Below are positions 1 through 64,000 of a DNA stretch of 64,000 bases, piece after piece. The stretch lies in assembly GCA_035771165.1 (NCBI GenBank), contig JAWNZC010000280.1:1648501-1712500 (forward strand). Reading direction: 5' to 3'. Position numbers and translations under genes: made by a program. Numbering within the stretch: the stretch's first letter is position 1; every line of letters begins with the position of its first letter. Under the pieces are notes generated by a model. The model was not told where the DNA came from. It was given only the letters and a program-made list of their open reading frames with translations, and searched no databases. This stretch comes from Paragorgia papillata (taxonomy: Eukaryota > Cnidaria > Anthozoa > Scleralcyonacea > Coralliidae).

Positions 1-299
1 TCGAGTTTTGGTTCAACTGGTTTTTCTTTTTGAATTTCGTGGATTTGTTGGAATGCTTTTGATGTTACTGCCATGTCATAGTTTGCATTCCGAATTTCGT
101 CTTGGAGCTCTCTAACTTTGTCCTTTCTTTTAATTTCATTCTCAAAAAATTTTTCTTTGTCTTTTTGAAGTTTTTCTGTTGCCAAATTATGCCTTTTTGC
201 CTCATCAGCATAACCATGTTTGTTAAATGATTGAAACAAATAACCAGCACCAGCAAAGGCAACTGCATTGAACAACCCTCCTGCTATCATTGATGCCAT
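1..299 (-). CDS. Coiled-coil protein with hydrophobic N-terminus, partial
   Basis: The frame opens at the ATG at 299 (TAAATG context) and is still open at the window edge, so the C-terminus is missing. The first 22 or so residues are small and hydrophobic (MASMIAGGLFNAV...), followed by a charged Lys/Glu-rich stretch that looks like a long coiled coil. Similar small hydrophobic-plus-coiled-coil proteins recur in virus-like elements of cnidarian genomes (from memory, not searched). It is the last gene visible in the minus-strand cluster. A virion or membrane-associated role is only inference. Confidence 0.6.
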   Translation of the reverse strand, partial: MASMIAGGLFNAVAFAGAGYLFQSFNKHGYADEAKRHNLATEKLQKDKEKFFENEIKRKDKVRELQDEIRNANYDMAVTSKAFQQIHEIQKEKPVEPKL

Positions 300-354
300 T
301 TATTTAAAAAAAAGAAGTTTGGGACTGCAGTTCAAATTTTACCAAGTCTTTTCT

Positions 355-584
355 CTATGATTTCTTTGGATCCACATTTTTCGGGATGTATCCCTTGTCC
401 TGTGCCATTTTTACGGCAAACAATCCACCAGCAACTGCAACCCCAAGTTTGCTGTTTCTTTAATACTTGCTGGGGCTGCTAAGGATTGTCCTGTTAATTT
501 TTTGACAACCATACTTACTCCAACGGCGGCAACAGTTATCAAAGCTGCCTCATACAAATCATTTAAAACCTCGTTCTTATTCAT
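355..584 (-). pseudogene. Small hydrophobic protein, frameshifted
   Basis: Starts at the ATG at 584 (AATAAATG context). The first frame runs 57 codons with a hydrophobic segment near residues 13-27 and stops at 411. The next frame carries on a similar hydrophobic then charged pattern to a stop at 355, starting near position 440. A single indel around 430-445 therefore probably split a protein of about 75 residues. It could be a real lesion or a sequencing error. The position, between a coiled-coil gene and another short hydrophobic gene, suggests a minor virion component, but no family is recognised. Confidence 0.5.
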
Positions 585-608
585 TTATTAATATAGTAGA
601 AAAAAATT

Positions 609-628
609 TATAACAAAATTTTGTTATA
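609..628 (-). terminator. Perfect 20-bp palindrome with T-run
   Basis: TATAACAAAATTTTGTTATA is a perfect palindrome 17 bases past the stop of the upstream gene (645-821). On the minus strand it is followed by AATTTTTT. The same core recurs at 3415-3436. It is a candidate 3'-end signal. Confidence 0.5.
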
Positions 629-644
629 TATTTTCAGAAAAGTT

Positions 645-821
645 TTAGAAGATTTTCAAAATTTCAATTACTTTTACATAATTCTTTAAAGCAGGTATCA
701 AATCATTTACAGCCACCTTTAAGTTTGTCAAATTTTGGTTTTCATCTTTTTTTAAATCGTTCTTCAAATTTTTCATGTCTTTTAACACCCCTTTAATGGT
801 TTCTAAATTTTGGTCGATCAT
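645..821 (-). CDS. 58-residue coiled-coil protein
   Basis: A short gene starting at the ATG at 821 and ending with TAA at 645-647. It is lysine-rich with heptad-like leucine and isoleucine spacing, so it is predicted to be a helical coiled coil. Its start lies 9 bases below the stop of the penton-like gene, so it belongs to the same tightly packed cluster. The leader ATAATAAAAGAGATG is identical to that of the primase gene at 5623 and unlike the ATAAATG leaders of its neighbours. No function is recognised. Confidence 0.55.
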   Translation of the reverse strand: MIDQNLETIKGVLKDMKNLKNDLKKDENQNLTNLKVAVNDLIPALKNYVKVIEILKIF

Positions 822-833
822 CTCTTTTATTAT
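819..833 (-). promoter_or_regulatory. Shared leader ATAATAAAAGAGATG
   Basis: A fifteen-base block including the start codon, identical to 5621-5635 in front of the primase gene. It is a candidate second promoter or initiation class, distinct from the ATAAATG class. Confidence 0.45.
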
Positions 834-846
834 GGAGTCTCATAAT
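829..846 (-). terminator. Stem-loop over stop codon
   Basis: ATTATG-GAGTCT-CATAAT forms a 6-bp stem and 6-base loop overlapping the stop of the penton-like gene. It matches the pattern of stem-loops at other gene ends in this element. Confidence 0.35.
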
Positions 847-1498
847 TCTGTGGACATAAAAAAATCTCAAGAAGAATGTCGCCAACATTGTGGTCAACTT
901 TAAATTTTAATTCATTGTAAACTCCATTGTCCAACATAGCCTCAGAATTAATGTTTGCAAATTTTTCAACTGATCCTTTCAACAGTTGTCTTGTTGTAAT
1001 TGGAAGAACTGCAGCTGTTCTGTCCCGCTTTCCTGAAAATGATGTCCGAGTCCCATCAATCATTTCGCAAGATATACAGACAAATCTCATCCCAAGATTT
1101 ATATTTACCGTTTTTGGACTGACAAGACCTGATGTTAATGGTTTGCCTGACCCATTTCCTGGGATTATTGTTGACTCTGAATAACCAAGTAATGGGCCAA
1201 GTTTTAGTAATTTAAGATTTTGTGTTGGTCTAATCCTAATTTTGCAACTGTAAGGAAGTAATTCTGACTTTATTTCATTTTCTTTAAAAATTCTCATAAT
1301 CATGCCAACAGTCCAATAGCCATTGTCGAAACTAATTTTTTTTGTCCCATGCATGACGTAAGTTGGACTTGTTAAATTATTGTAATCCCAAAAAACTGTT
1401 GCATCTTTAACCATTAGTTTGGTATCTTCAATGATCAAAGGATCTTCAAATTTAATTGTTGTTTCTCCGTTTTTCAACAAAATTCTTAGGTTCCTCAT
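830..1498 (-). CDS. Candidate penton-like minor capsid protein
   Basis: 222 residues, starting at a TAAATG at 1498. The sequence is beta-rich with no catalytic motif: an N-terminal region, a central LLGYSES-type turn, and a C-terminal ELKFKV...ILLEIFL strand pattern. This resembles the single jelly-roll penton-like proteins of polintons, adintoviruses and virophages in length and in the alternating hydrophobic pattern. The position next to the packaging ATPase and the candidate major capsid gene supports a vertex role. Assignment is from pattern and context; structure prediction would decide it. Confidence 0.5.
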   Translation of the reverse strand: MRNLRILLKNGETTIKFEDPLIIEDTKLMVKDATVFWDYNNLTSPTYVMHGTKKISFDNGYWTVGMIMRIFKENEIKSELLPYSCKIRIRPTQNLKLLKLGPLLGYSESTIIPGNGSGKPLTSGLVSPKTVNINLGMRFVCISCEMIDGTRTSFSGKRDRTAAVLPITTRQLLKGSVEKFANINSEAMLDNGVYNELKFKVDHNVGDILLEIFLCPQNYETP

Positions 1499-1514
1499 TT
1501 ATTGTTCTTGTTCT

Positions 1515-2144
1515 TCAAAAATTTATTAAGTTTTCCCCAAATGGTTCAACTATTTTGTGGTCATAGGGGTGGATTAAATTGATCTCTAATTTTGAATATT
1601 TTTTTGATTTTAATGTTTCTTTAATTTTTTTCTCTTCTTCTTTTGGTATATCCAAATAATCATCCAAAATAACTTGCATATCTTTTCTGTTTGGGTTGTA
1701 AAAGGTAACCAGTTTTGAAATATTTTCCCGGTATGGTTTTGCAATGCTTGTTAATTGCTGGGTAACAACTATTGTACTAATATTCATATGCCTAGCTCCA
1801 AAACCAAGTTTTACAAGTTCACTGGTTCTGTTTTTTACACTCTGTCCAGAAGCACAGTCATCAAGAATAATTAGACTTGGAGTTCCTTTACAATAATCAA
1901 CAACATATTTTAGAAAATCTTCAGACTCATCTTGGTCGCAAGGGATGACAAAAAATCTTGGATCATGTAAATGTTCCCATTCCAAATATGTTTTGTTCCA
2001 TACAAAAGTAGGACATATTAGAACTATGTTTTCAAATTTTTTTTTGTAATTTTCTTCTAAGTTTTTTAGTAAGTAATGAGTCTTTCCACAACTCGTCATT
2101 CCAACAATGATTATATTGAATGGTTTTGGGTCTTCGTTTTCCAT
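1515..2144 (-). CDS. A32/FtsK-like genome-packaging ATPase
   Basis: 209 residues. The Walker A motif GMTSCGKT is at residues 15-22, with an acidic Walker B strand LIILDDC at 91-97. A further Thr-Gln-Gln segment (VVTQQL) fits sensor motifs of the HerA/FtsK-like A32 family, which pumps DNA into preformed capsids. The length is typical of the short ATPases of polintons, virophages and large DNA viruses. The start at 2144 lies in AAAATAAATG and follows the capsid gene by 15 bases. The ATP-binding residues look intact. Confidence 0.85.
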   Translation of the reverse strand: MENEDPKPFNIIIVGMTSCGKTHYLLKNLEENYKKKFENIVLICPTFVWNKTYLEWEHLHDPRFFVIPCDQDESEDFLKYVVDYCKGTPSLIILDDCASGQSVKNRTSELVKLGFGARHMNISTIVVTQQLTSIAKPYRENISKLVTFYNPNRKDMQVILDDYLDIPKEEEKKIKETLKSKKYSKLEINLIHPYDHKIVEPFGENLINF

Positions 2145-2159
2145 TTATTTTGGAAAGTT

Positions 2160-3371
2160 TTAATAGTTGACACTCTGGAAAGCTCCTCCTTGGACTTTCA
2201 ATAAGCCATCTGAAAGAATGAAAACATGACATCTCAAATCTGTTGCTGTCGCTTTTTTCTTAATTTCCAACATAATCCCAGATTGTGTGGTCAAAAGTTT
2301 GGTACCATCTCCATACACAGCATTGTCATTAATTGACCGAAGATCCACAACAAGTGCAAACTGGTTTTCTGTAAAGAATTCGTCGGCTTGGATTGTTGGA
2401 TAGTTGGTATGTCTGAAAAGTCGCTCAGCCTCTTCAAACAATCTTCGTTTTGGGATGCCTTGGGAGTAAATACTGTTCGGGACTCCTTCAATGGTAATTT
2501 TGACTCTTTCAATATTTGGGTACACAAATTCTTCAGACCCACTTCTGGTTGCTTTTGTAAACAACATTACAACCGCCTTCATGCTCTTTCTTGGCAGATT
2601 GATGGTTTCGTTAATTAATGTTGTGGCAGCAGCCCATGGTGTGGTTTTCATCAGGGTTACATGTTCAAAGGAAAGGGCTCGACCCATTTGGTAAGAAGAT
2701 TCGATCTCCTGGACCAGAGCAAAGTTGGTAATGGTTTCATACTCCAACTCAATATTTTCCAGAGAATAACCAGCCACAGATTGACTACTTTGTGCCTTCA
2801 TAATGGCGGTAGCTTTTGGCAGTGTAATGATATATTGCAAGTCATTCGCCATGCTGTGGGGCGCATATAATCCATGATCCTTTAAAATCTTGTCCAACTT
2901 GATCCTCTGTTTTGTTCCATATACAGCCGCATATGTGTCAGAAGAGGCATCGTCGGATTTCGAGATGAGTTTTCGCTGGTTTTCTGTTGCGATCCCATCC
3001 TCAATCATGTTAGCTCTCTCATGCTTGTCCATCCAAAGATCTTTGTAAGTCCCCAAAAGACTCTCTCCTGTGTTGTCGTAAACCTTCTCTCCTGCAAATC
3101 TAACTTCCAAACGTTCTTGAAGTTGTTTTGCGAGATTGTTGTTAAACCACGACTTTGTATTTTTGTTTTTAAAGTCGAACAGGAGGTACATCTTGTCAGG
3201 GACTAGTGTTGTCCCTGGTTTGAGTTTTGGGATGTGGATGTAAATAACTTCTCCCTCATTAGCAGAATTGGGGTTGAAAGTTATTACATTCCTGGCTCGT
3301 TCCCCAGTTATTGAACTTCTGTGTAACCGGTTATAACCGGGTTCTAATTCAACTTCTCTCTCTGTATTCAT
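2160..3371 (-). CDS. Candidate double-jelly-roll major capsid protein
   Basis: 403 residues, the largest non-repetitive protein in the cluster, directly upstream of the packaging ATPase as is usual for capsid genes of this virus class. It is beta-rich with no enzyme motifs. A conserved-looking segment near residues 290-315 (IEGVPNSIYSQG) and a hydrophobic C-terminal half fit a capsid protein. Polinton capsid proteins are usually longer, so this would be a compact or divergent member. It starts at TAAATG, 44 bases below a 22-bp palindrome. I infer the role from size, order and composition; homology was not tested. Confidence 0.55.
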   Translation of the reverse strand: MNTEREVELEPGYNRLHRSSITGERARNVITFNPNSANEGEVIYIHIPKLKPGTTLVPDKMYLLFDFKNKNTKSWFNNNLAKQLQERLEVRFAGEKVYDNTGESLLGTYKDLWMDKHERANMIEDGIATENQRKLISKSDDASSDTYAAVYGTKQRIKLDKILKDHGLYAPHSMANDLQYIITLPKATAIMKAQSSQSVAGYSLENIELEYETITNFALVQEIESSYQMGRALSFEHVTLMKTTPWAAATTLINETINLPRKSMKAVVMLFTKATRSGSEEFVYPNIERVKITIEGVPNSIYSQGIPKRRLFEEAERLFRHTNYPTIQADEFFTENQFALVVDLRSINDNAVYGDGTKLLTTQSGIMLEIKKKATATDLRCHVFILSDGLLKVQGGAFQSVNY

Positions 3372-3377
3372 TTATTA
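3369..3377 (-). promoter_or_regulatory. TAAATG start-codon motif (example)
   Basis: The capsid gene begins TAATAAATG. Seven of the 14 starts in this element have ATAAATG: those at 299, 584, 1498, 2144, 3371, 4140 and 7191. Two more (3700 and 8059) have ATAAAT within two bases of the ATG. The motif matches the poxvirus late-promoter initiator in form. Confidence 0.45.
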
Positions 3378-3414
3378 TAATATATTGGTAAAAAAATTTA
3401 TATTTTAAAAAAAA

Positions 3415-3436
3415 TTATAACAAAATTTTGTTATAA
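3415..3436 (-). terminator. Perfect 22-bp palindrome with T8 run
   Basis: Arms TTATAACAAAA and TTTTGTTATAA make a 22-bp perfect palindrome 12 bases past the stop of the 3449-3700 gene, followed on the minus strand by eight T. It shares its core with 609-628. Confidence 0.55.
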
Positions 3437-3448
3437 GTTTCAAAAGTT

Positions 3449-3700
3449 TTAATAATTATTGAAAAATTCATCTTCATCTTCAAAATCTCCTTCAAAATCA
3501 TCAGGCATCAAAACATCAAAATCTGCCCACAAATGATAACAATGGTTTTCATTATAATTTCTGATATCATATTTACTATACATCAACCAAAGTCTGTAAC
3601 CTTCATAACTTCCTTTTGAAATTAAAAAAATTAGTTTTCCAATATTAAACCAGTTTTTACTTCCAAAGACACATTCTGTTGCATAAGAGTTGACAATCAT
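3449..3700 (-). CDS. Small acidic-tailed hypothetical protein
   Basis: 83 residues with an aromatic-rich middle and a strongly acidic C-terminus (about 10 Asp/Glu in the last 18 residues). The start at 3700 is preceded by AATAAAT, so the ATG sits two bases off the common motif. It lies between the candidate capsid gene and a membrane-protein gene. No family is recognised. An acidic tail in this setting could bind basic capsid or core proteins, but nothing in the sequence proves that. Confidence 0.5.
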   Translation of the reverse strand: MIVNSYATECVFGSKNWFNIGKLIFLISKGSYEGYRLWLMYSKYDIRNYNENHCYHLWADFDVLMPDDFEGDFEDEDEFFNNY

Positions 3701-3711
3701 ATTTATTGAAT

Positions 3712-3733
3712 TTCTTTCCAGTTGTGGAAAGAA
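3712..3733 (-). terminator. 9-bp stem, 4-base loop
   Basis: TTCTTTCCA-GTTG-TGGAAAGAA is a perfect hairpin in the gap between the 3772-4140 and 3449-3700 genes. It is the tightest stem-loop of the set. Confidence 0.55.
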
Positions 3734-3771
3734 TTTCGTTTTAAATTTTTTTTGGGTTTCGTTTGCAATCC

Positions 3772-4140
3772 CTAAAGATCATATTTCGAAAGATCCTTGA
3801 AAACTGTTTTGGACTTTTGGGGTTTGTCTTTACTTTCTTCTGGCTCTTTTTTCCATTTGGTGTAAGTAATGTAAGTGGTAGTTATAGCAGCTATTGTACC
3901 AAGAATTGCACAAAGTGTGGAAATGTTTGGACTTTGGAAAGATTCAGTGACGTCATTTTCAGCTCTTTCCTTTTCAATTTTGGCTTTTTTTCTTAATTTT
4001 GCTTCCTTACTTATCGCAGCAAGTTTTTTCCCTTGTGCGACTCTTTTGGGATTTTTGACACGAATGGGTGGAGGTGTTTTTGTAATGGTTTGCTCCTGTT
4101 TGATCTCAGGTTTTTGTTCTGGTTTTTGTTCTGGTTCCAT
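3772..4140 (-). CDS. Single-pass membrane protein
   Basis: 122 residues. Residues 1-20 are Pro/Glu/Gln-rich repeats (EQKPEQKPE), residues 27-60 are very basic, and residues 73-95 form one hydrophobic segment suited to a membrane helix, followed by a charged tail. The start is TAAATG. Many tailless double-jelly-roll viruses carry a small basic membrane protein that lies between capsid and genome or lyses membranes on entry. That role is inference here. Confidence 0.55.
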   Translation of the reverse strand: MEPEQKPEQKPEIKQEQTITKTPPPIRVKNPKRVAQGKKLAAISKEAKLRKKAKIEKERAENDVTESFQSPNISTLCAILGTIAAITTTYITYTKWKKEPEESKDKPQKSKTVFKDLSKYDL

Positions 4141-4151
4141 TTATTAATGAT

Positions 4152-4182
4152 TTGTTGAATTTTGTTAAAATTTGTTCAACAA
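4152..4182 (-). terminator. 8-bp stem-loop at gene end
   Basis: TTGTTGAA and TTCAACAA flank a 15-base AT-only-plus-G loop. It overlaps the stop of the 4176-4454 gene. Confidence 0.45.
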
Positions 4183-4454
4183 CTAGTTAAAATTTGTTCA
4201 AAACAGCTAGCTGGAATTTGTCTTGAAGTTGCTTTCAACCAGTGTCCAGCTGGAAAAATAGCTGTTACTGTCATTGAAAAGTTGACTCTTGCTTGTTTTG
4301 GAAAAAATGTGTGGTTAATGAGCTTGGTTTGATCTGTAAAAACTTTGCCACATCTGCATGCAAATTTTCCTGGAGATGTCCATTGAACAGATTTGAAATG
4401 GGGAGTAAAAACTGGGGTTTCAGTGGTTTCATATTTTACCATTCTTGATGTCAT
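4176..4454 (-). CDS. Small protein with one zinc-finger-like motif
   Basis: 92 residues. A segment near residues 32-48 (FACRCGKVFTDQTKLINH) looks like the first half of a C2H2 finger with C-x-C spacing. The second histidine is not clearly placed, so zinc binding is uncertain. The rest has no recognised family. The start lies in ATAAAAATG, with an AAAATTGAG motif about 35 bases upstream that resembles the Mimivirus early promoter core. It directly follows the primase gene. Confidence 0.5.
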   Translation of the reverse strand: MTSRMVKYETTETPVFTPHFKSVQWTSPGKFACRCGKVFTDQTKLINHTFFPKQARVNFSMTVTAIFPAGHWLKATSRQIPASCFEQILTSC

Positions 4455-4476
4455 TTTTATTTTATTTTTAAAATGG

Positions 4477-4506
4477 TTTGGTTTTTCTCAATTTTTTTTT
4501 ACCAAA
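4477..4506 (-). terminator. Stem-loop at primase gene end
   Basis: TTTGGT and ACCAAA pair across an 18-base T-rich loop that spans the primase stop codon region. Confidence 0.35.
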
Positions 4507-5623
4507 AGTCATGTCCCCGACGGCAAGGTGGATCACTCAACCTTCTGTCATACCCTGTGTCGGAAGACCTCAAATATTTTTTCAAAGTTACTGTTTGCTT
4601 TTTCCTTTTTTCTTTGGAAATTAAACTCGCATAATGGATTAATGTTCCCATTGAAAAAGTTGTCTCAACAGGGTTTTCCCAAAATTTGTCGCACTCACTT
4701 TCATCATATTTTTCTGGACATTTTTGAGAAAAGAGGTGCCAAAGATTTCTTCCAAATTCTTCCCCATGACTTTCATTGTATAGTGCAAACCCGACAGACC
4801 TCCAGGATGTGTAATCTTCAGCAATGTCTTTTGGAATCTGTTCAATATATTTTTCTAGCTCTTCCTCATCCTTTTGTTTGTGGTTATCAAAGTTAATAAT
4901 GGTTGTATTTTTTACCTTTTGTTCAGTCTCTGGAATGGAAAATATTTTGCTAACTTTTGTGTATGGTTTTTGTCTAACAGAAAGTAAAAATATTAGTTCA
5001 TTGTTAGAGTGGTAATTATCAACTTTGTCCCTCTTCTCCTCAATTATGTAACTCAAAAGATATGGGTCTGACGTTGGACTCTTTTTGGAACCGTATAGAA
5101 ACCAATTGCCATCAATGACAGCATTGTCAAGTTGGATCTTTGTTTTTTCTTGCACAAGTTTGTTGACATATGATCTTTCCCTTTGTGTTAACCAAACATG
5201 TGGAAAATGAAGGTGGAAACCATTTTTGTACTTGCCTTCTTTAAAGTACCCAGGTTTTTCCAATACGAAACAATCCAGGTTTGTTGGATTTACAAGAAGT
5301 TCTCCCATTGTTTTTTGAAAGAGTCTTGCTAATTTCAGGACTTGTTTCTCTGTGTACAAAGGTTTGGACTCCTTAAGTTTTTTGCTAAGATCAATGTCAA
5401 CAATGACAGGACCAATTTCTGTTGTTCTTTCTAGAAGGTATCTGTTAAAATTTCCAGACCTTGACAAATATGTGTAGGACCTTGTATATTTATTTAGGAG
5501 GTCATCCTCATCTTTAACAGAATATGATCTCTTGTTGAAAATATCCATATGTGTAATATTTTCCTTACTGTAACTTTCATACAACAGAGATGATAATGTG
5601 TTTTGATTTTTAAACATAGACAT
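4499..5623 (-). CDS. Archaeo-eukaryotic primase with PriCT-2 region
   Basis: 374 residues. The two-metal site VDIDL is at residues 75-79 (D76, D78), the second AEP motif GFHLHFP at 135-141, and a third conserved patch NWFLYGSKK at 173-181. Residues 265-330 (SWRSVGFAL...KCPEKYDES...FW) match the PriCT-2 domain that joins primase to helicase in D5-like proteins of large DNA viruses and virophages. The protein ends soon after PriCT-2, and no helicase follows in the window. So the helicase is missing, lies left of the window, or is supplied in trans. It would start DNA replication of the element. The leader is ATAATAAAAGAGATG, shared only with the 645-821 gene. Confidence 0.8.
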   Translation of the reverse strand: MSMFKNQNTLSSLLYESYSKENITHMDIFNKRSYSVKDEDDLLNKYTRSYTYLSRSGNFNRYLLERTTEIGPVIVDIDLSKKLKESKPLYTEKQVLKLARLFQKTMGELLVNPTNLDCFVLEKPGYFKEGKYKNGFHLHFPHVWLTQRERSYVNKLVQEKTKIQLDNAVIDGNWFLYGSKKSPTSDPYLLSYIIEEKRDKVDNYHSNNELIFLLSVRQKPYTKVSKIFSIPETEQKVKNTTIINFDNHKQKDEEELEKYIEQIPKDIAEDYTSWRSVGFALYNESHGEEFGRNLWHLFSQKCPEKYDESECDKFWENPVETTFSMGTLIHYASLISKEKRKKQTVTLKKYLRSSDTGYDRRLSDPPCRRGHDFW

Positions 5624-5635
5624 CTCTTTTATTAT
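5621..5635 (-). promoter_or_regulatory. Shared leader ATAATAAAAGAGATG
   Basis: Identical to 819-833. Here it precedes the only recognisable replication gene, so it may mark an early class. Confidence 0.45.
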
Positions 5636-5640
5636 ATTTT

Positions 5641-7191
5641 TTAACCAAGTCTAAGAAGATTGATTTCAACATCCCAAACATTAAAATATATGAAAGTGTA
5701 GTCATCCCCAACAGAACCAGAATAGGAGTGTAAAGACATTTGGGTCCCTTTCTTAATAGTTGCAATTCCCTGACAGAAAACATTGTGTGGAGCATGTTCA
5801 TTGTATGTCCTTCCCATGGTTATGGTTTCCAAACCTGAAAGTTTGTTTGATCTATCTGTAATGTTACCATGGTAAAGATTTGTTTTTAAATCAAAATAGG
5901 CATTGTAAGTGGTTCCATCATACCAAGATGATTTTTTACTCTGCTGGTCTATTTTATGTCCATCGGGTTGTAGTGTAAACCAATATGATACTAAATATTT
6001 TCCAGTATCATGGGTTGCTGTAAATGAAAGCAGGGTGCTAACGTTATTTGTGTTATCCCATGCTCCTCCTTTATGATTTGTTTTCCCACTATCTTTTTTG
6101 TATTTTACCAACTGCGAAAAAGTTCCAGCAGGTCCTGTAACTCCTGTAACACCTCTTAAACCTCTTAAACCTCTTAAACCAGTTGATCCTTTTCCACCAG
6201 GCAATCCTCGAACTCCTTGGTCACCTTGGTCACCTTTTGGGCCTGGATCTCCCTTATCCCCTTTTGTTCCTTGGGGTCCTTGTGGTCCTTGGGAACCTGT
6301 GCTACCAGTATTTCCTTTGGCTCCTTGAGATCCTTGGCTTCCTTGTGGGCCTTGGGCACCCTGTGGGCCTTGGGGTCCTGTTGCCCCAGTGTTGCCCTTG
6401 TTCCCTTTCGCACCATCGTCACCAGGATCCCCTTTGGCTCCTTTTTGTGCAGCTGTTCCTGCCATACCTTTGTCTCCCTTGTCACCCTTGTCTCCTTTGG
6501 ATCCTGTTGCACCTGTTGTTCCATGATCTCCTTTGTCTCCTTTTTGACCTTGTGGTCCTGTTGCTCCTGCTGTTCCAAAAGTACCTCTGTCACCTTTGTT
6601 TCCTTGGGGACCTCTAATACCAGTATCCCCTTTGTCTCCTTTGGTTCCTTGCAAACCTCGGTCGCCTTTGTCACCTTTTGGTCCTGTGTTACCAGCATCT
6701 CCCTTGTCACCTTTGGGTCCTATTTTATGAGCATCTGTACCAGCCATACCTGTCAGACCTCTGTCACCCTTGTCACCTTTGTCACCTTTAGAACCTTGTG
6801 GTCCTGGATCTCCTTTTTGTGCAGCTGTTCCTGTTGGACCTTTTGGTCCTGTTGGTCCTATTGCACCTCTGTCTCCACTATTTCCTTTGTCACCAGTTAA
6901 TCCTCTTTGTCCTTCCAAACCTTCGTCACCTCTATCACCCTTGTTTCCTGTCAAACCTCTATCTCCTTTTGATCCTGTTGGTCCTGTGGATCCTATTGGA
7001 CCTGTTGCACCTGTCAAACCTTGGTCACCTTTTGATCCTTTTGGTCCTGTGGATCCTGTTGGTCCTGTCAAACCTCTGTCTCCCTTGTCTCCTTTTACAC
7101 CTGTATCACCTTGTGGTCCTGGTTCTCCATCAGCACCACCTCCTCCTCCATAAGAATAATCTGGGTCATCATATCCATAGTAATAACTCAT
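5641..7191 (-). CDS. Collagen-like fibre protein with globular head
   Basis: 516 residues. It starts MSYYYGY, then a Gly-rich linker, then about 330 residues of Gly-X-Y repeats (residues 20-357, with short interruptions such as GTAAQKG). The last 155 or so residues form a beta-rich domain that looks like a C1q/TNF-type or phage-fibre trimeric head. Collagen triple helices make stiff trimeric stalks in large DNA viruses and phages. With the capsid genes beside it, this is best read as a receptor-binding fibre. The start codon is in GATAAATG. The first seven residues match those of the next gene. Confidence 0.8.
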
Positions 7192-7195
7192 TTAT

Positions 7196-7226
7196 CTTGG
7201 TAAAGATTTTAAAAGTTTTTGCCAAG
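7196..7226 (-). terminator. Stem-loop between the two fibre genes
   Basis: CTTGGTAAA pairs with TTTTGCCAAG (one G-T pair) just after the stop of the 7232-8059 gene. Confidence 0.45.
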
Positions 7227-7231
7227 TTTTT

Positions 7232-8059
7232 TCAGATGAAGTTTCCATATTCCTTCATCATATCCTTGTTAATTTTTACGATATCTTCAGGTGTTAATGG
7301 ACCATGGACGACTTTGATTCCATAAATTTTTCCTTTCAAATTTGTGTTGCTGCTGCTGGATGCGGTTTTGTACCTCTCATTGAAAAATACAGAACAATAT
7401 GGACTTCCTAAGAAGCCCAAATCCGCCGTAAAATCTGATCCAGCCAATTTTTTAGCATTTAGGTACACACACGACCCAGTCCCCAACCAATGGGTTGAAA
7501 CGATGTGTTTGCTCAAAATACTATGGGATGCCCTCATTGGGAAACTCAGATAGTTGTGGCCTTGGATCCCACCAATTAACAGTTTTGAGTATGAGTATGA
7601 TTTGAAGCTAACAAATTTGTCATAATCGCCATTGTCGTTCCCAATAAGGTAACACCAGTCACCAGGAACAGATGTGTCAACAACAGTACAAACAACAAAA
7701 ACAGATACATCACCCCAACCAAATTCTGGACAGACAAAACACATATAGTTGTTCCCTGTGTTCTCAATGTAAACATTTCCTGGACCAATGGCATCTGTTC
7801 CATATGTGGGGGCAACATTTTCATTGTTTTGCCAAAGAACAGAACTACCATTTCGTGCTTGTGTTATTCTTGGTGTTCCACTAATTGTTTTATATGTTTT
7901 AACAGCTTTTGTTAAATTGATATCAAAAACAGTTTTGTAATTTTCTTCATGCAGGGAAAGGTTTTTTAACTTTTTTTCAAGGTCTTTAATTTTCTTTCCC
8001 ATGTCAGAACCATCTTCCAATGATCGTCTCGGTCTTCCATAACCATAGTAATAACTCAT
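7232..8059 (-). CDS. Second fibre-like or lectin-like protein
   Basis: 275 residues. The N-terminus is MSYYYGYGRPRR, then a short coiled coil (about residues 20-42, DMGKKIKDLEKKLKNL), then about 210 beta-rich residues ending in KIYGIKVVHGPLTPEDIVKINKDMM. The long C-terminal domain resembles concanavalin-A/LamG-type sandwich folds in pattern. The shared tip sequence with the collagen fibre suggests both dock to the same capsid protein. The start is in GATAAATAATG. The exact fold was not tested. Confidence 0.6.
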   Translation of the reverse strand: MSYYYGYGRPRRSLEDGSDMGKKIKDLEKKLKNLSLHEENYKTVFDINLTKAVKTYKTISGTPRITQARNGSSVLWQNNENVAPTYGTDAIGPGNVYIENTGNNYMCFVCPEFGWGDVSVFVVCTVVDTSVPGDWCYLIGNDNGDYDKFVSFKSYSYSKLLIGGIQGHNYLSFPMRASHSILSKHIVSTHWLGTGSCVYLNAKKLAGSDFTADLGFLGSPYCSVFFNERYKTASSSSNTNLKGKIYGIKVVHGPLTPEDIVKINKDMMKEYGNFI

Positions 8060-8077
8060 TATTTATCTTGCAAAATT

Positions 8078-8095
8078 TTTAACATTTTTGTTAAA
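8078..8095 (-). terminator. Stem-loop
   Basis: TTTAAC-ATTTTT-GTTAAA, extendable to about 11 pairs, between the 8139-8438 gene and the start of the second fibre gene. Confidence 0.45.
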
Positions 8096-8138
8096 GATTT
8101 TTGTTTGTGTTTTGGGATGGTTTTTTAAAAGATGTGTC

Positions 8139-8438
8139 TCAGTATTTCCATGGTATTTTGTTGAAAAAAGGTTTCTTGTTGTATTTCTTTTTGGGTTTGG
8201 GTTTTGGTTTGTTTGTGGTCTCGCTCATAATTTTTGTCATTGCCTTATCTTTTTCATCATCTGTTAGACCATCAAACCCACCATAAAATATTTTTTTGTA
8301 TATTTTTGCTATATTGTAAAAACTGTTAGCCATTTCAGTGTCATTCGTTTCTTCGTAATGTCTGGCTTCTGTGTAGGCACTTTCGACAATTTCTTCTTGG
8401 CATGTATTTGAATTGTTGGTTTTAATACTTTTGTTCAT
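8139..8438 (-). CDS. Small basic-tailed hypothetical protein
   Basis: 99 residues. The first 75 are mixed and helical with Glu/Thr-rich and Tyr-rich stretches. The last 25 contain KPKPKPKKKYNKKPF, a Lys/Pro tail that could bind DNA or act as a nuclear signal. It lies second in the cluster, next to the upstream end of the element. The start at 8438 lacks the TAAATG motif (GAATAAGAATG). No family is recognised. Confidence 0.5.
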   Translation of the reverse strand: MNKSIKTNNSNTCQEEIVESAYTEARHYEETNDTEMANSFYNIAKIYKKIFYGGFDGLTDDEKDKAMTKIMSETTNKPKPKPKKKYNKKPFFNKIPWKY

Positions 8439-8451
8439 TCTTATTCTTTTA

Positions 8452-8469
8452 ATTTTTTTCGAAAAAAAT
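8452..8469 (-). terminator. 18-bp perfect palindrome
   Basis: ATTTTTTTC GAAAAAAAT is perfectly self-complementary. It lies in the 39-base gap after the 8478-8678 gene. Confidence 0.45.
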
Positions 8470-8477
8470 AGTTCGAT

Positions 8478-8678
8478 TCAAAAAACTGTGTCATATACCC
8501 CAGTTCTAACCAACATTTGGGTTTTTGTTTCGCCTGGGTGGATATAGTTGCAAACTGTTCCTGGATGTGTACTCTTGTTAAAATATATAATATTTGGTGG
8601 CTTGCCTGGGTATGTTGTAAATCCAACCCACATGCATTTTTCCCCGTCTGGACATAAGTTACTTCTTTTGTTATCCAT
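8478..8678 (-). CDS. Small Cys/His protein
   Basis: 66 residues, the first gene of the cluster. Cys at residues 8 and 14 (CPDGEKC) and a CNYIH group near residues 43-47 could form a CCCH-type zinc site. Spacing is not canonical, so this is tentative. The start lies in AAATAAAGATG. Being first and next to the regulatory-looking repeats at 8732, it might be an early regulator, but that is inference. Confidence 0.4.
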   Translation of the reverse strand: MDNKRSNLCPDGEKCMWVGFTTYPGKPPNIIYFNKSTHPGTVCNYIHPGETKTQMLVRTGVYDTVF

Positions 8679-8731
8679 CTTTATTTAAAAACCCCAACCA
8701 ACCCCAATCCCAAAAACTTGGCAAACATTTT

Positions 8732-8820
8732 CAAAACCGGAAGTCAAACATTTTTCAAAACCGGAAGTCAAACATTTTTCAAAACCGGAAGTCAAACATT
8801 TTTCAAAACCGGAAGTCAAT
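8732..8820 (+). repeat. Four 24-bp tandem repeats with ETS-like sites
   Basis: The unit CAAAACCGGAAGTCAAACAT plus four or five T occurs at 8732, 8756, 8780 and 8804 (the last partial). Each holds ACCGGAAGT, the consensus core bound by ETS transcription factors in animals. The array lies 54 bases upstream of the first gene of the virus-like cluster, so it may be a promoter or enhancer. Confidence 0.8.
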
Positions 8821-8858
8821 AAGCCAGGATCGGTAGCCAAAGTTTTAGAGTAAACAAA

Positions 8859-8970
8859 TTTTGGCGGCCATTACTCAATGAGCCAGAATCGGTTTTCGAA
8901 ATAATCCAGAATCCTTTGCGAATCCAAACCCCAAAGTTTTGGCGGCCATTGCTCAATGAGCCAGAATCGG
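8859..8970 (+). repeat. Direct repeat of 34 bp
   Basis: TTTTGGCGGCCATTRCTCAA with the following TGAGCCAGAATCGG occurs at 8859-8892 and 8937-8970, with a partial third copy near 8820. It extends the repeat-rich flank of the viral cluster. No gene is seen from 8680 to 9515. Confidence 0.7.
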
Positions 8971-9082
8971 CCTTTTGACACTACTCACACCCACGCTCCA
9001 AACGAATGCGCCGGACGTTTCGGCGCCCACACCCACGCCCCAACCAACGCATTTAAGCAGCCCAACTAACCGATATTTTTCA

Positions 9083-9129
9083 GTCGCCTGATGATCCCGT
9101 TTAGGGTGAAACCTCTGGTAGCGAAGACT
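9083..9129 (+). ncRNA. Candidate type I hammerhead ribozyme
   Basis: Core CTGATGA (9088-9094) and GAAA (9108-9111) are separated by a CCC/GGG stem with a GTTTA loop. After GAAA, CC-TCT-GG closes a tiny stem III, T9119 pairs with the last A of GAAA, and A9120 is the expected cleavage base. GCGA (9121-9124) pairs with TCGC (9084-9087) as stem I. All invariant core bases are present. The weak point is T95-T107 at the base of stem II, where a G-C pair is usual, so activity may be low. Similar short-stem-III hammerheads occur in animal Penelope-like elements and retrozymes. Confidence 0.4.
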
Positions 9130-9515
9130 TTAAGGTAAAACTATACTTTATACTTCGTATATAAGGTGTTTACTCGGCACTGATGACAGGAAATATTTCG
9201 TAAATTTGTCTACAAAATTTTATTACAAAATTTATTTGTTACATTTGTGCAATCATGACGTAATAGTATACCTCTACGTGCGGAAAACGCTAAATGTAAT
9301 CGTCTTAATAAAAACACCCGTGTTTATGATTCAAAGAATGAGAGACAGAGCACTTGTATATTTATATCTTTATAAACGAAGACCCCTGATTTTTTTATTT
9401 ACATCTATCTTTTTTAGATTTAAGTCATTTAACTAAGCTTCAAAAGGTGGTTTTGTTATGATCCTTAATTAAAAATCGAAAATCTTTTTCTGTTAATCGT
9501 GTATTGGACAGTCAA

Positions 9516-10259
9516 CTACCATATTTTCTGGGTGATAACCCGCACGGCGTATAACCGGCACAGCAACAAAAATGTCACTTTTGGAAAAATAAATCGGCGT
9601 ATTACCCGCACCATCGGATAACCCGCAGTTGCTAATGATAGGTTTGGGCAAGGGAGCACGCCAGACTGACTTGTATTTCTTCTTTGTTCGGCGTTCCCAC
9701 TGATCTTTTATATTCAGCCATTTTGAATAATGCGGTATATATCATTAGCGTTTCGCAGGCGCGGGCTACGAGGCCGAAGGAAACCCGAGCGCATTCCGAA
9801 AATGAAATAGCCCGCGCCTGCGATACGCTAAAGAATATACCGGTAATAATTCCATGTCCTACATAACCCAGGTACTTCATGAAAGCCTTACCCCAACACA
9901 CAACCTAACCTAAGGATAAAAATTCGTGAAGATAGGACATGGATTTATAACCAATATATACCACGTTATTCAAAATGGCTGATTATAAAGGAAGGAACAC
10001 GGAACAGAGAAGAAATACATACAGGTCAGTCTGGCGTGCTCCCTTGGTTTGGGACCACAAAATTTAAAAAAAGAACAGTACCAGTAGTTGAAAGATGAAA
10101 GTAGAATCTTTGGTCTCCGTGAATCACGGACCGTGATGGCGTCGTCTTAAGAATTCAACAGATTACCCGCACCACCCTATTACCCGCACTAATTATGTTT
10201 CCTAGCAAAATTATGAGATAAGTGATAACCCGTGGGTTATCACCCAGAAAATACGGTAG
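9516..10259. mobile_element. Inverted-repeat element with nested insert
   Basis: Ends CTACCATATTTTCTGGGTGA and its near complement at 10230-10259 form terminal inverted repeats of about 27 bp. The inside is rich in the word ACCCGCA. A second element occupies 9649-10046. No coding capacity is seen. Confidence 0.65.
9649..10046. mobile_element. hAT-like non-autonomous element
   Basis: CAAGGGAGCACGCCAGACTG at the left and its complement at the right are followed inward by about 60 more bases of imperfect match. GTTTGGG flanks both sides (9642-9648 and 10047-10053) as a target duplication. The centre is itself a palindrome (CGCAGGCGCGGGCT ... AGCCCGCGCCTGCG). CA...TG ends and a 7-8 base duplication suit the hAT group. 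Confidence 0.65.
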
Positions 10260-10300
10260 TTGGTTATTGCCTTAGTTATTTTGCTCTTATTAATTATCAG

Positions 10301-10420
10301 GAAAAACCTGCAAGCCTGGTTCCTTTACTTGTAAGTCAGGAGACTGCATTGCTGGAAATCTGAAGTGTAATGGGAAAAATGATTGTCCTGATAGCTCAGA
10401 TGAGGCTCATTGCCCAACAG
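10301..10420 (+). CDS. LDL-receptor class A domain exon
   Basis: A 120-nt open stretch bounded by ATTATCAG and a GTGATG donor, phase 1 at both ends. It encodes one LDLa repeat with six cysteines in the usual order, ending in the calcium-binding signature CPDSSDE. Phase 1-1 is the rule for LDLa exons of extracellular animal proteins. No partner exon is visible within several kilobases on this strand, so the host gene is unknown. Confidence 0.8.
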
Positions 10421-10800
10421 GTGATGTTTTAATCTCATAGTTTTGCACTATTTAGTATTTTTAAGACACTTTCTTGTTTTTGATTTATTCTTGGATGGCC
10501 CATTTACATTACCAATATTGATCCTAGTAATTATCAGCAATAACATTATGTAATTGCAATTACATAATGTCAGCAAAGCTTTGGCGGTCGCTTTGGGAAT
10601 ATTCATCTTGATGTTCAGGAAACGCAAGGTAGTGATTTATTTCGTTAGAAGCCTTAACACTTAGAATATTCGTCTACTATATTATATACATATAGATTAC
10701 TTTTATTCACGTAATTGCTCGTTCGTTTTTTAATGTACCACAACGAGTGAAATAATGTCGTGCAAGGCATTTACCAGGAGATACCAGGAGATTATGTTTT
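10421..10800. other. No gene seen
   Basis: Intron-like AT-rich DNA with a short palindrome, TTATGTAATTGCAATTACATAA, near 10546-10567. Nothing else is supportable. Confidence 0.5.
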
Positions 10801-10804
10801 TACC

Positions 10805-11082
10805 TTTGTTTGTCTTTTTGTGTTTGTTTGTTTGTTTGTTTGTTTGTTTGTTTGTTTGTTTGTTTGTTTGTTTGTTTGTCTGTCTGTATTTTGTTTGTTT
10901 GTTTGTTTGTTTGTCTGTCTGTTTGCCCGCGTTGTGTGTGTCTGTCTGTCTGTCTGTCTGTCTGCTTGCTTGCTTGCTTGTTTGTTTGTTTGTTTGTTTG
11001 TTTGTTTGTTTGTTTGTTTGTTTGTTTGTTTGTTTGTTTGTTTGTTTGTTTGTTTGTTTGTTTGTCTGTCTGTCTGTTTGTT
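10805..11082. repeat. (TTTG)n/(TCTG)n microsatellite
   Basis: Long runs of TTTG and TCTG with minor breaks. All six frames are open by composition only, so the apparent proteins are not genes. Confidence 0.95.
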
Positions 11083-11184
11083 ACCAGGATATCTCAAAAA
11101 TCGTGAAATCAAAGTAGTGTCCTGCGTAGGAAGTGTTGAAACACAAATCGAACTTTTCTCTCTGACGACGGGCTATCTCGACAA

Positions 11185-11275
11185 GAACCATAAGAACCAC
11201 AAGAACCACAAGAACCAGGAGAACCACAAGAACCAGGAGAACCACAAGAACCAGAAGAACCAAAGGAACTAGGAG
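11185..11275 (+). repeat. AAGAACCAC/AAGAACCAGGAG minisatellite
   Basis: Nine- and twelve-base units repeat about nine times. No coding signal. Confidence 0.85.
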
Positions 11276-11847
11276 AACTAGGATAACCTGTAAAACGAAG
11301 ATAATCTAAGGAATAACTACATATAGATTACATGCCGTACTTTAACGTCGAATGACGTCACCCGTGAGGTTCTTACACCGAGGTAAAGCCCCTCCTGCGC
11401 GGTTTATAAATATTACTTACAAGCAAATCTTTCTGTATAAAAGAACAAGAACCGACTGTCCAAAAGTCAACATTAAATATTCTGTACTGAAAACACTGGG
11501 ATGCATTCCGATCACGGACTGATTAGTGATTAACTGGTTTCATTAGCGTTTCTTTCACTCATGGTTTGAATTCCGCCATTTTGATTATTTCCGAAGAATT
11601 TTCCGAAGACCTTTCCGAGGGCACACGAACGGTAGGGTAGCCTCACCCTATGTTATTAAGTGCCGACCGATTTGTATCAGGCCATAGTTTACGACTGATC
11701 GCAGGTTGCCCCCGCCCGTGCCTAACTGATTTCACTCACGTGTGGTTAAGGTAAGTGTGTACCTTTATTCGCCTTAATTTCCCCAGTCTAGATTTACATT
11801 TTAAATGTCCGATAAATCTCATCGTACACTTTGACTAAGTAAGAGTT
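11276..11847. other. No gene seen
   Basis: Unique DNA with no repeats, splice-bounded coding stretch or RNA gene recognised. Confidence 0.4.
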
Positions 11848-11970
11848 AGGCCTGTTCCAAACGCCGCTCTTCTTATGTGCCGAACCTAATGATAATGACC
11901 TAAATCCTTTGTTTATGCTGATTTGCATTAGGTTCGGCGCATGAGAAGAGCGGCGTTTGGAACGGGCCTT
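11848..11970. mobile_element. Short foldback MITE
   Basis: AGGCCTGTTCCAAACGCCGC and its complement at 11950-11970 close a 123-bp inverted repeat with a loop of about 40 bases. A second palindrome (11969-12032, TTAATTACCGAGAACCGAGG) follows at once. Confidence 0.7.
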
Positions 11971-12355
11971 AATTACCGAGAACCGAGGCTTTTAGCCAAT
12001 TATTTGGATAAAAGCCGAGGTTCGAGGTAATTAACTGACTTATTTAATAGTTGAGGAGGTCTTCGAAAAAACATATAATTACTATATATTGCCCTGTTGA
12101 CCAGGGCAATACTGCGATTCCCAGTTGAGTTAGGAACGCCTATAGTTTTGTCGTAATGTTTCGACGTTTGAACTAATAGTTTTGACGTAATGCGAGGCAT
12201 GTTGTCAAGGCGTAGCCAAGTTGTTGTCAAGCCGTTCTATTGTGATTCACACTAGTTGTCAACTTGACTGGCTTTCTCATTGCTTTGTCTTGCTGTTGAT
12301 TAATAGCGCCAAAACTACACAAACTACATGGATAGAGTAAGCACAAGAGGAAGAA

Positions 12356-12636
12356 CGTATTACCAAAGCCGATGAGGCACGGCATGGCCCCAAAAAATCA
12401 CGTCATGATTTCTGTCCAAAACGTACATTGACGAATCCGTCTGCATTCCTAAACCTTTTTGGCTGGAGAATTCAAAAGTAGGAAATGGACCAAACATATT
12501 GCAGTGATCTCACGATGTCAATTTCAAAGGCTATGGAATGCAGACGGATTCGTTAATGTTTCAGCACCGTGGTTTCAGCGAAAAACATAATGAGATGTTT
12601 ATTTTGGGCCACGCCGCGCATCATCGGTTTTGGTGA
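12356..12636. mobile_element. Foldback MITE next to transposase fragment
   Basis: ACCAAAGCCGATGAGGCACG and its near complement at 12604-12636 form terminal repeats. An inner pair (AACGAATCCGTCTGCATTCC type) folds again. Confidence 0.55.
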
Positions 12637-12639
12637 TAC

Positions 12640-12981
12640 GTGAAAGGTCGCGCTTTAGGAAATGACTTGCGAAGTCTAATTATTGACGAAATAATTATTG
12701 GTGGCGGCGACTCAGAGACCGGTTATTTCAACGGGAACAACTTCAAAACTGTAGCAGAAAAATTTAAAGTCAGTAACACGACGGTTAAAAACCTTTGGGT
12801 TGCTTTTTGCAATAATAAAACGATAAATCCACGTCCACACAAAGGAGGAAATCCAAGTAACCTTAGCCAAGGAGATCTCGAATTTATAGAGACTCTAGTG
12901 CAAAGCGAGGTGCAAAGCCAAGCATATCAAATCGGGAACTGCTTAGAGAACTTGATAAATATGGTGATATATTACAGGTAA
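12640..12981 (+). pseudogene. Transposase N-terminal helix-turn-helix fragment
   Basis: About 80 residues resemble the paired-like DNA-binding domain of Tc1/mariner-type transposases of marine animals (GRALGNDLRSLIIDEI; TVAEKFKVSNTTVKNLW; KGGNPSNLSQGDLEFIE). The frame degrades after about residue 90: the segment that should read on towards ELDKYGDILQ is in another frame, and ends at a possible splice donor CAG|GTAAAC at 12979. No DDE catalytic domain follows. It is therefore a truncated copy, probably inert. Confidence 0.65.
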
Positions 12982-13184
12982 ACTACGTCAAGTGTTCCTT
13001 CTTTTAGTTGCAAACTTGATTGCAATTTTGATTTACTTCCTTTGCAAATTTGCAAATTTCCAATCAAATTTGCAATATTCCTATAGGAAATTCACTTCCT
13101 GTTAAATTTTCCTAAGTTCCTGTTAAATTTTCCTAAGTTCCTGTTTTAATTTCCTAACTTCCTGTTTTGTATAGTAGTCTTTTA

Positions 13185-15255
13185 TTATGTTTTTGCTTTC
13201 AAAAGGTTGCTCAAAAATAAAAATAATATATATGAAGGCTATATATACATATTATTTCGTATTCGTAGAAGCAAATTCAAAACTAAAACACAAGCCGTTA
13301 CGTTCGATCGCCGTCACACCCGCAAATAACGTAAACAAAGGCGCCTGGTTTTAAAATTTATAGAGTCCGTTGGTGTTTTCCACTGATCTAATTTTAAAAA
13401 CCTTGCTAGTCGCTAGCTTGATTTATGTAATATTTGTAAGATGTTACGCACTAAAAGATTGACTTGCAAACCCGAGTGAAATTAGTATTCGACATGTATC
13501 ATGCAGCAGGCTTGTAAAATATTTTAAGTGAATCACGACGTCGAGTACCAAATATTGCTCGGGTTTGCAAGTCGGTTGATCGACCAGGAAAATATCACCT
13601 GTTGCATGATTTAGTTCGCAACATCTCAGAAGTATTTTAAGTGCAGCGAGCGACCAGCAAGGTTTTGAAAATTTGAAAGTACAATGAACACCAACGGACT
13701 CTGTTTTAACACGTGAATATATTTATACATCTCGTTCGTTGCAGAGGCGGCGATCCGAACGTAACGGTTTATCAAACCAAGTAGAATATACAGTAATGTG
13801 TTTGAGTTTTGGATTTGTTTCTTCGAACAAGAAATTATAAGTATAGATTTTTATGTAGTATATAAATTTTCCTAACTTCTGTTAAATTTTCCTAAGTTCC
13901 TGTTTAATTTTCCTAAGTTCCTGCTTTGTTTTTGCTTTCAAAAGCTTGCTCAAAAATAAAAATTATATATATGAAGGCTATATATACATATAATTTCGTA
14001 TTCGAAGAGAAGCAAATCCAAAACTAAAAACACACTACTACATCCCCCAGTATGGAATGAACGCAGCGTGAACAATCTTCCGGCGCATGGATTGGCGCAT
14101 AAAATGACTAAAATCTGCAACTAAAGTTTTTTTTTGCTCATAAAATCTTAGAGGCAAGTCCAAGTAAGTCCAATCCTTTATTCCTTTCGCGCCATTTTAA
14201 CTTATCGGCGCAAGACTTTGAGAATTTTTGGCGCATAATTGGTTGGACGATTTTAGCCGTCCGGCGCAAAATATTTGAACATTCCATACTGGTACATCCC
14301 AAATAACGACGTAAACAAAGACCCCTATTTTTAATATTTAGAGGCTTCAAATTTTATAAACTTTGCTGTTCGCTCGCTACACTAACTGAGAAATCGTGTA
14401 AATGATATATATTTTCCTGGTCGACCAACTGATCGACTTGCAAACCCGAACAAAAGTATTACAAAGTGCAACAAGCAACTAGTAAATCTTGCCAACGTCG
14501 GGAAAATAAATATGCCATCAAATAAAAAAAATAGAGTCTAGAGTATTTCACTTCAGTGTCTGTCTAGAGTCTAGACAGACACTGAAGTGAAATAATATAA
14601 ACGGCAATGTGTCGCACGATACCGTCAAGCGTCAAAAAGTTCCTGTGAACTATACTTATAATTTCTTGTTCGAAGAAACAAATCCAAAACTCAAACACAT
14701 TATATTCTACTTGCATGGTGTCTTGGTTTGATAAACCGTTAATACGTTCGGATCGCCGCCTCTGCAACGAACGAGACGTATAAATATATTCACGTAAACA
14801 AAGAGCCATTGCTGTTCATTGTACTCTCAAATTTTCAAAACCTTGCCGGTTGCTCGCTACACTTAAAATACTTCTAAGATGTTGCGAACTAAATCATGCA
14901 ACTGGTGATATTTTCCTGGTCGACCAACCGACTTGCAAATCTGAGCAATATTTATAGTACTCATGATTCCTGCTGCATGATATGATGTCGAATACTAATT
15001 TCACTCGTGTTTGCCAGTCAATCTTTTTAGTGCGTAACATCTTACAAATATTACATAAATCAAGCTAGCGACCAGCAAGGTTTTTAAAATTAGAAGGTTT
15101 CTATAAATTTTAAAACCAGGCGCCTTTGTTTACGTTATTTGGGGTGTGTGGCGGCGATTCGAACCTAACGGCTTGTGTTTTAGTTTTGAATTTGCTTCTA
15201 CGAATACGAAATAATATGTATATATAGCCTTCATATATATAATTTTTATTTCTAG
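13185..15255. mobile_element. 2.07 kb foldback element
   Basis: The left arm (about 13185-13847) and right arm (about 14645-15255) are complementary at roughly 85-90 percent by eye, with matching blocks such as GAAGGCTATATATACATA. A third partial copy of the outer end lies in direct orientation at 13925-14040. No coding sequence is seen in it. Confidence 0.65.
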
Positions 15256-16170
15256 TGATGAATTATAATATAGAACGGCTTGACAACAACTTGGCCACGC
15301 CTTGACAACTTGCCTCGCATTACGTCAAAACTGTTTGTTCAAACTAGTCCAGTTGCCACCTTATATGTTTCCTTAGGCAACCTTGTTACTATGAGAAGTG
15401 TATTGTTTTTTTGTGGTTTTATACTTACATGAGGCTATCGAACTATATTAGCTTGGTTGCCGGAGCAGCAACTTTGGGGAACTCTGGTAGTTTGCATAAA
15501 TCCAAAATGACTGATTTGCACAAATCCAAGATGGCCGCCATCGAAAGGGTAAAATATAATGTTTTAACCAATCAGCTTAGAATCAACTAATACCTCTTTT
15601 TCGTATAATTTTGATACGAGGAATCGGTTTCTGATGTAAATTTTGTAATTTGAGATGAAATTTGGCGTCAAAGGTCAAGGTCAAGGTCATTTTCGGCCAA
15701 AATAGTATAAATGGCTTAGCTCGAGCCTTAAACAAATCTATTTTAATAATCTTAGTGTCTATCTTAAAGTTGTCGATGGTCGTGGAGTGATTCAGAATAA
15801 GCTTTTCAGCGAGTGAGAGTTAAGGTAATGTTCTAAAGGTCAAGGTCAAAGTAATTTGAACCCAAAAAATCCGCCCAAAAATATGGAAAATGCTATATTT
15901 CCGCCTAGAAGAAAACTATTTTGATGGGTTTTTGTATCTATCTCATAATTTTACAAGATGACAAGTCGATTTAAAATTATTTTAGAATAACTGTCGTCCA
16001 AGGTCACAATTTAGGGGTCAAAGTGAATGTCAATTGATCAAAACTAAGATTTTCAATAATTAACCAACGTTAATATACTATTATTTCTCATGACATCAGT
16101 ACGTATACAACAGATCAATAAAATGAGAAAAAATTGATTAAAACAAAAATATATCAGTACGCATCATTAA

Positions 16171-16763
16171 CTACCCCCATTCTTCGTCAGGGTCTAATGC
16201 CCGATGTTCAACTTCATCTTCTTCCACATATCCTTCTTCCACACATCCTTCTTCTCTCCCGGCTTCCACTTCATCTTCGTCGTCTCTCTTGAATGGGTTA
16301 AAGCATTCGTCACTGCAAGCACAAGCACAGTACACAGTGCATGATATCTTGCCATGATGACAGCTGCAACTTCCGGTCGCGCACGCCTTCCCCTCCGCCT
16401 TGTAGCCGCACGCAACTACATCCATAAGATCTGTGGGTCCTGGAGGCTGATTGGCGGTTGCTGGTACTGGTATACAATCTTTGAAATCCCATCCAAACTT
16501 TGTGATGTCAAGTTCAGGTGGACCCTGCTTGTCAGCTGATTTAGCGAGTATTGTCTGCAAATGGGCACGCAAGATGTGTAGGAAACCATTCTGTTCAGTT
16601 GGTGGTAGCGACATGATCTTGAGCAGCTTTCCAGACTTACTTGTGTACATATGGTACCTCGCCTCACTCATTGTCGTCCCATTCTTCTGACCATAGAGAG
16701 CGCAAAAGAAGGCTTGTCCTGCTTCCATGAGCTGTGCATGGCTAGCATCAAGCTCACCCAATG
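16171..16763 (-). pseudogene. CXC-domain gene tail, left palindrome copy
   Basis: About 195 residues from LGELDASHAQLMEAGQ to the stop. It contains an HxLRAHLQT helix, a FGWDFKDCIPVP segment, then a Cys-rich CKACATGSCSCHH ... CTVYCACAC ... CFNPF block like Tesmin/TSO1 CXC repeats, and an acidic tail. This tail is widespread in cnidarian genomes as the end of a repeat-associated gene. The upstream part of the gene is missing: the frame runs across the palindrome centre into the opposite arm, which is not real coding. Its stop is at 16171. Confidence 0.55.
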
Positions 16764-16786
16764 GGACTTCCCTGGGTTGGATTCGG

Positions 16787-17348
16787 CATTGGGTGAGCTT
16801 GATGGTAGCCATGCACAGCTCATGGAAGCAGGACAAGCCTTCTTTTGCGCTCTCTATGGTCAGAAGAATGGGCCGACAATGAGCCATGGGACAATGAGAC
16901 AATGGGACGACAAGATCATGTCGCTACCACCAACTGAACAGAATGGTTTCCTACACATCTTGCGTGCCCATTTGCAGACAATACTCGCTAAATCAGCTGA
17001 CAAGCAGGGTCCACCTGAACTTGACATCACAAAGTTTGGATGGGATTTCAAAGATTGTATACCAGTACCAGCAACCGCCAATCAGCCTCCAGGACCCACA
17101 GATCTTATGGATGTAGTGCGGTGCGGCTACAAGGCGGAGGGGAAGGCGTGCGTGACCGGAAGTTGCAGCTGTCATCATGCGCAGTGTACTGTGCTTGTGC
17201 TTGCATTGACGAATGCTTTAACCCATTCAAGAGAGACGACGAAGATGAGGTGGAAGCCGGGAGAGAAGAAGGATGTGTGGAAGAAGGATATGTGGAAGAA
17301 GATGAAGTTGAACATCGGGCATTAGACCCTGACGAAGAATGGGGGTAG
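16787..17348 (+). pseudogene. CXC-domain gene tail, right palindrome copy
   Basis: Mirror copy of 16171-16763. It has a deletion of about 36 bases near 16890 and lacks about 14 bases near 17178, which breaks the frame within the Cys-rich block, so the acidic tail is read in another frame. This copy is clearly damaged, whereas the left copy keeps the whole motif. Confidence 0.6.
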
Positions 17349-18539
17349 TTAATGATGCGTACTGATATATTTTTGTTTTAATCATTTTTTTCTCATTTTA
17401 TTGATCTGTTGTATACGTACTGATGTCATGAGAAATAATAGTATATTAACGTTGGTTAATTATTGAAAATCTTAGTTTTGATCAATTGACATTCACTGTG
17501 ACCCCTAAATTGTGACTTTGGACGACAGTGATTCTAAAATAATTTTCCATCGACTTGTCATCTTGTAAAATTATGAGATAGATACAAAACCCCATCAAAA
17601 TAGTTTTCTTCTAGGCGGAAATATATCATTTTCCATATTTTTGGGCGGATTTTTTGGGGTTCAAATTACTTTGACCTTGACCTTTAGAACATTACCTTAA
17701 CTCTCACTCACTGAAAAGCTTATTCTGAATCACTCCACGACCATCGACAACTTTAAGATAGACACTAAGATTATTAAAATAGATTTGTTTAAGGCTCAAG
17801 CTAAGCCATTTATACTATTTTGGCCGAAAATGACCTTGACCTTGACCTTTGACGCCAAATTTCTTCTCAAATTACAAAATTTACATCAGAAATCGATTCC
17901 TCGTATCAAAATTATACGAAAAAGAGGTATCAGTTGATTCTAAGCTGATTGATTAAAACATTATATTTTACCCTTTCGATGGCGGCCATCTTGGATTTGT
18001 GCAAATCGGCCATTTTGGATTTATGCAAACTACCAGAGTTCCCCAAAGTTGCTGCTCCGGCAACCAAGCTAATATAGTTCGATAGCCTCATGTAAGTATA
18101 AAACCACAAAAAAACAATACACTTCTCACAACAACAAGGTCTTCAATCTGGCAACTGGACTAAACGTCGAAACATTGCGACAAAACTATAGGCGTTCCAA
18201 ACTCAACTGGGAATCGCAGTATCTAGATATTGTCCTGTTGACGAGGGCAATATCTATATACAGCGCTTTGAATTTTTAATTATCGGTTCTCTTGGGATAT
18301 ATCGTAGATACAGCTCTAGAAAGAACAAAGAAAACCGACTCAACTATTAAATAAGGGCTCTTAGGGACGAACCATTATTTTTCTGGAGGGGGGATATGAA
18401 ATTTTTTTCAAGACAAACAATTTTTCTCAGTGCTTGTACCTCAGCAAACTATTTTTTTTCAGCAGCCTTCATTTGCAAACTATTTTTTTTAACTACAAGA
18501 GATACATGTAAATTATTTCGTCACTATTTTTAGAGCATA

Positions 18540-19105
18540 TATCAGGACCGGGCTAGCCCGCTTTATATATAAAACACATGTTGTTTTAACATTTCGATTA
18601 CATGGCAAGCGGGCTAGCCCGGTTTGCCGGGATCCCGGTTGTCGCAACCGGGCTAGCCCGGTTAACCGGGATGAAAATGTCCATGTAATCGTTTTCAGCC
18701 CGGCAAACCGGGCTGAAAAACTGTTGAACTCGCTTCGATACGCGTTCGCTTGCTTGACTGTGTGAATAAATAGTGCTGAAAGGAACTGAAATAGAACATC
18801 AACGTTGTTTGTGTGTTTTGTGATCAAAGCGAAGATTTAATAAATTAATTAGTCTTCGTGAAGACGCTTTCCTGGGTTAGCTAAGACTTTAACAATCTTT
18901 TTAGTAACGATGGGCTTACAAAATAAATAATAGACTAATTAGTGTAAAACTGAAGTAAAACTAACGTAGCTTTGCCCTTATTTACTTGATAATTGCGAAT
19001 TTCGGCCTGAAATCATCCCGGCTTACCGGGCTAGCCCGCTCCATGTAATCGTTTTGTAAACTCATCCCGGTTAACCGGGCCAGCCCGGTCCGTGTAATCG
19101 CCCCC
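18540..19105. repeat. Repeat rich in CCGGGCTAGCCCGG words
   Basis: ACCGGGCTAGCCCG, GTTAACCGGGAT and CATGTAATCG recur in both orientations and at both ends, which suggests an inverted-repeat transposon family. A related copy lies at 20610-20955. Confidence 0.5.
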
Positions 19106-19335
19106 TTAAGCCCTAATCAAACGAGAACGCAAGTCATCGCAAGGTGGCAGTCAGAATTTATGTGGCGGTCGTTTGAACACCCAAATGAACAAAATAAAGG
19201 TTTCATGAGTGTTTTAAACAAGTTTTAACTTTGTCACGGTACATGATATTTTCGGGAAACTATTCAGAGCAGCTGGCTGAGATAGCGTGACTGCCAACTT
19301 GCGATGACTTCCGTTCTCCTTTGATTAGGGCTTAA
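19106..19335. mobile_element. 230-bp MITE
   Basis: TTAAGCCCTAATCAAACGAG at the left and its near complement at the right (CTCCTTTGATTAGGGCTTAA) close the element. The inverted match extends about 45 bases inward. Confidence 0.75.
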
Positions 19336-19447
19336 TTATTAGATATGTGGGTAGTACGGTATATGTAGTGACTGTATTATTTCCTGACCAGTACAGTACA
19401 GTACAAGACACAGACAGTACGTGGCTTGCTACTACAGGGTCCTATGT

Positions 19448-19680
19448 TGAGTTTGGGGGGGGGCAAGAACCTTGATCTCCTAGGGGGGTCTGGGGGCATG
19501 CTCCCCCGGAAAATTTTGGATTTCTAGGGTCTCTGAAACGCTATTTCCTGCATTTTGAGGCAAGTCATTAAGAGTAATCCAAAAGCCATAAATTACATAA
19601 TTTTGTTTAAATCAAACCAGAAAAATATCTTTACATTTATTTATAAACAAGTCGTAAATGTAAAAACAAGTTGGAGGCAT
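19448..19680 (+). repeat. G-rich interspersed repeat, copy 1
   Basis: GGGGGTCTGGGGGCATGCTC then CCCCGGAAAATTTT and an ATTTCCTGCATTTTG block. Further copies are at 20158-20330 and 58765-58875. No coding sequence. Confidence 0.6.
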
Positions 19681-20157
19681 TTTGTATAGACCTAATTAGT
19701 ATTGTAATTTATAGCATATGCATGCCTAATATAAACATTACTAGTCTACTCACTTGGCCTTAATTAAAACAACGCTACTGAGAACGGAGATAAGTTGGTA
19801 ACAAATATTAAATCATGGGGCTTTCATCATTGCTCTGCAAACATTTTGTTTTTTACTTATTATTTTTGCAAACAATTTATTTGATCTTATCAGCGTCTGC
19901 AAATCATTCATCGCAGCGAGCTGCGGTTATTAATAAAACGATTTCGCAGCGAGCTTGCGAATACTTGCATGCAATGAAAATGAAGTCGCATCGAGCTTGC
20001 GAACGATTATTTCATGGTTCAGTTACTCGCTGCGAATTCGTTTTAAGCCGATGTTACACGGTGCAATGTTTCATGTAACTTGCAATGCAATCCATTATCC
20101 AGGCGCGCGGAGCGTTTTCAAAAGTGAGGAGGCAATATCAACTTGTTAGTGGGACCG

Positions 20158-20330
20158 CATCTGTAGGGGGTCCGGGGGAATCCTCCCCCGGAACATTTTT
20201 GAAATTTAGGTTTCAGAAATGGCATTTCCCGCGTTCTGAAAGCACTTTTGAGCAAAATTTTAAAAGTTTTAAAACATGTTTCTAATGGCACGTTTTATTT
20301 TTAACAAAGATTTTGTCCAAATTAGTATAT
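20158..20330 (+). repeat. G-rich interspersed repeat, copy 2
   Basis: Matches 19448 through GGGGTCCGGGGGAATCCTCC and the following AT-rich tail. A poly-G run of 14 follows at about 20511. Confidence 0.55.
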
Positions 20331-20609
20331 CAGTCTGTGAAAACATACATTAACGCTAAATTTAGAACGATGGACTGCAAGGTCGAAGCCTGTTGAAACG
20401 GTTACCAATAAAAACAAACGACAACGCATTTTTATACGCATTCTTACCCATACGTTATCAGTAATCTCAACAATTTTATAAAGAACGACTCTATATCAGG
20501 AAAAAAAGTGGGGGGGGGGGGGGGCAATTGCCCCCCTTGCCCCCCAGCTCCGCGGCCCCTGTTATCTCCGAGACAAGGCGCCTTTAACTATACAAGCGAA
20601 AAGGATTTA

Positions 20610-20955
20610 GTTTACATGAAAAGTTGGGCCAGCCCGGTTAGCCGGGATGAAATTTTTCCATCAGTATAAACTGTTGAAGCCGGGCTGAAAAATCAAAGAT
20701 AATAAAGCCGCAAGATATGCCATGTGTCGATGATTTAATACAATAACTGCTAAAAATCTGCCCAATTGTATAAGAAAAACCGTAAAACAAACAATTATAT
20801 AACAGTAAGAATCAAAATAAGCGTATTTAGTTTGTTTTCAATTTTCCCGCCAAGAACTCTTGTTTACGCAAATCCCAACTGAATTTCAGCCCGGCTTCCC
20901 GGGCCGGGAAAGCTGGCCCGGCTAACCGGGCTGGCTCGTCTCATATATAAACGGC
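20610..20955. repeat. Inverted repeat of the CCGGGCTAGCCCGG family
   Basis: GGGCCAGCCCGGTTAGCCGG near 20628 pairs with GGCCCGGCTAACCGGGCTGG near 20914. The centre is unique AT-rich DNA. Confidence 0.5.
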
Positions 20956-21599
20956 CCCTAACACTACAAAAGTTAATTTAAGAGCACTGGGTATTTATGC
21001 TTTTAATTCGATGCAACGTTACCGCGTCGCCCAAAACGAACACGTATTTCAGGGATTCTTTCCGTCTGATCGTGACGGTACAATGAATGTACACTTTCGC
21101 ATTCGCACAATCGTCTCATTTAATTGATTGCGGCGATTGCAATTGTTCGTCGTATACACCAAACGCAACAGAAACTCAAGATGCTTTCCTCGAAAGATCC
21201 TCCAAAGTGTTGACGCTAGTGTAACGGACATCCAGGTCAAATGGGCCGCCGGCCGTAAGCTGTAAAGCGTCTAAAAAACATTTTTTGTAGTACACCCCTG
21301 GTGACTAAGTGAACTAGGTGAGTTTTAGAAACTAATCGTATGAGAAGTTGAAAAATAAAAAGTTCCCGCATTTTCATCTTGCAGTTTGGTCAAATAAGGG
21401 GGTGGGGTGGGTGGGGGTCACGTATAGTGGAAAAACATGAATTTTTAAAATCCGAAAATTCAACAATGCCGTTCGATTGTGTTCAAAGGGTGGACAAAAG
21501 AACTATATTGGACTGACCACTTTCGCTTATTCGTTACGGAAAATATGGCATACTAAAGTTTTGAAAAATGCTGAGTAAGCATTTTTGTCTGTTTTATAT

Positions 21600-21965
21600 T
21601 TAACAAATAGATTCCATTTTGCCATTTTCTGTTCAGTTATAGATGCACATACAGATGATGTCACAACGTGGTAAGAACAAAAAAGTGGCCCAGTATAAGT
21701 AGTATAACTGAAAAGACAACAAAAAAATGGATTCTATTTGTTTTATACAATAAAAAAGTACGTTTCAAAAGGTTAATCGAATGTTCTTGAAGAATTTCGG
21801 GGCATTGAAAAAGATGAATCGCGTCATCTGACGTGAGCTATGCATGATCTATACAAAACAAGCAATGTCATTGGCTCATGGTATTGTAAAGAGAGTTGTG
21901 ATTGGTTTAAAGAAATCAGACCACGTTAGTGACGTTATCTGTGCATCTGTCCTCTAACAGATCAT
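21600..21965 (+). mobile_element. MITE copy related to 63.44-63.80 kb
   Basis: CAAATAGATTCCATTTTGCC, GTTCAGTTATAGATGCACAT and CACAACGTGGTAAGAACA are shared with 63598-63800. The flanking part to 21965 matches 63440-63600 in inverted order, so both are copies of one longer element. Confidence 0.6.
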
Positions 21966-22016
21966 GGGCAACGACCAATGAAAATGCTCGTAGTATTCAG
22001 GTTATTGTATAACTCT

Positions 22017-22470
22017 AAATAGTTCATTGTAACTCGTTTGTTCTTCTACCAGTGAAGTTCCTGTTGAGAGATTATCTTTAGGAGAAAGGCTTAAATACCG
22101 TAGCCCATAGGTCTAGTACCTTCACTTGGGCACACTAGTACGTGCATCCAAGGATGGTAGTTTTCTATAAACGTGGAGGAAAGTTGGGAGAGCGAGCAAA
22201 AATTAGACTCTCTGAGCGTTCAACAAATGTCAGCAATCAATCAGTTACTTCGAAACTAAACGTAGTATTAAAATGTCGTTGCATGATAACCTTTTCAGGT
22301 GACAGGAATAATGGAATCATTTAGCAAGTTTCTTGTTCTTCTACTAACACACTACTGTGTCCAAGTGAAGGTACTAGTACTTTAGAAATATTTTAAGCCT
22401 TTCTCTTAAAGATAATCCCTCATAGGAACTTCACTGCTAGAAGAACAAACGAGTTGCAATGAACTATTTA
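22017..22470. mobile_element. 450-bp foldback MITE
   Basis: TAAATAGTTCATTGTAACTC and GAGTTGCAATGAACTATTTA are the ends. The inverted match extends about 120 bases (CTTCACTTGG, TAAGCCTTTCTC). Confidence 0.75.
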
Positions 22471-22665
22471 AGAAATAGAAAACATTTTCCGTGTTTCCAT
22501 AGAGTTATAGAAACACAAGTGGAAGTTTGGGAGAACGAGAAATTGTAGTGGGAACACGAGCCCGCAGGGCGAGTATTTCCACGCTATTTCGAGTTCTCCC
22601 AAACTTCCACAAGTGTTTCTATAACTGTATGGGAACACGGAAAAATGTTTTCTATTTCCTTTATA
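22471..22665. mobile_element. Palindromic MITE (GTGTTTCTATAACT family)
   Basis: GAAATAGAAAACATTTTCCG and its complement flank CTCCCAAACTTCCAC arms. Related copies or pieces lie at 30525-31105 and, more distantly, 36848-37045. Confidence 0.7.
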
Positions 22666-23150
22666 AAATAACCTGTCGAAAATAGGTATAGAACGTAAAA
22701 ATAATCACTGCATCAAACTGATCAAAGCGTAAATTCCCCTTACTCTTCATAATGGCGTATGATGACGTATAAATTACGTATCCTACCGTAATGATGGCGT
22801 ATTGAATGGCGTGGACCTTGCCGTGTTTCCATTAAGTTATAGAAACACGGCTTTCAACCAATCGCCGCGCTTGTTTTCAAAATGTAAAACAAACAAAAAA
22901 TGCTTACTCAGCATTTTTCAAAACTTTAGTAAGCGATATTTCCGTAACGAATAAGCGAAAGTGGTCAGTCCAACATAGTTTTTTTGGCCACCCATAGATC
23001 TCTATCCGATGGCATTGTTGAATTTTCGGATTTTAAAAATTCATATTTTTCCACTATGCGTGACGTCATTATTTACCACACACCCCTTTTTGACCAAACT
23101 ACAGGTGTAAAATGCGGGAACTTTTTAGAATTATGTTTCATAAGGGAAAA

Positions 23151-25942
23151 CAAGTAGTTTTAATTTTTTCAAAAATAGTTCCAACGATGTGCTACATAAG
23201 CAAAAACTTTGAGTGAAACGTCCCGCAATTCTGACGAATTCGACGATGATCAACTGTCAATTCGACGACGTTGAAGATGATTTTGCTATGAGACTTTCGC
23301 CACCTTTAGGCTTTAGACGGACGGCCAATTTCAGTGAACGCGCTCAAAAAAATCTTTGATGGCATTCTTTATTAGCTAGTAGCTGCCAACAAGCATAGAT
23401 ACATAGTATAGACATTCATCAAACACGCTAGGGTTGTGAGCACCTTGGTTTTCGACTTGGTTTTTAAATATTTTTGATAGCCACGGCACGAGCTTTGAAT
23501 GTTGTCAAACTTCAAGTTGGGCTTTCCCTCGAGGTTGCTATGCAGCGGATACCTAATCTTGATTGGCTTAGCAGTTAACTTACAAGCAATGAGAACGCCG
23601 GCGTGTTGGAGTATAGGAAACGCCCGGGAAGTTCTAACTAACTATTTATTAATAGAACTTTTAAGGCGTTTATTGTTATTAATTAAGGTTCGTTTTCCAC
23701 TCGATCGTGTTTATTATACCTTGTTACGCTTTTCTCAAGTCTTGCAACATTCCTGCGTGCGCACATGTTTGGATCAGGCCATCCAAACACGGAAACCATT
23801 AGGTATTTCTAGTACTCCTTCAAAACGATCTAAATCGTTCGAACAGAGTCATTGGTGTTTTTTCCCTGGGAATCTCGGACAGTTCTGTTGTAAAAATCAG
23901 GACAAGAATTAAACAACAATGGCCTCAACATTAGGTTCAAATAATTAAGAAGAAAGAAGTTACTCCAGTGACTGCTGAAAGTTAAGTCAGTGCTTGACTG
24001 GAAAACCCAACACGGAATAGCCTCCGTAGCTGCGGTATTAAGACGGAAGAAAGAAGCGGAGTACTTGAATCTGCAATAGAAATAAGAAATATTACTAATT
24101 AAGATTGCATGGCTACATCAAATAATGTGATTGTTAGAATGCAATGGTGATAATATATCACGAGTTTAATAGTAGACATCAAATGGCACCTTACATATAC
24201 AACGTCATAATCATAGTATTAAATAGTTCACCGATCAACTGTGATAAGGCCTTAATAGGAAAACAAGTACGATCGTACTACTGGACCAGGAACTGGCCGA
24301 GTTTGCATGTCGTGCAAATCATGAACTTCTCGTTAAAGGTTCGAAATCTTCGAAATTGCGATTTAACAAATAATCGAATAATCGAAGTTGCTGCTAACGT
24401 TTCGTAGTATGATATTCTCATTTCTAATTATTATCACTTAAATATTATTTATTATACTTATTATTAATTACCAATATGTACTATTTAAAACACGAGCAGG
24501 AGTGTTTTGAATGGCTTAAAAAACGATCACCATTTGGTAAGTTCGTTGGCGTAGTAATTTTGAAAAATAACGTTGTCTAAGGCGAGAAAATCAAAGCTAA
24601 AGTTTATGTAAATCAGGAGAAAATTTTATCACATATAAAACCACGATACGGTTATGATTTTTCTTTGTGTTTTCCTCATGAATCATTAATGAGTTTTTTA
24701 AGTATAATTAAATGTGTGTCTTTTGTACTTTCATGTATTTAATACATATTTAACTATAGCCTTTTTATTCTTTGTATACATTGTATATTTGTAATTTACA
24801 CGGGTTAGCGTATTTTTAAATAAAGTTAAATCAATTTGCGAATTAACGAAATTTCGACACTTCCGGAATTTCTTCAACCAAATTTGTTGCCAAATTTTAT
24901 AATTATACATTCTGCGGGAATTGCGACAATAGTGTTCACGACATGCACTTAAATTGCTTGGCCGTTTTGATTGGTTACAACCAATAGACACACCCCCAAT
25001 ATTGACACAAATGCCGTGAAGCAGGCTAGAAAAGTCCATTTTCTCTTGTCTAATAGCGAAAAACGGGCTTTGAGAAAATCTAGCCAGCGGGTTTAAATTT
25101 AGTCAAAATTTAATGCTTAGTCGCTGGTCCATGATTTGTGTTAACAACAATACAACTGACATGTCTTTGTTATGGTTTGCATTTGTCTGTGAATATTAAT
25201 GATATGCATATTATTCTTCTACGCGTACAATCAAGAATTTGTACGTTGCCCCTAAATCGAAAATCAAAATCATCGTGTCAAATTTCATGACGATCGGACT
25301 CGAAATGACGGAGCCTTAGGCTTTTTTCGAAGAGCGTCGCCCCTTAACAAGAAGAAGAAGAAGAAGAAGATTAACAGCGATTGGGGACCAGTTCCTGGTC
25401 CAAAAACATGAATTGAAGTATAACAAGGTCGTACTGCCGAACTATATCTTAGACAACAAATACACTATCCGCCTATAGGCGTTGATCGTACTAGCCATGA
25501 TTATGCTATTATTATAAACTGGAAATTTGCATGCTTTGCCAAGGCAGGGATACTAGGAACATGTGTTTCGACAATGTCCAATCTGGCTTCGGTTATACTT
25601 ATACAGGTACAGTAACAGCATGAGTAAGTAAATTCGAGAGTCCTGATGACAGGTCATGACACAGATAAGCTTGCCATTTTGGAAAACAGTACACTACAAC
25701 TCCCATGCATGCACATGATATGAGGAATAAGCTAGGAAATACACCAGGTGAGGGTGGGATTGATCAGGACCATGTCGCCAATATTATACTGGAGAGTTTA
25801 TACCTTTTTCTGATAATTCTGCTTGGAGATGCAGATGTCTTAAAAACAACAATCATGCGAATTAGGCAAACAGGTTTCACACTCCTGGATAACCGGACAT
25901 ATATAAACAACATATCAGTCAACCCCGAAGACCAACATATTT
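23151..25942. other. No gene seen; one repeat tail
   Basis: Mostly unique AT-rich DNA. A degraded copy of the 36848-37045 MITE lies near 23610-23825, and a (AAG)n stretch at 25349-25370 looks like the tail of a SINE or LINE copy whose body (about 25220-25349) is read on the plus strand. No splice-bounded coding stretch was recognised. Confidence 0.4.
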
Positions 25943-25955
25943 TAAGGTGGCTCCA

Positions 25956-26580
25956 TACAGTTTCTTGAAAAATGGAAAATACAAGTTTGAGAGTCCAAAA
26001 CACGTGCATAAACAATTCGGGAAAATAATAAAACTAAATGTTTTGCATACCAAATAAATAGCAACAGTTGTTGCTATGGCAACAATGACGTTTCAAAATG
26101 GCTGCCAATTAGCCTTCAAACTAATTTAATTCGAAAAAAAACTTTGGCGACCCCCAATTTTTTCCATTAAAACTTTTCTTGAAGTATGAGCAATCAATAG
26201 GCCGATTTTAAAGAAATTCTGTAGATCCAATTTTTTTTTAAATTAACAAACATGATTTTTTCCGGAAAAAAATTTATTCGTTTTACAGAATTTTTTTAAA
26301 ATCGGCCTATTGATTACTCATACTTCAAGAAAAGTTTTAATGAAAAAAAAATTGGGGGTCACCAAAGTTTTTTCCGAATTAAATTAGTTTAAAGGGTAAT
26401 TGGCAGCCATTTTGAAACGTTGTTGCCATAGCAACAACTGTTGCTATTTATTTGGTAACAGTTTTTTGATTTTCAGAATGTTTAACTATGCATAACATTT
26501 AGTTTTATTCTTTTTCCGAATTGTTTATGCGCGCGTTTTGGACTCTCAAACTTGTATTTTCCATTATTCAAGAAACTGTA
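25956..26580. mobile_element. 625-bp foldback MITE
   Basis: ACAGTTTCTTGAAAAATGGA and its complement at 26560-26580 close arms of about 300 bases that match closely (GCAACAGTTGTTGCTATGGC; CGGCCTATTGAT). The loop near 26225-26285 is AT-rich. Confidence 0.8.
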
Positions 26581-26581
26581 C

Positions 26582-27295
26582 GGGGCCGACCATTTGACTT
26601 TGGGGTTGGGTGATCTTGTTTGGGCATGAACTTTTTTTCGGTACCCATATTGCTGAAGAATATTTTTTTCCCAGCATGCAACTATGTGTGAAATTTTTTT
26701 CACCATTTTAGCTTCGGCAAGATCTTTTTTTTTAGCAGTTTTAGTTTAGCTTTTATCCACCAACGATACGGATAAATAAGCAATTCTTCAGAGCTTTTAT
26801 TGTTAAATAGGCCCTGTTTATACGCGTGCAAGTCTGGCAGACGAAAGTATTTATACGTTGATTGTAGTACATAGTTTATAATTATATTTTTGGGGCACCT
26901 CGGTTTGGGCGCCCAAACCGGTGTACCGGCGTCTCAAACCCCCTCGATATGGCCCTGCTGAACAACTGCATTGAGCCAAAACAAACTTACTGTAACTACT
27001 AAAAAAATATAAGATAAATTTAATAGATAAATTTAAACAAAATAACAGTTTATCGTTTAAGAGATGAATGTAATTGAGACCATCCTACATGTTTACTTTT
27101 TAAAATAATAAACTATTAACGTTCAACTTTGTTTTTGAAAAGTGATGCAATTTTTTTCTTGCTCAAACTTGATGTAGGATATTTTTTTCTCTTTGTGATT
27201 CAATGTATGCTTTTTCTTCCGTCCCAAACCACCTTGCAGGATTTTTTTTTCTGAAATCACCCCCCTCCCCTCAAAGGTCAAATGGTCGGCCCCTA
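26582..27295. mobile_element. Element with GGGGCCGACCATTTGAC ends
   Basis: GGGGCCGACCATTTGACTTT and its complement AGGTCAAATGGTCGGCCCC close a 714-bp element. It abuts the foldback at 25956-26580. The inside has runs of T and no gene. Confidence 0.65.
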
Positions 27296-28925
27296 AATGA
27301 CACTTGCATGCATGTACAGAACTTTTAAGATAAATATCTGCTTTACAAATTGTTGGTTGATCATTTTTATTAGATTACGTTTGTATTACTGTATTATTTT
27401 ATCATAAACACGCCATCGTTGTAAATAATCTTTCAAGTGTCACGACGCACTGTATGCACGCACAGTCAGTGGCGATATATTGTAAATTATTATTATACTG
27501 GCGCATTATGGCAACAAATTTGTTTAACCTGCCGAGGACGTCTTGGGGAATACGAGAGGAAAAGCAGGGAGTTAATCGCTATACTCACGAATAAATAAGT
27601 TATCGAATTGAACAGCCTCTTCAGACGCATAGCTACATTAGCGTAAATGAACCAAGTAACAACATTCATTACATGATTGTGTCTCTCTTATCTCATATAT
27701 ATTTTCAACTTACCTTATTTCAGTAATTTCCTGCTGTTTATTCCGTTATTCCAGGACAAAGACAGACTGTGTTTTGATATAATTATCACCAGGTTCATTT
27801 CTGTTTTCTTATGGGCGAAGACAAGGCAAAGGGCAATTATCAAGGTCATCGAGATTTTACACGCGCTGATTGGTTAGCGCTTTCAAGCTAGCCAATCAAG
27901 ACTTCAGGAACTGATGAATGGCAACGGCGAAGAAAAATTTCGTAATGGTTTCAATACGCACAAAGTGTCTGTAGAAAACCTTTCAAAATAAGCATTAAAA
28001 TCCCGAATCACACGTGCCAACAACCCTGACATCCAAAATAAACACTATTGGATACGATCTAGCATGGTTGTCAGCTTGTAACAAAAAATGCCATCAACGA
28101 TCATATTAATTTTGGAAACATTACCGCGCATAGTACGACTGCAAACTCAGTCCTTCACGACTTGCAAACGAATAATTGACGACGCAAACTCGTCTCCATG
28201 GAGTACCGCGCGCGCGATTTTCTGTCGCCAACTATCTTGCACGCGACAGTCAATATTCTTTTATTTATTAAACTTCGCCAAAAAGAAAAGTATAGGCAGG
28301 ATTCACACAACAGCTTGACGCCAGTTACTGTGATCCCACAAAAATAGATTCAATATCAAACAAACGAAAAAGAAAAAAGAAAAACAAACCAAAACACTTT
28401 CAAACAAAAATTAAAAATAAAACACAACAAAAAACAATTATACGGCATTTACAAGCGGGAATAAAACTGTAAAAAGCTATGCCTATGCTAAGTAAAGGCT
28501 GATTTCCAGTCAGTGGAATTTTGCGCGGGGGCATTTTCCCGTTTCTTACTTACATTAGTTTCGTTGTCTAATTGTTAATTACACTAACTAGGCCCTTGTC
28601 CAATTTGAATTATAATAATTTGGTCGGGCATTGTGCTATATTTTGCGGGCTAAAATGGAGAATTCAGCAGGCTAAAATATATTTTAGCCCATTGATCTGA
28701 GCCTATCAGAAACAAGATAATAAAGCTACTCAACCAATCAAACTTTAAATTGTTTGTTTTGTCTTTTGTTGCGTGTTCTGCCAAGTTTTACATGTAAGAT
28801 TGTAAGTTATGAGTTATGTAGTATATATTTAATACAATTAAATAAACGCTGACGCAAAGCCGACACTGTTCAAGATATTGGTTACTGTACTGTTTTGATT
28901 ATTTTTCTAAATGCCCTCTAAAATT
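27296..28925. other. No gene seen
   Basis: AT-rich DNA. I see no coding exon, tRNA or clear repeat ends, apart from a small inverted GGCTAAAAT motif near 28650-28690. Confidence 0.4.
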
Positions 28926-28929
28926 ATTA

Positions 28930-29065
28930 TAATACTAATAGAGTTGATGTTCTTGGGCATAAATATGTTTTTGGCCCTTCTCAGAGCTCATTTTAACGAT
29001 CTCGCCTGCTAAGGCGAAAAACATATTTATGCCCGCGAACATCAACTTAATTGTTTTATTATAAC
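28930..29065. mobile_element. Short palindromic MITE
   Basis: GTTGATGTTC..GGGCATAAATATGTTTTT and its complement CATATTTATGCCCGCGAACA flank a 45-base centre. Confidence 0.6.
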
Positions 29066-29596
29066 GTTAAAGCGTTTTTTCGATACGCTTATGTTATCGA
29101 GTGATAAATATTATTGTGAAATCACTACTGGCTATTCTCAGTTTGAAGTACTTCTTAGAGAAAGTTTATTAATAGCGAAAATAAATCCTTCCCTTAATGC
29201 CAATATTAGTTCCTATCCGTTAGCGTTGTTTTGATTTTTTTTCTCTCTCTTGACACCACACTATCACTATCTTTCCTCCTCTCACCTCTTCTATTGTTGT
29301 AATCACCAGGTTATTTAAGCCGAGATTTCAATATGTAAATCATATCACTCTGACGATGTTACTCGTGAAGTGACGAAAAGTTAGTTGTTATTAAAGTATT
29401 TATTCCCTCTTGATGTTTTGGTATTGATATGGTCCTTTTGAAAGTTATTTGCCCGACTACGCGTTTTCCGCCTGGTCTCTCCATCACTGAAAACGCTTCT
29501 GTTATCTTGAATTCTTCATTTACCTTTTCTTCTTGCCTTTTTGACAAAACTAAGACTACAGAGAGACACCATTTTAGCAATAACTTGTGGTTTTAG

Positions 29597-31429
29597 AAAA
29601 TGCCTAGAGTGATAGAGTCTGCATACGTTTCCAAACCTGTAAAAAAAAAAGCAAAGGTCGACATTGATAAAGAATGGTTGCCTGGAGTGGACGAAGGAAC
29701 TGCTGATAACCGCCGTAAGAAGTTTAAGCCATGTATAAATCTGTTTTTCTAATCTTTTTCCTTTCATGTTCTATGTTTTTATCCACTTCTTTAGGATATT
29801 TCTCCTCGCTGGAATTTTAAACAGTAAACTTAATTAATTTCTATCCCTTTCCTGTTTTTCTTCACTTTTTATTATAGTTTTTAAACCGAAAAAAAGACAT
29901 GTTATTAAAAAAAGACAATCAACAAGTCAAGTAAGAAAAGTAAATATATTCATCTCTAATATGTTGCCATTATTATTTTTAAAGTAAATTGTTGAATAAT
30001 GATATAATTCATATAAATGTACCGTAGAATTCCGAAAGTAACGGCCCCCGTTTAGTAGCCCTAGGGGGGCCGCTACTTTCGTATGGTTGAAATACGTTAG
30101 GAAGAAATATCAAGAGTCTCCGTTCATCAGTAACTATTTACTTACTACATTAGTCCTATTTTCATGTAACTTTTTCTGAGGATGATTCTGTAATGAACAA
30201 CTACTGAATTGAGTTAATTTACTTAATTATCAAGTGATGAATGGAATGAAACTGCCAACGTTTTTATCCCTAGATCTTCTTACACCAGATTGTCAGGGGT
30301 CGCTACTTTCGGGGCAACCGCTACTTTCGGAAAATTTTAAAAGTGTCACAAATTGAACGTTGCTTTCCGGGGACCGTCACTTTCGGGGGGCCGTTACTTT
30401 CGGAATTCTACGGTAATTTAAATAAATGTATAAAATAAATACTTTTATGAAATAAAATAAATAGATGATTGTAAAATAACATTTTGAAAATGAGTGCGGT
30501 GATTGGCTGAAAGCTAACTCTATGGGAACACGAAAAAAATGTTTTCTATTTCTTTTATAAAATAACCTATCGAAAATAGGTAGAACGTAAAAATAATCAT
30601 TGCATCAAAGCGAAAATTCTCCTTACTGTTCAAAATGGCGTGTGATGGCGTACTGGGTGGCGCGTGAGGATGCAGCTTTTATAACGAAGAATGGCGTATT
30701 GGATGGCGTGGACATTTTCCATGTTTACGGCATAGAGTTATAGAAACACGGCTTTCAGCCAATCACCGATTGCGTTTTATAAATGCTATTTTATTTGGAA
30801 CATAGAAAAATGTTCAGCCGATTTTGAACAGTAAGGAGAATTTATGCTTTGATGCAATGATTATTTTTACGTTCTACTCATTTTCTATGGGTTATTTTAT
30901 AGAAGTAAAAGATAACATTTTTTTCGTATTCCCATATAGTTATAGAAACACTTGGGGGAGTTTGGGAGAACTCGAGATAGTGTAGAAACACTTGCCCTGC
31001 GACTCGTGTTCGGTGTTCCCACTACAATTTCTCGTTCTCCCAAACTTACACTCGTGTTTCTATAACTCTATGGAAACACGGAACATGTTTTCTATTTCTT
31101 AAATAAATGTATTATAAACGTAACTATATGGCAAATGTATTAATGTAAATGTATATATATATTTGTCCTGTCATCTTGTTTATAATAGTCATACAAACCA
31201 AAAAATGACGAAAAAGTTAAAGACCAAGATTTAGATTCAGATTTTGAACAACTTGATGCACTTGCTGATGATATGCTCAAAAACCAACCTGAAAAGAAGA
31301 CAAAAGCTGTTAAAAAATCGAAATTAATATTAAGGTCTCAAAATGCAGTGGAGAAGGAATCGTCCAGAGTGACACGGTCCATTCGTAAATGTTATAAAGA
31401 AGAAATACCAGATGATGATCACTGTATTT
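29597..31429 (+). CDS. PRDM9: PRDM9-like gene, N-terminal exons
   Basis: Three exons with matching phases: 29597-29732 (ends phase 1), 29878-29930 (ends phase 0) and 31189-31429 (ends phase 1). Each is bounded by AG and GT. The first contains MPRVIESAYV and DIDKEWLPG, which resembles the DxDEEW segment of vertebrate PRDM9. The third ends in SRVTRSIRKCYKEEIPDDD, like the region before the zinc knuckle. The first exon has a possible upstream acceptor (TTTTAG|AAAATG), so an earlier KRAB-type exon may exist but none is visible. MITEs fill the second intron. The product would be a nuclear chromatin protein. Confidence 0.75.
30020..30415. mobile_element. MITE in PRDM9-like intron
   Basis: TACCGTAGAATTCCGAAAGT and its complement at 30386-30415 are the ends. 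Words like CGCTACTTTCGG recur inside. Confidence 0.75.
30525..31110. mobile_element. Two palindromic MITEs, GTGTTTCTATAACT family
   Basis: An inverted repeat (AAATGTTTTCTATTTC, AACGTAAAAATAATCATTGC) spans 30525-30915. A second palindrome (30915-31105, CTCCCAAACTTACACTCGTG) follows. Both match the family at 22471-22665. Confidence 0.6.
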
Positions 31430-31538
31430 GTAAGTTTTGTATTTAATAATAAAATAAAAATTAATATGAAAATGTCTGCATTTTACTTGAATGTTTAGTT
31501 TCAAATTCAGTAATAAATGCTCAGTTTATATTTTTTAG

Positions 31539-32200
31539 TCTGTGGAGAATGTCAAGAATTTTATCATGGTGAATGTCCAACACACAACTTCATGATTATT
31601 GAAGACAGCAGCAATAAAACTGATACTGTGCAACCAGATGCAATGACGACCCTGCCAGAAAATTTACATGTTAAAACCTCCTTGATTCCTGATGCTGGAT
31701 TAGGAGTGTTTTCCAACACGAAGCTCGATGTTAACACACGTTTCGGACCTTACAAAGGAAAAAAAGTTGGTGTAGAAGATTTGGAAGATGAGATGAACAC
31801 TTCTTACATGTGGGAGGTTTGTTATTTTAAGGTTGATTATTCAGAAAGGTTTAGTGAATTTGTTAATTTTTTTTTTATAAAAAAAATTAATTTATTAATT
31901 AGATTGTTCAAAATGCCAAGATCCAACAGTACATTGATGGGCGTGACCTCCGTTGCAGCAACTGGATGCGCTATGTCAACTGTTCACGATATGAAAATGA
32001 ACAAAACCTGGTTGCCTGTCAATACCGTGGTGAAATTTATTACCAAGTTTATAAACCAATTGAACCAAACACTGAACTTTTGCTTTGGTATGGAGATGAG
32101 TATGCAGAACACCTTGGAATATCATTGTTTGAGGAAGAACAAACTGAAGAGAAGATAGGCATGTTCTTGTCGAGATTTTTAATTTTGTGCCTAAATATTG
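31539..32200 (+). CDS. PRDM9: PRDM9-like gene, zinc knuckle and PR/SET exons
   Basis: Exon 31539-31816 encodes CGECQEFYHGECPTH, the knuckle before the PR domain, then the first half of PR/SET (IPDAGLGVFSN, RFGPYKGKKV). Exon 31903 to about 32200 encodes the second half: YIDGRDLRCSNWMRYVNCSR, EQNLVACQYRGEIYYQ and LLLWYGDEYAEHLGI. The tyrosine of WYGDEY, needed for histone H3 K4/K36 methylation by PRDM9, is present. The phase joins cleanly (0). The 3' donor at 32201 (ATTG|GTGTTA) is the only one I find that keeps phase with the next exon. It sits 40 codons past the usual end of the domain, so it is uncertain. The enzyme looks catalytically intact. Confidence 0.85.
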
Positions 32201-32239
32201 GTGTTAAAATATATATAAAATAAATATATATTATTAATA

Positions 32240-32570
32240 AATATTATTTAATTAATTAATTAATTAATCGTAACCTTAACCCTTAATTAATTAATGAATT
32301 AATATTAAATTTAATAGCAGAAAGTGCGATGCCAGGGGAACCAAAAAGAGGAAGTGATAATTGACATTTTCCAACTATATCTAATTAATTAATTAGATAT
32401 AGTTGGAAAATATCAATTAATTAATTAATAATTAATTAATTAATTTAATTAATCCTACAAATACTATTCATTCATTAATTAATTGTAACCTTAACCCTTA
32501 ATTAATTAATATTAAAATTAATAGCATGCCAGGGGAACCAAAAAGAGGGACTGATAATTGACATTTTCCA
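32240..32570 (+). repeat. Tandem intronic duplication with palindrome
   Basis: Two direct copies, about 190-200 bases apart, share CCTTAACCCTTAATTAATTA, ATGCCAGGGGAACCAAAAAG and TGATAATTGACATTTTCCAA. Between them, CCAACTATATCTAATTAATT and its complement form a near-perfect palindrome (about 32369-32405). Each copy has a TAG-like acceptor followed by a short open stretch ending in TGA, so an alternative last exon after the SET domain is possible. Confidence 0.6.
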
Positions 32571-32576
32571 AACTAG

Positions 32577-32929
32577 TTTAAAGAGTCTATGAAGTGAAAA
32601 ATTCGTTGTCTTGCCATGGCTAGTTCGTTTTTCGAGAAAATTTAAGCTTTCGATAACAATGCCTTACGCAAATGGACAACTATGCATAAGAACAATATAT
32701 TTCAGCATGCATTAATGGTCCATTTGCATACGTCATAAGGCATTGTTACCAAAAGCCCAAATTTTCTCCAAAAACGAATTGGCCATAGCAATCATTGAGA
32801 GTTCATAGCTCGAAGATTATACATCAGATTCTCTTGAAATCGTCAGTGAATGCTGCTACCATGTTCCTCTGTTCATGAAAACAACAAAAATGCCAACGAA
32901 TTTTTCACTTCATAGACACTTTAAAGAAG
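32577..32929. mobile_element. 353-bp MITE in PRDM9-like intron
   Basis: TTTAAAGAGTCTATGAAGTG and its near complement CACTTCATAGACACTTTAAAG close the element. GCCTTATG/CATAAGGC words fold inside. Confidence 0.75.
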
Positions 32930-33023
32930 ATTTTAAATTATGGTAGTCAGAAATTCGAATGATTTTTGAGTTACAGACGCAGTCTCTTTTGCAGCCAGAT
33001 GACCTTTTATTCTATATTTATAG

Positions 33024-33809
<786 letters not shown>

Positions 33810-34954
33810 CTAATAGTACTATTACTCCTTATTGCTCCTATCTCTAGCTGTTTGGTTGTTTTAATTCGGACCATGGCCTTGGGTCATGCAAGATGATTAA
33901 TGTGTGTGTTATTCTAGGCTAAGATCTCAGTCGTTGGGGTTTTTCGTTTCTTGCCTGTGATTCTAATAATGTGGAATCTGAGCCTAATTCTATTTTTTGT
34001 TTTTTGAAATTGTTGGTAATGGTTTGAAGCAATCATTTTATGAACTCACAATGTTTAGAGGGAACATTTTTTATTTGTTGTTTAAATGAATACACTGTAT
34101 GTGATTGAAATTATTGCATTTTTTTCGCAATTTTAAAGTTTATAATAAATATCGTTTTTGTTTACAACTTAATAGTTCATGATTTGCTTTGCTCCAGAGC
34201 GAGTCCAGAGATTCAAATTTTCGAATTCGAGAAAATCGGCATGAAAGATAAGTAAAAACCCAGTCATTTGTTTGCAGCCAGGGCACAGAGATGACACGAC
34301 CCATCATTACATATTCTTCCGACGTTTTTACGGGTGTTTCGCAGCTTTCCTTACATTTTCATTCATTTTGAAGTTGTTTTTAACAGCCGGCAATTCTGGT
34401 ATCACTTATTTAATATAATTTGAGCCTATGAACAAATGCCCGCGAGTTAACCTGCCGCCCGCCTTGTTTCCACCAATCAGAATACCTAAAACATCCAATG
34501 TTATCTCGACCAATGTGGTGATAGCTCAGCCTGTGCCAGGGCCATTTGTTCTTGGCCGCCATCTTGGCCCAGTCCCCACAAATGGTCCTAGGGACGAGGT
34601 TGGTTGTCAACAAGCTTGCTACAGCGTGATAAGCCAACAGCATTGTTACAACTTGTTCCCAAGCTTGTTACAAGCTTGTTCCGCCAACATCTTGTTGACA
34701 AGCTGTGAGATTTTTACGTGTGTAACTGGACTGCGGGTGCTGCCCAAAAATGTGTCCCCATTTTTACTTTCAAAATAGCTGCATTTATGGGTCCTTCTGC
34801 TAATGGTAGCGACCACTGACATGTACTTATCGCAGGAAAAAATAATATTTATGTAAATCTTACTTTATTAATAAATCGTTCCTGTGCGAGGGCTTCCCCA
34901 TGCAAGAGTGGATAAAATCGTCTGGCGTTAGCCAGAACAAAATACTAAAGAGTA
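33810..34954. other. 3' flank of the PRDM9-like gene and repeats
   Basis: A polyadenylation-like AATAAA is at 34143. From 34470 to 34740 there is a repeat with CAAGCTTG words (several copies within 120 bases). No gene is seen. Confidence 0.45.
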
Positions 34955-35250
34955 AAGGTGCTGTTACACGATGCGATTTTTCTTGCAACTTGCAACAAAT
35001 CACTGAATGTTGTAAGTTGCATAAAAAATCGTACCGTGTAACACCCCGTAGCAACTTGTGATTTTGTTATTTTTGCCGTGTTGCAAGTTGCAAGAAAAGT
35101 TGGATGGATTCTACTTTTTGCTGCAACTTACAACAAAAATCGCAAGTTGCTGAACGTGTAACACCCTTCCTGCAACTTGCGATTTTTCAGTTTTAACGAG
35201 TAAATTTGTTGCAAGTTGCAAGAAAATTCGCATCGTGTAACAGCATCTTA
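34955..35250. mobile_element. 296-bp MITE
   Basis: GCTGTTACACGATGCGATTT and its complement at the right end pair over about 40 bases. TTGCAACTTGCAAC words recur as inner inverted repeats. Confidence 0.8.
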
Positions 35251-35253
35251 GGC

Positions 35254-35358
35254 CCCGTTTACACTAGAGCAAAAGTTTCCGGATTCACATTGTTTTTTAT
35301 TCCCATGAGGATGAAAAAAAATGTGAATCCGGATACTTTTGCTCTTGTGTAAACGCGG
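35254..35358. mobile_element. 105-bp foldback MITE
   Basis: CCCGTTTACACTAGAGCAAA and TTTGCTCTTGTGTAAACGCG form long arms around a 20-base centre (CGGATTCACATT ... AATGTGAATCCG). Confidence 0.75.
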
Positions 35359-36454
35359 CGTTAAAGACTAATAAATTCGGACAGGAAAGAGTTAATGCAT
35401 GCACGGTTCACGGTTGGTCATTGTTAATTTCTTGTGGAACGACTCAAGAGGCCTGCTGGATTATTTGTCTGACCAAATAGGAATATCGGTAGAACATGAT
35501 CTCAAGTTTGTGTAAACAAAATATTTCAGTGCAATCGGTGGTTTTTTCATGTATATTATTTATGTTTGTTGCTGAGCGGCCCGGGACGTTTTCATGATAA
35601 GAGTCTTATTGTAGTTATGAACTACAATAGTAATATTCCTATAGACAATTAATACTGTTGTGAGTGTTGTAGCATTCTAGCAGTCTGAATTAAAGACGTG
35701 CCGGCCGGTGTACGGGTACGACACGACAATACACATGGTCATGGAAATCTACAAACATTTCGTTTTATGAAGTCGTCAGCTCCGTTATAAAGAATCGCTG
35801 AAGATCACGAGAAAACCGAAAAGAAGCGAGGGCTACCGAGTTCTGCTTAGAGTGTCTTTATCAACCTTTTCCAAGTGTTGTTATTTATAACTCGATAAAG
35901 TCTTCATATTTATAGAAGACAAAAGCTTTAGACTGACGGGTTTTGACCGTCTTCCACTGTCCCAGTCTGATACTCCGGCTTTCTTGTCTTAACGACGGGA
36001 AAATAGACGGACGAATTGAAGATGGAAAACTCGTCGTTTACCGGATTTTAAAACACTTGACAACTGACGAATTTATCATCTAGACGCTAATATAATCCGA
36101 CTGGATGCCGAGCAAAATACAGCTGGCAGTTTTAAAAACATGTGTCATCAGTCCGGTTCTTAGGTATCGGTCAGCGACCTTCACCATTAGCAAAAGGACC
36201 ATGCATAAATGGGCTGCTGGCCAGTAGCCTGCGTAGCGGGTGAAGAGGGGGAGGGAGGGGGGAGGAAGAGAAAAATTGGAAAGAGGAGGAGAGGGAGGGC
36301 CTGCAACTAAACCGGTGTTTTGGCCATCCGCCCCCAATTTTGATTTGTCAAAATAGACCAATCAAAATCATTTCCGGTATTTTCCGTCTCGGTGCTGTTT
36401 CCATCCGGAGTTCCCGTGGAGCGAGTACGTTCCCGCGTCTTTTGAATATAAAAG
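35359..36454. other. No gene seen
   Basis: Unique DNA with a purine-rich stretch at 36240-36300. No exon is recognised before the ATG at 36455. Confidence 0.4.
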
Positions 36455-36538
36455 ATGGACAAGTCAAAACATAAAGGAAGAAAACATAAGGAAAACAACC
36501 CAAACGAAATATGCAGGCTTTGTGGAGCAAGTCTCAAG
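36455..36538 (+). CDS. First exon of a CRLCG-motif host gene
   Basis: 28 codons from ATG to an AAG|GTGTAT donor, phase 0. The start is very basic (MDKSKHKGRKHKE) and it ends in ICRLCGASLK, which resembles the opening of zf-AD-like C4 zinc domains in repeated cnidarian genes. A TATAAAAG lies directly before the ATG. The rest of the domain is not found before 37187. A compatible later exon may be 55318-55456, beyond the inserted retrotransposon. Confidence 0.4.
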
Positions 36539-36847
36539 GTGTATTACGGGTCGTTGTGTCGAAAAAGTTGTTTAAATCTGTCTGTACAAATACGTGAGTG
36601 GTGTATTCTGCGAACAGTACGTGGATGATAGTCGTAATAATAATAATAATGAGATTTTAATTCAAAATCATTGCACATCAGTGAATTGCGATTCTGTTAC
36701 AATAATATAAAAATTTAACAAGGTTGAAAAAAAATTACATTTAAATGGAGACTTGATACATCATATTATCAGTAGAAATACAAAAATTGGAAGTCGAAAG
36801 ATTATGTGTAAGTATATAATGTAGCTTTAATAACAGCGCTGTGTAAT

Positions 36848-37045
36848 TAAAGAAATACCAAATGGTTTTCCGTGTTTGGATACTCTGATCCAAACACGCG
36901 GGAAATTGCGAGACTGGAGAAAAGCGTAACAAAACACGAGCCGTAGGCGAGTGTTTTTAGCTTTTCGAAAGTCGAGCAATTTCCCAAGTGTTTGGATAAG
37001 AGTCTCCAAACACGGAAAAAACCATTTGGTATTTCTTTTATAAAA
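36848..37045. mobile_element. Palindromic MITE
   Basis: AAAGAAATACCAAATGGTTT at the left and AAACCATTTGGTATTTCTTT at the right. Inner arms carry TCCGTGTTTGGATACTCTGA. Next to it, TTAATAACAGCGCTGTGTAA at 36827-36846 also occurs inside the retrotransposon. Confidence 0.75.
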
Positions 37046-37186
37046 TAATCACAAGTGAATATGATATACTGTCCGACATTTTCAAAAAATCGTTTTGGCG
37101 GGAATTTTCCGTGTTTGGATACTCTGATCCAAACACGGCAATTGACCAATCAGGGCTCGCGTAGTATACATGTTATTTTATAAAAC

Positions 37187-37406
37187 GAGATACCAGGATG
37201 CGTGGACAATGTCCGTAAATAGACGCACACAGTACTAAATTTGGAGGGTCGCAATCCCCGGTGGGGTATCTCGGACCGGCAATCATTACACCACCAAGCT
37301 AGCGAGTCGCCAAGGTCTGGCAGACCCGTCTGGTGCTGGCACACGAAGCGCGATCCTACTCAGTTAGGTAATAGTGGTGTTCCTGCGCGACCGAGAAACT
37401 CCTCTC
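37187..37406 (-). repeat. Split direct repeat B2
   Basis: 220 bp, matching B1 at 38506-38725 with only a few changes. It marks the 3' end of the retrotransposon. Confidence 0.85.
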
Positions 37407-38221
37407 AACCAGGGGATTACGGTTCACACTACTAGCCTAGTGGAGAAAGAAAGTAAATAATACAAGTACTCACCCATGATGTGGCTGCACAAACCTGAAC
37501 CTATAGAAAAGGCTTAGGAAACAGCTGCAGCAGACACTGCAACATACTGCAAAGTTAAAGCATAACACTGGACGCCAAATGCAATGCAGATCACCCGGCC
37601 AGCAAGGCCGAGAGAGTTCAAGTAATATCCTGTCTGAGATAGAATAGTTAAGTTATGAAAGCAACATAAATGACACAGGAAGACAACGTACAACACAAAT
37701 TAGCTAACAAATTAATGTATCACCTGGCATGCCAGGGAGAGCAAGACTCACGGCGTCTGTGCTCACAGCTTACTCCCTCTACAGAGTAGACGGAGCAACA
37801 ACGGTGGAGCAACCGTTGGCAAGCCGGGAGAGCCCTCTCCCGGGGTAGCAACAAAAGGTTCTGCAAACGAACCTTGCTGAACACCAGAGGCGCATCTGGT
37901 GAAGGAATAGAGAGGCTCCAAGATTAGAGAGGAAAGTGGGAGAGGTGTAGAGGACGCACAGACGTGATAAACATTAGCTAACTGAGGCGCATCCGTTAGC
38001 AGTTGCGGAGGCGTCAAACTCTAGGGCAGGAGGCAAGTGGATTGGCGCTTGCCCAACCACGCGAATAACAGAGGTGAGTCTGTTAGCTACTGACCAAGTA
38101 ACAACGGAGGCGCATCCGTTGGCAGTTGTAGAGACGACAAACTCCCGTGCAAAGGGAGTGGGGGGTGGATTGGCGCTTGCCCAACCACGCGATCGACAGC
38201 ACGTTGTGGGGAGGAGGGTGG
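37407..38221 (-). other. Segment between A2 and B2
   Basis: 815 bases with a tandem duplication: GGATTGGCGCTTGCCCAACC and GAGGCGCATCCGTT occur twice, about 125 bases apart (near 37983-38062 and 38105-38190). In simple split-repeat elements A2 and B2 adjoin, so this is an addition or a longer repeat whose partner was lost. No gene seen. Confidence 0.6.
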
Positions 38222-38481
38222 GAAGAACCACTCGAGAAACGGTGCCAACAATGCTGAGCCCGGGGCCCAGGAAACACTGACTAGTAGTTCCGGATATTGC
38301 ATCAGCCTTCTAAGCACGCACGTATCACGTGCCTCTGATCAACAGTGCCCAATTCCTGATCGCTGGAGGGTGACACTTCACGTGTGTCATGCGTGACCAG
38401 ATAACCCCTAAGAACCGGGGGAGTTGGAGCCACCCAAACAACACACAGCTAGTTTTAATATTATTTATTGCATAAATCCCA
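38222..38481 (-). repeat. Split direct repeat A2
   Basis: 260 bp, matching A1 at 55032-55290 almost base for base (one insertion and a few changes). A 24-base joint (38482-38505) separates it from B1. Confidence 0.85.
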
Positions 38482-38505
38482 TTAATAACAGCGCTGTGTA
38501 ATAAT

Positions 38506-38725
38506 GAGATACCAGGATGCGTGGACAATGTCCGTAAATAGACGCACACAGTACTAAATTTGGAGGGTCGCAATCCCCGGTGGGGTATCGCGGGCCGGCA
38601 ATCATTACACCACCAAGCTAGCGAGTCGCCAAGGTCTGGCAGACCAGTCTGGTGCTGGCACACGAAGCGCGATCCTACTCAGTTAGGTAATAGTGGTGTT
38701 CCTGCGCGACCGAGAAACTCCTCTC
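38506..38725 (-). repeat. Split direct repeat B1
   Basis: Matches B2 and directly follows the recombinase gene on the minus strand. Confidence 0.85.
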
Positions 38726-38805
38726 CAATGCGACCTCTCCAGCTAACTGGAGCGAGGGTTTCGAGGAACGCGAACCTCCTCCAAGGGGAGCAGCCATAAG
38801 ACAGA

Positions 38806-39705
38806 TCAAGCCAAGATCCGAGCGACGGCAATAAGTACATCTGGGGCTGTGCGTATGTATCGAAGGTACGCGTTGCTAGACCAACGACCGAGGGTCTTTA
38901 TTAAGTGATCCGGAACCCCGGCAGAGGCTGCTGATGTTGCCGCTCCTATGCGAAAACTGTGGCTGCTAAACGAAAAACCAAATCCAGCTGCCGTAAATAT
39001 GGAGCGGAGCCACTGATTGACGAGGGGTGGAGACAATGGAACCGAAGACGACGTAAGAAACAATGGGCCAGGTGAATTCCCCCGAAGAACGAGGTAGGCG
39101 AGTAGAGCAGCCACGGCACAAATAGAATGCCCGGATGGACCAATATGAAGGATCACGCCTTTACAGAAGGGGTCGGTCTTAGACAATTTGATGTTAAGAT
39201 GGATGACACCAGCGGAATCAATGGAGACATCGGAGATTAAGAGGTAGGAGCCGGGATCGAAGGAGGAGGAACACGTAAACTCTGACACTCGGAGAAAACC
39301 AAAGAAAGCCAGGCAGCACGCAGCCCAGAACATACGGTGGTCAAAAGAGTCCGCGGATAGGGAGCGTTGGATTACACTAAGTAACGGACGCGTGATTGGT
39401 AAACGTGAAAGCCGGGAGGGAGATGCAGAACGCTTGATGCCCCGGATGAGGCGATGGAGCCGAGGAGTATCTACCATAGGATCGGCGAAGCCATGATCAA
39501 TGTGCAGGGAACGCACAGCGGAGAGATAAACCGAGATCGATGATGGTGCAAGACGACGGGCAGAAACAAGCCATGTAGCAAACAGCATAATGCACCACTC
39601 GTTTGCTGGCAGGGGAGGTACACCAAGTTGGCCACAAAACTGAAGGAAAAGGCGTTGACCCACGCTGTAAACCCGACGAGTAGACGGGGATAAACCCTGC
39701 GCCAA
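38806..39705 (-). CDS. Tyrosine recombinase of the retrotransposon
   Basis: 299 residues and fully open. An N-terminal SAM-like core-binding region (STRRVYSVGQRLF...) is followed by the catalytic half with the arginine in FFGFLRVSEF, the lysine in KLSKTD, the HxxR box SHSFRIGAAT, and the nucleophile tyrosine in LGRWSSNAYLRYIR. This is the full R-K-H-x-x-R-W-Y set. It would join the circular cDNA into the genome. It is the only gene of the element without lesions, so its activity cannot be ruled out. Confidence 0.85.
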   Translation of the reverse strand: MAQGLSPSTRRVYSVGQRLFLQFCGQLGVPPLPANEWCIMLFATWLVSARRLAPSSISVYLSAVRSLHIDHGFADPMVDTPRLHRLIRGIKRSASPSRLSRLPITRPLLSVIQRSLSADSFDHRMFWAACCLAFFGFLRVSEFTCSSSFDPGSYLLISDVSIDSAGVIHLNIKLSKTDPFCKGVILHIGPSGHSICAVAALLAYLVLRGNSPGPLFLTSSSVPLSPPLVNQWLRSIFTAAGFGFSFSSHSFRIGAATSAASAGVPDHLIKTLGRWSSNAYLRYIRTAPDVLIAVARILA

Positions 39706-39725
39706 CAGGGCGTAGCATTGCGCAA

Positions 39726-40159
39726 TTAGATCGGGGGGATAAGGCTGCGGAGCAATGACGTTGGGATGGTGGTAGGGTGAACGTCCGCTTGAGGTACCAA
39801 GCGTCGGAATTCCTGGAAACGAAAATGAGATAAAGCATCAGCGGCGGTATTGAGACGACCTGGGGTATGTTGCGCGGAGAAGGCGAAGTTATAAAGGCAA
39901 GCCACGCGGATGAGAGAACGAAGCAGGTGCATGATGTGAGGACAACGTGAAGAACCAGAATTGAGAGCGTGCACTGCGGCCGAGTTGTCACATAAAAAAA
40001 GAACCTACAATCGATACCAGTTACGGCCCCACAAATGGCGAGCGACTACGATAGGGAATAATAAAACGCGATGGAAGGAGCATCCGGAAGAAAGGACCAC
40101 GATGAAGCGAACCAGCGAGAGTTCCAGAAAGCACCGAAGCCCACCGCGCCGGCTGCGTC
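39726..40159 (-). pseudogene. RNase H domain, 3' part, after the Polinton insertion
   Basis: It continues the RNase H domain that stops at the Polinton edge near 52153. Readable pieces are GFGAFWNSRWF, then in another frame LFPIVVARHLWG, then LCDNSAAVHALNSGSS and HTPGRLNTAADALSHF (the CDN and AD-type acidic sites of RNase H). At least one frameshift near 40055 and a stop at about 40000 show decay independent of the insertion. Confidence 0.75.
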
Positions 40160-40300
40160 AGTAGGTAACCCCCCCCCCCCATATACCGCCCAAAGGGATG
40201 CCGCCTCATTAAATATTCGGTGTGATGCACGGTGTGACGCACGGTGTGACGCACGGTGTGATAATTAGTATTCGGTGTGATGCACGGTGTGGCGCCCGGA
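40160..40300. repeat. Left terminus: poly-C tip and GGTGTGACGCAC repeats
   Basis: After AGTAGGTAA comes a run of about 12 C, then 12-base units CGGTGTGATGCA / CGGTGTGACGCA in tandem (40218-40262) and two more at 40269-40292. The mirror is at 52010-52152 with one extra unit. Confidence 0.85.
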
Positions 40301-40646
40301 AGTAATGTGGTTGGTGATATAAGCCCAGTGTTGTCGTACAGTCAATTACTTTCATACATTGTTTCACTCGTGGTTTCTGGAGTTCTCATATGAAAAGAAC
40401 GATTTTAAGTATCGAAATATAAACTAAAGGCAAAGCGATTTATCACTTTGAAAGCGTTGCTACGCTTTCTGTTACTAAGTGTGATATTTGCATATTTATC
40501 CTCAGTGCACGTGCAGGAGACAAAAGAGAAACTCATTAGGGGTCATTAAGAGGATTAAGCGCTTGGGCAAGTCTAGTCAAGAGAGTCATTAGCAACACGC
40601 GTACATGTAATACAGAATTTAAAATATTTTATTGAGAAATATATCT

Positions 40647-40943
40647 TTACACAAAAAACTCTTGATTATTTAGTGATCTATCGGTAACACTAGCATATGG
40701 GCATACAGTACATCTTATAATCCGAAGGCATGGATCATGAGCCTTGAATTCTGTACCACAAACATTACATATCAGATTTCGATTAACGCATTTGTTAAAA
40801 TATTTCCACAAACACTTAGGACACTCAATTACATGTGTAAAATTAACAGGATTTTGACAACGTTCGCAATCAACAGGTTCGTCAATTATAGAATTTTCTG
40901 ATTCTATTTCGATGTAATCCTTATCGTTTTCTGAATCTTCTTC
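40647..40943 (-). pseudogene. 3' part of LINE-split Polinton gene, left arm
   Basis: 98 codons after the LINE tail: an acidic stretch (EEDSENDKD) and then a Cys-rich block with CERCQNPV, CPKCLW, CNVCG and CTVC pairs, suited to binding two zinc ions. With the part before the LINE (43367-43766) and one copy of the CTTC/GAAG duplication it makes a 230-codon gene in one frame. The intact gene would be a Polinton virion or accessory protein of unknown function. Confidence 0.7.
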
Positions 40944-43366
40944 GATAGATAGATAGATAGATAGATAGTTTAATATTCACACAATTTGCAGTATAAAATT
41001 ACTGAATTACAGGGTGATTACAAAAAGATCATAATTAAAGTTAAAAGGTAAAAATATTAATAAGAATAAACTACAATATAGCTAATTGTTCACATTAAAA
41101 CTACTTGCTATTAAAAAAGAGTTTCTATACCGTTCTGTCTTAAATTTCGGAATTTCGATTTTCCTAACATTTCTCAAGTTATGACAAGATGTCAAATTTA
41201 CTTTTGAAATAAGATTAAATAATTTATGGTTAGTGTCTTCTAAAATTTGGTTAAAAAACTTCTCGCAAGCTTGATTCCTTCTCTCACGGAGTGTTAACAA
41301 CCCACTTTCAACGAGACAGTCTTCGTATTTGGTTCCTGGATATACGATAGAGTGGGCACGTTTCTGAACACGTTCTATATCTTCACTGAGATACTTTGGC
41401 AGGGAATGGTGGAAAACAATAGATGCATATTCCAGTACTGGTCTAATACATGCTTTATAAAATTGGATTATGTCTCTATTTGGAACTTTGGCTCGCTTTA
41501 ACTGAACCAGAAGATATAGTCGTTTCGAGCATTTAGAGACAATGTTATTTACATGATTGTTCCATTTTAAATCTGATGTAAAAGTAAGACCAAGTAGTTT
41601 TGCCTCTTGCACAACTTCTAATGGTTTTCCATTTACGAAGATTGGAGAGAAGGTGCTATTCGTCTTCTTAAAGTCAATTCTTAGTTTCTTGCATTCATCA
41701 TCATGGAGACGAAATAAGTTAGTATCAGACCACCTTTCAATGTTCATTACAGTCTCTTGAATCGCACTTTGACTATATTTAGACACTGTTTCAGATATCG
41801 TTAAATCGTCAACATATTTGGCCTGGTCAACTCCTATTGGTCTCAGGTCATTGATCATTACAATAAAAAGCCACGGTCCGAGTTTCGTACCTTGTGGAAC
41901 TCCCGCTGGTACATCCCCCCACTCAGAAAAACAGTCGTTGCCCAGTTTCACACGTTGTTTCCTATTGCTAAGAAAATCTATTATCCAATTTAAGGTGGTG
42001 GTAGGAAGACGTAAAAGTTTGAGTTTTGATAGCAGAATAGTATGGTCAACATAATCAAAGGCTTTTTGATAGTCGAACAAGACAACCCGAACAGACGCTC
42101 CATTTCCATCTGTTGCTTCAGTCCATTTATGTATCATTTTAACCAGCGCTAGACTTGTTGATGAGCCAGAGATGACACCGAATTGGTTTGGATCCAGAAC
42201 TTCAAGCACCGCAGGTTTTAAGTGTTCTCTAATCACAAATTCTTCAGCTATTTTTGACAGAATAGGCGTGAGGGAAATTGGACGAAGATGTTTATTAATA
42301 ACTTGTACTGGTGTGGTCTTCGGAATTGGAACAGTATTGGACATTTTCCAGATTTTGGGTAAATGTTGTTCTTCGTATGAGCAATTCAAAATCCTGCTAA
42401 CTGGTAGCGAAAGTAATTCTGCAAATTCTTTAAGGATCCACGATGGAATATTATCCGGGCCTGATGATTTGAATGGATTGAGCGATTTTAGACATTTGTA
42501 GACATCTTCCTCTGACACCGACAGCAAATCAAACCTGGAGTTATTCATATAATCCGAGGTACACACATAATTAGAGGCATTCAACGGCTGAAAAGTTTGT
42601 AACGGCTCTAAGAGTCTATCATTAATTTTGTTAGCTATCTCCGTTTTAGTCATTTGGCGAAGTTCATCTACTTGTAAATTTGAAAATATGTCGGATTTTG
42701 ACAGAGGGTCCATTCCACTAATCTTCTTGACTGCACTCCACCAATCTTTGGGTTTGGTATGTTTGAGATTTTTAATCTTACCATGGAAGTAGGCTTGTCT
42801 ACATTTCTTCCGTTCCGAATTTACCTGATTACGAAAGTACTTAAAGGCAGTTTTATTTCCATTGTTCAGTGCCTTTTGCCGTTTTTTGATTGCGGATTTA
42901 AGTTTGTTTGTCAACCAAGGAGCATCGTTTACATGGATCTTCTTTTCTTTTAAAGGCATTATAGTGTCTAGGATATTTACCAAAACATCATTGAAGACTG
43001 TTACCTTTTCTTCGCAGGTGTTGATATTGTTTAAACATGACCAATCCACCGTAGAAAGGACTCTTCCTAAAGCTGTTTTGTTACTTTGTCTCAAATCGCG
43101 TGTCTTGATAACTTTAAAGTTGTTCTTAGTAACAATTCTAGTCCTCGGAATGGTTTTTATTGTAAAATGGTCTGACAGACCAAAGGGTGCAAATCTTTGT
43201 GGATTGTCATAAAACTGGCTAATGTTGGTTAGAATAACGTCCAGTGTTCTATCTCCTCTAGTAGCGAATTTTACCAGTTGTTTCAGCTTAAATTGACGAT
43301 CAATGCGGGAGGTATTCAACCTGTTTAAATCGCCCATTAAGATAAATCCGCTATTTGGATTTGTTG
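40944..43366 (-). mobile_element. 5'-truncated LINE (CR1/L2/Jockey-like), left arm
   Basis: It begins inside the endonuclease domain (MGDLNRLN) and ends in a (GATA)6 tail on the plus strand. The RT motifs are VLFDYQKAFD, PAGVPQGTKLGPWLF and AKYVDDLTIS. Flanking CTTC at 40940-40943 and 43367-43370 is the likely target duplication. The missing 5' end is typical of target-primed reverse transcription that stopped early. Confidence 0.85.
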
Positions 43367-43766
43367 CTTCTATACTGGTTACTGGTTCGGAGGAAGTTTC
43401 TTCGTTTTTGCTCTCTGATTCTGTTTCTTCTTCTGCCTGCGCCAACATTGTTAGCACTCGAACATTTTCGATAAAGTTTTTGTCAATGTTAATGTCGGCG
43501 AGTCCTTTTACAAATACGTTTAAACCAGCTGGTTCGGGAATTCCTGAGAAGTAAGGTGATACACAGTATTCTACCAATTCGGCTATTTTTGTGTTTGGTA
43601 TAGTTCTTCCTTGATACACAATTTCTCCTTTGGGATTCCATGTTAAGTTGACATAGGATGCGAGTAAACTATTCAACAAAGAGGACGCGTTCGCTTCAAC
43701 GACTCCGTAGTCAAAATGTGACAGTATTTCTTTAACACGAAAATCGTCATGTAACCGTTCTCCCAT
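41082..43766 (-). CDS. Chimeric ORF: Polinton protein fused to LINE endonuclease-RT
   Basis: 894 codons fully open. Residues 1-133 are from a Polinton gene (a TWNPKGEIVYQGR segment and a PAGLNVF..LADINI segment, seen in adintovirus/polinton proteins in pattern). From about residue 134 it is LINE: the end of the EEP endonuclease (GLSDHF), an RT with YVDD, and a C-terminal CEKFFNQIL region. The insertion kept the frame by chance, so one long hybrid frame results. Whether it is made is unknown. The original gene is broken. Confidence 0.85.
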   Translation of the reverse strand: MGERLHDDFRVKEILSHFDYGVVEANASSLLNSLLASYVNLTWNPKGEIVYQGRTIPNTKIAELVEYCVSPYFSGIPEPAGLNVFVKGLADINIDKNFIENVRVLTMLAQAEEETESESKNEETSSEPVTSIEATNPNSGFILMGDLNRLNTSRIDRQFKLKQLVKFATRGDRTLDVILTNISQFYDNPQRFAPFGLSDHFTIKTIPRTRIVTKNNFKVIKTRDLRQSNKTALGRVLSTVDWSCLNNINTCEEKVTVFNDVLVNILDTIMPLKEKKIHVNDAPWLTNKLKSAIKKRQKALNNGNKTAFKYFRNQVNSERKKCRQAYFHGKIKNLKHTKPKDWWSAVKKISGMDPLSKSDIFSNLQVDELRQMTKTEIANKINDRLLEPLQTFQPLNASNYVCTSDYMNNSRFDLLSVSEEDVYKCLKSLNPFKSSGPDNIPSWILKEFAELLSLPVSRILNCSYEEQHLPKIWKMSNTVPIPKTTPVQVINKHLRPISLTPILSKIAEEFVIREHLKPAVLEVLDPNQFGVISGSSTSLALVKMIHKWTEATDGNGASVRVVLFDYQKAFDYVDHTILLSKLKLLRLPTTTLNWIIDFLSNRKQRVKLGNDCFSEWGDVPAGVPQGTKLGPWLFIVMINDLRPIGVDQAKYVDDLTISETVSKYSQSAIQETVMNIERWSDTNLFRLHDDECKKLRIDFKKTNSTFSPIFVNGKPLEVVQEAKLLGLTFTSDLKWNNHVNNIVSKCSKRLYLLVQLKRAKVPNRDIIQFYKACIRPVLEYASIVFHHSLPKYLSEDIERVQKRAHSIVYPGTKYEDCLVESGLLTLRERRNQACEKFFNQILEDTNHKLFNLISKVNLTSCHNLRNVRKIEIPKFKTERYRNSFLIASSFNVNN

Positions 43767-43811
43767 AGTGTTCAGGGTTCGAATGATGGTCTTTAAAAAA
43801 TATCGTTCTTT

Positions 43812-44129
43812 TTATATTAGTTCTGCGAGTCCTTCTAAAACAGGACCAAGTAGGACATCAAGAAATCCTTCACCTTTTTGAACCAGTATCTCTTTTTTTC
43901 TCATAAAATTACTTCGGGGACTAGCCAAAGTTAATATGTCGTCGCTATAAGGCCTAACGTCTTCAAGCAAAGCAGGTGATAATTGATATTGCGTTGACCA
44001 AAAGTTCAACATACAATCACAAATGCATCTAATTCGCTCAGGGCTAGCAGTCTCCAACAGACCTCGCTGTTGAATAGGTTCACTTGTACATAAAAGTTCA
44101 AGAAACGGTTTGTGCTTTTTGATCAACAT
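43812..44129 (-). CDS. Small conserved Polinton protein, left arm
   Basis: 105 residues. Starts MLIKKHKPFLELLCTSEPIQ, then ASPERIRCICDCMLNF, and ends FLDVLLGPVLEGLAEL, a hydrophobic tail. Proteins with this KKHKxFL ... CxCxxN ... GFLxxLLxP layout recur in cnidarian Polinton-like elements and are thought to be virion or membrane-active peptides (family known from pattern; role unproven). It lies between the ATPase and the LINE-split gene. The right-arm copy is frameshifted. Confidence 0.65.
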   Translation of the reverse strand: MLIKKHKPFLELLCTSEPIQQRGLLETASPERIRCICDCMLNFWSTQYQLSPALLEDVRPYSDDILTLASPRSNFMRKKEILVQKGEGFLDVLLGPVLEGLAELI

Positions 44130-44285
44130 CTCTATTTGGCAGTCAGTGTCTAAATGAGGAAAACGCTACCAAAACACATATTTTAGGAGTCTATTAGGAG
44201 CAAATAGACACACACACACATACAAAAGCCTTTAGCTTAAAATATTTATTTCGGTTTTCACTCAAACATATACATATCAAAAGTT

Positions 44286-45638
44286 TTAGTAAGGTCTGCT
44301 TCTTAGATTATATTTAGGCGTTTTTATTTTAAAAGTAGCGTGATAGTCTTTCTTGTCTTCTGGTGATAATTGTGATACATCTTCTTTTGCCATGGGTAAA
44401 TATTTTGATCTAGTCATCATTAGATGATGTTCATACTCTTCTCTATCATCTGGGATCATCTTTGCCAAGTCGCTTTCTTTCCAATCCGAAGAGCTTTCCC
44501 AGTTATGAAAGAAATTATGTTTAAGCGTTGGTTGTTCAACGGTAGGAGGCGGTGTTACAAAATAGGTTTTAGGTGTAGCAGGAGCTGTAGGGAAACTCCA
44601 CGGAAGATCGTCAGTTTCTTGCTTTATCTTTGGTGTCAAATTTTCTGAAGTTTTTGGCGACTGAATTTGAAGATTAGTCAGAGGTTGAGACTGATTCTGT
44701 AGTTGGTTTTGAAACGTCAGAAAACGTCCTAACTGATTGGAGTAGAGTATGCTCTTTTCTTCAGGTGTTAACTGTGGCGCTTGTACAATATCTTGCATTT
44801 TTTGTTCTGTATTGTACATGGCATTAACGATCGGAGGTAATTGATAGGATTGCTTTTGTATGAAACTACCCAGCTGTTGCTGCAGGCTGGAGCTATTTTC
44901 TCCGGGTAGAACATTGGTCTTGAGGCGGTGATCGTCGTCCGTAGGCGGCTTTAGATCAAGCATTAAATAACCATGAGGGCGACTTGTGGCTTCCTCGTAA
45001 CTCTTCATAAATTCATGGACATGTCCAGGATTCACTTGTCGTGCCAAAATAGAAATTTGCTGCTTATCCCTCGGAGACTTGAAGAGTACGATATAGTGTG
45101 CGTTGAGGCTGATGTTTCTGGTTTCCTTTCCTTGGTGAAATATATTTTGAACAATATAGATCACTGAGAGATTCCTATGATGGCTTCCCTTGGTAAATAA
45201 ATTTGCAATGCGCTTATCTCCTCCTGATTGATCCATAAGATCATCTAGGACAATAAGGTTTCGCCTCGAAACATCAAGAAAATCTTCCGAGTCGATGTTC
45301 GTAGGTATTCCTTCATTCAGTTCAACGCCCGGAATAGTTTTGATCATCTCAAGATACATGGGTTGCCACTGACCATAACACCAAATGATACGTTCAGGAG
45401 GGGGGTTGATAGTTGTTCGTGCATTCTCCAGAAGAGTTTTTACCCATACGGTTTTACCACTCTGAGTACACCCTGCAACAATACACGTAAATGGATGCTG
45501 CAGGACTGTGGATCCATTGACGAGGGGAACTGCCTGTCGTATTTGTTTTGTCGATGATCTATGAACCATCTTCATGTGACGGAGGAGATTACTTGAATTA
45601 GCGAAAGATTTTCCACAAACTTCACAAACGTATGACAT
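44286..45638 (-). CDS. Packaging ATPase with N-terminal C2H2 finger, left arm
   Basis: 450 residues. One C2H2 finger spans residues 5-26 (Cys5, Cys8, His21, His26). The ATPase domain has Walker A GCTQSGKT at 56-63 and Walker B LIVLDDL at 128-134, the A32/FtsK-like packaging type of Polintons. The tail from about 250 is low-complexity and ends in a basic KYNLRSRPY. Finger plus ATPase in one chain suggests DNA recognition coupled to packaging. It is the only complete copy: the right arm lacks the finger. Confidence 0.85.
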   Translation of the reverse strand: MSYVCEVCGKSFANSSNLLRHMKMVHRSSTKQIRQAVPLVNGSTVLQHPFTCIVAGCTQSGKTVWVKTLLENARTTINPPPERIIWCYGQWQPMYLEMIKTIPGVELNEGIPTNIDSEDFLDVSRRNLIVLDDLMDQSGGDKRIANLFTKGSHHRNLSVIYIVQNIFHQGKETRNISLNAHYIVLFKSPRDKQQISILARQVNPGHVHEFMKSYEEATSRPHGYLMLDLKPPTDDDHRLKTNVLPGENSSSLQQQLGSFIQKQSYQLPPIVNAMYNTEQKMQDIVQAPQLTPEEKSILYSNQLGRFLTFQNQLQNQSQPLTNLQIQSPKTSENLTPKIKQETDDLPWSFPTAPATPKTYFVTPPPTVEQPTLKHNFFHNWESSSDWKESDLAKMIPDDREEYEHHLMMTRSKYLPMAKEDVSQLSPEDKKDYHATFKIKTPKYNLRSRPY

Positions 45639-46780
45639 GTTTCAGGTATGACGGTCAGATAAGAAATGAATATTTTTCTATTGGCCAACCTTGTTTATAG
45701 TGATTCAACACAATAGTCCTAAGACTATAGTCCTTATAGTCCTAAGACTATAGTCCTAAGTCCTAAGACTATAGTCCTAAGTCCTAAGACTATAGTCCTT
45801 ATAGTCCTAAGACTATAGTCCTAAGTCCTAAGACTATATAAGTCCTAAGACTATAGTACTAAGTCCTAAGACTATATATAGTCCTTATAGTCCTAAGACT
45901 ATAGTCCTAAGTCCTAAGACTATAGTCCTAAGTCCTAAGACTATAGTCCTAAGTCCTAAGACTATAGTCCTTATAGTCCTAAGACTATAGTCCTAAGTCC
46001 TAAGACTATAGTCCTAAGTCCTAAGACTATAGTCCTAAGTCCTAAGACTATAGTCCTTATAGTCCTAAGACTATAGTCCTTATAGTCCTAAGTCCTAAGA
46101 CTATAGTCCTTATAGTCCTAAGACTATAGTACTAAGTCCTAAGACTATAGTCCTTATAGTCCTAAGTCCTAAGACTATAGTCCTTATAGTCCTTAAGACT
46201 ATAGTACTAAGTCTTAATGACTATAGTCCTTATAGTCCTAAGACTATAGTCCTAAGTCCTAAGACTATAGTCCTAAGTCCTAAGACTATAGTCCTTATAG
46301 TCAAAAGACTATAGTCCTTATAGTCCTAAGACTATAGTCCTTATAGTCCTAAGACTATAGTCCTAAGTCCTACGACTATAGTCCTTATAGTCCTATGACT
46401 ATAGTACTAAGTCCTAAGACTATAGTCCTTATAGTCCTAAACTATAGTCCTTATAGTCGTAAGACTATAGTACTAAGTCCTAAGACTATAGTACTAAGTC
46501 CTAAGGACTATAGTACTAAGTCCTAAGACTATAGTACTAAGTCCTAAGACTATAGTCCTTATAGTCCTAAGACTATAGTACTAAGTCCTAAGACTATAGT
46601 ACTAAGTCCTAAGACTATAGTACTAAGTCCTAAGACTATAGTCCTTATAGTCATAAGACTATAGTACTAAGTCCTAAGACTATAGTACTAAGTCCTAAGA
46701 CTATAGTCCTTATAGTCATAAGACTATAGTCCTTATAGTCCTAAGACTATAGTACTAAGTCCTAAGACTATAGTCCTTCT
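45525..46780. repeat. Palindromic minisatellite at the Polinton centre
   Basis: From about 45709 to 46777 the words CTAAGACTATAGTCCT, TATAGTCC and AAGTCC alternate for over 1 kb. GACTATAGTC is itself a perfect palindrome, so both strands can fold throughout. The left edge (45525-45708) is unique and holds the ATPase start region and its upstream DNA, so the two arms are not symmetrical at the centre. Confidence 0.9.
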
Positions 46781-48019
46781 CTCGTCAATGGATCCACAGT
46801 CCTGCAGCATCCATTTACGTGTATTGTTGCAGGGTGTACTCAGAGTGGTAAAACCGTATGGGTAAAAACTCTTCTGGAGAATGCACGAACAACTATCAAC
46901 CCCCCTCCTGAACGTATCATTTGGTGTTATGGTCAGTGGCAACCCATGTATCTTGAGATGATCAAAACTATTCCGGGCGTTGAACTGAATGAAGGAATAC
47001 CTACGAACATCGACTCGGAAGATTTTCTTGATGTTTCGAGGCGAAACCTTATTGTCCTAGATGATCTTATGGATCAATCAGGAGGAGATAAGCGCATTGC
47101 AAATTTATTTACCAAGGGAAGCCATCATAGGAATCTCTCAGTGATCTATATTGTTCAAAATATATTTCACCAAGGAAAGGAAACCAGAAACATCAGCCTC
47201 AACGCACACTATATCGTACTCTTCAAGTCTCCGAGGGATAAGCAGCAAATTTCTATTTTGGCACGACAAGTGAATCCTGGACATGTCCATGAATTTATGA
47301 AGAGTTACGAGGAAGCCACAAGTCGCCCTCATGGTTATTTAATGCTTGATCTAAAGCCGACTACGGACGACGATCACCGCCTCAAGACCAATGTTCTACC
47401 CGGAGAAAATAGCTCCAGCCTGCAGCAACAGCTGGGTAGTTTCATACAAAAGCAATCCTATCAATTACCTCCAATCGTTAATGCCATGTACAATACAGAA
47501 CAAAAAATGCAAGATATTGTACAAGCGCCACAGTTAACACCTGAAGAAAAGAGCATACTCTACTCCAATCAGTTAGGACGTTTTCTGACGTTTCAAAACC
47601 AACTACAGAATCAGTCTCAACCTCTGACTAATCTTCAAATTCAGTCGCCAAAAACTTCAGAAAATTTGACACCAAAGATAAAGCAAGAAACTGACGATCT
47701 TCCGTGGAGTTTCCCTACAGCTCCTGCTACACCTAAAACCTATTTTGTAACACCGCCTCCTACCGTTGAACAACCAACGCTTAAACATAATTTCTTTCAT
47801 AACTGGGAAAGCTCTTCGGATTGGAAAGAAAGCGACTTGGCAAAGATGACCCCAGATGATAGAGAAGAGTATGAACATCATCTATTGATGACTAGATCAA
47901 AATATTTACCCATGGCAAAAGAAGATGTATCACAATTATCACCAGAAGACAAGAAAGACTATCACGCTACTTTTAAAATAAAAACGCCTAAATATAATCT
48001 AAGAAGCAGACCTTACTAA
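46781..48019 (+). pseudogene. Packaging ATPase, right arm, 5'-truncated
   Basis: Codons 39-450 of the left-arm ATPase are present and open to the stop at 48019. The finger and start are missing, because the arm begins within the coding region. The upstream frame hits TAA at 46763, and the first ATG is at 46946, past Walker A. It differs from the left copy in few residues. It would not make a working ATPase. Confidence 0.8.
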
Positions 48020-48175
48020 AACTTTTGATATGTATATGTTTGAGTGAAAACCGAAATAAATATTTTAAGCTAAAGGCTTTTGTATGTGTGTGTGTGTCTA
48101 TTTGCTCCTAATAGACTCCTAAAATATGTGTTTTGGTAGCGTTTTCCTCATTTAGACACTGACTGCCAAATAGAG

Positions 48176-48469
48176 ATGTTGATCAAAAAGCACAAACCGT
48201 TTCTTGAACTTTTATGTACAAGTGAACCTATTCAACAGCGAGGTCTGTTGGAGACTGCTAGCCCTGAGCAAATTAGATGCATTTGTGATTGTATGTTGAA
48301 CTTTTGGTCAACGCAATATCAATTATCACCTGCTTTGCTTGAAGTCGTTAGGCCTTATAGCGACGACATATTAACTTTGGCTAGTCCCCGAAGTAGTTTT
48401 ATGAGAAAAAAAGAGATACTGGTTCAAAAGGTGAAGGATTTCTTGATGTCCTACTTGGTCCTGTTTTAG
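48176..48469 (+). pseudogene. Small conserved Polinton protein, right arm, frameshifted
   Basis: Same as 43812-44129 for about 85 residues. It then lost one base in an A-run near 48427, so the end of the protein is replaced by a different sequence. Three other residue changes are visible. Confidence 0.75.
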
Positions 48470-48537
48470 AAGGACTCGCAGAACTAATATAAAAAGAACG
48501 ATATTTTTTAAAGACCATCATTCGAACCCTGAACACT

Positions 48538-48937
48538 ATGGGAGAACGGTTACATGACGATTTTCGTGTTAAAGAAATACTGTCACATTTTGACTACGGA
48601 GTCGTTGAAGCGAACGCGTCCTCTTTGTTGAATAGTTTACTCGCATCCTATGTCAACTTAACATGGAATCCCAAAGGAGAAATTGTGTATCAAGGAAGAA
48701 CTATACCAAACACAAAAATAGCCAAATTGGTAGAATACTGTGTATCACCTTACTTCTCAGGAATTCCCGAACCAGCTGGTTTAAACGTATTTGTAAAAGG
48801 ACTCGCCGACATTAACATTGACAAAAACTTTATCGAAAATGTTCGAGTGCTAACAATGTTGGCGCAGGCAGAAGAAGAAACAGAATCAGAGAGCAAAAAC
48901 GAAGAAACTTCCTCCGAACCAGTAACCAGTATAGAAG
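48538..48937 (+). pseudogene. 5' part of LINE-split Polinton gene, right arm
   Basis: 133 codons plus one base, up to the GAAG target duplication at 48934-48937. One difference from the left copy is Lys instead of Glu at residue 63. The frame runs on into the LINE to 49452, where an extra A (near 49420) ends it. Confidence 0.75.
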
Positions 48938-51357
48938 CAACAAATCCAAATAGCGGATTTATCTTAATGGGCGATTTAAACAGGTTGAATACCTCCCGCA
49001 TTGATCGTCAATTTAAGCTGAAACAACTGGTAAAATTCGCTACTAGAGGAGATAGAACACTGGACGTTATTCTAACCAACATTAGCCAGTTTTATGACAA
49101 TCCACAAAGATTTGCACCCTTTGGTCTGTCAGACCATTTTACAATAAAAACCATTCCGAGGACTAGAATTGTTACTAAGAACAACTTTAAAGTTATCAAG
49201 ACACGCGATTTGAGACAAAGTAACAAAACAGCTTTAGGAAGAGTCCTTTCTACGGTGGATTGGTCATGTTTAAACAATATCAACACCTGCGAAGAAAAGG
49301 TAACAGTCTTCAATGATGTTTTGGTAAATATCCTAGACACTATAATGCCATTAAAAGAAAAGAAGATCCATGTAAACGATGCTCCTTGGTTGACAAACAA
49401 ACTTAAATCCGCAATCAAAAAAACGGCAAAAGGCACTGAACAATGGAAATAAAACTGCCTTTAAGTACTTTCGTAATCAGGTAAATTCGGAACGGAAGAA
49501 ATGTAGACAAGCCTACTTCCATGGTAAGATTAAAAATCTCAAACATACCAAACCCAAAGATTGGTGGAGTGCAGTCAAGAAGATTAGTGGAATGGACCCT
49601 CTGTCAAAATCCGACATATTTTCAAATTTACAAGTAGATGAACTTCGCCAAATGACTAAAACGGAGATAGCTAACAAAATTAATGATAGACTCTTAGAGC
49701 CGTTACAAACTTTTCAGCCGTTGAATGCCTCTAATTATGTGTGTACCTCGGATTATATGAATAACTCCAGGTTTGATTTGCTGTCGGTGTCAGAGGAAGA
49801 TGTCTACAAATGTCTAAAATCGCTCAATCCATTCAAATCATCAGGCCCGGATAATATTCCATCGTGGATCCTTAAAGAATTTGCAGAATTACTTTCGCTA
49901 CCAGTTAGCAGGATTTTGAATTGCTCATACGAAGAACAACATTTACCCAAAATCTGGAAAATGTCCAATACTGTTCCAATTCCGAAGACCACACCAGTAC
50001 AAGTTATTAATAAACATCTTCGTCCAATTTCCCTCACGCCTATTCTGTCAAAAATAGCTGAAGAATTTGTGATTAGAGAACACTTAAAACCTGCGGTGCT
50101 TGAAGTTCTGGATCCAAACCAATTCGGTGTCATCTCTGGCTCATCAACAAGTCTAGCGCTGGTTAAAATGATACATAAATGGACTGAAGCAACAGATGGA
50201 AATGGAGCGTCTGTTCGGGTTGTCTTGTTCGACTATCAAAAAGCCTTTGATTATGTTGACCATACTATTCTGCTATCAAAACTCAAACTTTTACGTCTTC
50301 CTACCACCACCTTAAATTGGATTATAGATTTTCTTAGCAATAGGAAACAACGTGTGAAACTGGGCAACGACTGTTTTTCTGAGTGGGGGGATGTACCAGC
50401 GGGAGTTCCACAAGGTACGAAACTCGGACCGTGGCTTTTTATTGTAATGATCAATGACCTGAGACCAATAGGAGTTGACCAGGCCAAATATGTTGACGAT
50501 TTAACGATATCTGAAACAGTGTCTAAATATAGTCAAAGTGCGATTCAAGAGACTGTAATGAACATTGAAAGGTGGTCTGATACTAACTTATTTCGTCTCC
50601 ATGATGATGAATGCAAGAAACTAAGAATTGACTTTAAGAAGACGAATAGCACCTTCTCTCCAATCTTCGTAAATGGAAAACCATTAGAAGTTGTGCAAGA
50701 GGCAAAACTACTTGGTCTTACTTTTACATCAGATTTAAAATGGAACAATCATGTAAATAACATTGCCTCTAAATGCTCGAAACGACTATATCTTCTGGTT
50801 CAGTTAAAGCGAGCCAAAGTTCCAAATAGAGACATAATCCAATTTTATAAAGCATGTATTAGACCAGTACTGGAATATGCATCTATTGTTTTCAACCATT
50901 CCCTGCCAAAGTATCTCAGTGAAGATATAGAACGTGTTCAGAAACGTGCCCACTCTATCGTATATCCAGGAACCAAATACGAAGACTGTCTCGTTGAAAG
51001 TGGGTTGTTAACACTCCATGAGAGAAGGAATCAAGCTTGCGAGAAGTTTTTTAACCAAATTTTAGAAGACACTAACCATAAATTATTTAATCTTATTTCA
51101 AAAGTAAATTTGACATCTTGTCATAACTTGAGAAATGTTAGGAAAATCGAAATTCCGAAATTTAAGACAGAACGGTATAGAAACTCTTTTTTAATAGCAA
51201 GTAGTTTTAATGTGAACAATTAGCTATATTGTAGTTTATTCTTATTAATATTTTTACCTTTTAACTTTAATTATGATCTTTTTGTAATCACCCTGTAATT
51301 CAGTAATTTTATACTGCAAATTGTGTGAATATTAAACTATCTATCTATCTATCTATC
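48938..51357 (+). mobile_element. Same LINE insertion, right arm
   Basis: Identical boundaries to the left copy. The tail is (TATC)5 instead of six units. An extra A near 49420 breaks its frame, and the RT part (49592-51223) reopens with all motifs. Having the same insertion site in both arms shows the LINE came before the duplication. Confidence 0.9.
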
Positions 51358-51654
51358 GAAGAAGATTCAGAAAACGATAAGGATTACATCGAAATAGAAT
51401 CAGAAAATTCTATAATTGACGAACCTGTTGATTGCGAACGTTGTCAAAATCCTGTTAATTTTACACATGTAATTGAGTGTCCTAAGTGTTTGTGGAAATA
51501 TTTTAACAAATGCGTTAATCGAAATCTGATATGTAATGTTTGTGGTACAGAATTCAAGGCTCATGATCCATGCCTTCGGATTATAAGATGTACTGTATGC
51601 CCATATGCTAGTGTTACCGATAGATCACTAAATAATCAAGAGTTTTTTGTGTAA
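51358..51654 (+). pseudogene. 3' part of LINE-split Polinton gene, right arm
   Basis: Mirror of 40647-40943, same length (297 bases). An ATG in the LINE tail (51325) reads into it, giving a 109-codon frame with the acidic stretch and Cys pairs. Confidence 0.7.
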
Positions 51655-52009
51655 AGATATATTTCTCAATAAAATATTTTAAATTCTGTATTACATGTAC
51701 GCGTGTTGCTAATGACTCTCTTGACTAGACTTGCCCAAGCGCTTAATCCTCTTAATGACCCCTAATGAGTTTCTCTTTTGTCTCCTGCACGTGCACTGAG
51801 GATAAATATGCAAATATCACACTTAGTAACAGAAAGCGTAGCAACGCTTTCAAAGTGATAAATCGCTTTGCCTTTAGTTTATATTTCGATACTTAAAATC
51901 GTTCTTTTCATGTGAGAACTCCAGAAACCACGAGTGAAACAATGTATGAAAGTAATTGACTGTACGACAACACTGGACTTATATCACCAACCACATTACT
52001 TCCGGGCGC

Positions 52010-52152
52010 CACACCGTGCATCACACCGAATACTAATTATCACACCGTGCATCACACCGTGCGTCACACCGTGCATCACACCGTGCATCACACCGAATAT
52101 TTAACGAGGCGGCATCCCTTTGGGCGGTATATGGGGGGGGGGGTTACCTACT
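52010..52152. repeat. Right terminus: 12-base repeats and poly-G tip
   Basis: Mirror of 40160-40300 with one more CACCGTGCATCA unit, then a G-run and GTTACCTACT. Confidence 0.85.
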
Positions 52153-53374
52153 TGCGTCAGACGACACAAAGAGGTCAGGCAAAGGAGTAAATTTTGTGCG
52201 GAGAAAGAAACTGATGCCATTCCATTCTTGAAAGAATGCCAGCCACCATTGCAGATCCCGGCGAAATTTAGCGTTAATGCGGACTGGGTGAGACCGATTG
52301 CGAAACCGGGACAGAAGGTCGATCATACGACGAAGAAACGCCCGACCAGGGCGAGCTCCTGGCGATGACAAGTGCGCCGGCCCACCCAAGAACGGAGGAG
52401 GTCCAGGGTAGAAGCCATCTTATCATCAGGGAGACGAGCAGTCTGGCGAATAGAATCCAATTCGATGCCGAGAAACACTAGCGTGGTAGAGGGGCCCATG
52501 CACTTGGACGGGTGGAGTGGGAGTCCAAGACGGCGGAAAACATCAAAAGCAGTGGAGACGTGAACCTGGCATTGTGGAGAATCCGGAGGACCCATGGTCA
52601 GAAAGTCGTCAAGATAGTGCAGTATTGGTGCCACCTGATAGTTATTGGAAAGGATCCAGTGAACTGCCGAGGCTACGGCATCAAACAGAAAGGGTGCCGA
52701 CCGCAAACCGAATGGCAGGACAAGATCAACGTAAAACTGGTCTCGCCATTTCATACCGAACAGAAAACGGTCTTCTGGATGGATTGGAATGTTGCGATAC
52801 GCTGCTTCGACATCGAATTTGGCCATAAGTGTCCCAGGTCCGAGGGAAATAAGTTCTCGGATGGCGTCATCAATGGTAATGTAGTGTATGGAGTAGGGGT
52901 CCTTAGGAATCCCGTCGTTAACACTTGAACCAGTCGGTGAAGAGAGGTCGAGAATCAGGCGCCACTTACCCGGTTGGGACCGCTTGGGAATGACCCCAAA
53001 TGGACTGACGTGCAGGTTTGCTAGAGGTGGCGTGGAAAAGGGGCCAGCTAGCGGCGCCGAGAAATTTCCTCTGCCAAGTAGTTGTCAATGACCGTTGGAT
53101 GCTCAGCTGATGATTTTAAGTTGCGAGAGCGAGAGCGTAAAGAGATCATATCAGGAATAAATCCGATACGGAATCCCTGCTGAATACCAGTCAGAACAAA
53201 AACCTTCTGTGGACTTGGGTAGTGTAGGAGTTCCCTAGAAAACTCGGCAAGGACCAGGGGCGAAACATCTCGTACTGGGAGGGTAGCCAGAACAGTTCTT
53301 GAAATATCTGTAAGAAAAAAGGGGGGGGGTGGGAGCCGTAGAAACAAGCTGGAAAAAAGTCGTAGGGTAACCAA
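52153..53374 (-). pseudogene. Reverse transcriptase and start of RNase H, broken
   Basis: The DIRS-type RT has motif A FDVEAAYRNIPI, motif B LPFGLRSAPFLFD and the YLDD box LHYLDDFLTMG, then FLGIELD. A one-base indel near 53050 separates the N-terminal part (LTGIQQGFRIGF; IDNYLAEEI) from the core, and another near 52370 moves the connection (FLRRMIDLLSR; RRDLQWWLAFF) out of frame. The last readable residues are FVSSDA, the first acidic site of RNase H, and there the Polinton begins. It is inactive. Confidence 0.85.
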
Positions 53375-53635
53375 CCCAACCCCCGAACAACAGACGAGAC
53401 ACGCGTAACAAGAAATAACAGTTTAATAACATGAACTACAACAAATAGTAGCACGAGATAAAACTGCGCCAAAAGCCGGGCCGAGAGTTGCATAACTACG
53501 CAAACAGCTCGTCAACTGCGTGAAACAATGTAAACAAACAAACAAAACACTAGCTGCAAATAGCTGCACGTAAAGTTTACAGGAGCAATCTATAACAAAG
53601 ACTGCGCAAGTCAACTGCATCGACAGGCACGTAAA

Positions 53636-55021
53636 TTACACGCGGCGTTGATGTTTGACTACACCCAGGGAGCTTTCACGGGAGGGACAGGATATACGTC
53701 GGTGTTCACCCCTGCAAAAAGGAACCTCGCAAACGTGGCGATAACGACACGGTTTACGGGGAGCCGCACATGCTCCACCGTTCCACGAGCGGCAGATGAG
53801 GTTGGTTGACGGAGAAGCAACAGCCGAGGTGATCGATGAAGGAGGTAGGCTACGTGAACCAATGGCAGTGTGGAAATTGTACAATTCTACGTTCATGTGC
53901 GACCAGTCGACTACGCCCCGGGCTGCTGCGTCACGCCGAAATGCTTCATCGTAACTGTGCCAAGATGAGCCGCCAAATCGAGAGTAAGTGCGGAGGATAA
54001 GTAGCTGGTATAGCATGAGATCCCGAGATCGCTGGGGAAAATAAGTTGACAGTACCACGGAGTAAATGCCAAACGCTTGAATCCACTGGATGACGTCAAG
54101 AGGTTGGCGGCGTTTGCGGATAGATGGTGAAATAACCACGGTACCATCAATGGTCACGGTGGGAAGGGCGATATCGTCGTCAGTAGGAGTGCGGATCAGT
54201 ACAGACAGATCCACAAATTGGCCCGACGTAATAGCGGCAACAATCTTGTAAGGAATCGGGTGGAACCCAGGCCCAATGACAATGGCCGCGCTGAGAGGAG
54301 GGTAAGCCCCTGAGCTAGGGGCTAGCGCCGCACTCCCCCCGGAACCAAACAAAGAAGGAACACTCATACCTGATAAATGTTCTACAACTGGTGATGAAAC
54401 CATTCCAGGAAGAGAAGCGGGACCAGGAAAGGGGGGAGGCGCTGTTGCCAACTGAATATTCGGTACACTTGGGTGGACAAAAGGTGATCCAGCGGTGGCG
54501 GAGGAAGGCCCAGCCATGGCAGGTAAGGAGGACAGGATCATTGAGGTGGGACAACGTGTCGATGACGGAAACTGGGCTGGGCCTTGAAACCAAGTCAAAC
54601 CACTGGGAGACTGCGGTACAGAGGCCTGAGGACCCGTAGGGGCCTGGTGCCAAAAGGCGAATGGCGAACCAACTGTTGGCAAAATGGCGCCAAAATTCGC
54701 TTGCATCGAAGACGAAGCCAGAGGGGAGGAAAACGACGTTGACGAAGCCGGTCGAGGACCCGACTGTAGCCCGGACACGGTAGACTGAGCCATGGGTGGC
54801 TGGACAGGATGTGAGGCGTCCACCGAAGCTGAACCAGCTATTGTTGTTGGCAAAACACCCGAGGCAGTCGAGGGTGACGAAGACGGCAAAGATGCCAACG
54901 ATAAATCTCTGTTAAATGTCACCACAGGCTGTGGAACGGGCAAGGAAGTGGGCTCTGTCATTAAGGATACGAGTTCGTTTAATGAGGCAGAAGCTTGATT
55001 ACTTTTGGAAATACGAGGCAT
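53636..55021 (-). CDS. Gag-like protein of the retrotransposon
   Basis: About 461 residues from the ATG at 55021. An upstream ATG at 55087 lies inside repeat A1 and is less likely. The first 230 residues are Ser/Pro-rich and disordered. A middle domain (VDLSVLIRTP..; DVIQWIQAFGIYSVVLSTYFPQ) is followed by CRSWNGGAC-x6-C-x3-H, a CCCH zinc motif like those in DIRS-type Gag proteins. It is open throughout, unlike the RT gene. Confidence 0.7.
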   Translation of the reverse strand: MPRISKSNQASASLNELVSLMTEPTSLPVPQPVVTFNRDLSLASLPSSSPSTASGVLPTTIAGSASVDASHPVQPPMAQSTVSGLQSGPRPASSTSFSSPLASSSMQANFGAILPTVGSPFAFWHQAPTGPQASVPQSPSGLTWFQGPAQFPSSTRCPTSMILSSLPAMAGPSSATAGSPFVHPSVPNIQLATAPPPFPGPASLPGMVSSPVVEHLSGMSVPSLFGSGGSAALAPSSGAYPPLSAAIVIGPGFHPIPYKIVAAITSGQFVDLSVLIRTPTDDDIALPTVTIDGTVVISPSIRKRRQPLDVIQWIQAFGIYSVVLSTYFPQRSRDLMLYQLLILRTYSRFGGSSWHSYDEAFRRDAAARGVVDWSHMNVELYNFHTAIGSRSLPPSSITSAVASPSTNLICRSWNGGACAAPRKPCRYRHVCEVPFCRGEHRRISCPSRESSLGVVKHQRRV

Positions 55022-55031
55022 AAAAAACCGT

Positions 55032-55290
55032 GAAGAACCACTCGAGAAACGGTGCCAACAATGCTGAGCCCGGGGCCCAGGAAACACTGACTAGTAGTTC
55101 CGGATATTGCATCAGCCTTCTAAGCACGCACGTATCACGTGCTTCTGATCAACAGTGCCCAATTCCTGATCGCTGGAGGTGACACTTCACGTGTGCCATG
55201 CGTGACCAGATAACCCCTAAGAACCGGGGGAGTTGGAGCCACCCAAACAACACACAGCTAGTTTTAATATTATTTATTGCATAAATCCCA
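55032..55290 (-). repeat. Split direct repeat A1
   Basis: The 5' end of the retrotransposon on the minus strand. Beyond it lies unique AT-rich DNA (ATAATATATTATAGTATAAT). Confidence 0.85.
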
Positions 55291-55317
55291 ATAATATATT
55301 ATAGTATAATATAATAG

Positions 55318-55456
55318 CTGCACGAACGAGATTCCAAAACGAAAATCTTCGGAAGCCTTTACACCCAAGAAAAAAGACAACCGAAAATCTATACGAGTTC
55401 ACTCTCCGCTTCGTGGACAAGCAAGACGCAAATCCTTGCCATTCTCAGAAACGTGA
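55318..55456 (+). CDS. Possible host exon at the retrotransposon edge
   Basis: After AATAG at 55313-55317 a 46-codon frame runs to a TGA at 55454. It is Ser/Lys/Arg-rich (IPKRKSSEAFTPKKK ... HSPLRGQARRKSLPF), like the linker region of CRLCG-type cnidarian genes. It starts 28 bases from the retrotransposon end. A second open frame here (55413-55703) has a hydrophobic stretch and could compete. Weak call. Confidence 0.3.
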
Positions 55457-56527
55457 TAGTAACAACCTGGTCTCTCAAAAAGCTAGCATAGACTCTAGGC
55501 TGAACATTGACGACATTGATACTTCTTCCGGATTCGGCCTGAAAGTTGTTATTGCCTTTATCATCCATCTTGTAACATTTCTAGGACTGATTTACAGTCA
55601 GAGTCTCTTAATAATGATTGCACTTTGTTTTCGGGATGACTTTGTTGCAGCTTGTCCAAACATAGTGATGTCTTGTCCCAGTAGTACTGTAATTAAGTTC
55701 TAATATCTTTCATTGCCTGTAAAAGAAATGAAACAGTTAACCTTATTGCATAAATAGATTTAATAACTTTATTGCCTATAGCAACTGGTGGTCAAACAGG
55801 GCGAAATGCCCCAACTGAACATGACTACCAAGATGTAAGTGTTGATTTTACGGAGGGAGGAAAACCGGAGAACCCAGTGAAAAACCCTCGAAGCACAGGA
55901 GAGATCAACTACAACTCTTTTGACCAGCTTTTGACCAAACTTGTTATTTTTATTCAAATTTTTTGGCCAATATTTAACAAATATCGCTTGCGTGTCTCTG
56001 TACTGTGATACAAACACGAATGACATCATTTCAACCAGAAAAAAAATGCCTAGTGGAAACACAAGGTGAAGCCGAGCATTTTCACACATATTTCCAGTTG
56101 AAATTGCAGAAAAACGGCGTCTTCAAATGTCTCCACTCTGCAGAGCGTTTTCAAACACTCCATTTTCAGTCACCGAAGACATCGGATTAGTGTGGACGCA
56201 TTTTCAAATGAAAACTGTGGACATGGCCTGAATTATATACTGTATATAACAGTACAATACATATACATTACATACTGTACACATATAATACATATAAAAA
56301 TAGATCGCCAATTGAAGTTATTGGAGGATTGGTGCCAAGCCACAGGGGAATGCTACCCCCTGATCAGAGGTAACCATGGCCACCCTACCACAGCCCACCT
56401 CCAGGCACCAGTCACACTGTCAAGCAGTGGAAATATATATACTTACCTGGCATTCAATTAGGAGTGGGTGGGTGGGTCAACACAGTGCAAAGCAAGAATC
56501 CCCACGTATCAACTCAATGAACAGCGC
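55457..56527. repeat. Repeat pieces, no gene
   Basis: AACCCTCGAAGCACAGGAGA at about 55888 recurs at about 58262, marking a SINE-like family. Near 56080-56200 a MITE-like end (GTCACCGAAGAC) is seen. No reliable exon. Confidence 0.45.
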
Positions 56528-56860
56528 GCGCAAAATCAGTCAAGCTCAGGCCACGCTGACAAGACTCTGATGAGCGCTGGGATAATCCCCACATATTATG
56601 AGTGACCGCTGACCAAGTATCTATCACATAGTTAGCATGCACAAAACCAGTCAAGCTCAGACCACACTGACAAGACTTTGATGAGCGCAAGTCAAGCTGA
56701 CAGACCACGCTGACAAGACTTTGATGAGCGCAAGTCAAGCTCAGACCACGCTGACAAGACTTTGATGAGCGCAAGTCAAGCTCACAGACCACACTGACAA
56801 GACTTTGATGAGCGCAAGTCAAGCTCAGACCACGCTGACAAGACTTTGATGAGCACCAAG
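56528..56860 (+). repeat. About 40-base minisatellite
   Basis: CGCTGACAAGACTTTGATGA with GCGCAAGTCAAGCTCAGACC repeats six or seven times, with small length changes. The outer copies lie beside ATAATCCCCACATATTAT at both ends. Confidence 0.85.
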
Positions 56861-57187
56861 ATAATCCCCACATATTATCATGAGTGACTGCTGACTAGCA
56901 TTGTCTCCTTTTTTACCTTGCCTAAATTACATTTAGCCACATTAAACAAATGTATAGGTGGTTTTCAGTCTGTGATGTCATAAAATTCTAAAATCTAAAT
57001 GATTAAACCTATAAAGCTGGTTGTTTTATATATTTTGTAGATCGTTTTATGAGTATTTCTGAAAAAATTTAAGTTGATACAACCATTCCTTCTTGAGTTA
57101 TGGCATTTTAAATTATATTATTGCTGATATCAGCATAATTTTCAAATGTTGTTAAAAGTCACTTTGTACATGCAACTCAATGTACAA

Positions 57188-57241
57188 AGAGAGAGAGAGA
57201 GAGAGAGCGTGTGCGAGAGAGAGCGTGCGAGAGAGAGAGAG
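57188..57241 (+). repeat. (GA)n microsatellite
   Basis: GAGA runs with interspersed GCGTGCGAGA. Confidence 0.9.
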
Positions 57242-57489
57242 GAAAAGTAGGCTCTGCTGTATTCGTGACTGGTTTCCATTGCGCATGCATGTCAGTTGCT
57301 TGGTTACAATCTCGAACCCAGTCCCAATCAGAGCAGAAAACAAAACGAGAACCCGTTAAACGGGTCTTAAACGGATCTAGCCAATCAGATAAAAATAATT
57401 AGCCAATCAGATAAAAATAACAATAACAAATTAATAATGAGATGCAAAAAATTTAGCCATCGAGTTATTTTCTAATTACGATATCTTAC

Positions 57490-57569
57490 CTGCCATGGCC
57501 ACACGCCTGGTCTTGCGTTCTCTCCACCAATCACCATGGAAGATCTTATCATCACGTGTCCACAATTTC
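57490..57569 (-). CDS. Trypsin-like serine protease exon (activation site)
   Basis: 80 nt between a TTTTCTAG acceptor and a CAG|GTAAG donor on the minus strand, entering at phase 1 and leaving at phase 0. It encodes NCGHVMIRSSMVIGGENA then RPGVWPWQ. CG...R(x)xVIGGxxAxPGxWPWQ is the start of the S1A protease domain, with cleavage before the Ile/Val-Gly-Gly. The catalytic His, Asp and Ser exons would lie at lower coordinates on this strand, but none is seen before 56000. Confidence 0.8.
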
Positions 57570-57735
57570 CTAGAAAACGATAAAGATGCAATAGACGACT
57601 GATAACTTAAATGACAAGAAAGAAATGTAGAAAAAAGAATGGAAGTCTGCAAACAGATCGACCCATGTGCAGGATCCAGATTACATAATGTTAGAGGTTT
57701 TGGTTGATTTGTGATGTATTTTATACGAGCTTCAC

Positions 57736-57771
57736 CTGTGATTGGTAAGACTGTGGCTCGTGGAACAGGAA
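57736..57771 (-). CDS. Short linker exon upstream of the protease exon
   Basis: 36 nt between TTTTTTAG and GTGAAG, phase 1 to phase 1, encoding PVPRATVLPIT. The phase joins that of 57490-57569 exactly. Pro-rich linkers before the first conserved Cys are usual in modular animal serine proteases. Short and therefore tentative. Confidence 0.45.
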
Positions 57772-58299
57772 CTAAAAAATTGAAAATATTTGTTTAATAC
57801 GTCATTTGCAGCTTGCAAAAATTCACACCATCATGCGGGAAGTAGAAATAAATTTACAAACAAAGTAGGGCGCCCATTGTTTTAAACCTTCCATATATAA
57901 ATATCTCCATGTTTTTTAAATATTCTTAACTTCAAAAGTGAAAGGTGTTTTCTTTGACAGAGATAAACATCTTTCTATCCACCAACTGATCTACAAGTGA
58001 TTGGCACGTGGTTTATACTCGTATGCATAAAGAAACAAGTTTTTTCTTAAAATTCTCCTTTTTGGAAAGCAAATATATTGTTTTTTCAAAAAGGAAACTT
58101 TCAAAAAACCTTATTGAATATTCTGTCCACTCGTGGGTTTGTATATAATAGTGCTTCGTTTTTCAAAATAACTCGTCCAATTTGTTAGAAAACAAATTAA
58201 TATATGCATGTGCTAGTTCATATTGATATCTTGTATTCAAACAGAAGAACCTGGCGAAAACCCCTCGAAGCACAGGAGAGACCAACTAAACTCTACTCA

Positions 58300-58440
58300 T
58301 ATAAGTCCCCACACCGAGAACGGGGTTATTCCCAGACGGTCACCCATCCAAGTACTAACCCTGTCCAACCGGGCTTAACTATTGCTGAGAGGCAGTGCCC
58401 TAATAGCACACACCACCCGTGCTCCTCACCCATACTGGAA
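58300..58440 (-). repeat. 5S rRNA-like repeat fragment
   Basis: TTCCCAGACGGTCACCCATC followed by CAAGTACTAACCCTG matches the reverse complement of the 3' half of animal 5S rRNA. The rest diverges. Upstream it has the same CCCTCGAAGCACAGGAGA block as 55888. It is best read as a 5S-related SINE or pseudogene, not a working gene. A run of about 18 G follows at 58506. Confidence 0.5.
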
Positions 58441-58764
58441 AGTTCGTTATTCGTCCGCCAGATATTTACGCCAGTAATTTCTTCTCAAATTTTTGTACGC
58501 CAGTCGGGGGGGGGGGGGGGGGGGGTTGGTTCACCTTCTGTGCGCCATGGAAATTCATGCCTACAACGTGGTGCGACATAGCGCAATGCAAATGCTGCGC
58601 AATAAAAGTAATATCAAATGTAATGTCATTTTAATCTGATTTCACATCAATAATCCATTTCCTCTATTTCGCAGTTGAATACAACTCTTCTTACTTCTGT
58701 GGAGAGATTCTTTTACCGCGGTGTTCACATGAGTAAACCGCGGAATGATTTTTGTATTGGGGGG

Positions 58765-58960
58765 TCTGTTCACGAAAGGGACTCTTCTTGGGGGGCCCGG
58801 GGGCATGCACCCCCAGAAATTTTTGAAAACTAGAGTCTCGGAAATGCCATTTCCTGCATTTTGGGGGAAGAATTTACAGAATTCTGAAGGTCAGAAAACT
58901 CTCAAAAGACAACACTTTGTTTGTTTGTTGCCATTAATAGATTAAGATTTATATATAAGA
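58765..58960 (+). repeat. G-rich interspersed repeat, copy 3
   Basis: GGGGGGCCCGGGGGCATGCA, then ATTTCCTGCATTTTGGGGG and an AT-rich tail, as at 19448 and 20158. Confidence 0.6.
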
Positions 58961-60895
58961 GCAAACCAGAACAAACGCCAAACACAACATATTCTCAACA
59001 GTAACAGTACTCATTTCTGGTATGCTCCCTTGCTTTGTATTGTTGATATAATGTTCAAGTACAGACCGCTGCGTGCGCTAGAGTGACTGATTGAACAATT
59101 TTTCTGTCTATCTCAATGTTTTATTTGCGATGTTAAACTATGCCTGTGTCAGTGTTATAAATACCTCTGTGGGTGGACCTCAATGTAAAATGCTGCAATA
59201 AAAACTACTAAAAACAAGCTTCATTTTGCTAATAGAAAATGACTTTCTCAAAAAAAGTTCTGACGTGTTTAAGGTCATCAGGGTTTATTTTAGCCTGGTA
59301 CCCTGGCCCAATCAAAGAATATGGGCCAGGTAACCACTAAAAACTTCTGCTTTCCTATTGGATGAAATTTTCGCGCGTTTTTATTGGCTATGAGTAAAAC
59401 TGCAATCGTCATAAGTGGATTTAGCCCTGATGACGCGAGAATGAGATTAGTGGTTACCTGGGTACCAGGCAGACTAGTTCCTAGTCCTCTTTTCTCCCGA
59501 ACGTATTTTGGTGACGTCACAGAATAGGGATCGAGCAAGAGGACTAGCGGAAAATGTTCATCTTTATCTATCATGAATCTTGCTGGAGCCCGGATTCTTT
59601 AATCTTTATGAACGAAGGCACTTAAACAAACTTCTTCTAGACTAGCAGACAGCAAACGAGTAGGTTTCTTTGTTTTACATTACGTTAAAAGGTTGTTACA
59701 TACGAGGCTTTATAAAGTAGTGTTCGGCGTAGGAAGTGATTGTGTTGAAACACATTTATACAAATCGAAATATGCTTTTTAACGTTTCGGCAGTAGACCA
59801 ACCTTGCTATATGATGTTATAAAGAATTGTGCAGACCGACGTGAGTGTTATCTGCCTTGGTTTTCCACCAAACGGCCGTTTGGTGCCTGTATAATTTGGG
59901 GCCAGATTTGGGGCCAGGCAAAACATTTTATTCCAGGCCTCTCACAATTCGGTCTGCCGCTCGACGGTAAAAAGAGAGGCCTGGGAACCAGGCTGAGTAC
60001 CAGGCTAGGTTTATTTAATCAAACGTTAGTCCCTCATTGTCCCGCATAATCCTCGATGTCCTATGTTTTTGTCAAATAATGTAGCATTTTGTTTACTTCA
60101 AAGTTTTCATGCCAGATTTAGTACACCGAACTGACAGAAAGTACAGCACACTGATACGCTTCACGCCATTTACACCACGCCAACAGTTTATACCGAAAAT
60201 TAGATTACTCTTACGCCAAATTTGGCGTAATCCACAAAACTCTACGCCAGATATATCCGGCGTAACGTACGAACTTTCCAGTATGGCTCCTCACCCATGC
60301 TCCCCCAAAGCCACAAAAATTTCATAATGTAAATACTATAAAATAATGGTATTGGACCTGTGTTCAGTGCTCAAACCCCATGGGTGACCGTTTAATACAG
60401 GTTTGACTAAAGAAATACCAAATGCTTTTCTGTAAAAAAGTAAACATTTAAAATATTTGAAATAAGGTAATATAGTGAACTCTCTTTTAAAGGCAGTCTA
60501 GGCAAACACCATTAGAACCACATAAATTTATTAATTTTGGTGTCCATTTCAGCCAGATGTCCACCTTAAGAAAATTGACTGAATTACAAAATGTTGCAGT
60601 ATCTACAAATGAGGCTTAAAAGCATACTGTATATAATAAATAAATAAACCAGTTCTCGACGATTCAGACTGTCAAGAGACTGAAGAGAGTGTTAATAAAA
60701 ATTAAGCCTGTTTTCCAATATAGAGTTTAAACATAATGGAAAAGCCAAAATAAAAGATAAGGCAAAGGAATGAAACTTCCGTGTAATCCATAAAAGCAGG
60801 CTATAAAGAATGGTTCATGAATTCATAGCAGTCGTAACATGCATGGCTCATGGATTTATTTGTATAAAACTTGAATCATGATATGAAAATCTTAC
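58961..60895. other. Small palindromes, no gene
   Basis: CCTGGTACCC...GGGTACCAGG type repeats (59291-59470), AGTCCTCTTTTCTCC ... GAGGACTAG (59483-59544) and GGCCAGGC words are MITE remains. No exon was recognised. Confidence 0.45.
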
Positions 60896-61030
60896 CTTTA
60901 CTTTATCAAAGCTTGTATCCGCTTTACTTGCAACCTCGTCAATAATGGCTCGCATACTGCTTCCAGTCGACGTCACTCCCTTATCATAATATTTCCCAAG
61001 TATTTGCTTTTACTCATTGCTTAAAACTTC
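60896..61030 (-). pseudogene. Helix-turn-helix-like host exon with in-frame stop
   Basis: On the minus strand, a frame with LGKYYDKGVTSTGSSM and RAIIDEVASKADTSFDKVK ends in an AAG|GTAAG donor, phase 0. It resembles homeobox-like modules of cnidarian genes that end VK|NWIGN at an exon junction. A TAA about 15 codons before KYYDKG breaks the upstream part. The call is from pattern memory and needs a search. Confidence 0.4.
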
Positions 61031-61103
61031 GTACGGTAAGAAGTTGACCGAGAAGAACCAGCCGCCATTTTGTCAACAACACATGGCTGTAGCCATGCTG
61101 TAG

Positions 61104-62201
61104 CCAGTGAACTCGATGTAAGTTAAAATGTGATACCTGGAACGCTAACGTCCAGTCATTCGGGGGGCAAAAAGTGAGGCAAAAAGTTCCAGGCCCTTGC
61201 GCGGTTTGCAGGTACGATTCAGTCTCCCACAAAATGTTTTTTACACGGTCACCGGTCTTGAGCGAACTGCGAAGACTCGAAAAGGTTTGAAAAATTATTT
61301 ATTGAATCATTTTATCACGCTTTGCTAAACGTGCATTTTAAATTTTGATTGGTTGTGCTATGCTGCCGAACTAATTATGTGAGTGATTGTCTATTTGTTG
61401 CTATAGGAAAAGTCATTGTCTTTACAAAACGTGCACGAAGTTTGTCAGTGAAGAAATTAAATCAAATTTTCGTTATATTATAAACCAATATATTAGAGTT
61501 TCGTCACTCCGAAGAGGATACAAAAAATCAACACAAACTTAGTATAGAATATGCCGTTTAGGTTAGTACCAGTTTCATCAGTTCGTTTTGTTTAAAAAGT
61601 ATTCCGCATTCGTACCGAAAACAACAACTAGCCATGAGTAAACGTGAAAAATAAACAATCAAGTTGTCAGTTTATATTTCTTAAAATATCATTAGTTACA
61701 AAAGGCCGTTTAACAAAACTGAACAAGAAATTAAAGGAGCAGAAATAAGAAAATGACATTAGATGTATATTAATTTATGAAATATCAAGTATCAATACGT
61801 CTTCAAACTCGTACAAGAATAGCTTTCTCACTCTTGTTCTCACCTTTTCGGCTGGCTGTTTTCATCCTAGCCAGCAAAAGGACGTCTGTTTTCTCAGCCT
61901 ATTTTCATCCCTAGCTTAATTTACTGTATAGTTTTGGACTGCTATACAGTAAATAAAACAACAACAGCGCTGCACAACAATGGGAAACCATTAAATGCAC
62001 GTTTAGTATGATAAATAATTTTTTCAAACCCTTTTTCGAGCCTTCGCAGTTCGCTCAAGACGGGCGGCCGTGTAAAAAACATTTTGTGGGAGACTGAATC
62101 GTACCTGCAAACCGCGCAGGGGCCTGGAACTTTTTGCCTCACTTTTTGGTCCTTCGTTAGCGTTCCAGGTATCACATTTTAACTTACATCGAGTTCACTG
62201 G
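61104..62201. mobile_element. 1.1 kb transposon with long terminal inverted repeats
   Basis: CCAGTGAACTCGATGTAAGT and its complement at 62182-62201 are the ends. The arms match over about 230 bases with some gaps. CTGTAG flanks both ends (61098-61103; 62202-62207) as a likely target duplication. Inside is AT-rich with no long frame. Confidence 0.75.
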
Positions 62202-62207
62202 CTGTAG

Positions 62208-63439
62208 CACACAGAAATTAATAAGGATCAACCAGAAGTCCGACTCAGTGTCGGCACCTTTGATGTAAGCGTCCTCGCGAAATGTCGGCCTGTGATCCCT
62301 GCGCCATTTTGAAAGTAAGTGCCTCCGGGAAATTAGCCCTCTCGTCCTTGCGACCCTCGGGCTCCTGTATTCAATTACTCTTGGCTTCTTGTGACCTTTT
62401 AATTAAATTTATATTGTTATCTATATATACTAGAAATACATGAATGCAACAACCCCTCGCCCGCTTTTACATGCTTTTTTAAAACACCCACCCACCCCCT
62501 GATTAAAATAAGCACTCCTAATATACAGCCAATACAAAAACAAACAGATATAAAAACAAATGATATTAAATCCTTGGGATATTGAAATTATACAATTTAT
62601 GGATAGTCGATAGGACTACAAAACTGATTTAAATCATTTAATGAAAGTTGAACATATCAAAGCAAAATTTAGATTTCATTGTTAAATTCTGGTTGTAAAA
62701 AATATATTGTTTTTAGGAGGTTTCAAAAGGGATTAATTTTAGCAAGCCTTTAAATGGCTTCTCTATGCATGTACATTTTGCAAAGGCAGAATTAAAAGTA
62801 ATTAACAGCTCAAAAATTACATTTATAATAGAGTTTGAGATAAAAACAATTCAGTAGAATCGGATTCCAGAAAGAAGAATTCAAAAGACGTTTCAGTCGA
62901 AACACAGCCAAGAAAACCAACAAAGCCCATGAGTATTTTTAATAATAAAAAGTGCATGCACGTCCACCACGGTTAATATAAGCCTTAAAGGTAGTGTTTT
63001 AAGTTAGCTTTAGTTAAGCTGACTTATGGTTTGGATGAGCAAAGGGAAAGCACGAAAACGTGAAGCTGAATATTGTTTAGGTTAAGCGAAAACTTGAAAA
63101 CAACAAGAATCCTACCGTTAACCACTTTAAGACGATTAATTTGACCATGGACTCACCGAGTGTCTTCAAACCAGGGCTACATACGCTGCAGATCGAGTTT
63201 TTGTTTACCATACGGCGTTTGGTTTCTTCAAGTTCTCTGGTTTCTCTTCAAGATATATTAAACGGATTGTTTGTATCCTTTTCTTCGTGCTCCATTTCAT
63301 TTCGTTTCGTTTAAATAAACGAAAGCAAAACACTATTTGTTTGAGAGTTTTAATATAGTTTTCTTCGTCGCTAGTCACCAGTGTCCAACTATTCTTACCG
63401 CGTGACACCGTGCCATACATATATATATATATATTTATA
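62208..63439. other. No gene seen
   Basis: AT-rich unique DNA. No repeat ends, exons or RNA genes recognised. Confidence 0.4.
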
Positions 63440-63800
63440 CAATACCCTGGTTGATATGCGTGTTTTCATTGGTTGTTGCCCATGATCTATTAGAGGACAG
63501 ACGCATGGTCACGTCAGATCACGTCAGCTGGCTTGCTTTTTTCGTTTTTCATGCCCCAAAATCCGGCAAGAGTTTCGACAAAAACCTTTTAAACTTTTAT
63601 TGTATAAAACAAATAGATTCCATTTTTTTGTTGTCTGTTCAGTTATAGATGCACAGAAGACGTCACAACGTGGTAAGAACATCAGTGACCCACTCGACTG
63701 CGTCTCGTGGGCCACTTTTTTGTTCTTACCACGTTGTGACGTCATCTGTGCATCTATAACTGAACAGACAACGGCAAAATGGAATCTATTTGTTAAATAT
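63440..63800. mobile_element. Foldback MITE copy
   Basis: 63598-63800 is a palindrome: CAAATAGATTCCATTTTTTT and CAAAATGGAATCTATTTGTT at the ends, and CACAACGTGGTAAGAACA twice in opposite orientation. The flank 63440-63597 matches 21750-21965 inverted. Confidence 0.75.
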
Positions 63801-64000
63801 ATATATATATAAACTATTTCCCAGATTTCGTCTCCCTCGCTTTTTCTCCACGCGTGTAAAGTGGACTACACGCATGTCGAGATTAGCACCCTCACCGGGC
63901 TCCGGGCCTTCGGCCCTACGCCCGGGCTCGGGGATAAATAATATTTAGTTAAGTAAATAAGTAATTTACTTTAGAAAACGGTTCTTTGGAAATAAAATTA

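What the first reader, a model, noticed from the sequence alone, without database searches (positions are those of the whole stretch)
40160..52152. Integrated snap-back Polinton: a 12 kb element that is almost all inverted repeat
The sequence shows two arms of about 5.37 kb in inverted order, 5'-AG...CT-3' ends and a 6-base target duplication (TGCGTC). Normal Polintons have TIRs of hundreds of bases and a unique centre with polymerase and integrase. Here one end has been copied as a mirror and the rest lost. Snap-back or palindromic defective genomes are known in protein-primed and hairpin-ended viruses such as adenovirus. The clean duplication implies the palindromic molecule itself was integrated by integrase supplied in trans.
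Basis: partly seen in the sequence, partly recalled or inferred. Interest (0 to 1): 0.93.

Follow-up and report, generated by a model that had tools for sequence, protein, structure and literature searches.

The report
Palindromic Polinton family with twin arms
The 12-kilobase element is a real integrated mirror-image derivative of a virus-like transposon, one of many such palindromes in this animal genome, and its two arms appear to be kept alike as the family spreads.

Summary
Window 40160-52152 is an inverted repeat (arms 5365 and 5372 bp, 99.3% identical) around a 1256-bp loop, with AGTAGG...CCTACT ends and a perfect 6-bp duplication. Removing it and one duplication copy re-opens a frame of the host retroelement. 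It is not a lone oddity: ATPase-carrying palindromes occur at 15 resolved insertion sites (14 perfect duplications, one 5 of 6) and two carry PolB instead. One of several central junctions is fully spanned at 30 of 40 scored loci. One linear Polinton read in the same genome has PolB, a chromodomain integrase and similar ends; 25 of 77 scored PolB loci have an integrase within 18 kb. Three independent insertions share one junction, yet a LINE sits in both arms of the window copy and in neither arm of the others, and substitutions are shared by both arms far more often than expected. So arms are copied from one another after the palindrome forms. Best reading: non-autonomous snap-back Polintons moved by helper PolB and integrase. 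Nine library searches found no such Polinton.

The parts
40154..40159 (.). target-site duplication TGCGTC, left copy
52153..52158 (.). target-site duplication TGCGTC, right copy
40160..45524 (+). left arm of the palindrome, begins 5'-AGTAGGTAACCCCC
46781..52152 (-). right arm, inverted copy of the left, ends CCTACT-3'
45525..46780 (.). loop: 5' end of the left ATPase gene, leader, and a hairpin-prone tandem array (45713-46778)
44286..45641 (-). packaging-ATPase-like gene, intact 451-codon frame, N-terminal C2H2 finger plus Pox_A32 match
46766..48019 (+). 5'-truncated second copy of the ATPase gene (homologous part begins at 46781)
43815..44129 (-). 105-codon frame (O105), homologue (31%) of a 115-codon gene next to the ATPase in linear Polintons
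48176..48489 (+). second copy of O105, frame interrupted
43386..43766 (-). gene X, 5' part (split by the LINE); homologous to the C-terminal half of a linear-Polinton protein
40650..40949 (-). gene X, 3' part, left arm; cysteine-rich, zinc-ribbon-like by eye
48538..48918 (+). gene X, 5' part, right arm
51352..51651 (+). gene X, 3' part, right arm
40945..43385 (-). 5'-truncated LINE (RVT_1) with (GATA)n tail and 4-bp duplication TTCG, left arm
48919..51351 (+). the same LINE in the right arm (limits inferred from the gene X pieces)
40218..40261 (+). subterminal 12-bp repeats CGGTGTGACGCA (mirror at 52039-52095)
38806..39837 (-). tyrosine-recombinase-like frame of the DIRS/Ngaro-like host element (Pfam matches below the curated cut-offs), left of the insertion
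52323..53084 (-). reverse-transcriptase frame of the same host element, right of the insertion

Best explanation
The element is one member of a family of non-autonomous, palindromic Polinton derivatives. Shown: each copy whose ends were resolved has the same type of Polinton end at both termini, inverted arms and its own 6-bp duplication, so palindromic molecules are what integrates; linear Polintons in the genome encode PolB and a chromodomain integrase; arms within an element are more alike than arms of different elements that share the same junction. Inferred: a Polinton strand made by protein-primed synthesis folds back near the repeat array beside the ATPase gene and is copied into a palindrome; the palindrome then has an origin and an integrase end at both termini and is replicated and integrated by helper proteins; in each cycle its single strands form hairpins, and repair of the stem or renewed fold-back copying makes the arms equal again. 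The carried ATPase gene shows purifying selection and may help packaging.
For: 15 distinct insertion sites for ATPase-type palindromes: TGCGTC; CAGGCC, CATATA, CACGTA, TACGTT/TACGTA, GTCGTT, AGTGTA, CACAAC; AACGTT; CATGTT, GTTGTT, AGAGTC, GCGGTG; TACATT, AACATC. Two PolB-type palindromes: AACATG, GTGGCC. Base-identical junction in window, C327 and C87 but LINE in both arms of one and neither arm of two. Four group-B elements: 31 element-columns changed in both arms against 9 in one arm, 5.0 expected for both if arms were independent, 0 of 5000 shuffles. Group-B junction fully spanned at 30 of 40 scored loci. Linear Polinton C385 with PolB, ATPase, integrase rve+Chromo, duplication CGTGTG. 25 of 77 scored PolB loci lie within 18 kb of one of 113 listed integrases, 24 of the 25 in opposite orientation. 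ATPase dN/dS 0.13-0.15 between groups and 0.18 between two group D elements.
Against: Arm equalisation could be chromosomal gene conversion rather than a replication step; sequence cannot tell them apart. The shuffle control ignores relatedness of elements. Both-arm changes do not outnumber one-arm changes in every set: 11 against 11 and 9 against 9 in two of four sets, though both exceed expectation. No linear parent carrying this ATPase subtype with PolB and integrase was found: 0 of 94 ATPase loci lie within 20 kb of any of 113 integrase loci, and 2 of 94 within 25 kb of a scored PolB; all these lists are capped. Selection on the ATPase may partly predate the palindromes. Gene X shows no clear constraint within groups (dN/dS 0.47-1.45, few changes). 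Some copies are one-armed or broken (C321, C440, C46, C364). No raw reads, expression or extrachromosomal forms were examined.
Confidence: 0.7

Rival explanations
1. The palindromes do move as such, but their arms are kept alike by ordinary gene conversion between the arms after insertion, as in chromosomal palindromes; no hairpin replication is needed.
For: Inverted arms a few kb apart are good substrates for conversion (recalled); it would also carry a LINE from one arm to the other.
Against: Several elements have one-arm changes that were not erased (C57 9, C6 7, C87 6 differences in about 1190 bp), while others have many both-arm and few one-arm non-majority letters (C22 14 both and 0 one, C280a 10 both and 3 one). 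Elements of one junction group that differ in end type carry the same type on both sides.
Confidence: 0.25
2. A one-off defective genome: a single Polinton end folded back, integrated once, and was then spread by chromosome duplication.
For: The LINE-carrying copies share the same junction sequence, and the two checked further share flanks beyond the retroelement.
Against: Fourteen further ATPase-type insertion sites with their own duplications, and several other junctions.
Confidence: 0.03
3. Assembly artefact (fold-back reads or a collapsed centre).
For: Palindromes are a classic artefact of long-read libraries (recalled); no reads could be checked.
Against: Arms differ at 17 positions and 5 gaps in the window copy, flanks on the two sides differ and form one empty site, and many loci with different junctions and target duplications agree.
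Confidence: 0.03
4. Not Polinton derivatives but a foldback-type DNA transposon with very long inverted repeats that captured Polinton genes.
For: Very long inverted repeats with internal repeats are typical of foldback elements (recalled).
Against: Ends and 6-bp duplications match those of linear Polintons C18 and C385, and subterminal DNA is 94% identical over 202 bp to C18. Pfam, run on the two largest left-arm frames only, showed no transposase.
Confidence: 0.04

Closest known systems
Polinton/Maverick (adintovirus-like) elements
   Same: AG...CT ends of AGTAG type, 6-bp duplications, ATPase and neighbouring small genes; a linear relative with PolB and rve+chromodomain integrase in the same genome. 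6-bp duplications and (AG)3//(CT)3 or (AGT)2//(ACT)2 end motifs are reported for vertebrate Mavericks (PMC8097293, passages).
   Different: No PolB, integrase or candidate capsid gene found in it; almost the whole element is inverted repeat; two copies of each remaining gene; arms evolve in concert.
Snapback genomes of adeno-associated virus
   Same: Left-moiety and right-moiety self-complementary genomes, symmetric or asymmetric, arising beside the full genome (PMC8235507, abstract and passages). Here PolB-side and ATPase-side palindromes exist, with asymmetric centres.
   Different: AAV is a parvovirus and its snapback genomes were read from particles; here they sit in an animal genome, were repeatedly inserted, and the ATPase gene shows purifying selection.
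Palindromic defective genomes of adenovirus (recalled, not read)
   Same: Protein-primed replication of a related virus kind; inverted duplication of one genome end.
   Different: Not heritable mobile families.
Foldback elements and Galileo (PMC3573991, start of abstract in a search listing)
   Same: Long, internally repetitive inverted repeats.
   Different: Galileo is placed with P elements by its transposase; no Polinton ends or genes.

Membership tests
Polinton/Maverick, autonomous | protein-primed PolB gene | tested here: not met
   tblastn of PolB from C311 and C18 finds nothing in the window at E 1e-3
Polinton/Maverick, autonomous | rve integrase gene | tested here: not met
   integrase of C385 finds nothing in the window at E 1e-3
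Polinton/Maverick, autonomous | capsid and protease genes | tested here: not met
   three candidate proteins of C385 (449, 269 and 180 aa; roles recalled, no Pfam match) find nothing in the window
Polinton/Maverick derivative (non-autonomous) | 6-bp target duplication and AG...CT ends | tested here: met
   15 distinct sites
Polinton/Maverick derivative (non-autonomous) | packaging ATPase and gene homologies to a linear Polinton | tested here: met
   window ATPase matches the C385 ATPase region at 44%, O105 at 31%; X to the C-terminal half of the 245-aa protein, pairwise E 5e-12
Polinton/Maverick derivative (non-autonomous) | moved by Polinton PolB and integrase in trans | not testable with these tools
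   helpers exist in the genome; use not shown
snap-back genome | one genome end present twice, inverted, around a loop | tested here: met
snap-back genome | derivation from a full linear parent | tested here: inconclusive
   PolB palindrome C311 and linear C18 share gene order and ATPase 5' part; no linear parent with the window ATPase subtype found
foldback element | own transposase or relation to a foldback family | tested here: inconclusive
   Pfam on the two largest left-arm frames gave only ATPase, zinc finger and RVT_1 over the cut-offs; no foldback library searched

The most novel reading that the evidence does not exclude
These palindromes are a self-maintaining class of Polinton satellites. 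They carry their own selected packaging-ATPase module in place of replication and integration genes, use helper Polintons for both, and renew both arms from one template each cycle through a hairpin intermediate. PolB palindromes, and possibly integrase palindromes (inverted integrase pairs at C115 and C234, not examined), would make Polintons of this host a system of palindromic parts.
Probability: 0.35. Interest if true: 0.87.

Novelty: new variant of a known kind. Interest (0 to 1): 0.76.

Why it matters
How Polintons replicate and whether they make particles is an open question. Palindromes that insert repeatedly, with arms that are equalised and then drift apart, are a genomic record of fold-back replication of a protein-primed element and a natural marker set for it. 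If the ATPase genes they carry serve packaging, they would be animal counterparts of the satellites known for phages. They also warn that long inverted repeats of this kind in assemblies need not be artefacts.

Tried and rejected
Searching viral contigs for the ATPase gave no relative. PHROGs gave nothing useful for five proteins. One-off defect, assembly artefact and foldback transposon were considered and rejected as in the rivals. The first idea that the LINE-carrying copies (the window's and six others) were separate insertions was dropped: all seven show the same junction sequence at the ends found, and the two whose flanks were fetched further match beyond the retroelement. The first idea that C321 was the linear parent was dropped: it has one end and one ATPase, its other end was not found in 16 kb, and it matches group D palindromes. 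A simple model in which the ATPase arms are just the right-hand end of a C385-type Polinton does not fit, because in C385 the right end carries integrase, Bcl-2-like and GRF genes; the arms fit the right end of C18, a likely deletion derivative, better. End searches failed for 3 of the 8 ATPase-type loci tried (C87b, C211, C339); of those three, C211 still shows 799 bp of perfect inverted arm and C87b 91 bp, C339 shows none. The inverted PolB pair at C72 and the ATPase/PolB neighbours at C413 were not examined.
Full report
Observation. The window element runs from 40160 to 52152 (11,993 bp). Its arms 40160-45524 and 46781-52152 align over 5378 columns at 99.33% identity with 17 mismatches and 5 gap openings. 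It starts 5'-AGTAGGTAACCCCC and ends with the mirror of that, between two copies of TGCGTC. Joining the flanks with one copy of TGCGTC leaves a frame open across the junction (..LFVSSDAAGAVGFGAFWNSRW..) inside a retroelement that has a reverse transcriptase frame on one side (52323-53084, RVT_1) and a tyrosine-recombinase-like frame on the other (38806-39837, Pfam matches below cut-off). That it is DIRS/Ngaro-like and that the motif belongs to RNase H is recalled knowledge. So the insertion and its duplication are real events in the assembled sequence.

Anatomy. From the centre outwards each arm carries a packaging-ATPase gene (C2H2 finger and Pox_A32 match), a 105-codon frame (O105) and gene X, then subterminal 12-bp repeats and the end. 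A 5'-truncated LINE with a GATA tail and a 4-bp duplication, TTCG, splits gene X in both arms. The loop holds the ATPase 5' end and a tandem array with periods 21, 44 and 65, 45713-46778; 201 bases of it fold as single-stranded DNA at z -5.08 with 0 of 200 shuffles as good. The right arm lacks the 5' end of the ATPase gene, and O105 is interrupted there.

A family. A search of the own genome (617.9 Mb, 473 contigs) with 1501 bases of the left end listed 58 matches from 40 scored of 2354 candidates, many in inverted pairs. Seven LINE-carrying copies, the window's among them, show the same retroelement junction; in the two copies where flanks were fetched further, identity continues past the retroelement, so these are duplications of one insertion. 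Other palindromes lie elsewhere with their own 6-bp duplications: CAGGCC, CATATA, CACGTA, TACGTT/TACGTA (5 of 6), GTCGTT, AGTGTA, CACAAC, AACGTT, CATGTT (two copies sharing flanks), GTTGTT, AGAGTC (one end with three extra bases), GCGGTG, TACATT, AACATC. With the window that is 15 distinct sites, 14 of them perfect. Of 8 ATPase-type loci tried, 3 gave no ends.

Central junctions. Group A (window, C327, C87) shares one base-identical junction. Group B (C350, C14, C111, C57, C22 and others) shares another, spanned over its whole 701-base query (one base short at one locus) at 30 of 40 scored loci, of 699 candidates; these include the two duplicate C131 copies. C6 has a third. Group D (C443, C140) has arms of 1817 and 1826 bp at 99.5 and 99.4% and a loop with X, O105 and an array. 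Two PolB-carrying palindromes exist: C311 (arm alignment 4435 bp at 99.84%; duplication GTGGCC read, in a target that is itself a short palindrome) and C261 (AACATG; end arms 98% over 324 bp; only its ends and PolB positions were seen). Of 94 scored ATPase loci, 22 lie within 3 kb of a group-B centre and 12 are in inverted pairs; most of the other 60 were not examined. In one search, 64 of 95 rows have no in-frame stop.

Linear Polintons. C385 holds a linear element of 13,158 bp with ends AGTAGATAACCCC, duplication CGTGTG, PolB (in two adjoining frames), a tandem array, ATPase, a 115-codon O105 homologue, a 245-codon protein, and on the other strand three candidate virion or protease genes without Pfam match, an integrase (rve 3.8e-16, Chromo 6e-12), a Bcl-2/E1B-19K-like frame and a GRF zinc-finger protein. 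That the unmatched genes are protease and capsid genes is recalled from Polinton gene order. A 12.3-kb element, C18, which looks like a deletion derivative, has the duplication GCTGTT and a 21-bp-period array between PolB and ATPase. The integrase search listed 113 loci, 103 without stops; 25 of 77 scored PolB loci have one within 18 kb, 24 of the 25 on the opposite strand. Window 40390-40591 is 94% identical to the C18 right subterminal region; X resembles the C-terminal half, and the window ATPase's C-terminal part the N-terminal half, of the 245-codon protein (pairwise E 5e-12 and 1.5e-4). No ATPase locus of the window type lies within 20 kb of a listed integrase (0 of 94) and 2 of 94 lie within 25 kb of a scored PolB. 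The genome lists are capped, so all these counts are lower bounds.

Arms evolve together. In about 1190 bp, arms of one element differ by 0 (C22, C350, C280b), 1 (C14), 3 (C280a, the window), 4 (C418), 6 (C87), 7 (C6) or 9 (C57) bases; elements with only partial data in one arm were C111 (4 in 555), C327 (2 in 555) and C435 (0 in 636). Different insertions differ by 7 to 26 where both segments could be compared; copies of the window insertion differ by 0 to 8. For four group-B elements, which share one junction, 31 element-columns are changed in both arms and 9 in one, against 5.0 expected for both if arms were independent (0 of 5000 shuffles). A five-element test on one segment gave 11 both and 11 one against 1.24 (0 of 5000). 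The two group-A tests gave 9 both and 9 one against 3.0 (0 of 5000), and 4 both and 3 one against 0.79 (7 of 5000). The shuffles ignore relatedness of elements. Partial rows were dropped as listed. The LINE is the clearest case: same junction in three insertions, LINE in both arms of one and neither arm of two. End types differ between members of one junction group but match within each element read.

Selection. ATPase dN/dS is 0.13-0.15 between groups, 0.18 between the two group D elements with the same layout (dS 0.23), 0.29 within group B on few changes. O105 is 0.32-0.41 between distant groups. X shows no clear constraint within groups (0.47-1.45, few changes). Gene X has two relatives among 5.8 billion proteins by a word-based search, one with a similar cysteine-rich tail (read by eye). 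Among the 120 of 446 listed ATPase relatives, the best with a named organism is from the coral Oculina patagonica at 46%; the organism of the window was not identified.

Mechanism. Shown: palindromes insert as palindromes, repeatedly, with Polinton ends; arms are re-equalised; helper genes exist. Inferred: fold-back at the array beside the ATPase during protein-primed synthesis, hairpin intermediates, supply in trans, use of the ATPase. Gene conversion in the chromosome remains the main rival for the equalisation step.

Known relatives. Vertebrate Mavericks are described with 6-bp duplications and (AG)3//(CT)3 or (AGT)2//(ACT)2 ends (PMC8097293, passages). AAV snapback genomes of left and right moiety are described in PMC8235507 (abstract and passages). 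Adintoviruses carry a chromodomain integrase (PMC11071296, passages). PMC6431247 was seen in passages. Nine searches of the open-access library listed no title or abstract beginning that describes palindromic Polintons; one search listed 15 of 117 hits, and subscription papers and repeat databases were not searched.

Noticed in passing
window 830-8062: A second virus-like gene cluster on the - strand: Pox_A32-type ATPase (6.9e-14), AEP primase (3.6e-26) with PriCT_2, a 403-aa protein with no Pfam match over cut-off, and a 516-aa collagen-like protein by eye.
   Followed up: no
window 15380-18140: Another palindrome, 2.76 kb, 95% alike; no link to the Polinton element among the self-comparison rows listed.
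   Followed up: no
window 31517-33809: A SET-like frame followed by a C2H2 finger array, PRDM9-like by recall; parts of the array are 83-93% alike.
   Followed up: no
window 37181-55296: DIRS/Ngaro-like retroelement (recalled type) with split direct repeats (37181-37406 with 38499-38725; 38222-38487 with 55032-55296), host of the insertion.
   Followed up: partly
G000 C115:98864-107168 and C234:2701240-2709825: Integrase genes in inverted pairs about 7 kb apart: possible integrase palindromes.
   Followed up: no
L017 (C46) and L018 (C364): Two copies of the window insertion that are chimeric, with PolB and Bcl-2-like fragments inside or next to them.
   Followed up: partly
L014-L015 (C435): A copy of the window insertion whose right arm is split by about 22 kb of other DNA.
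   Followed up: no
L058:2249-2653: Linear Polinton frame resembling adenovirus E1B 19K and Bcl-2 proteins (E 6.4e-5 and 0.0064, below Pfam cut-offs).
   Followed up: no
L036:6315-8165: Mab-21-type gene (5e-19) near a one-armed ATPase element.
   Followed up: no
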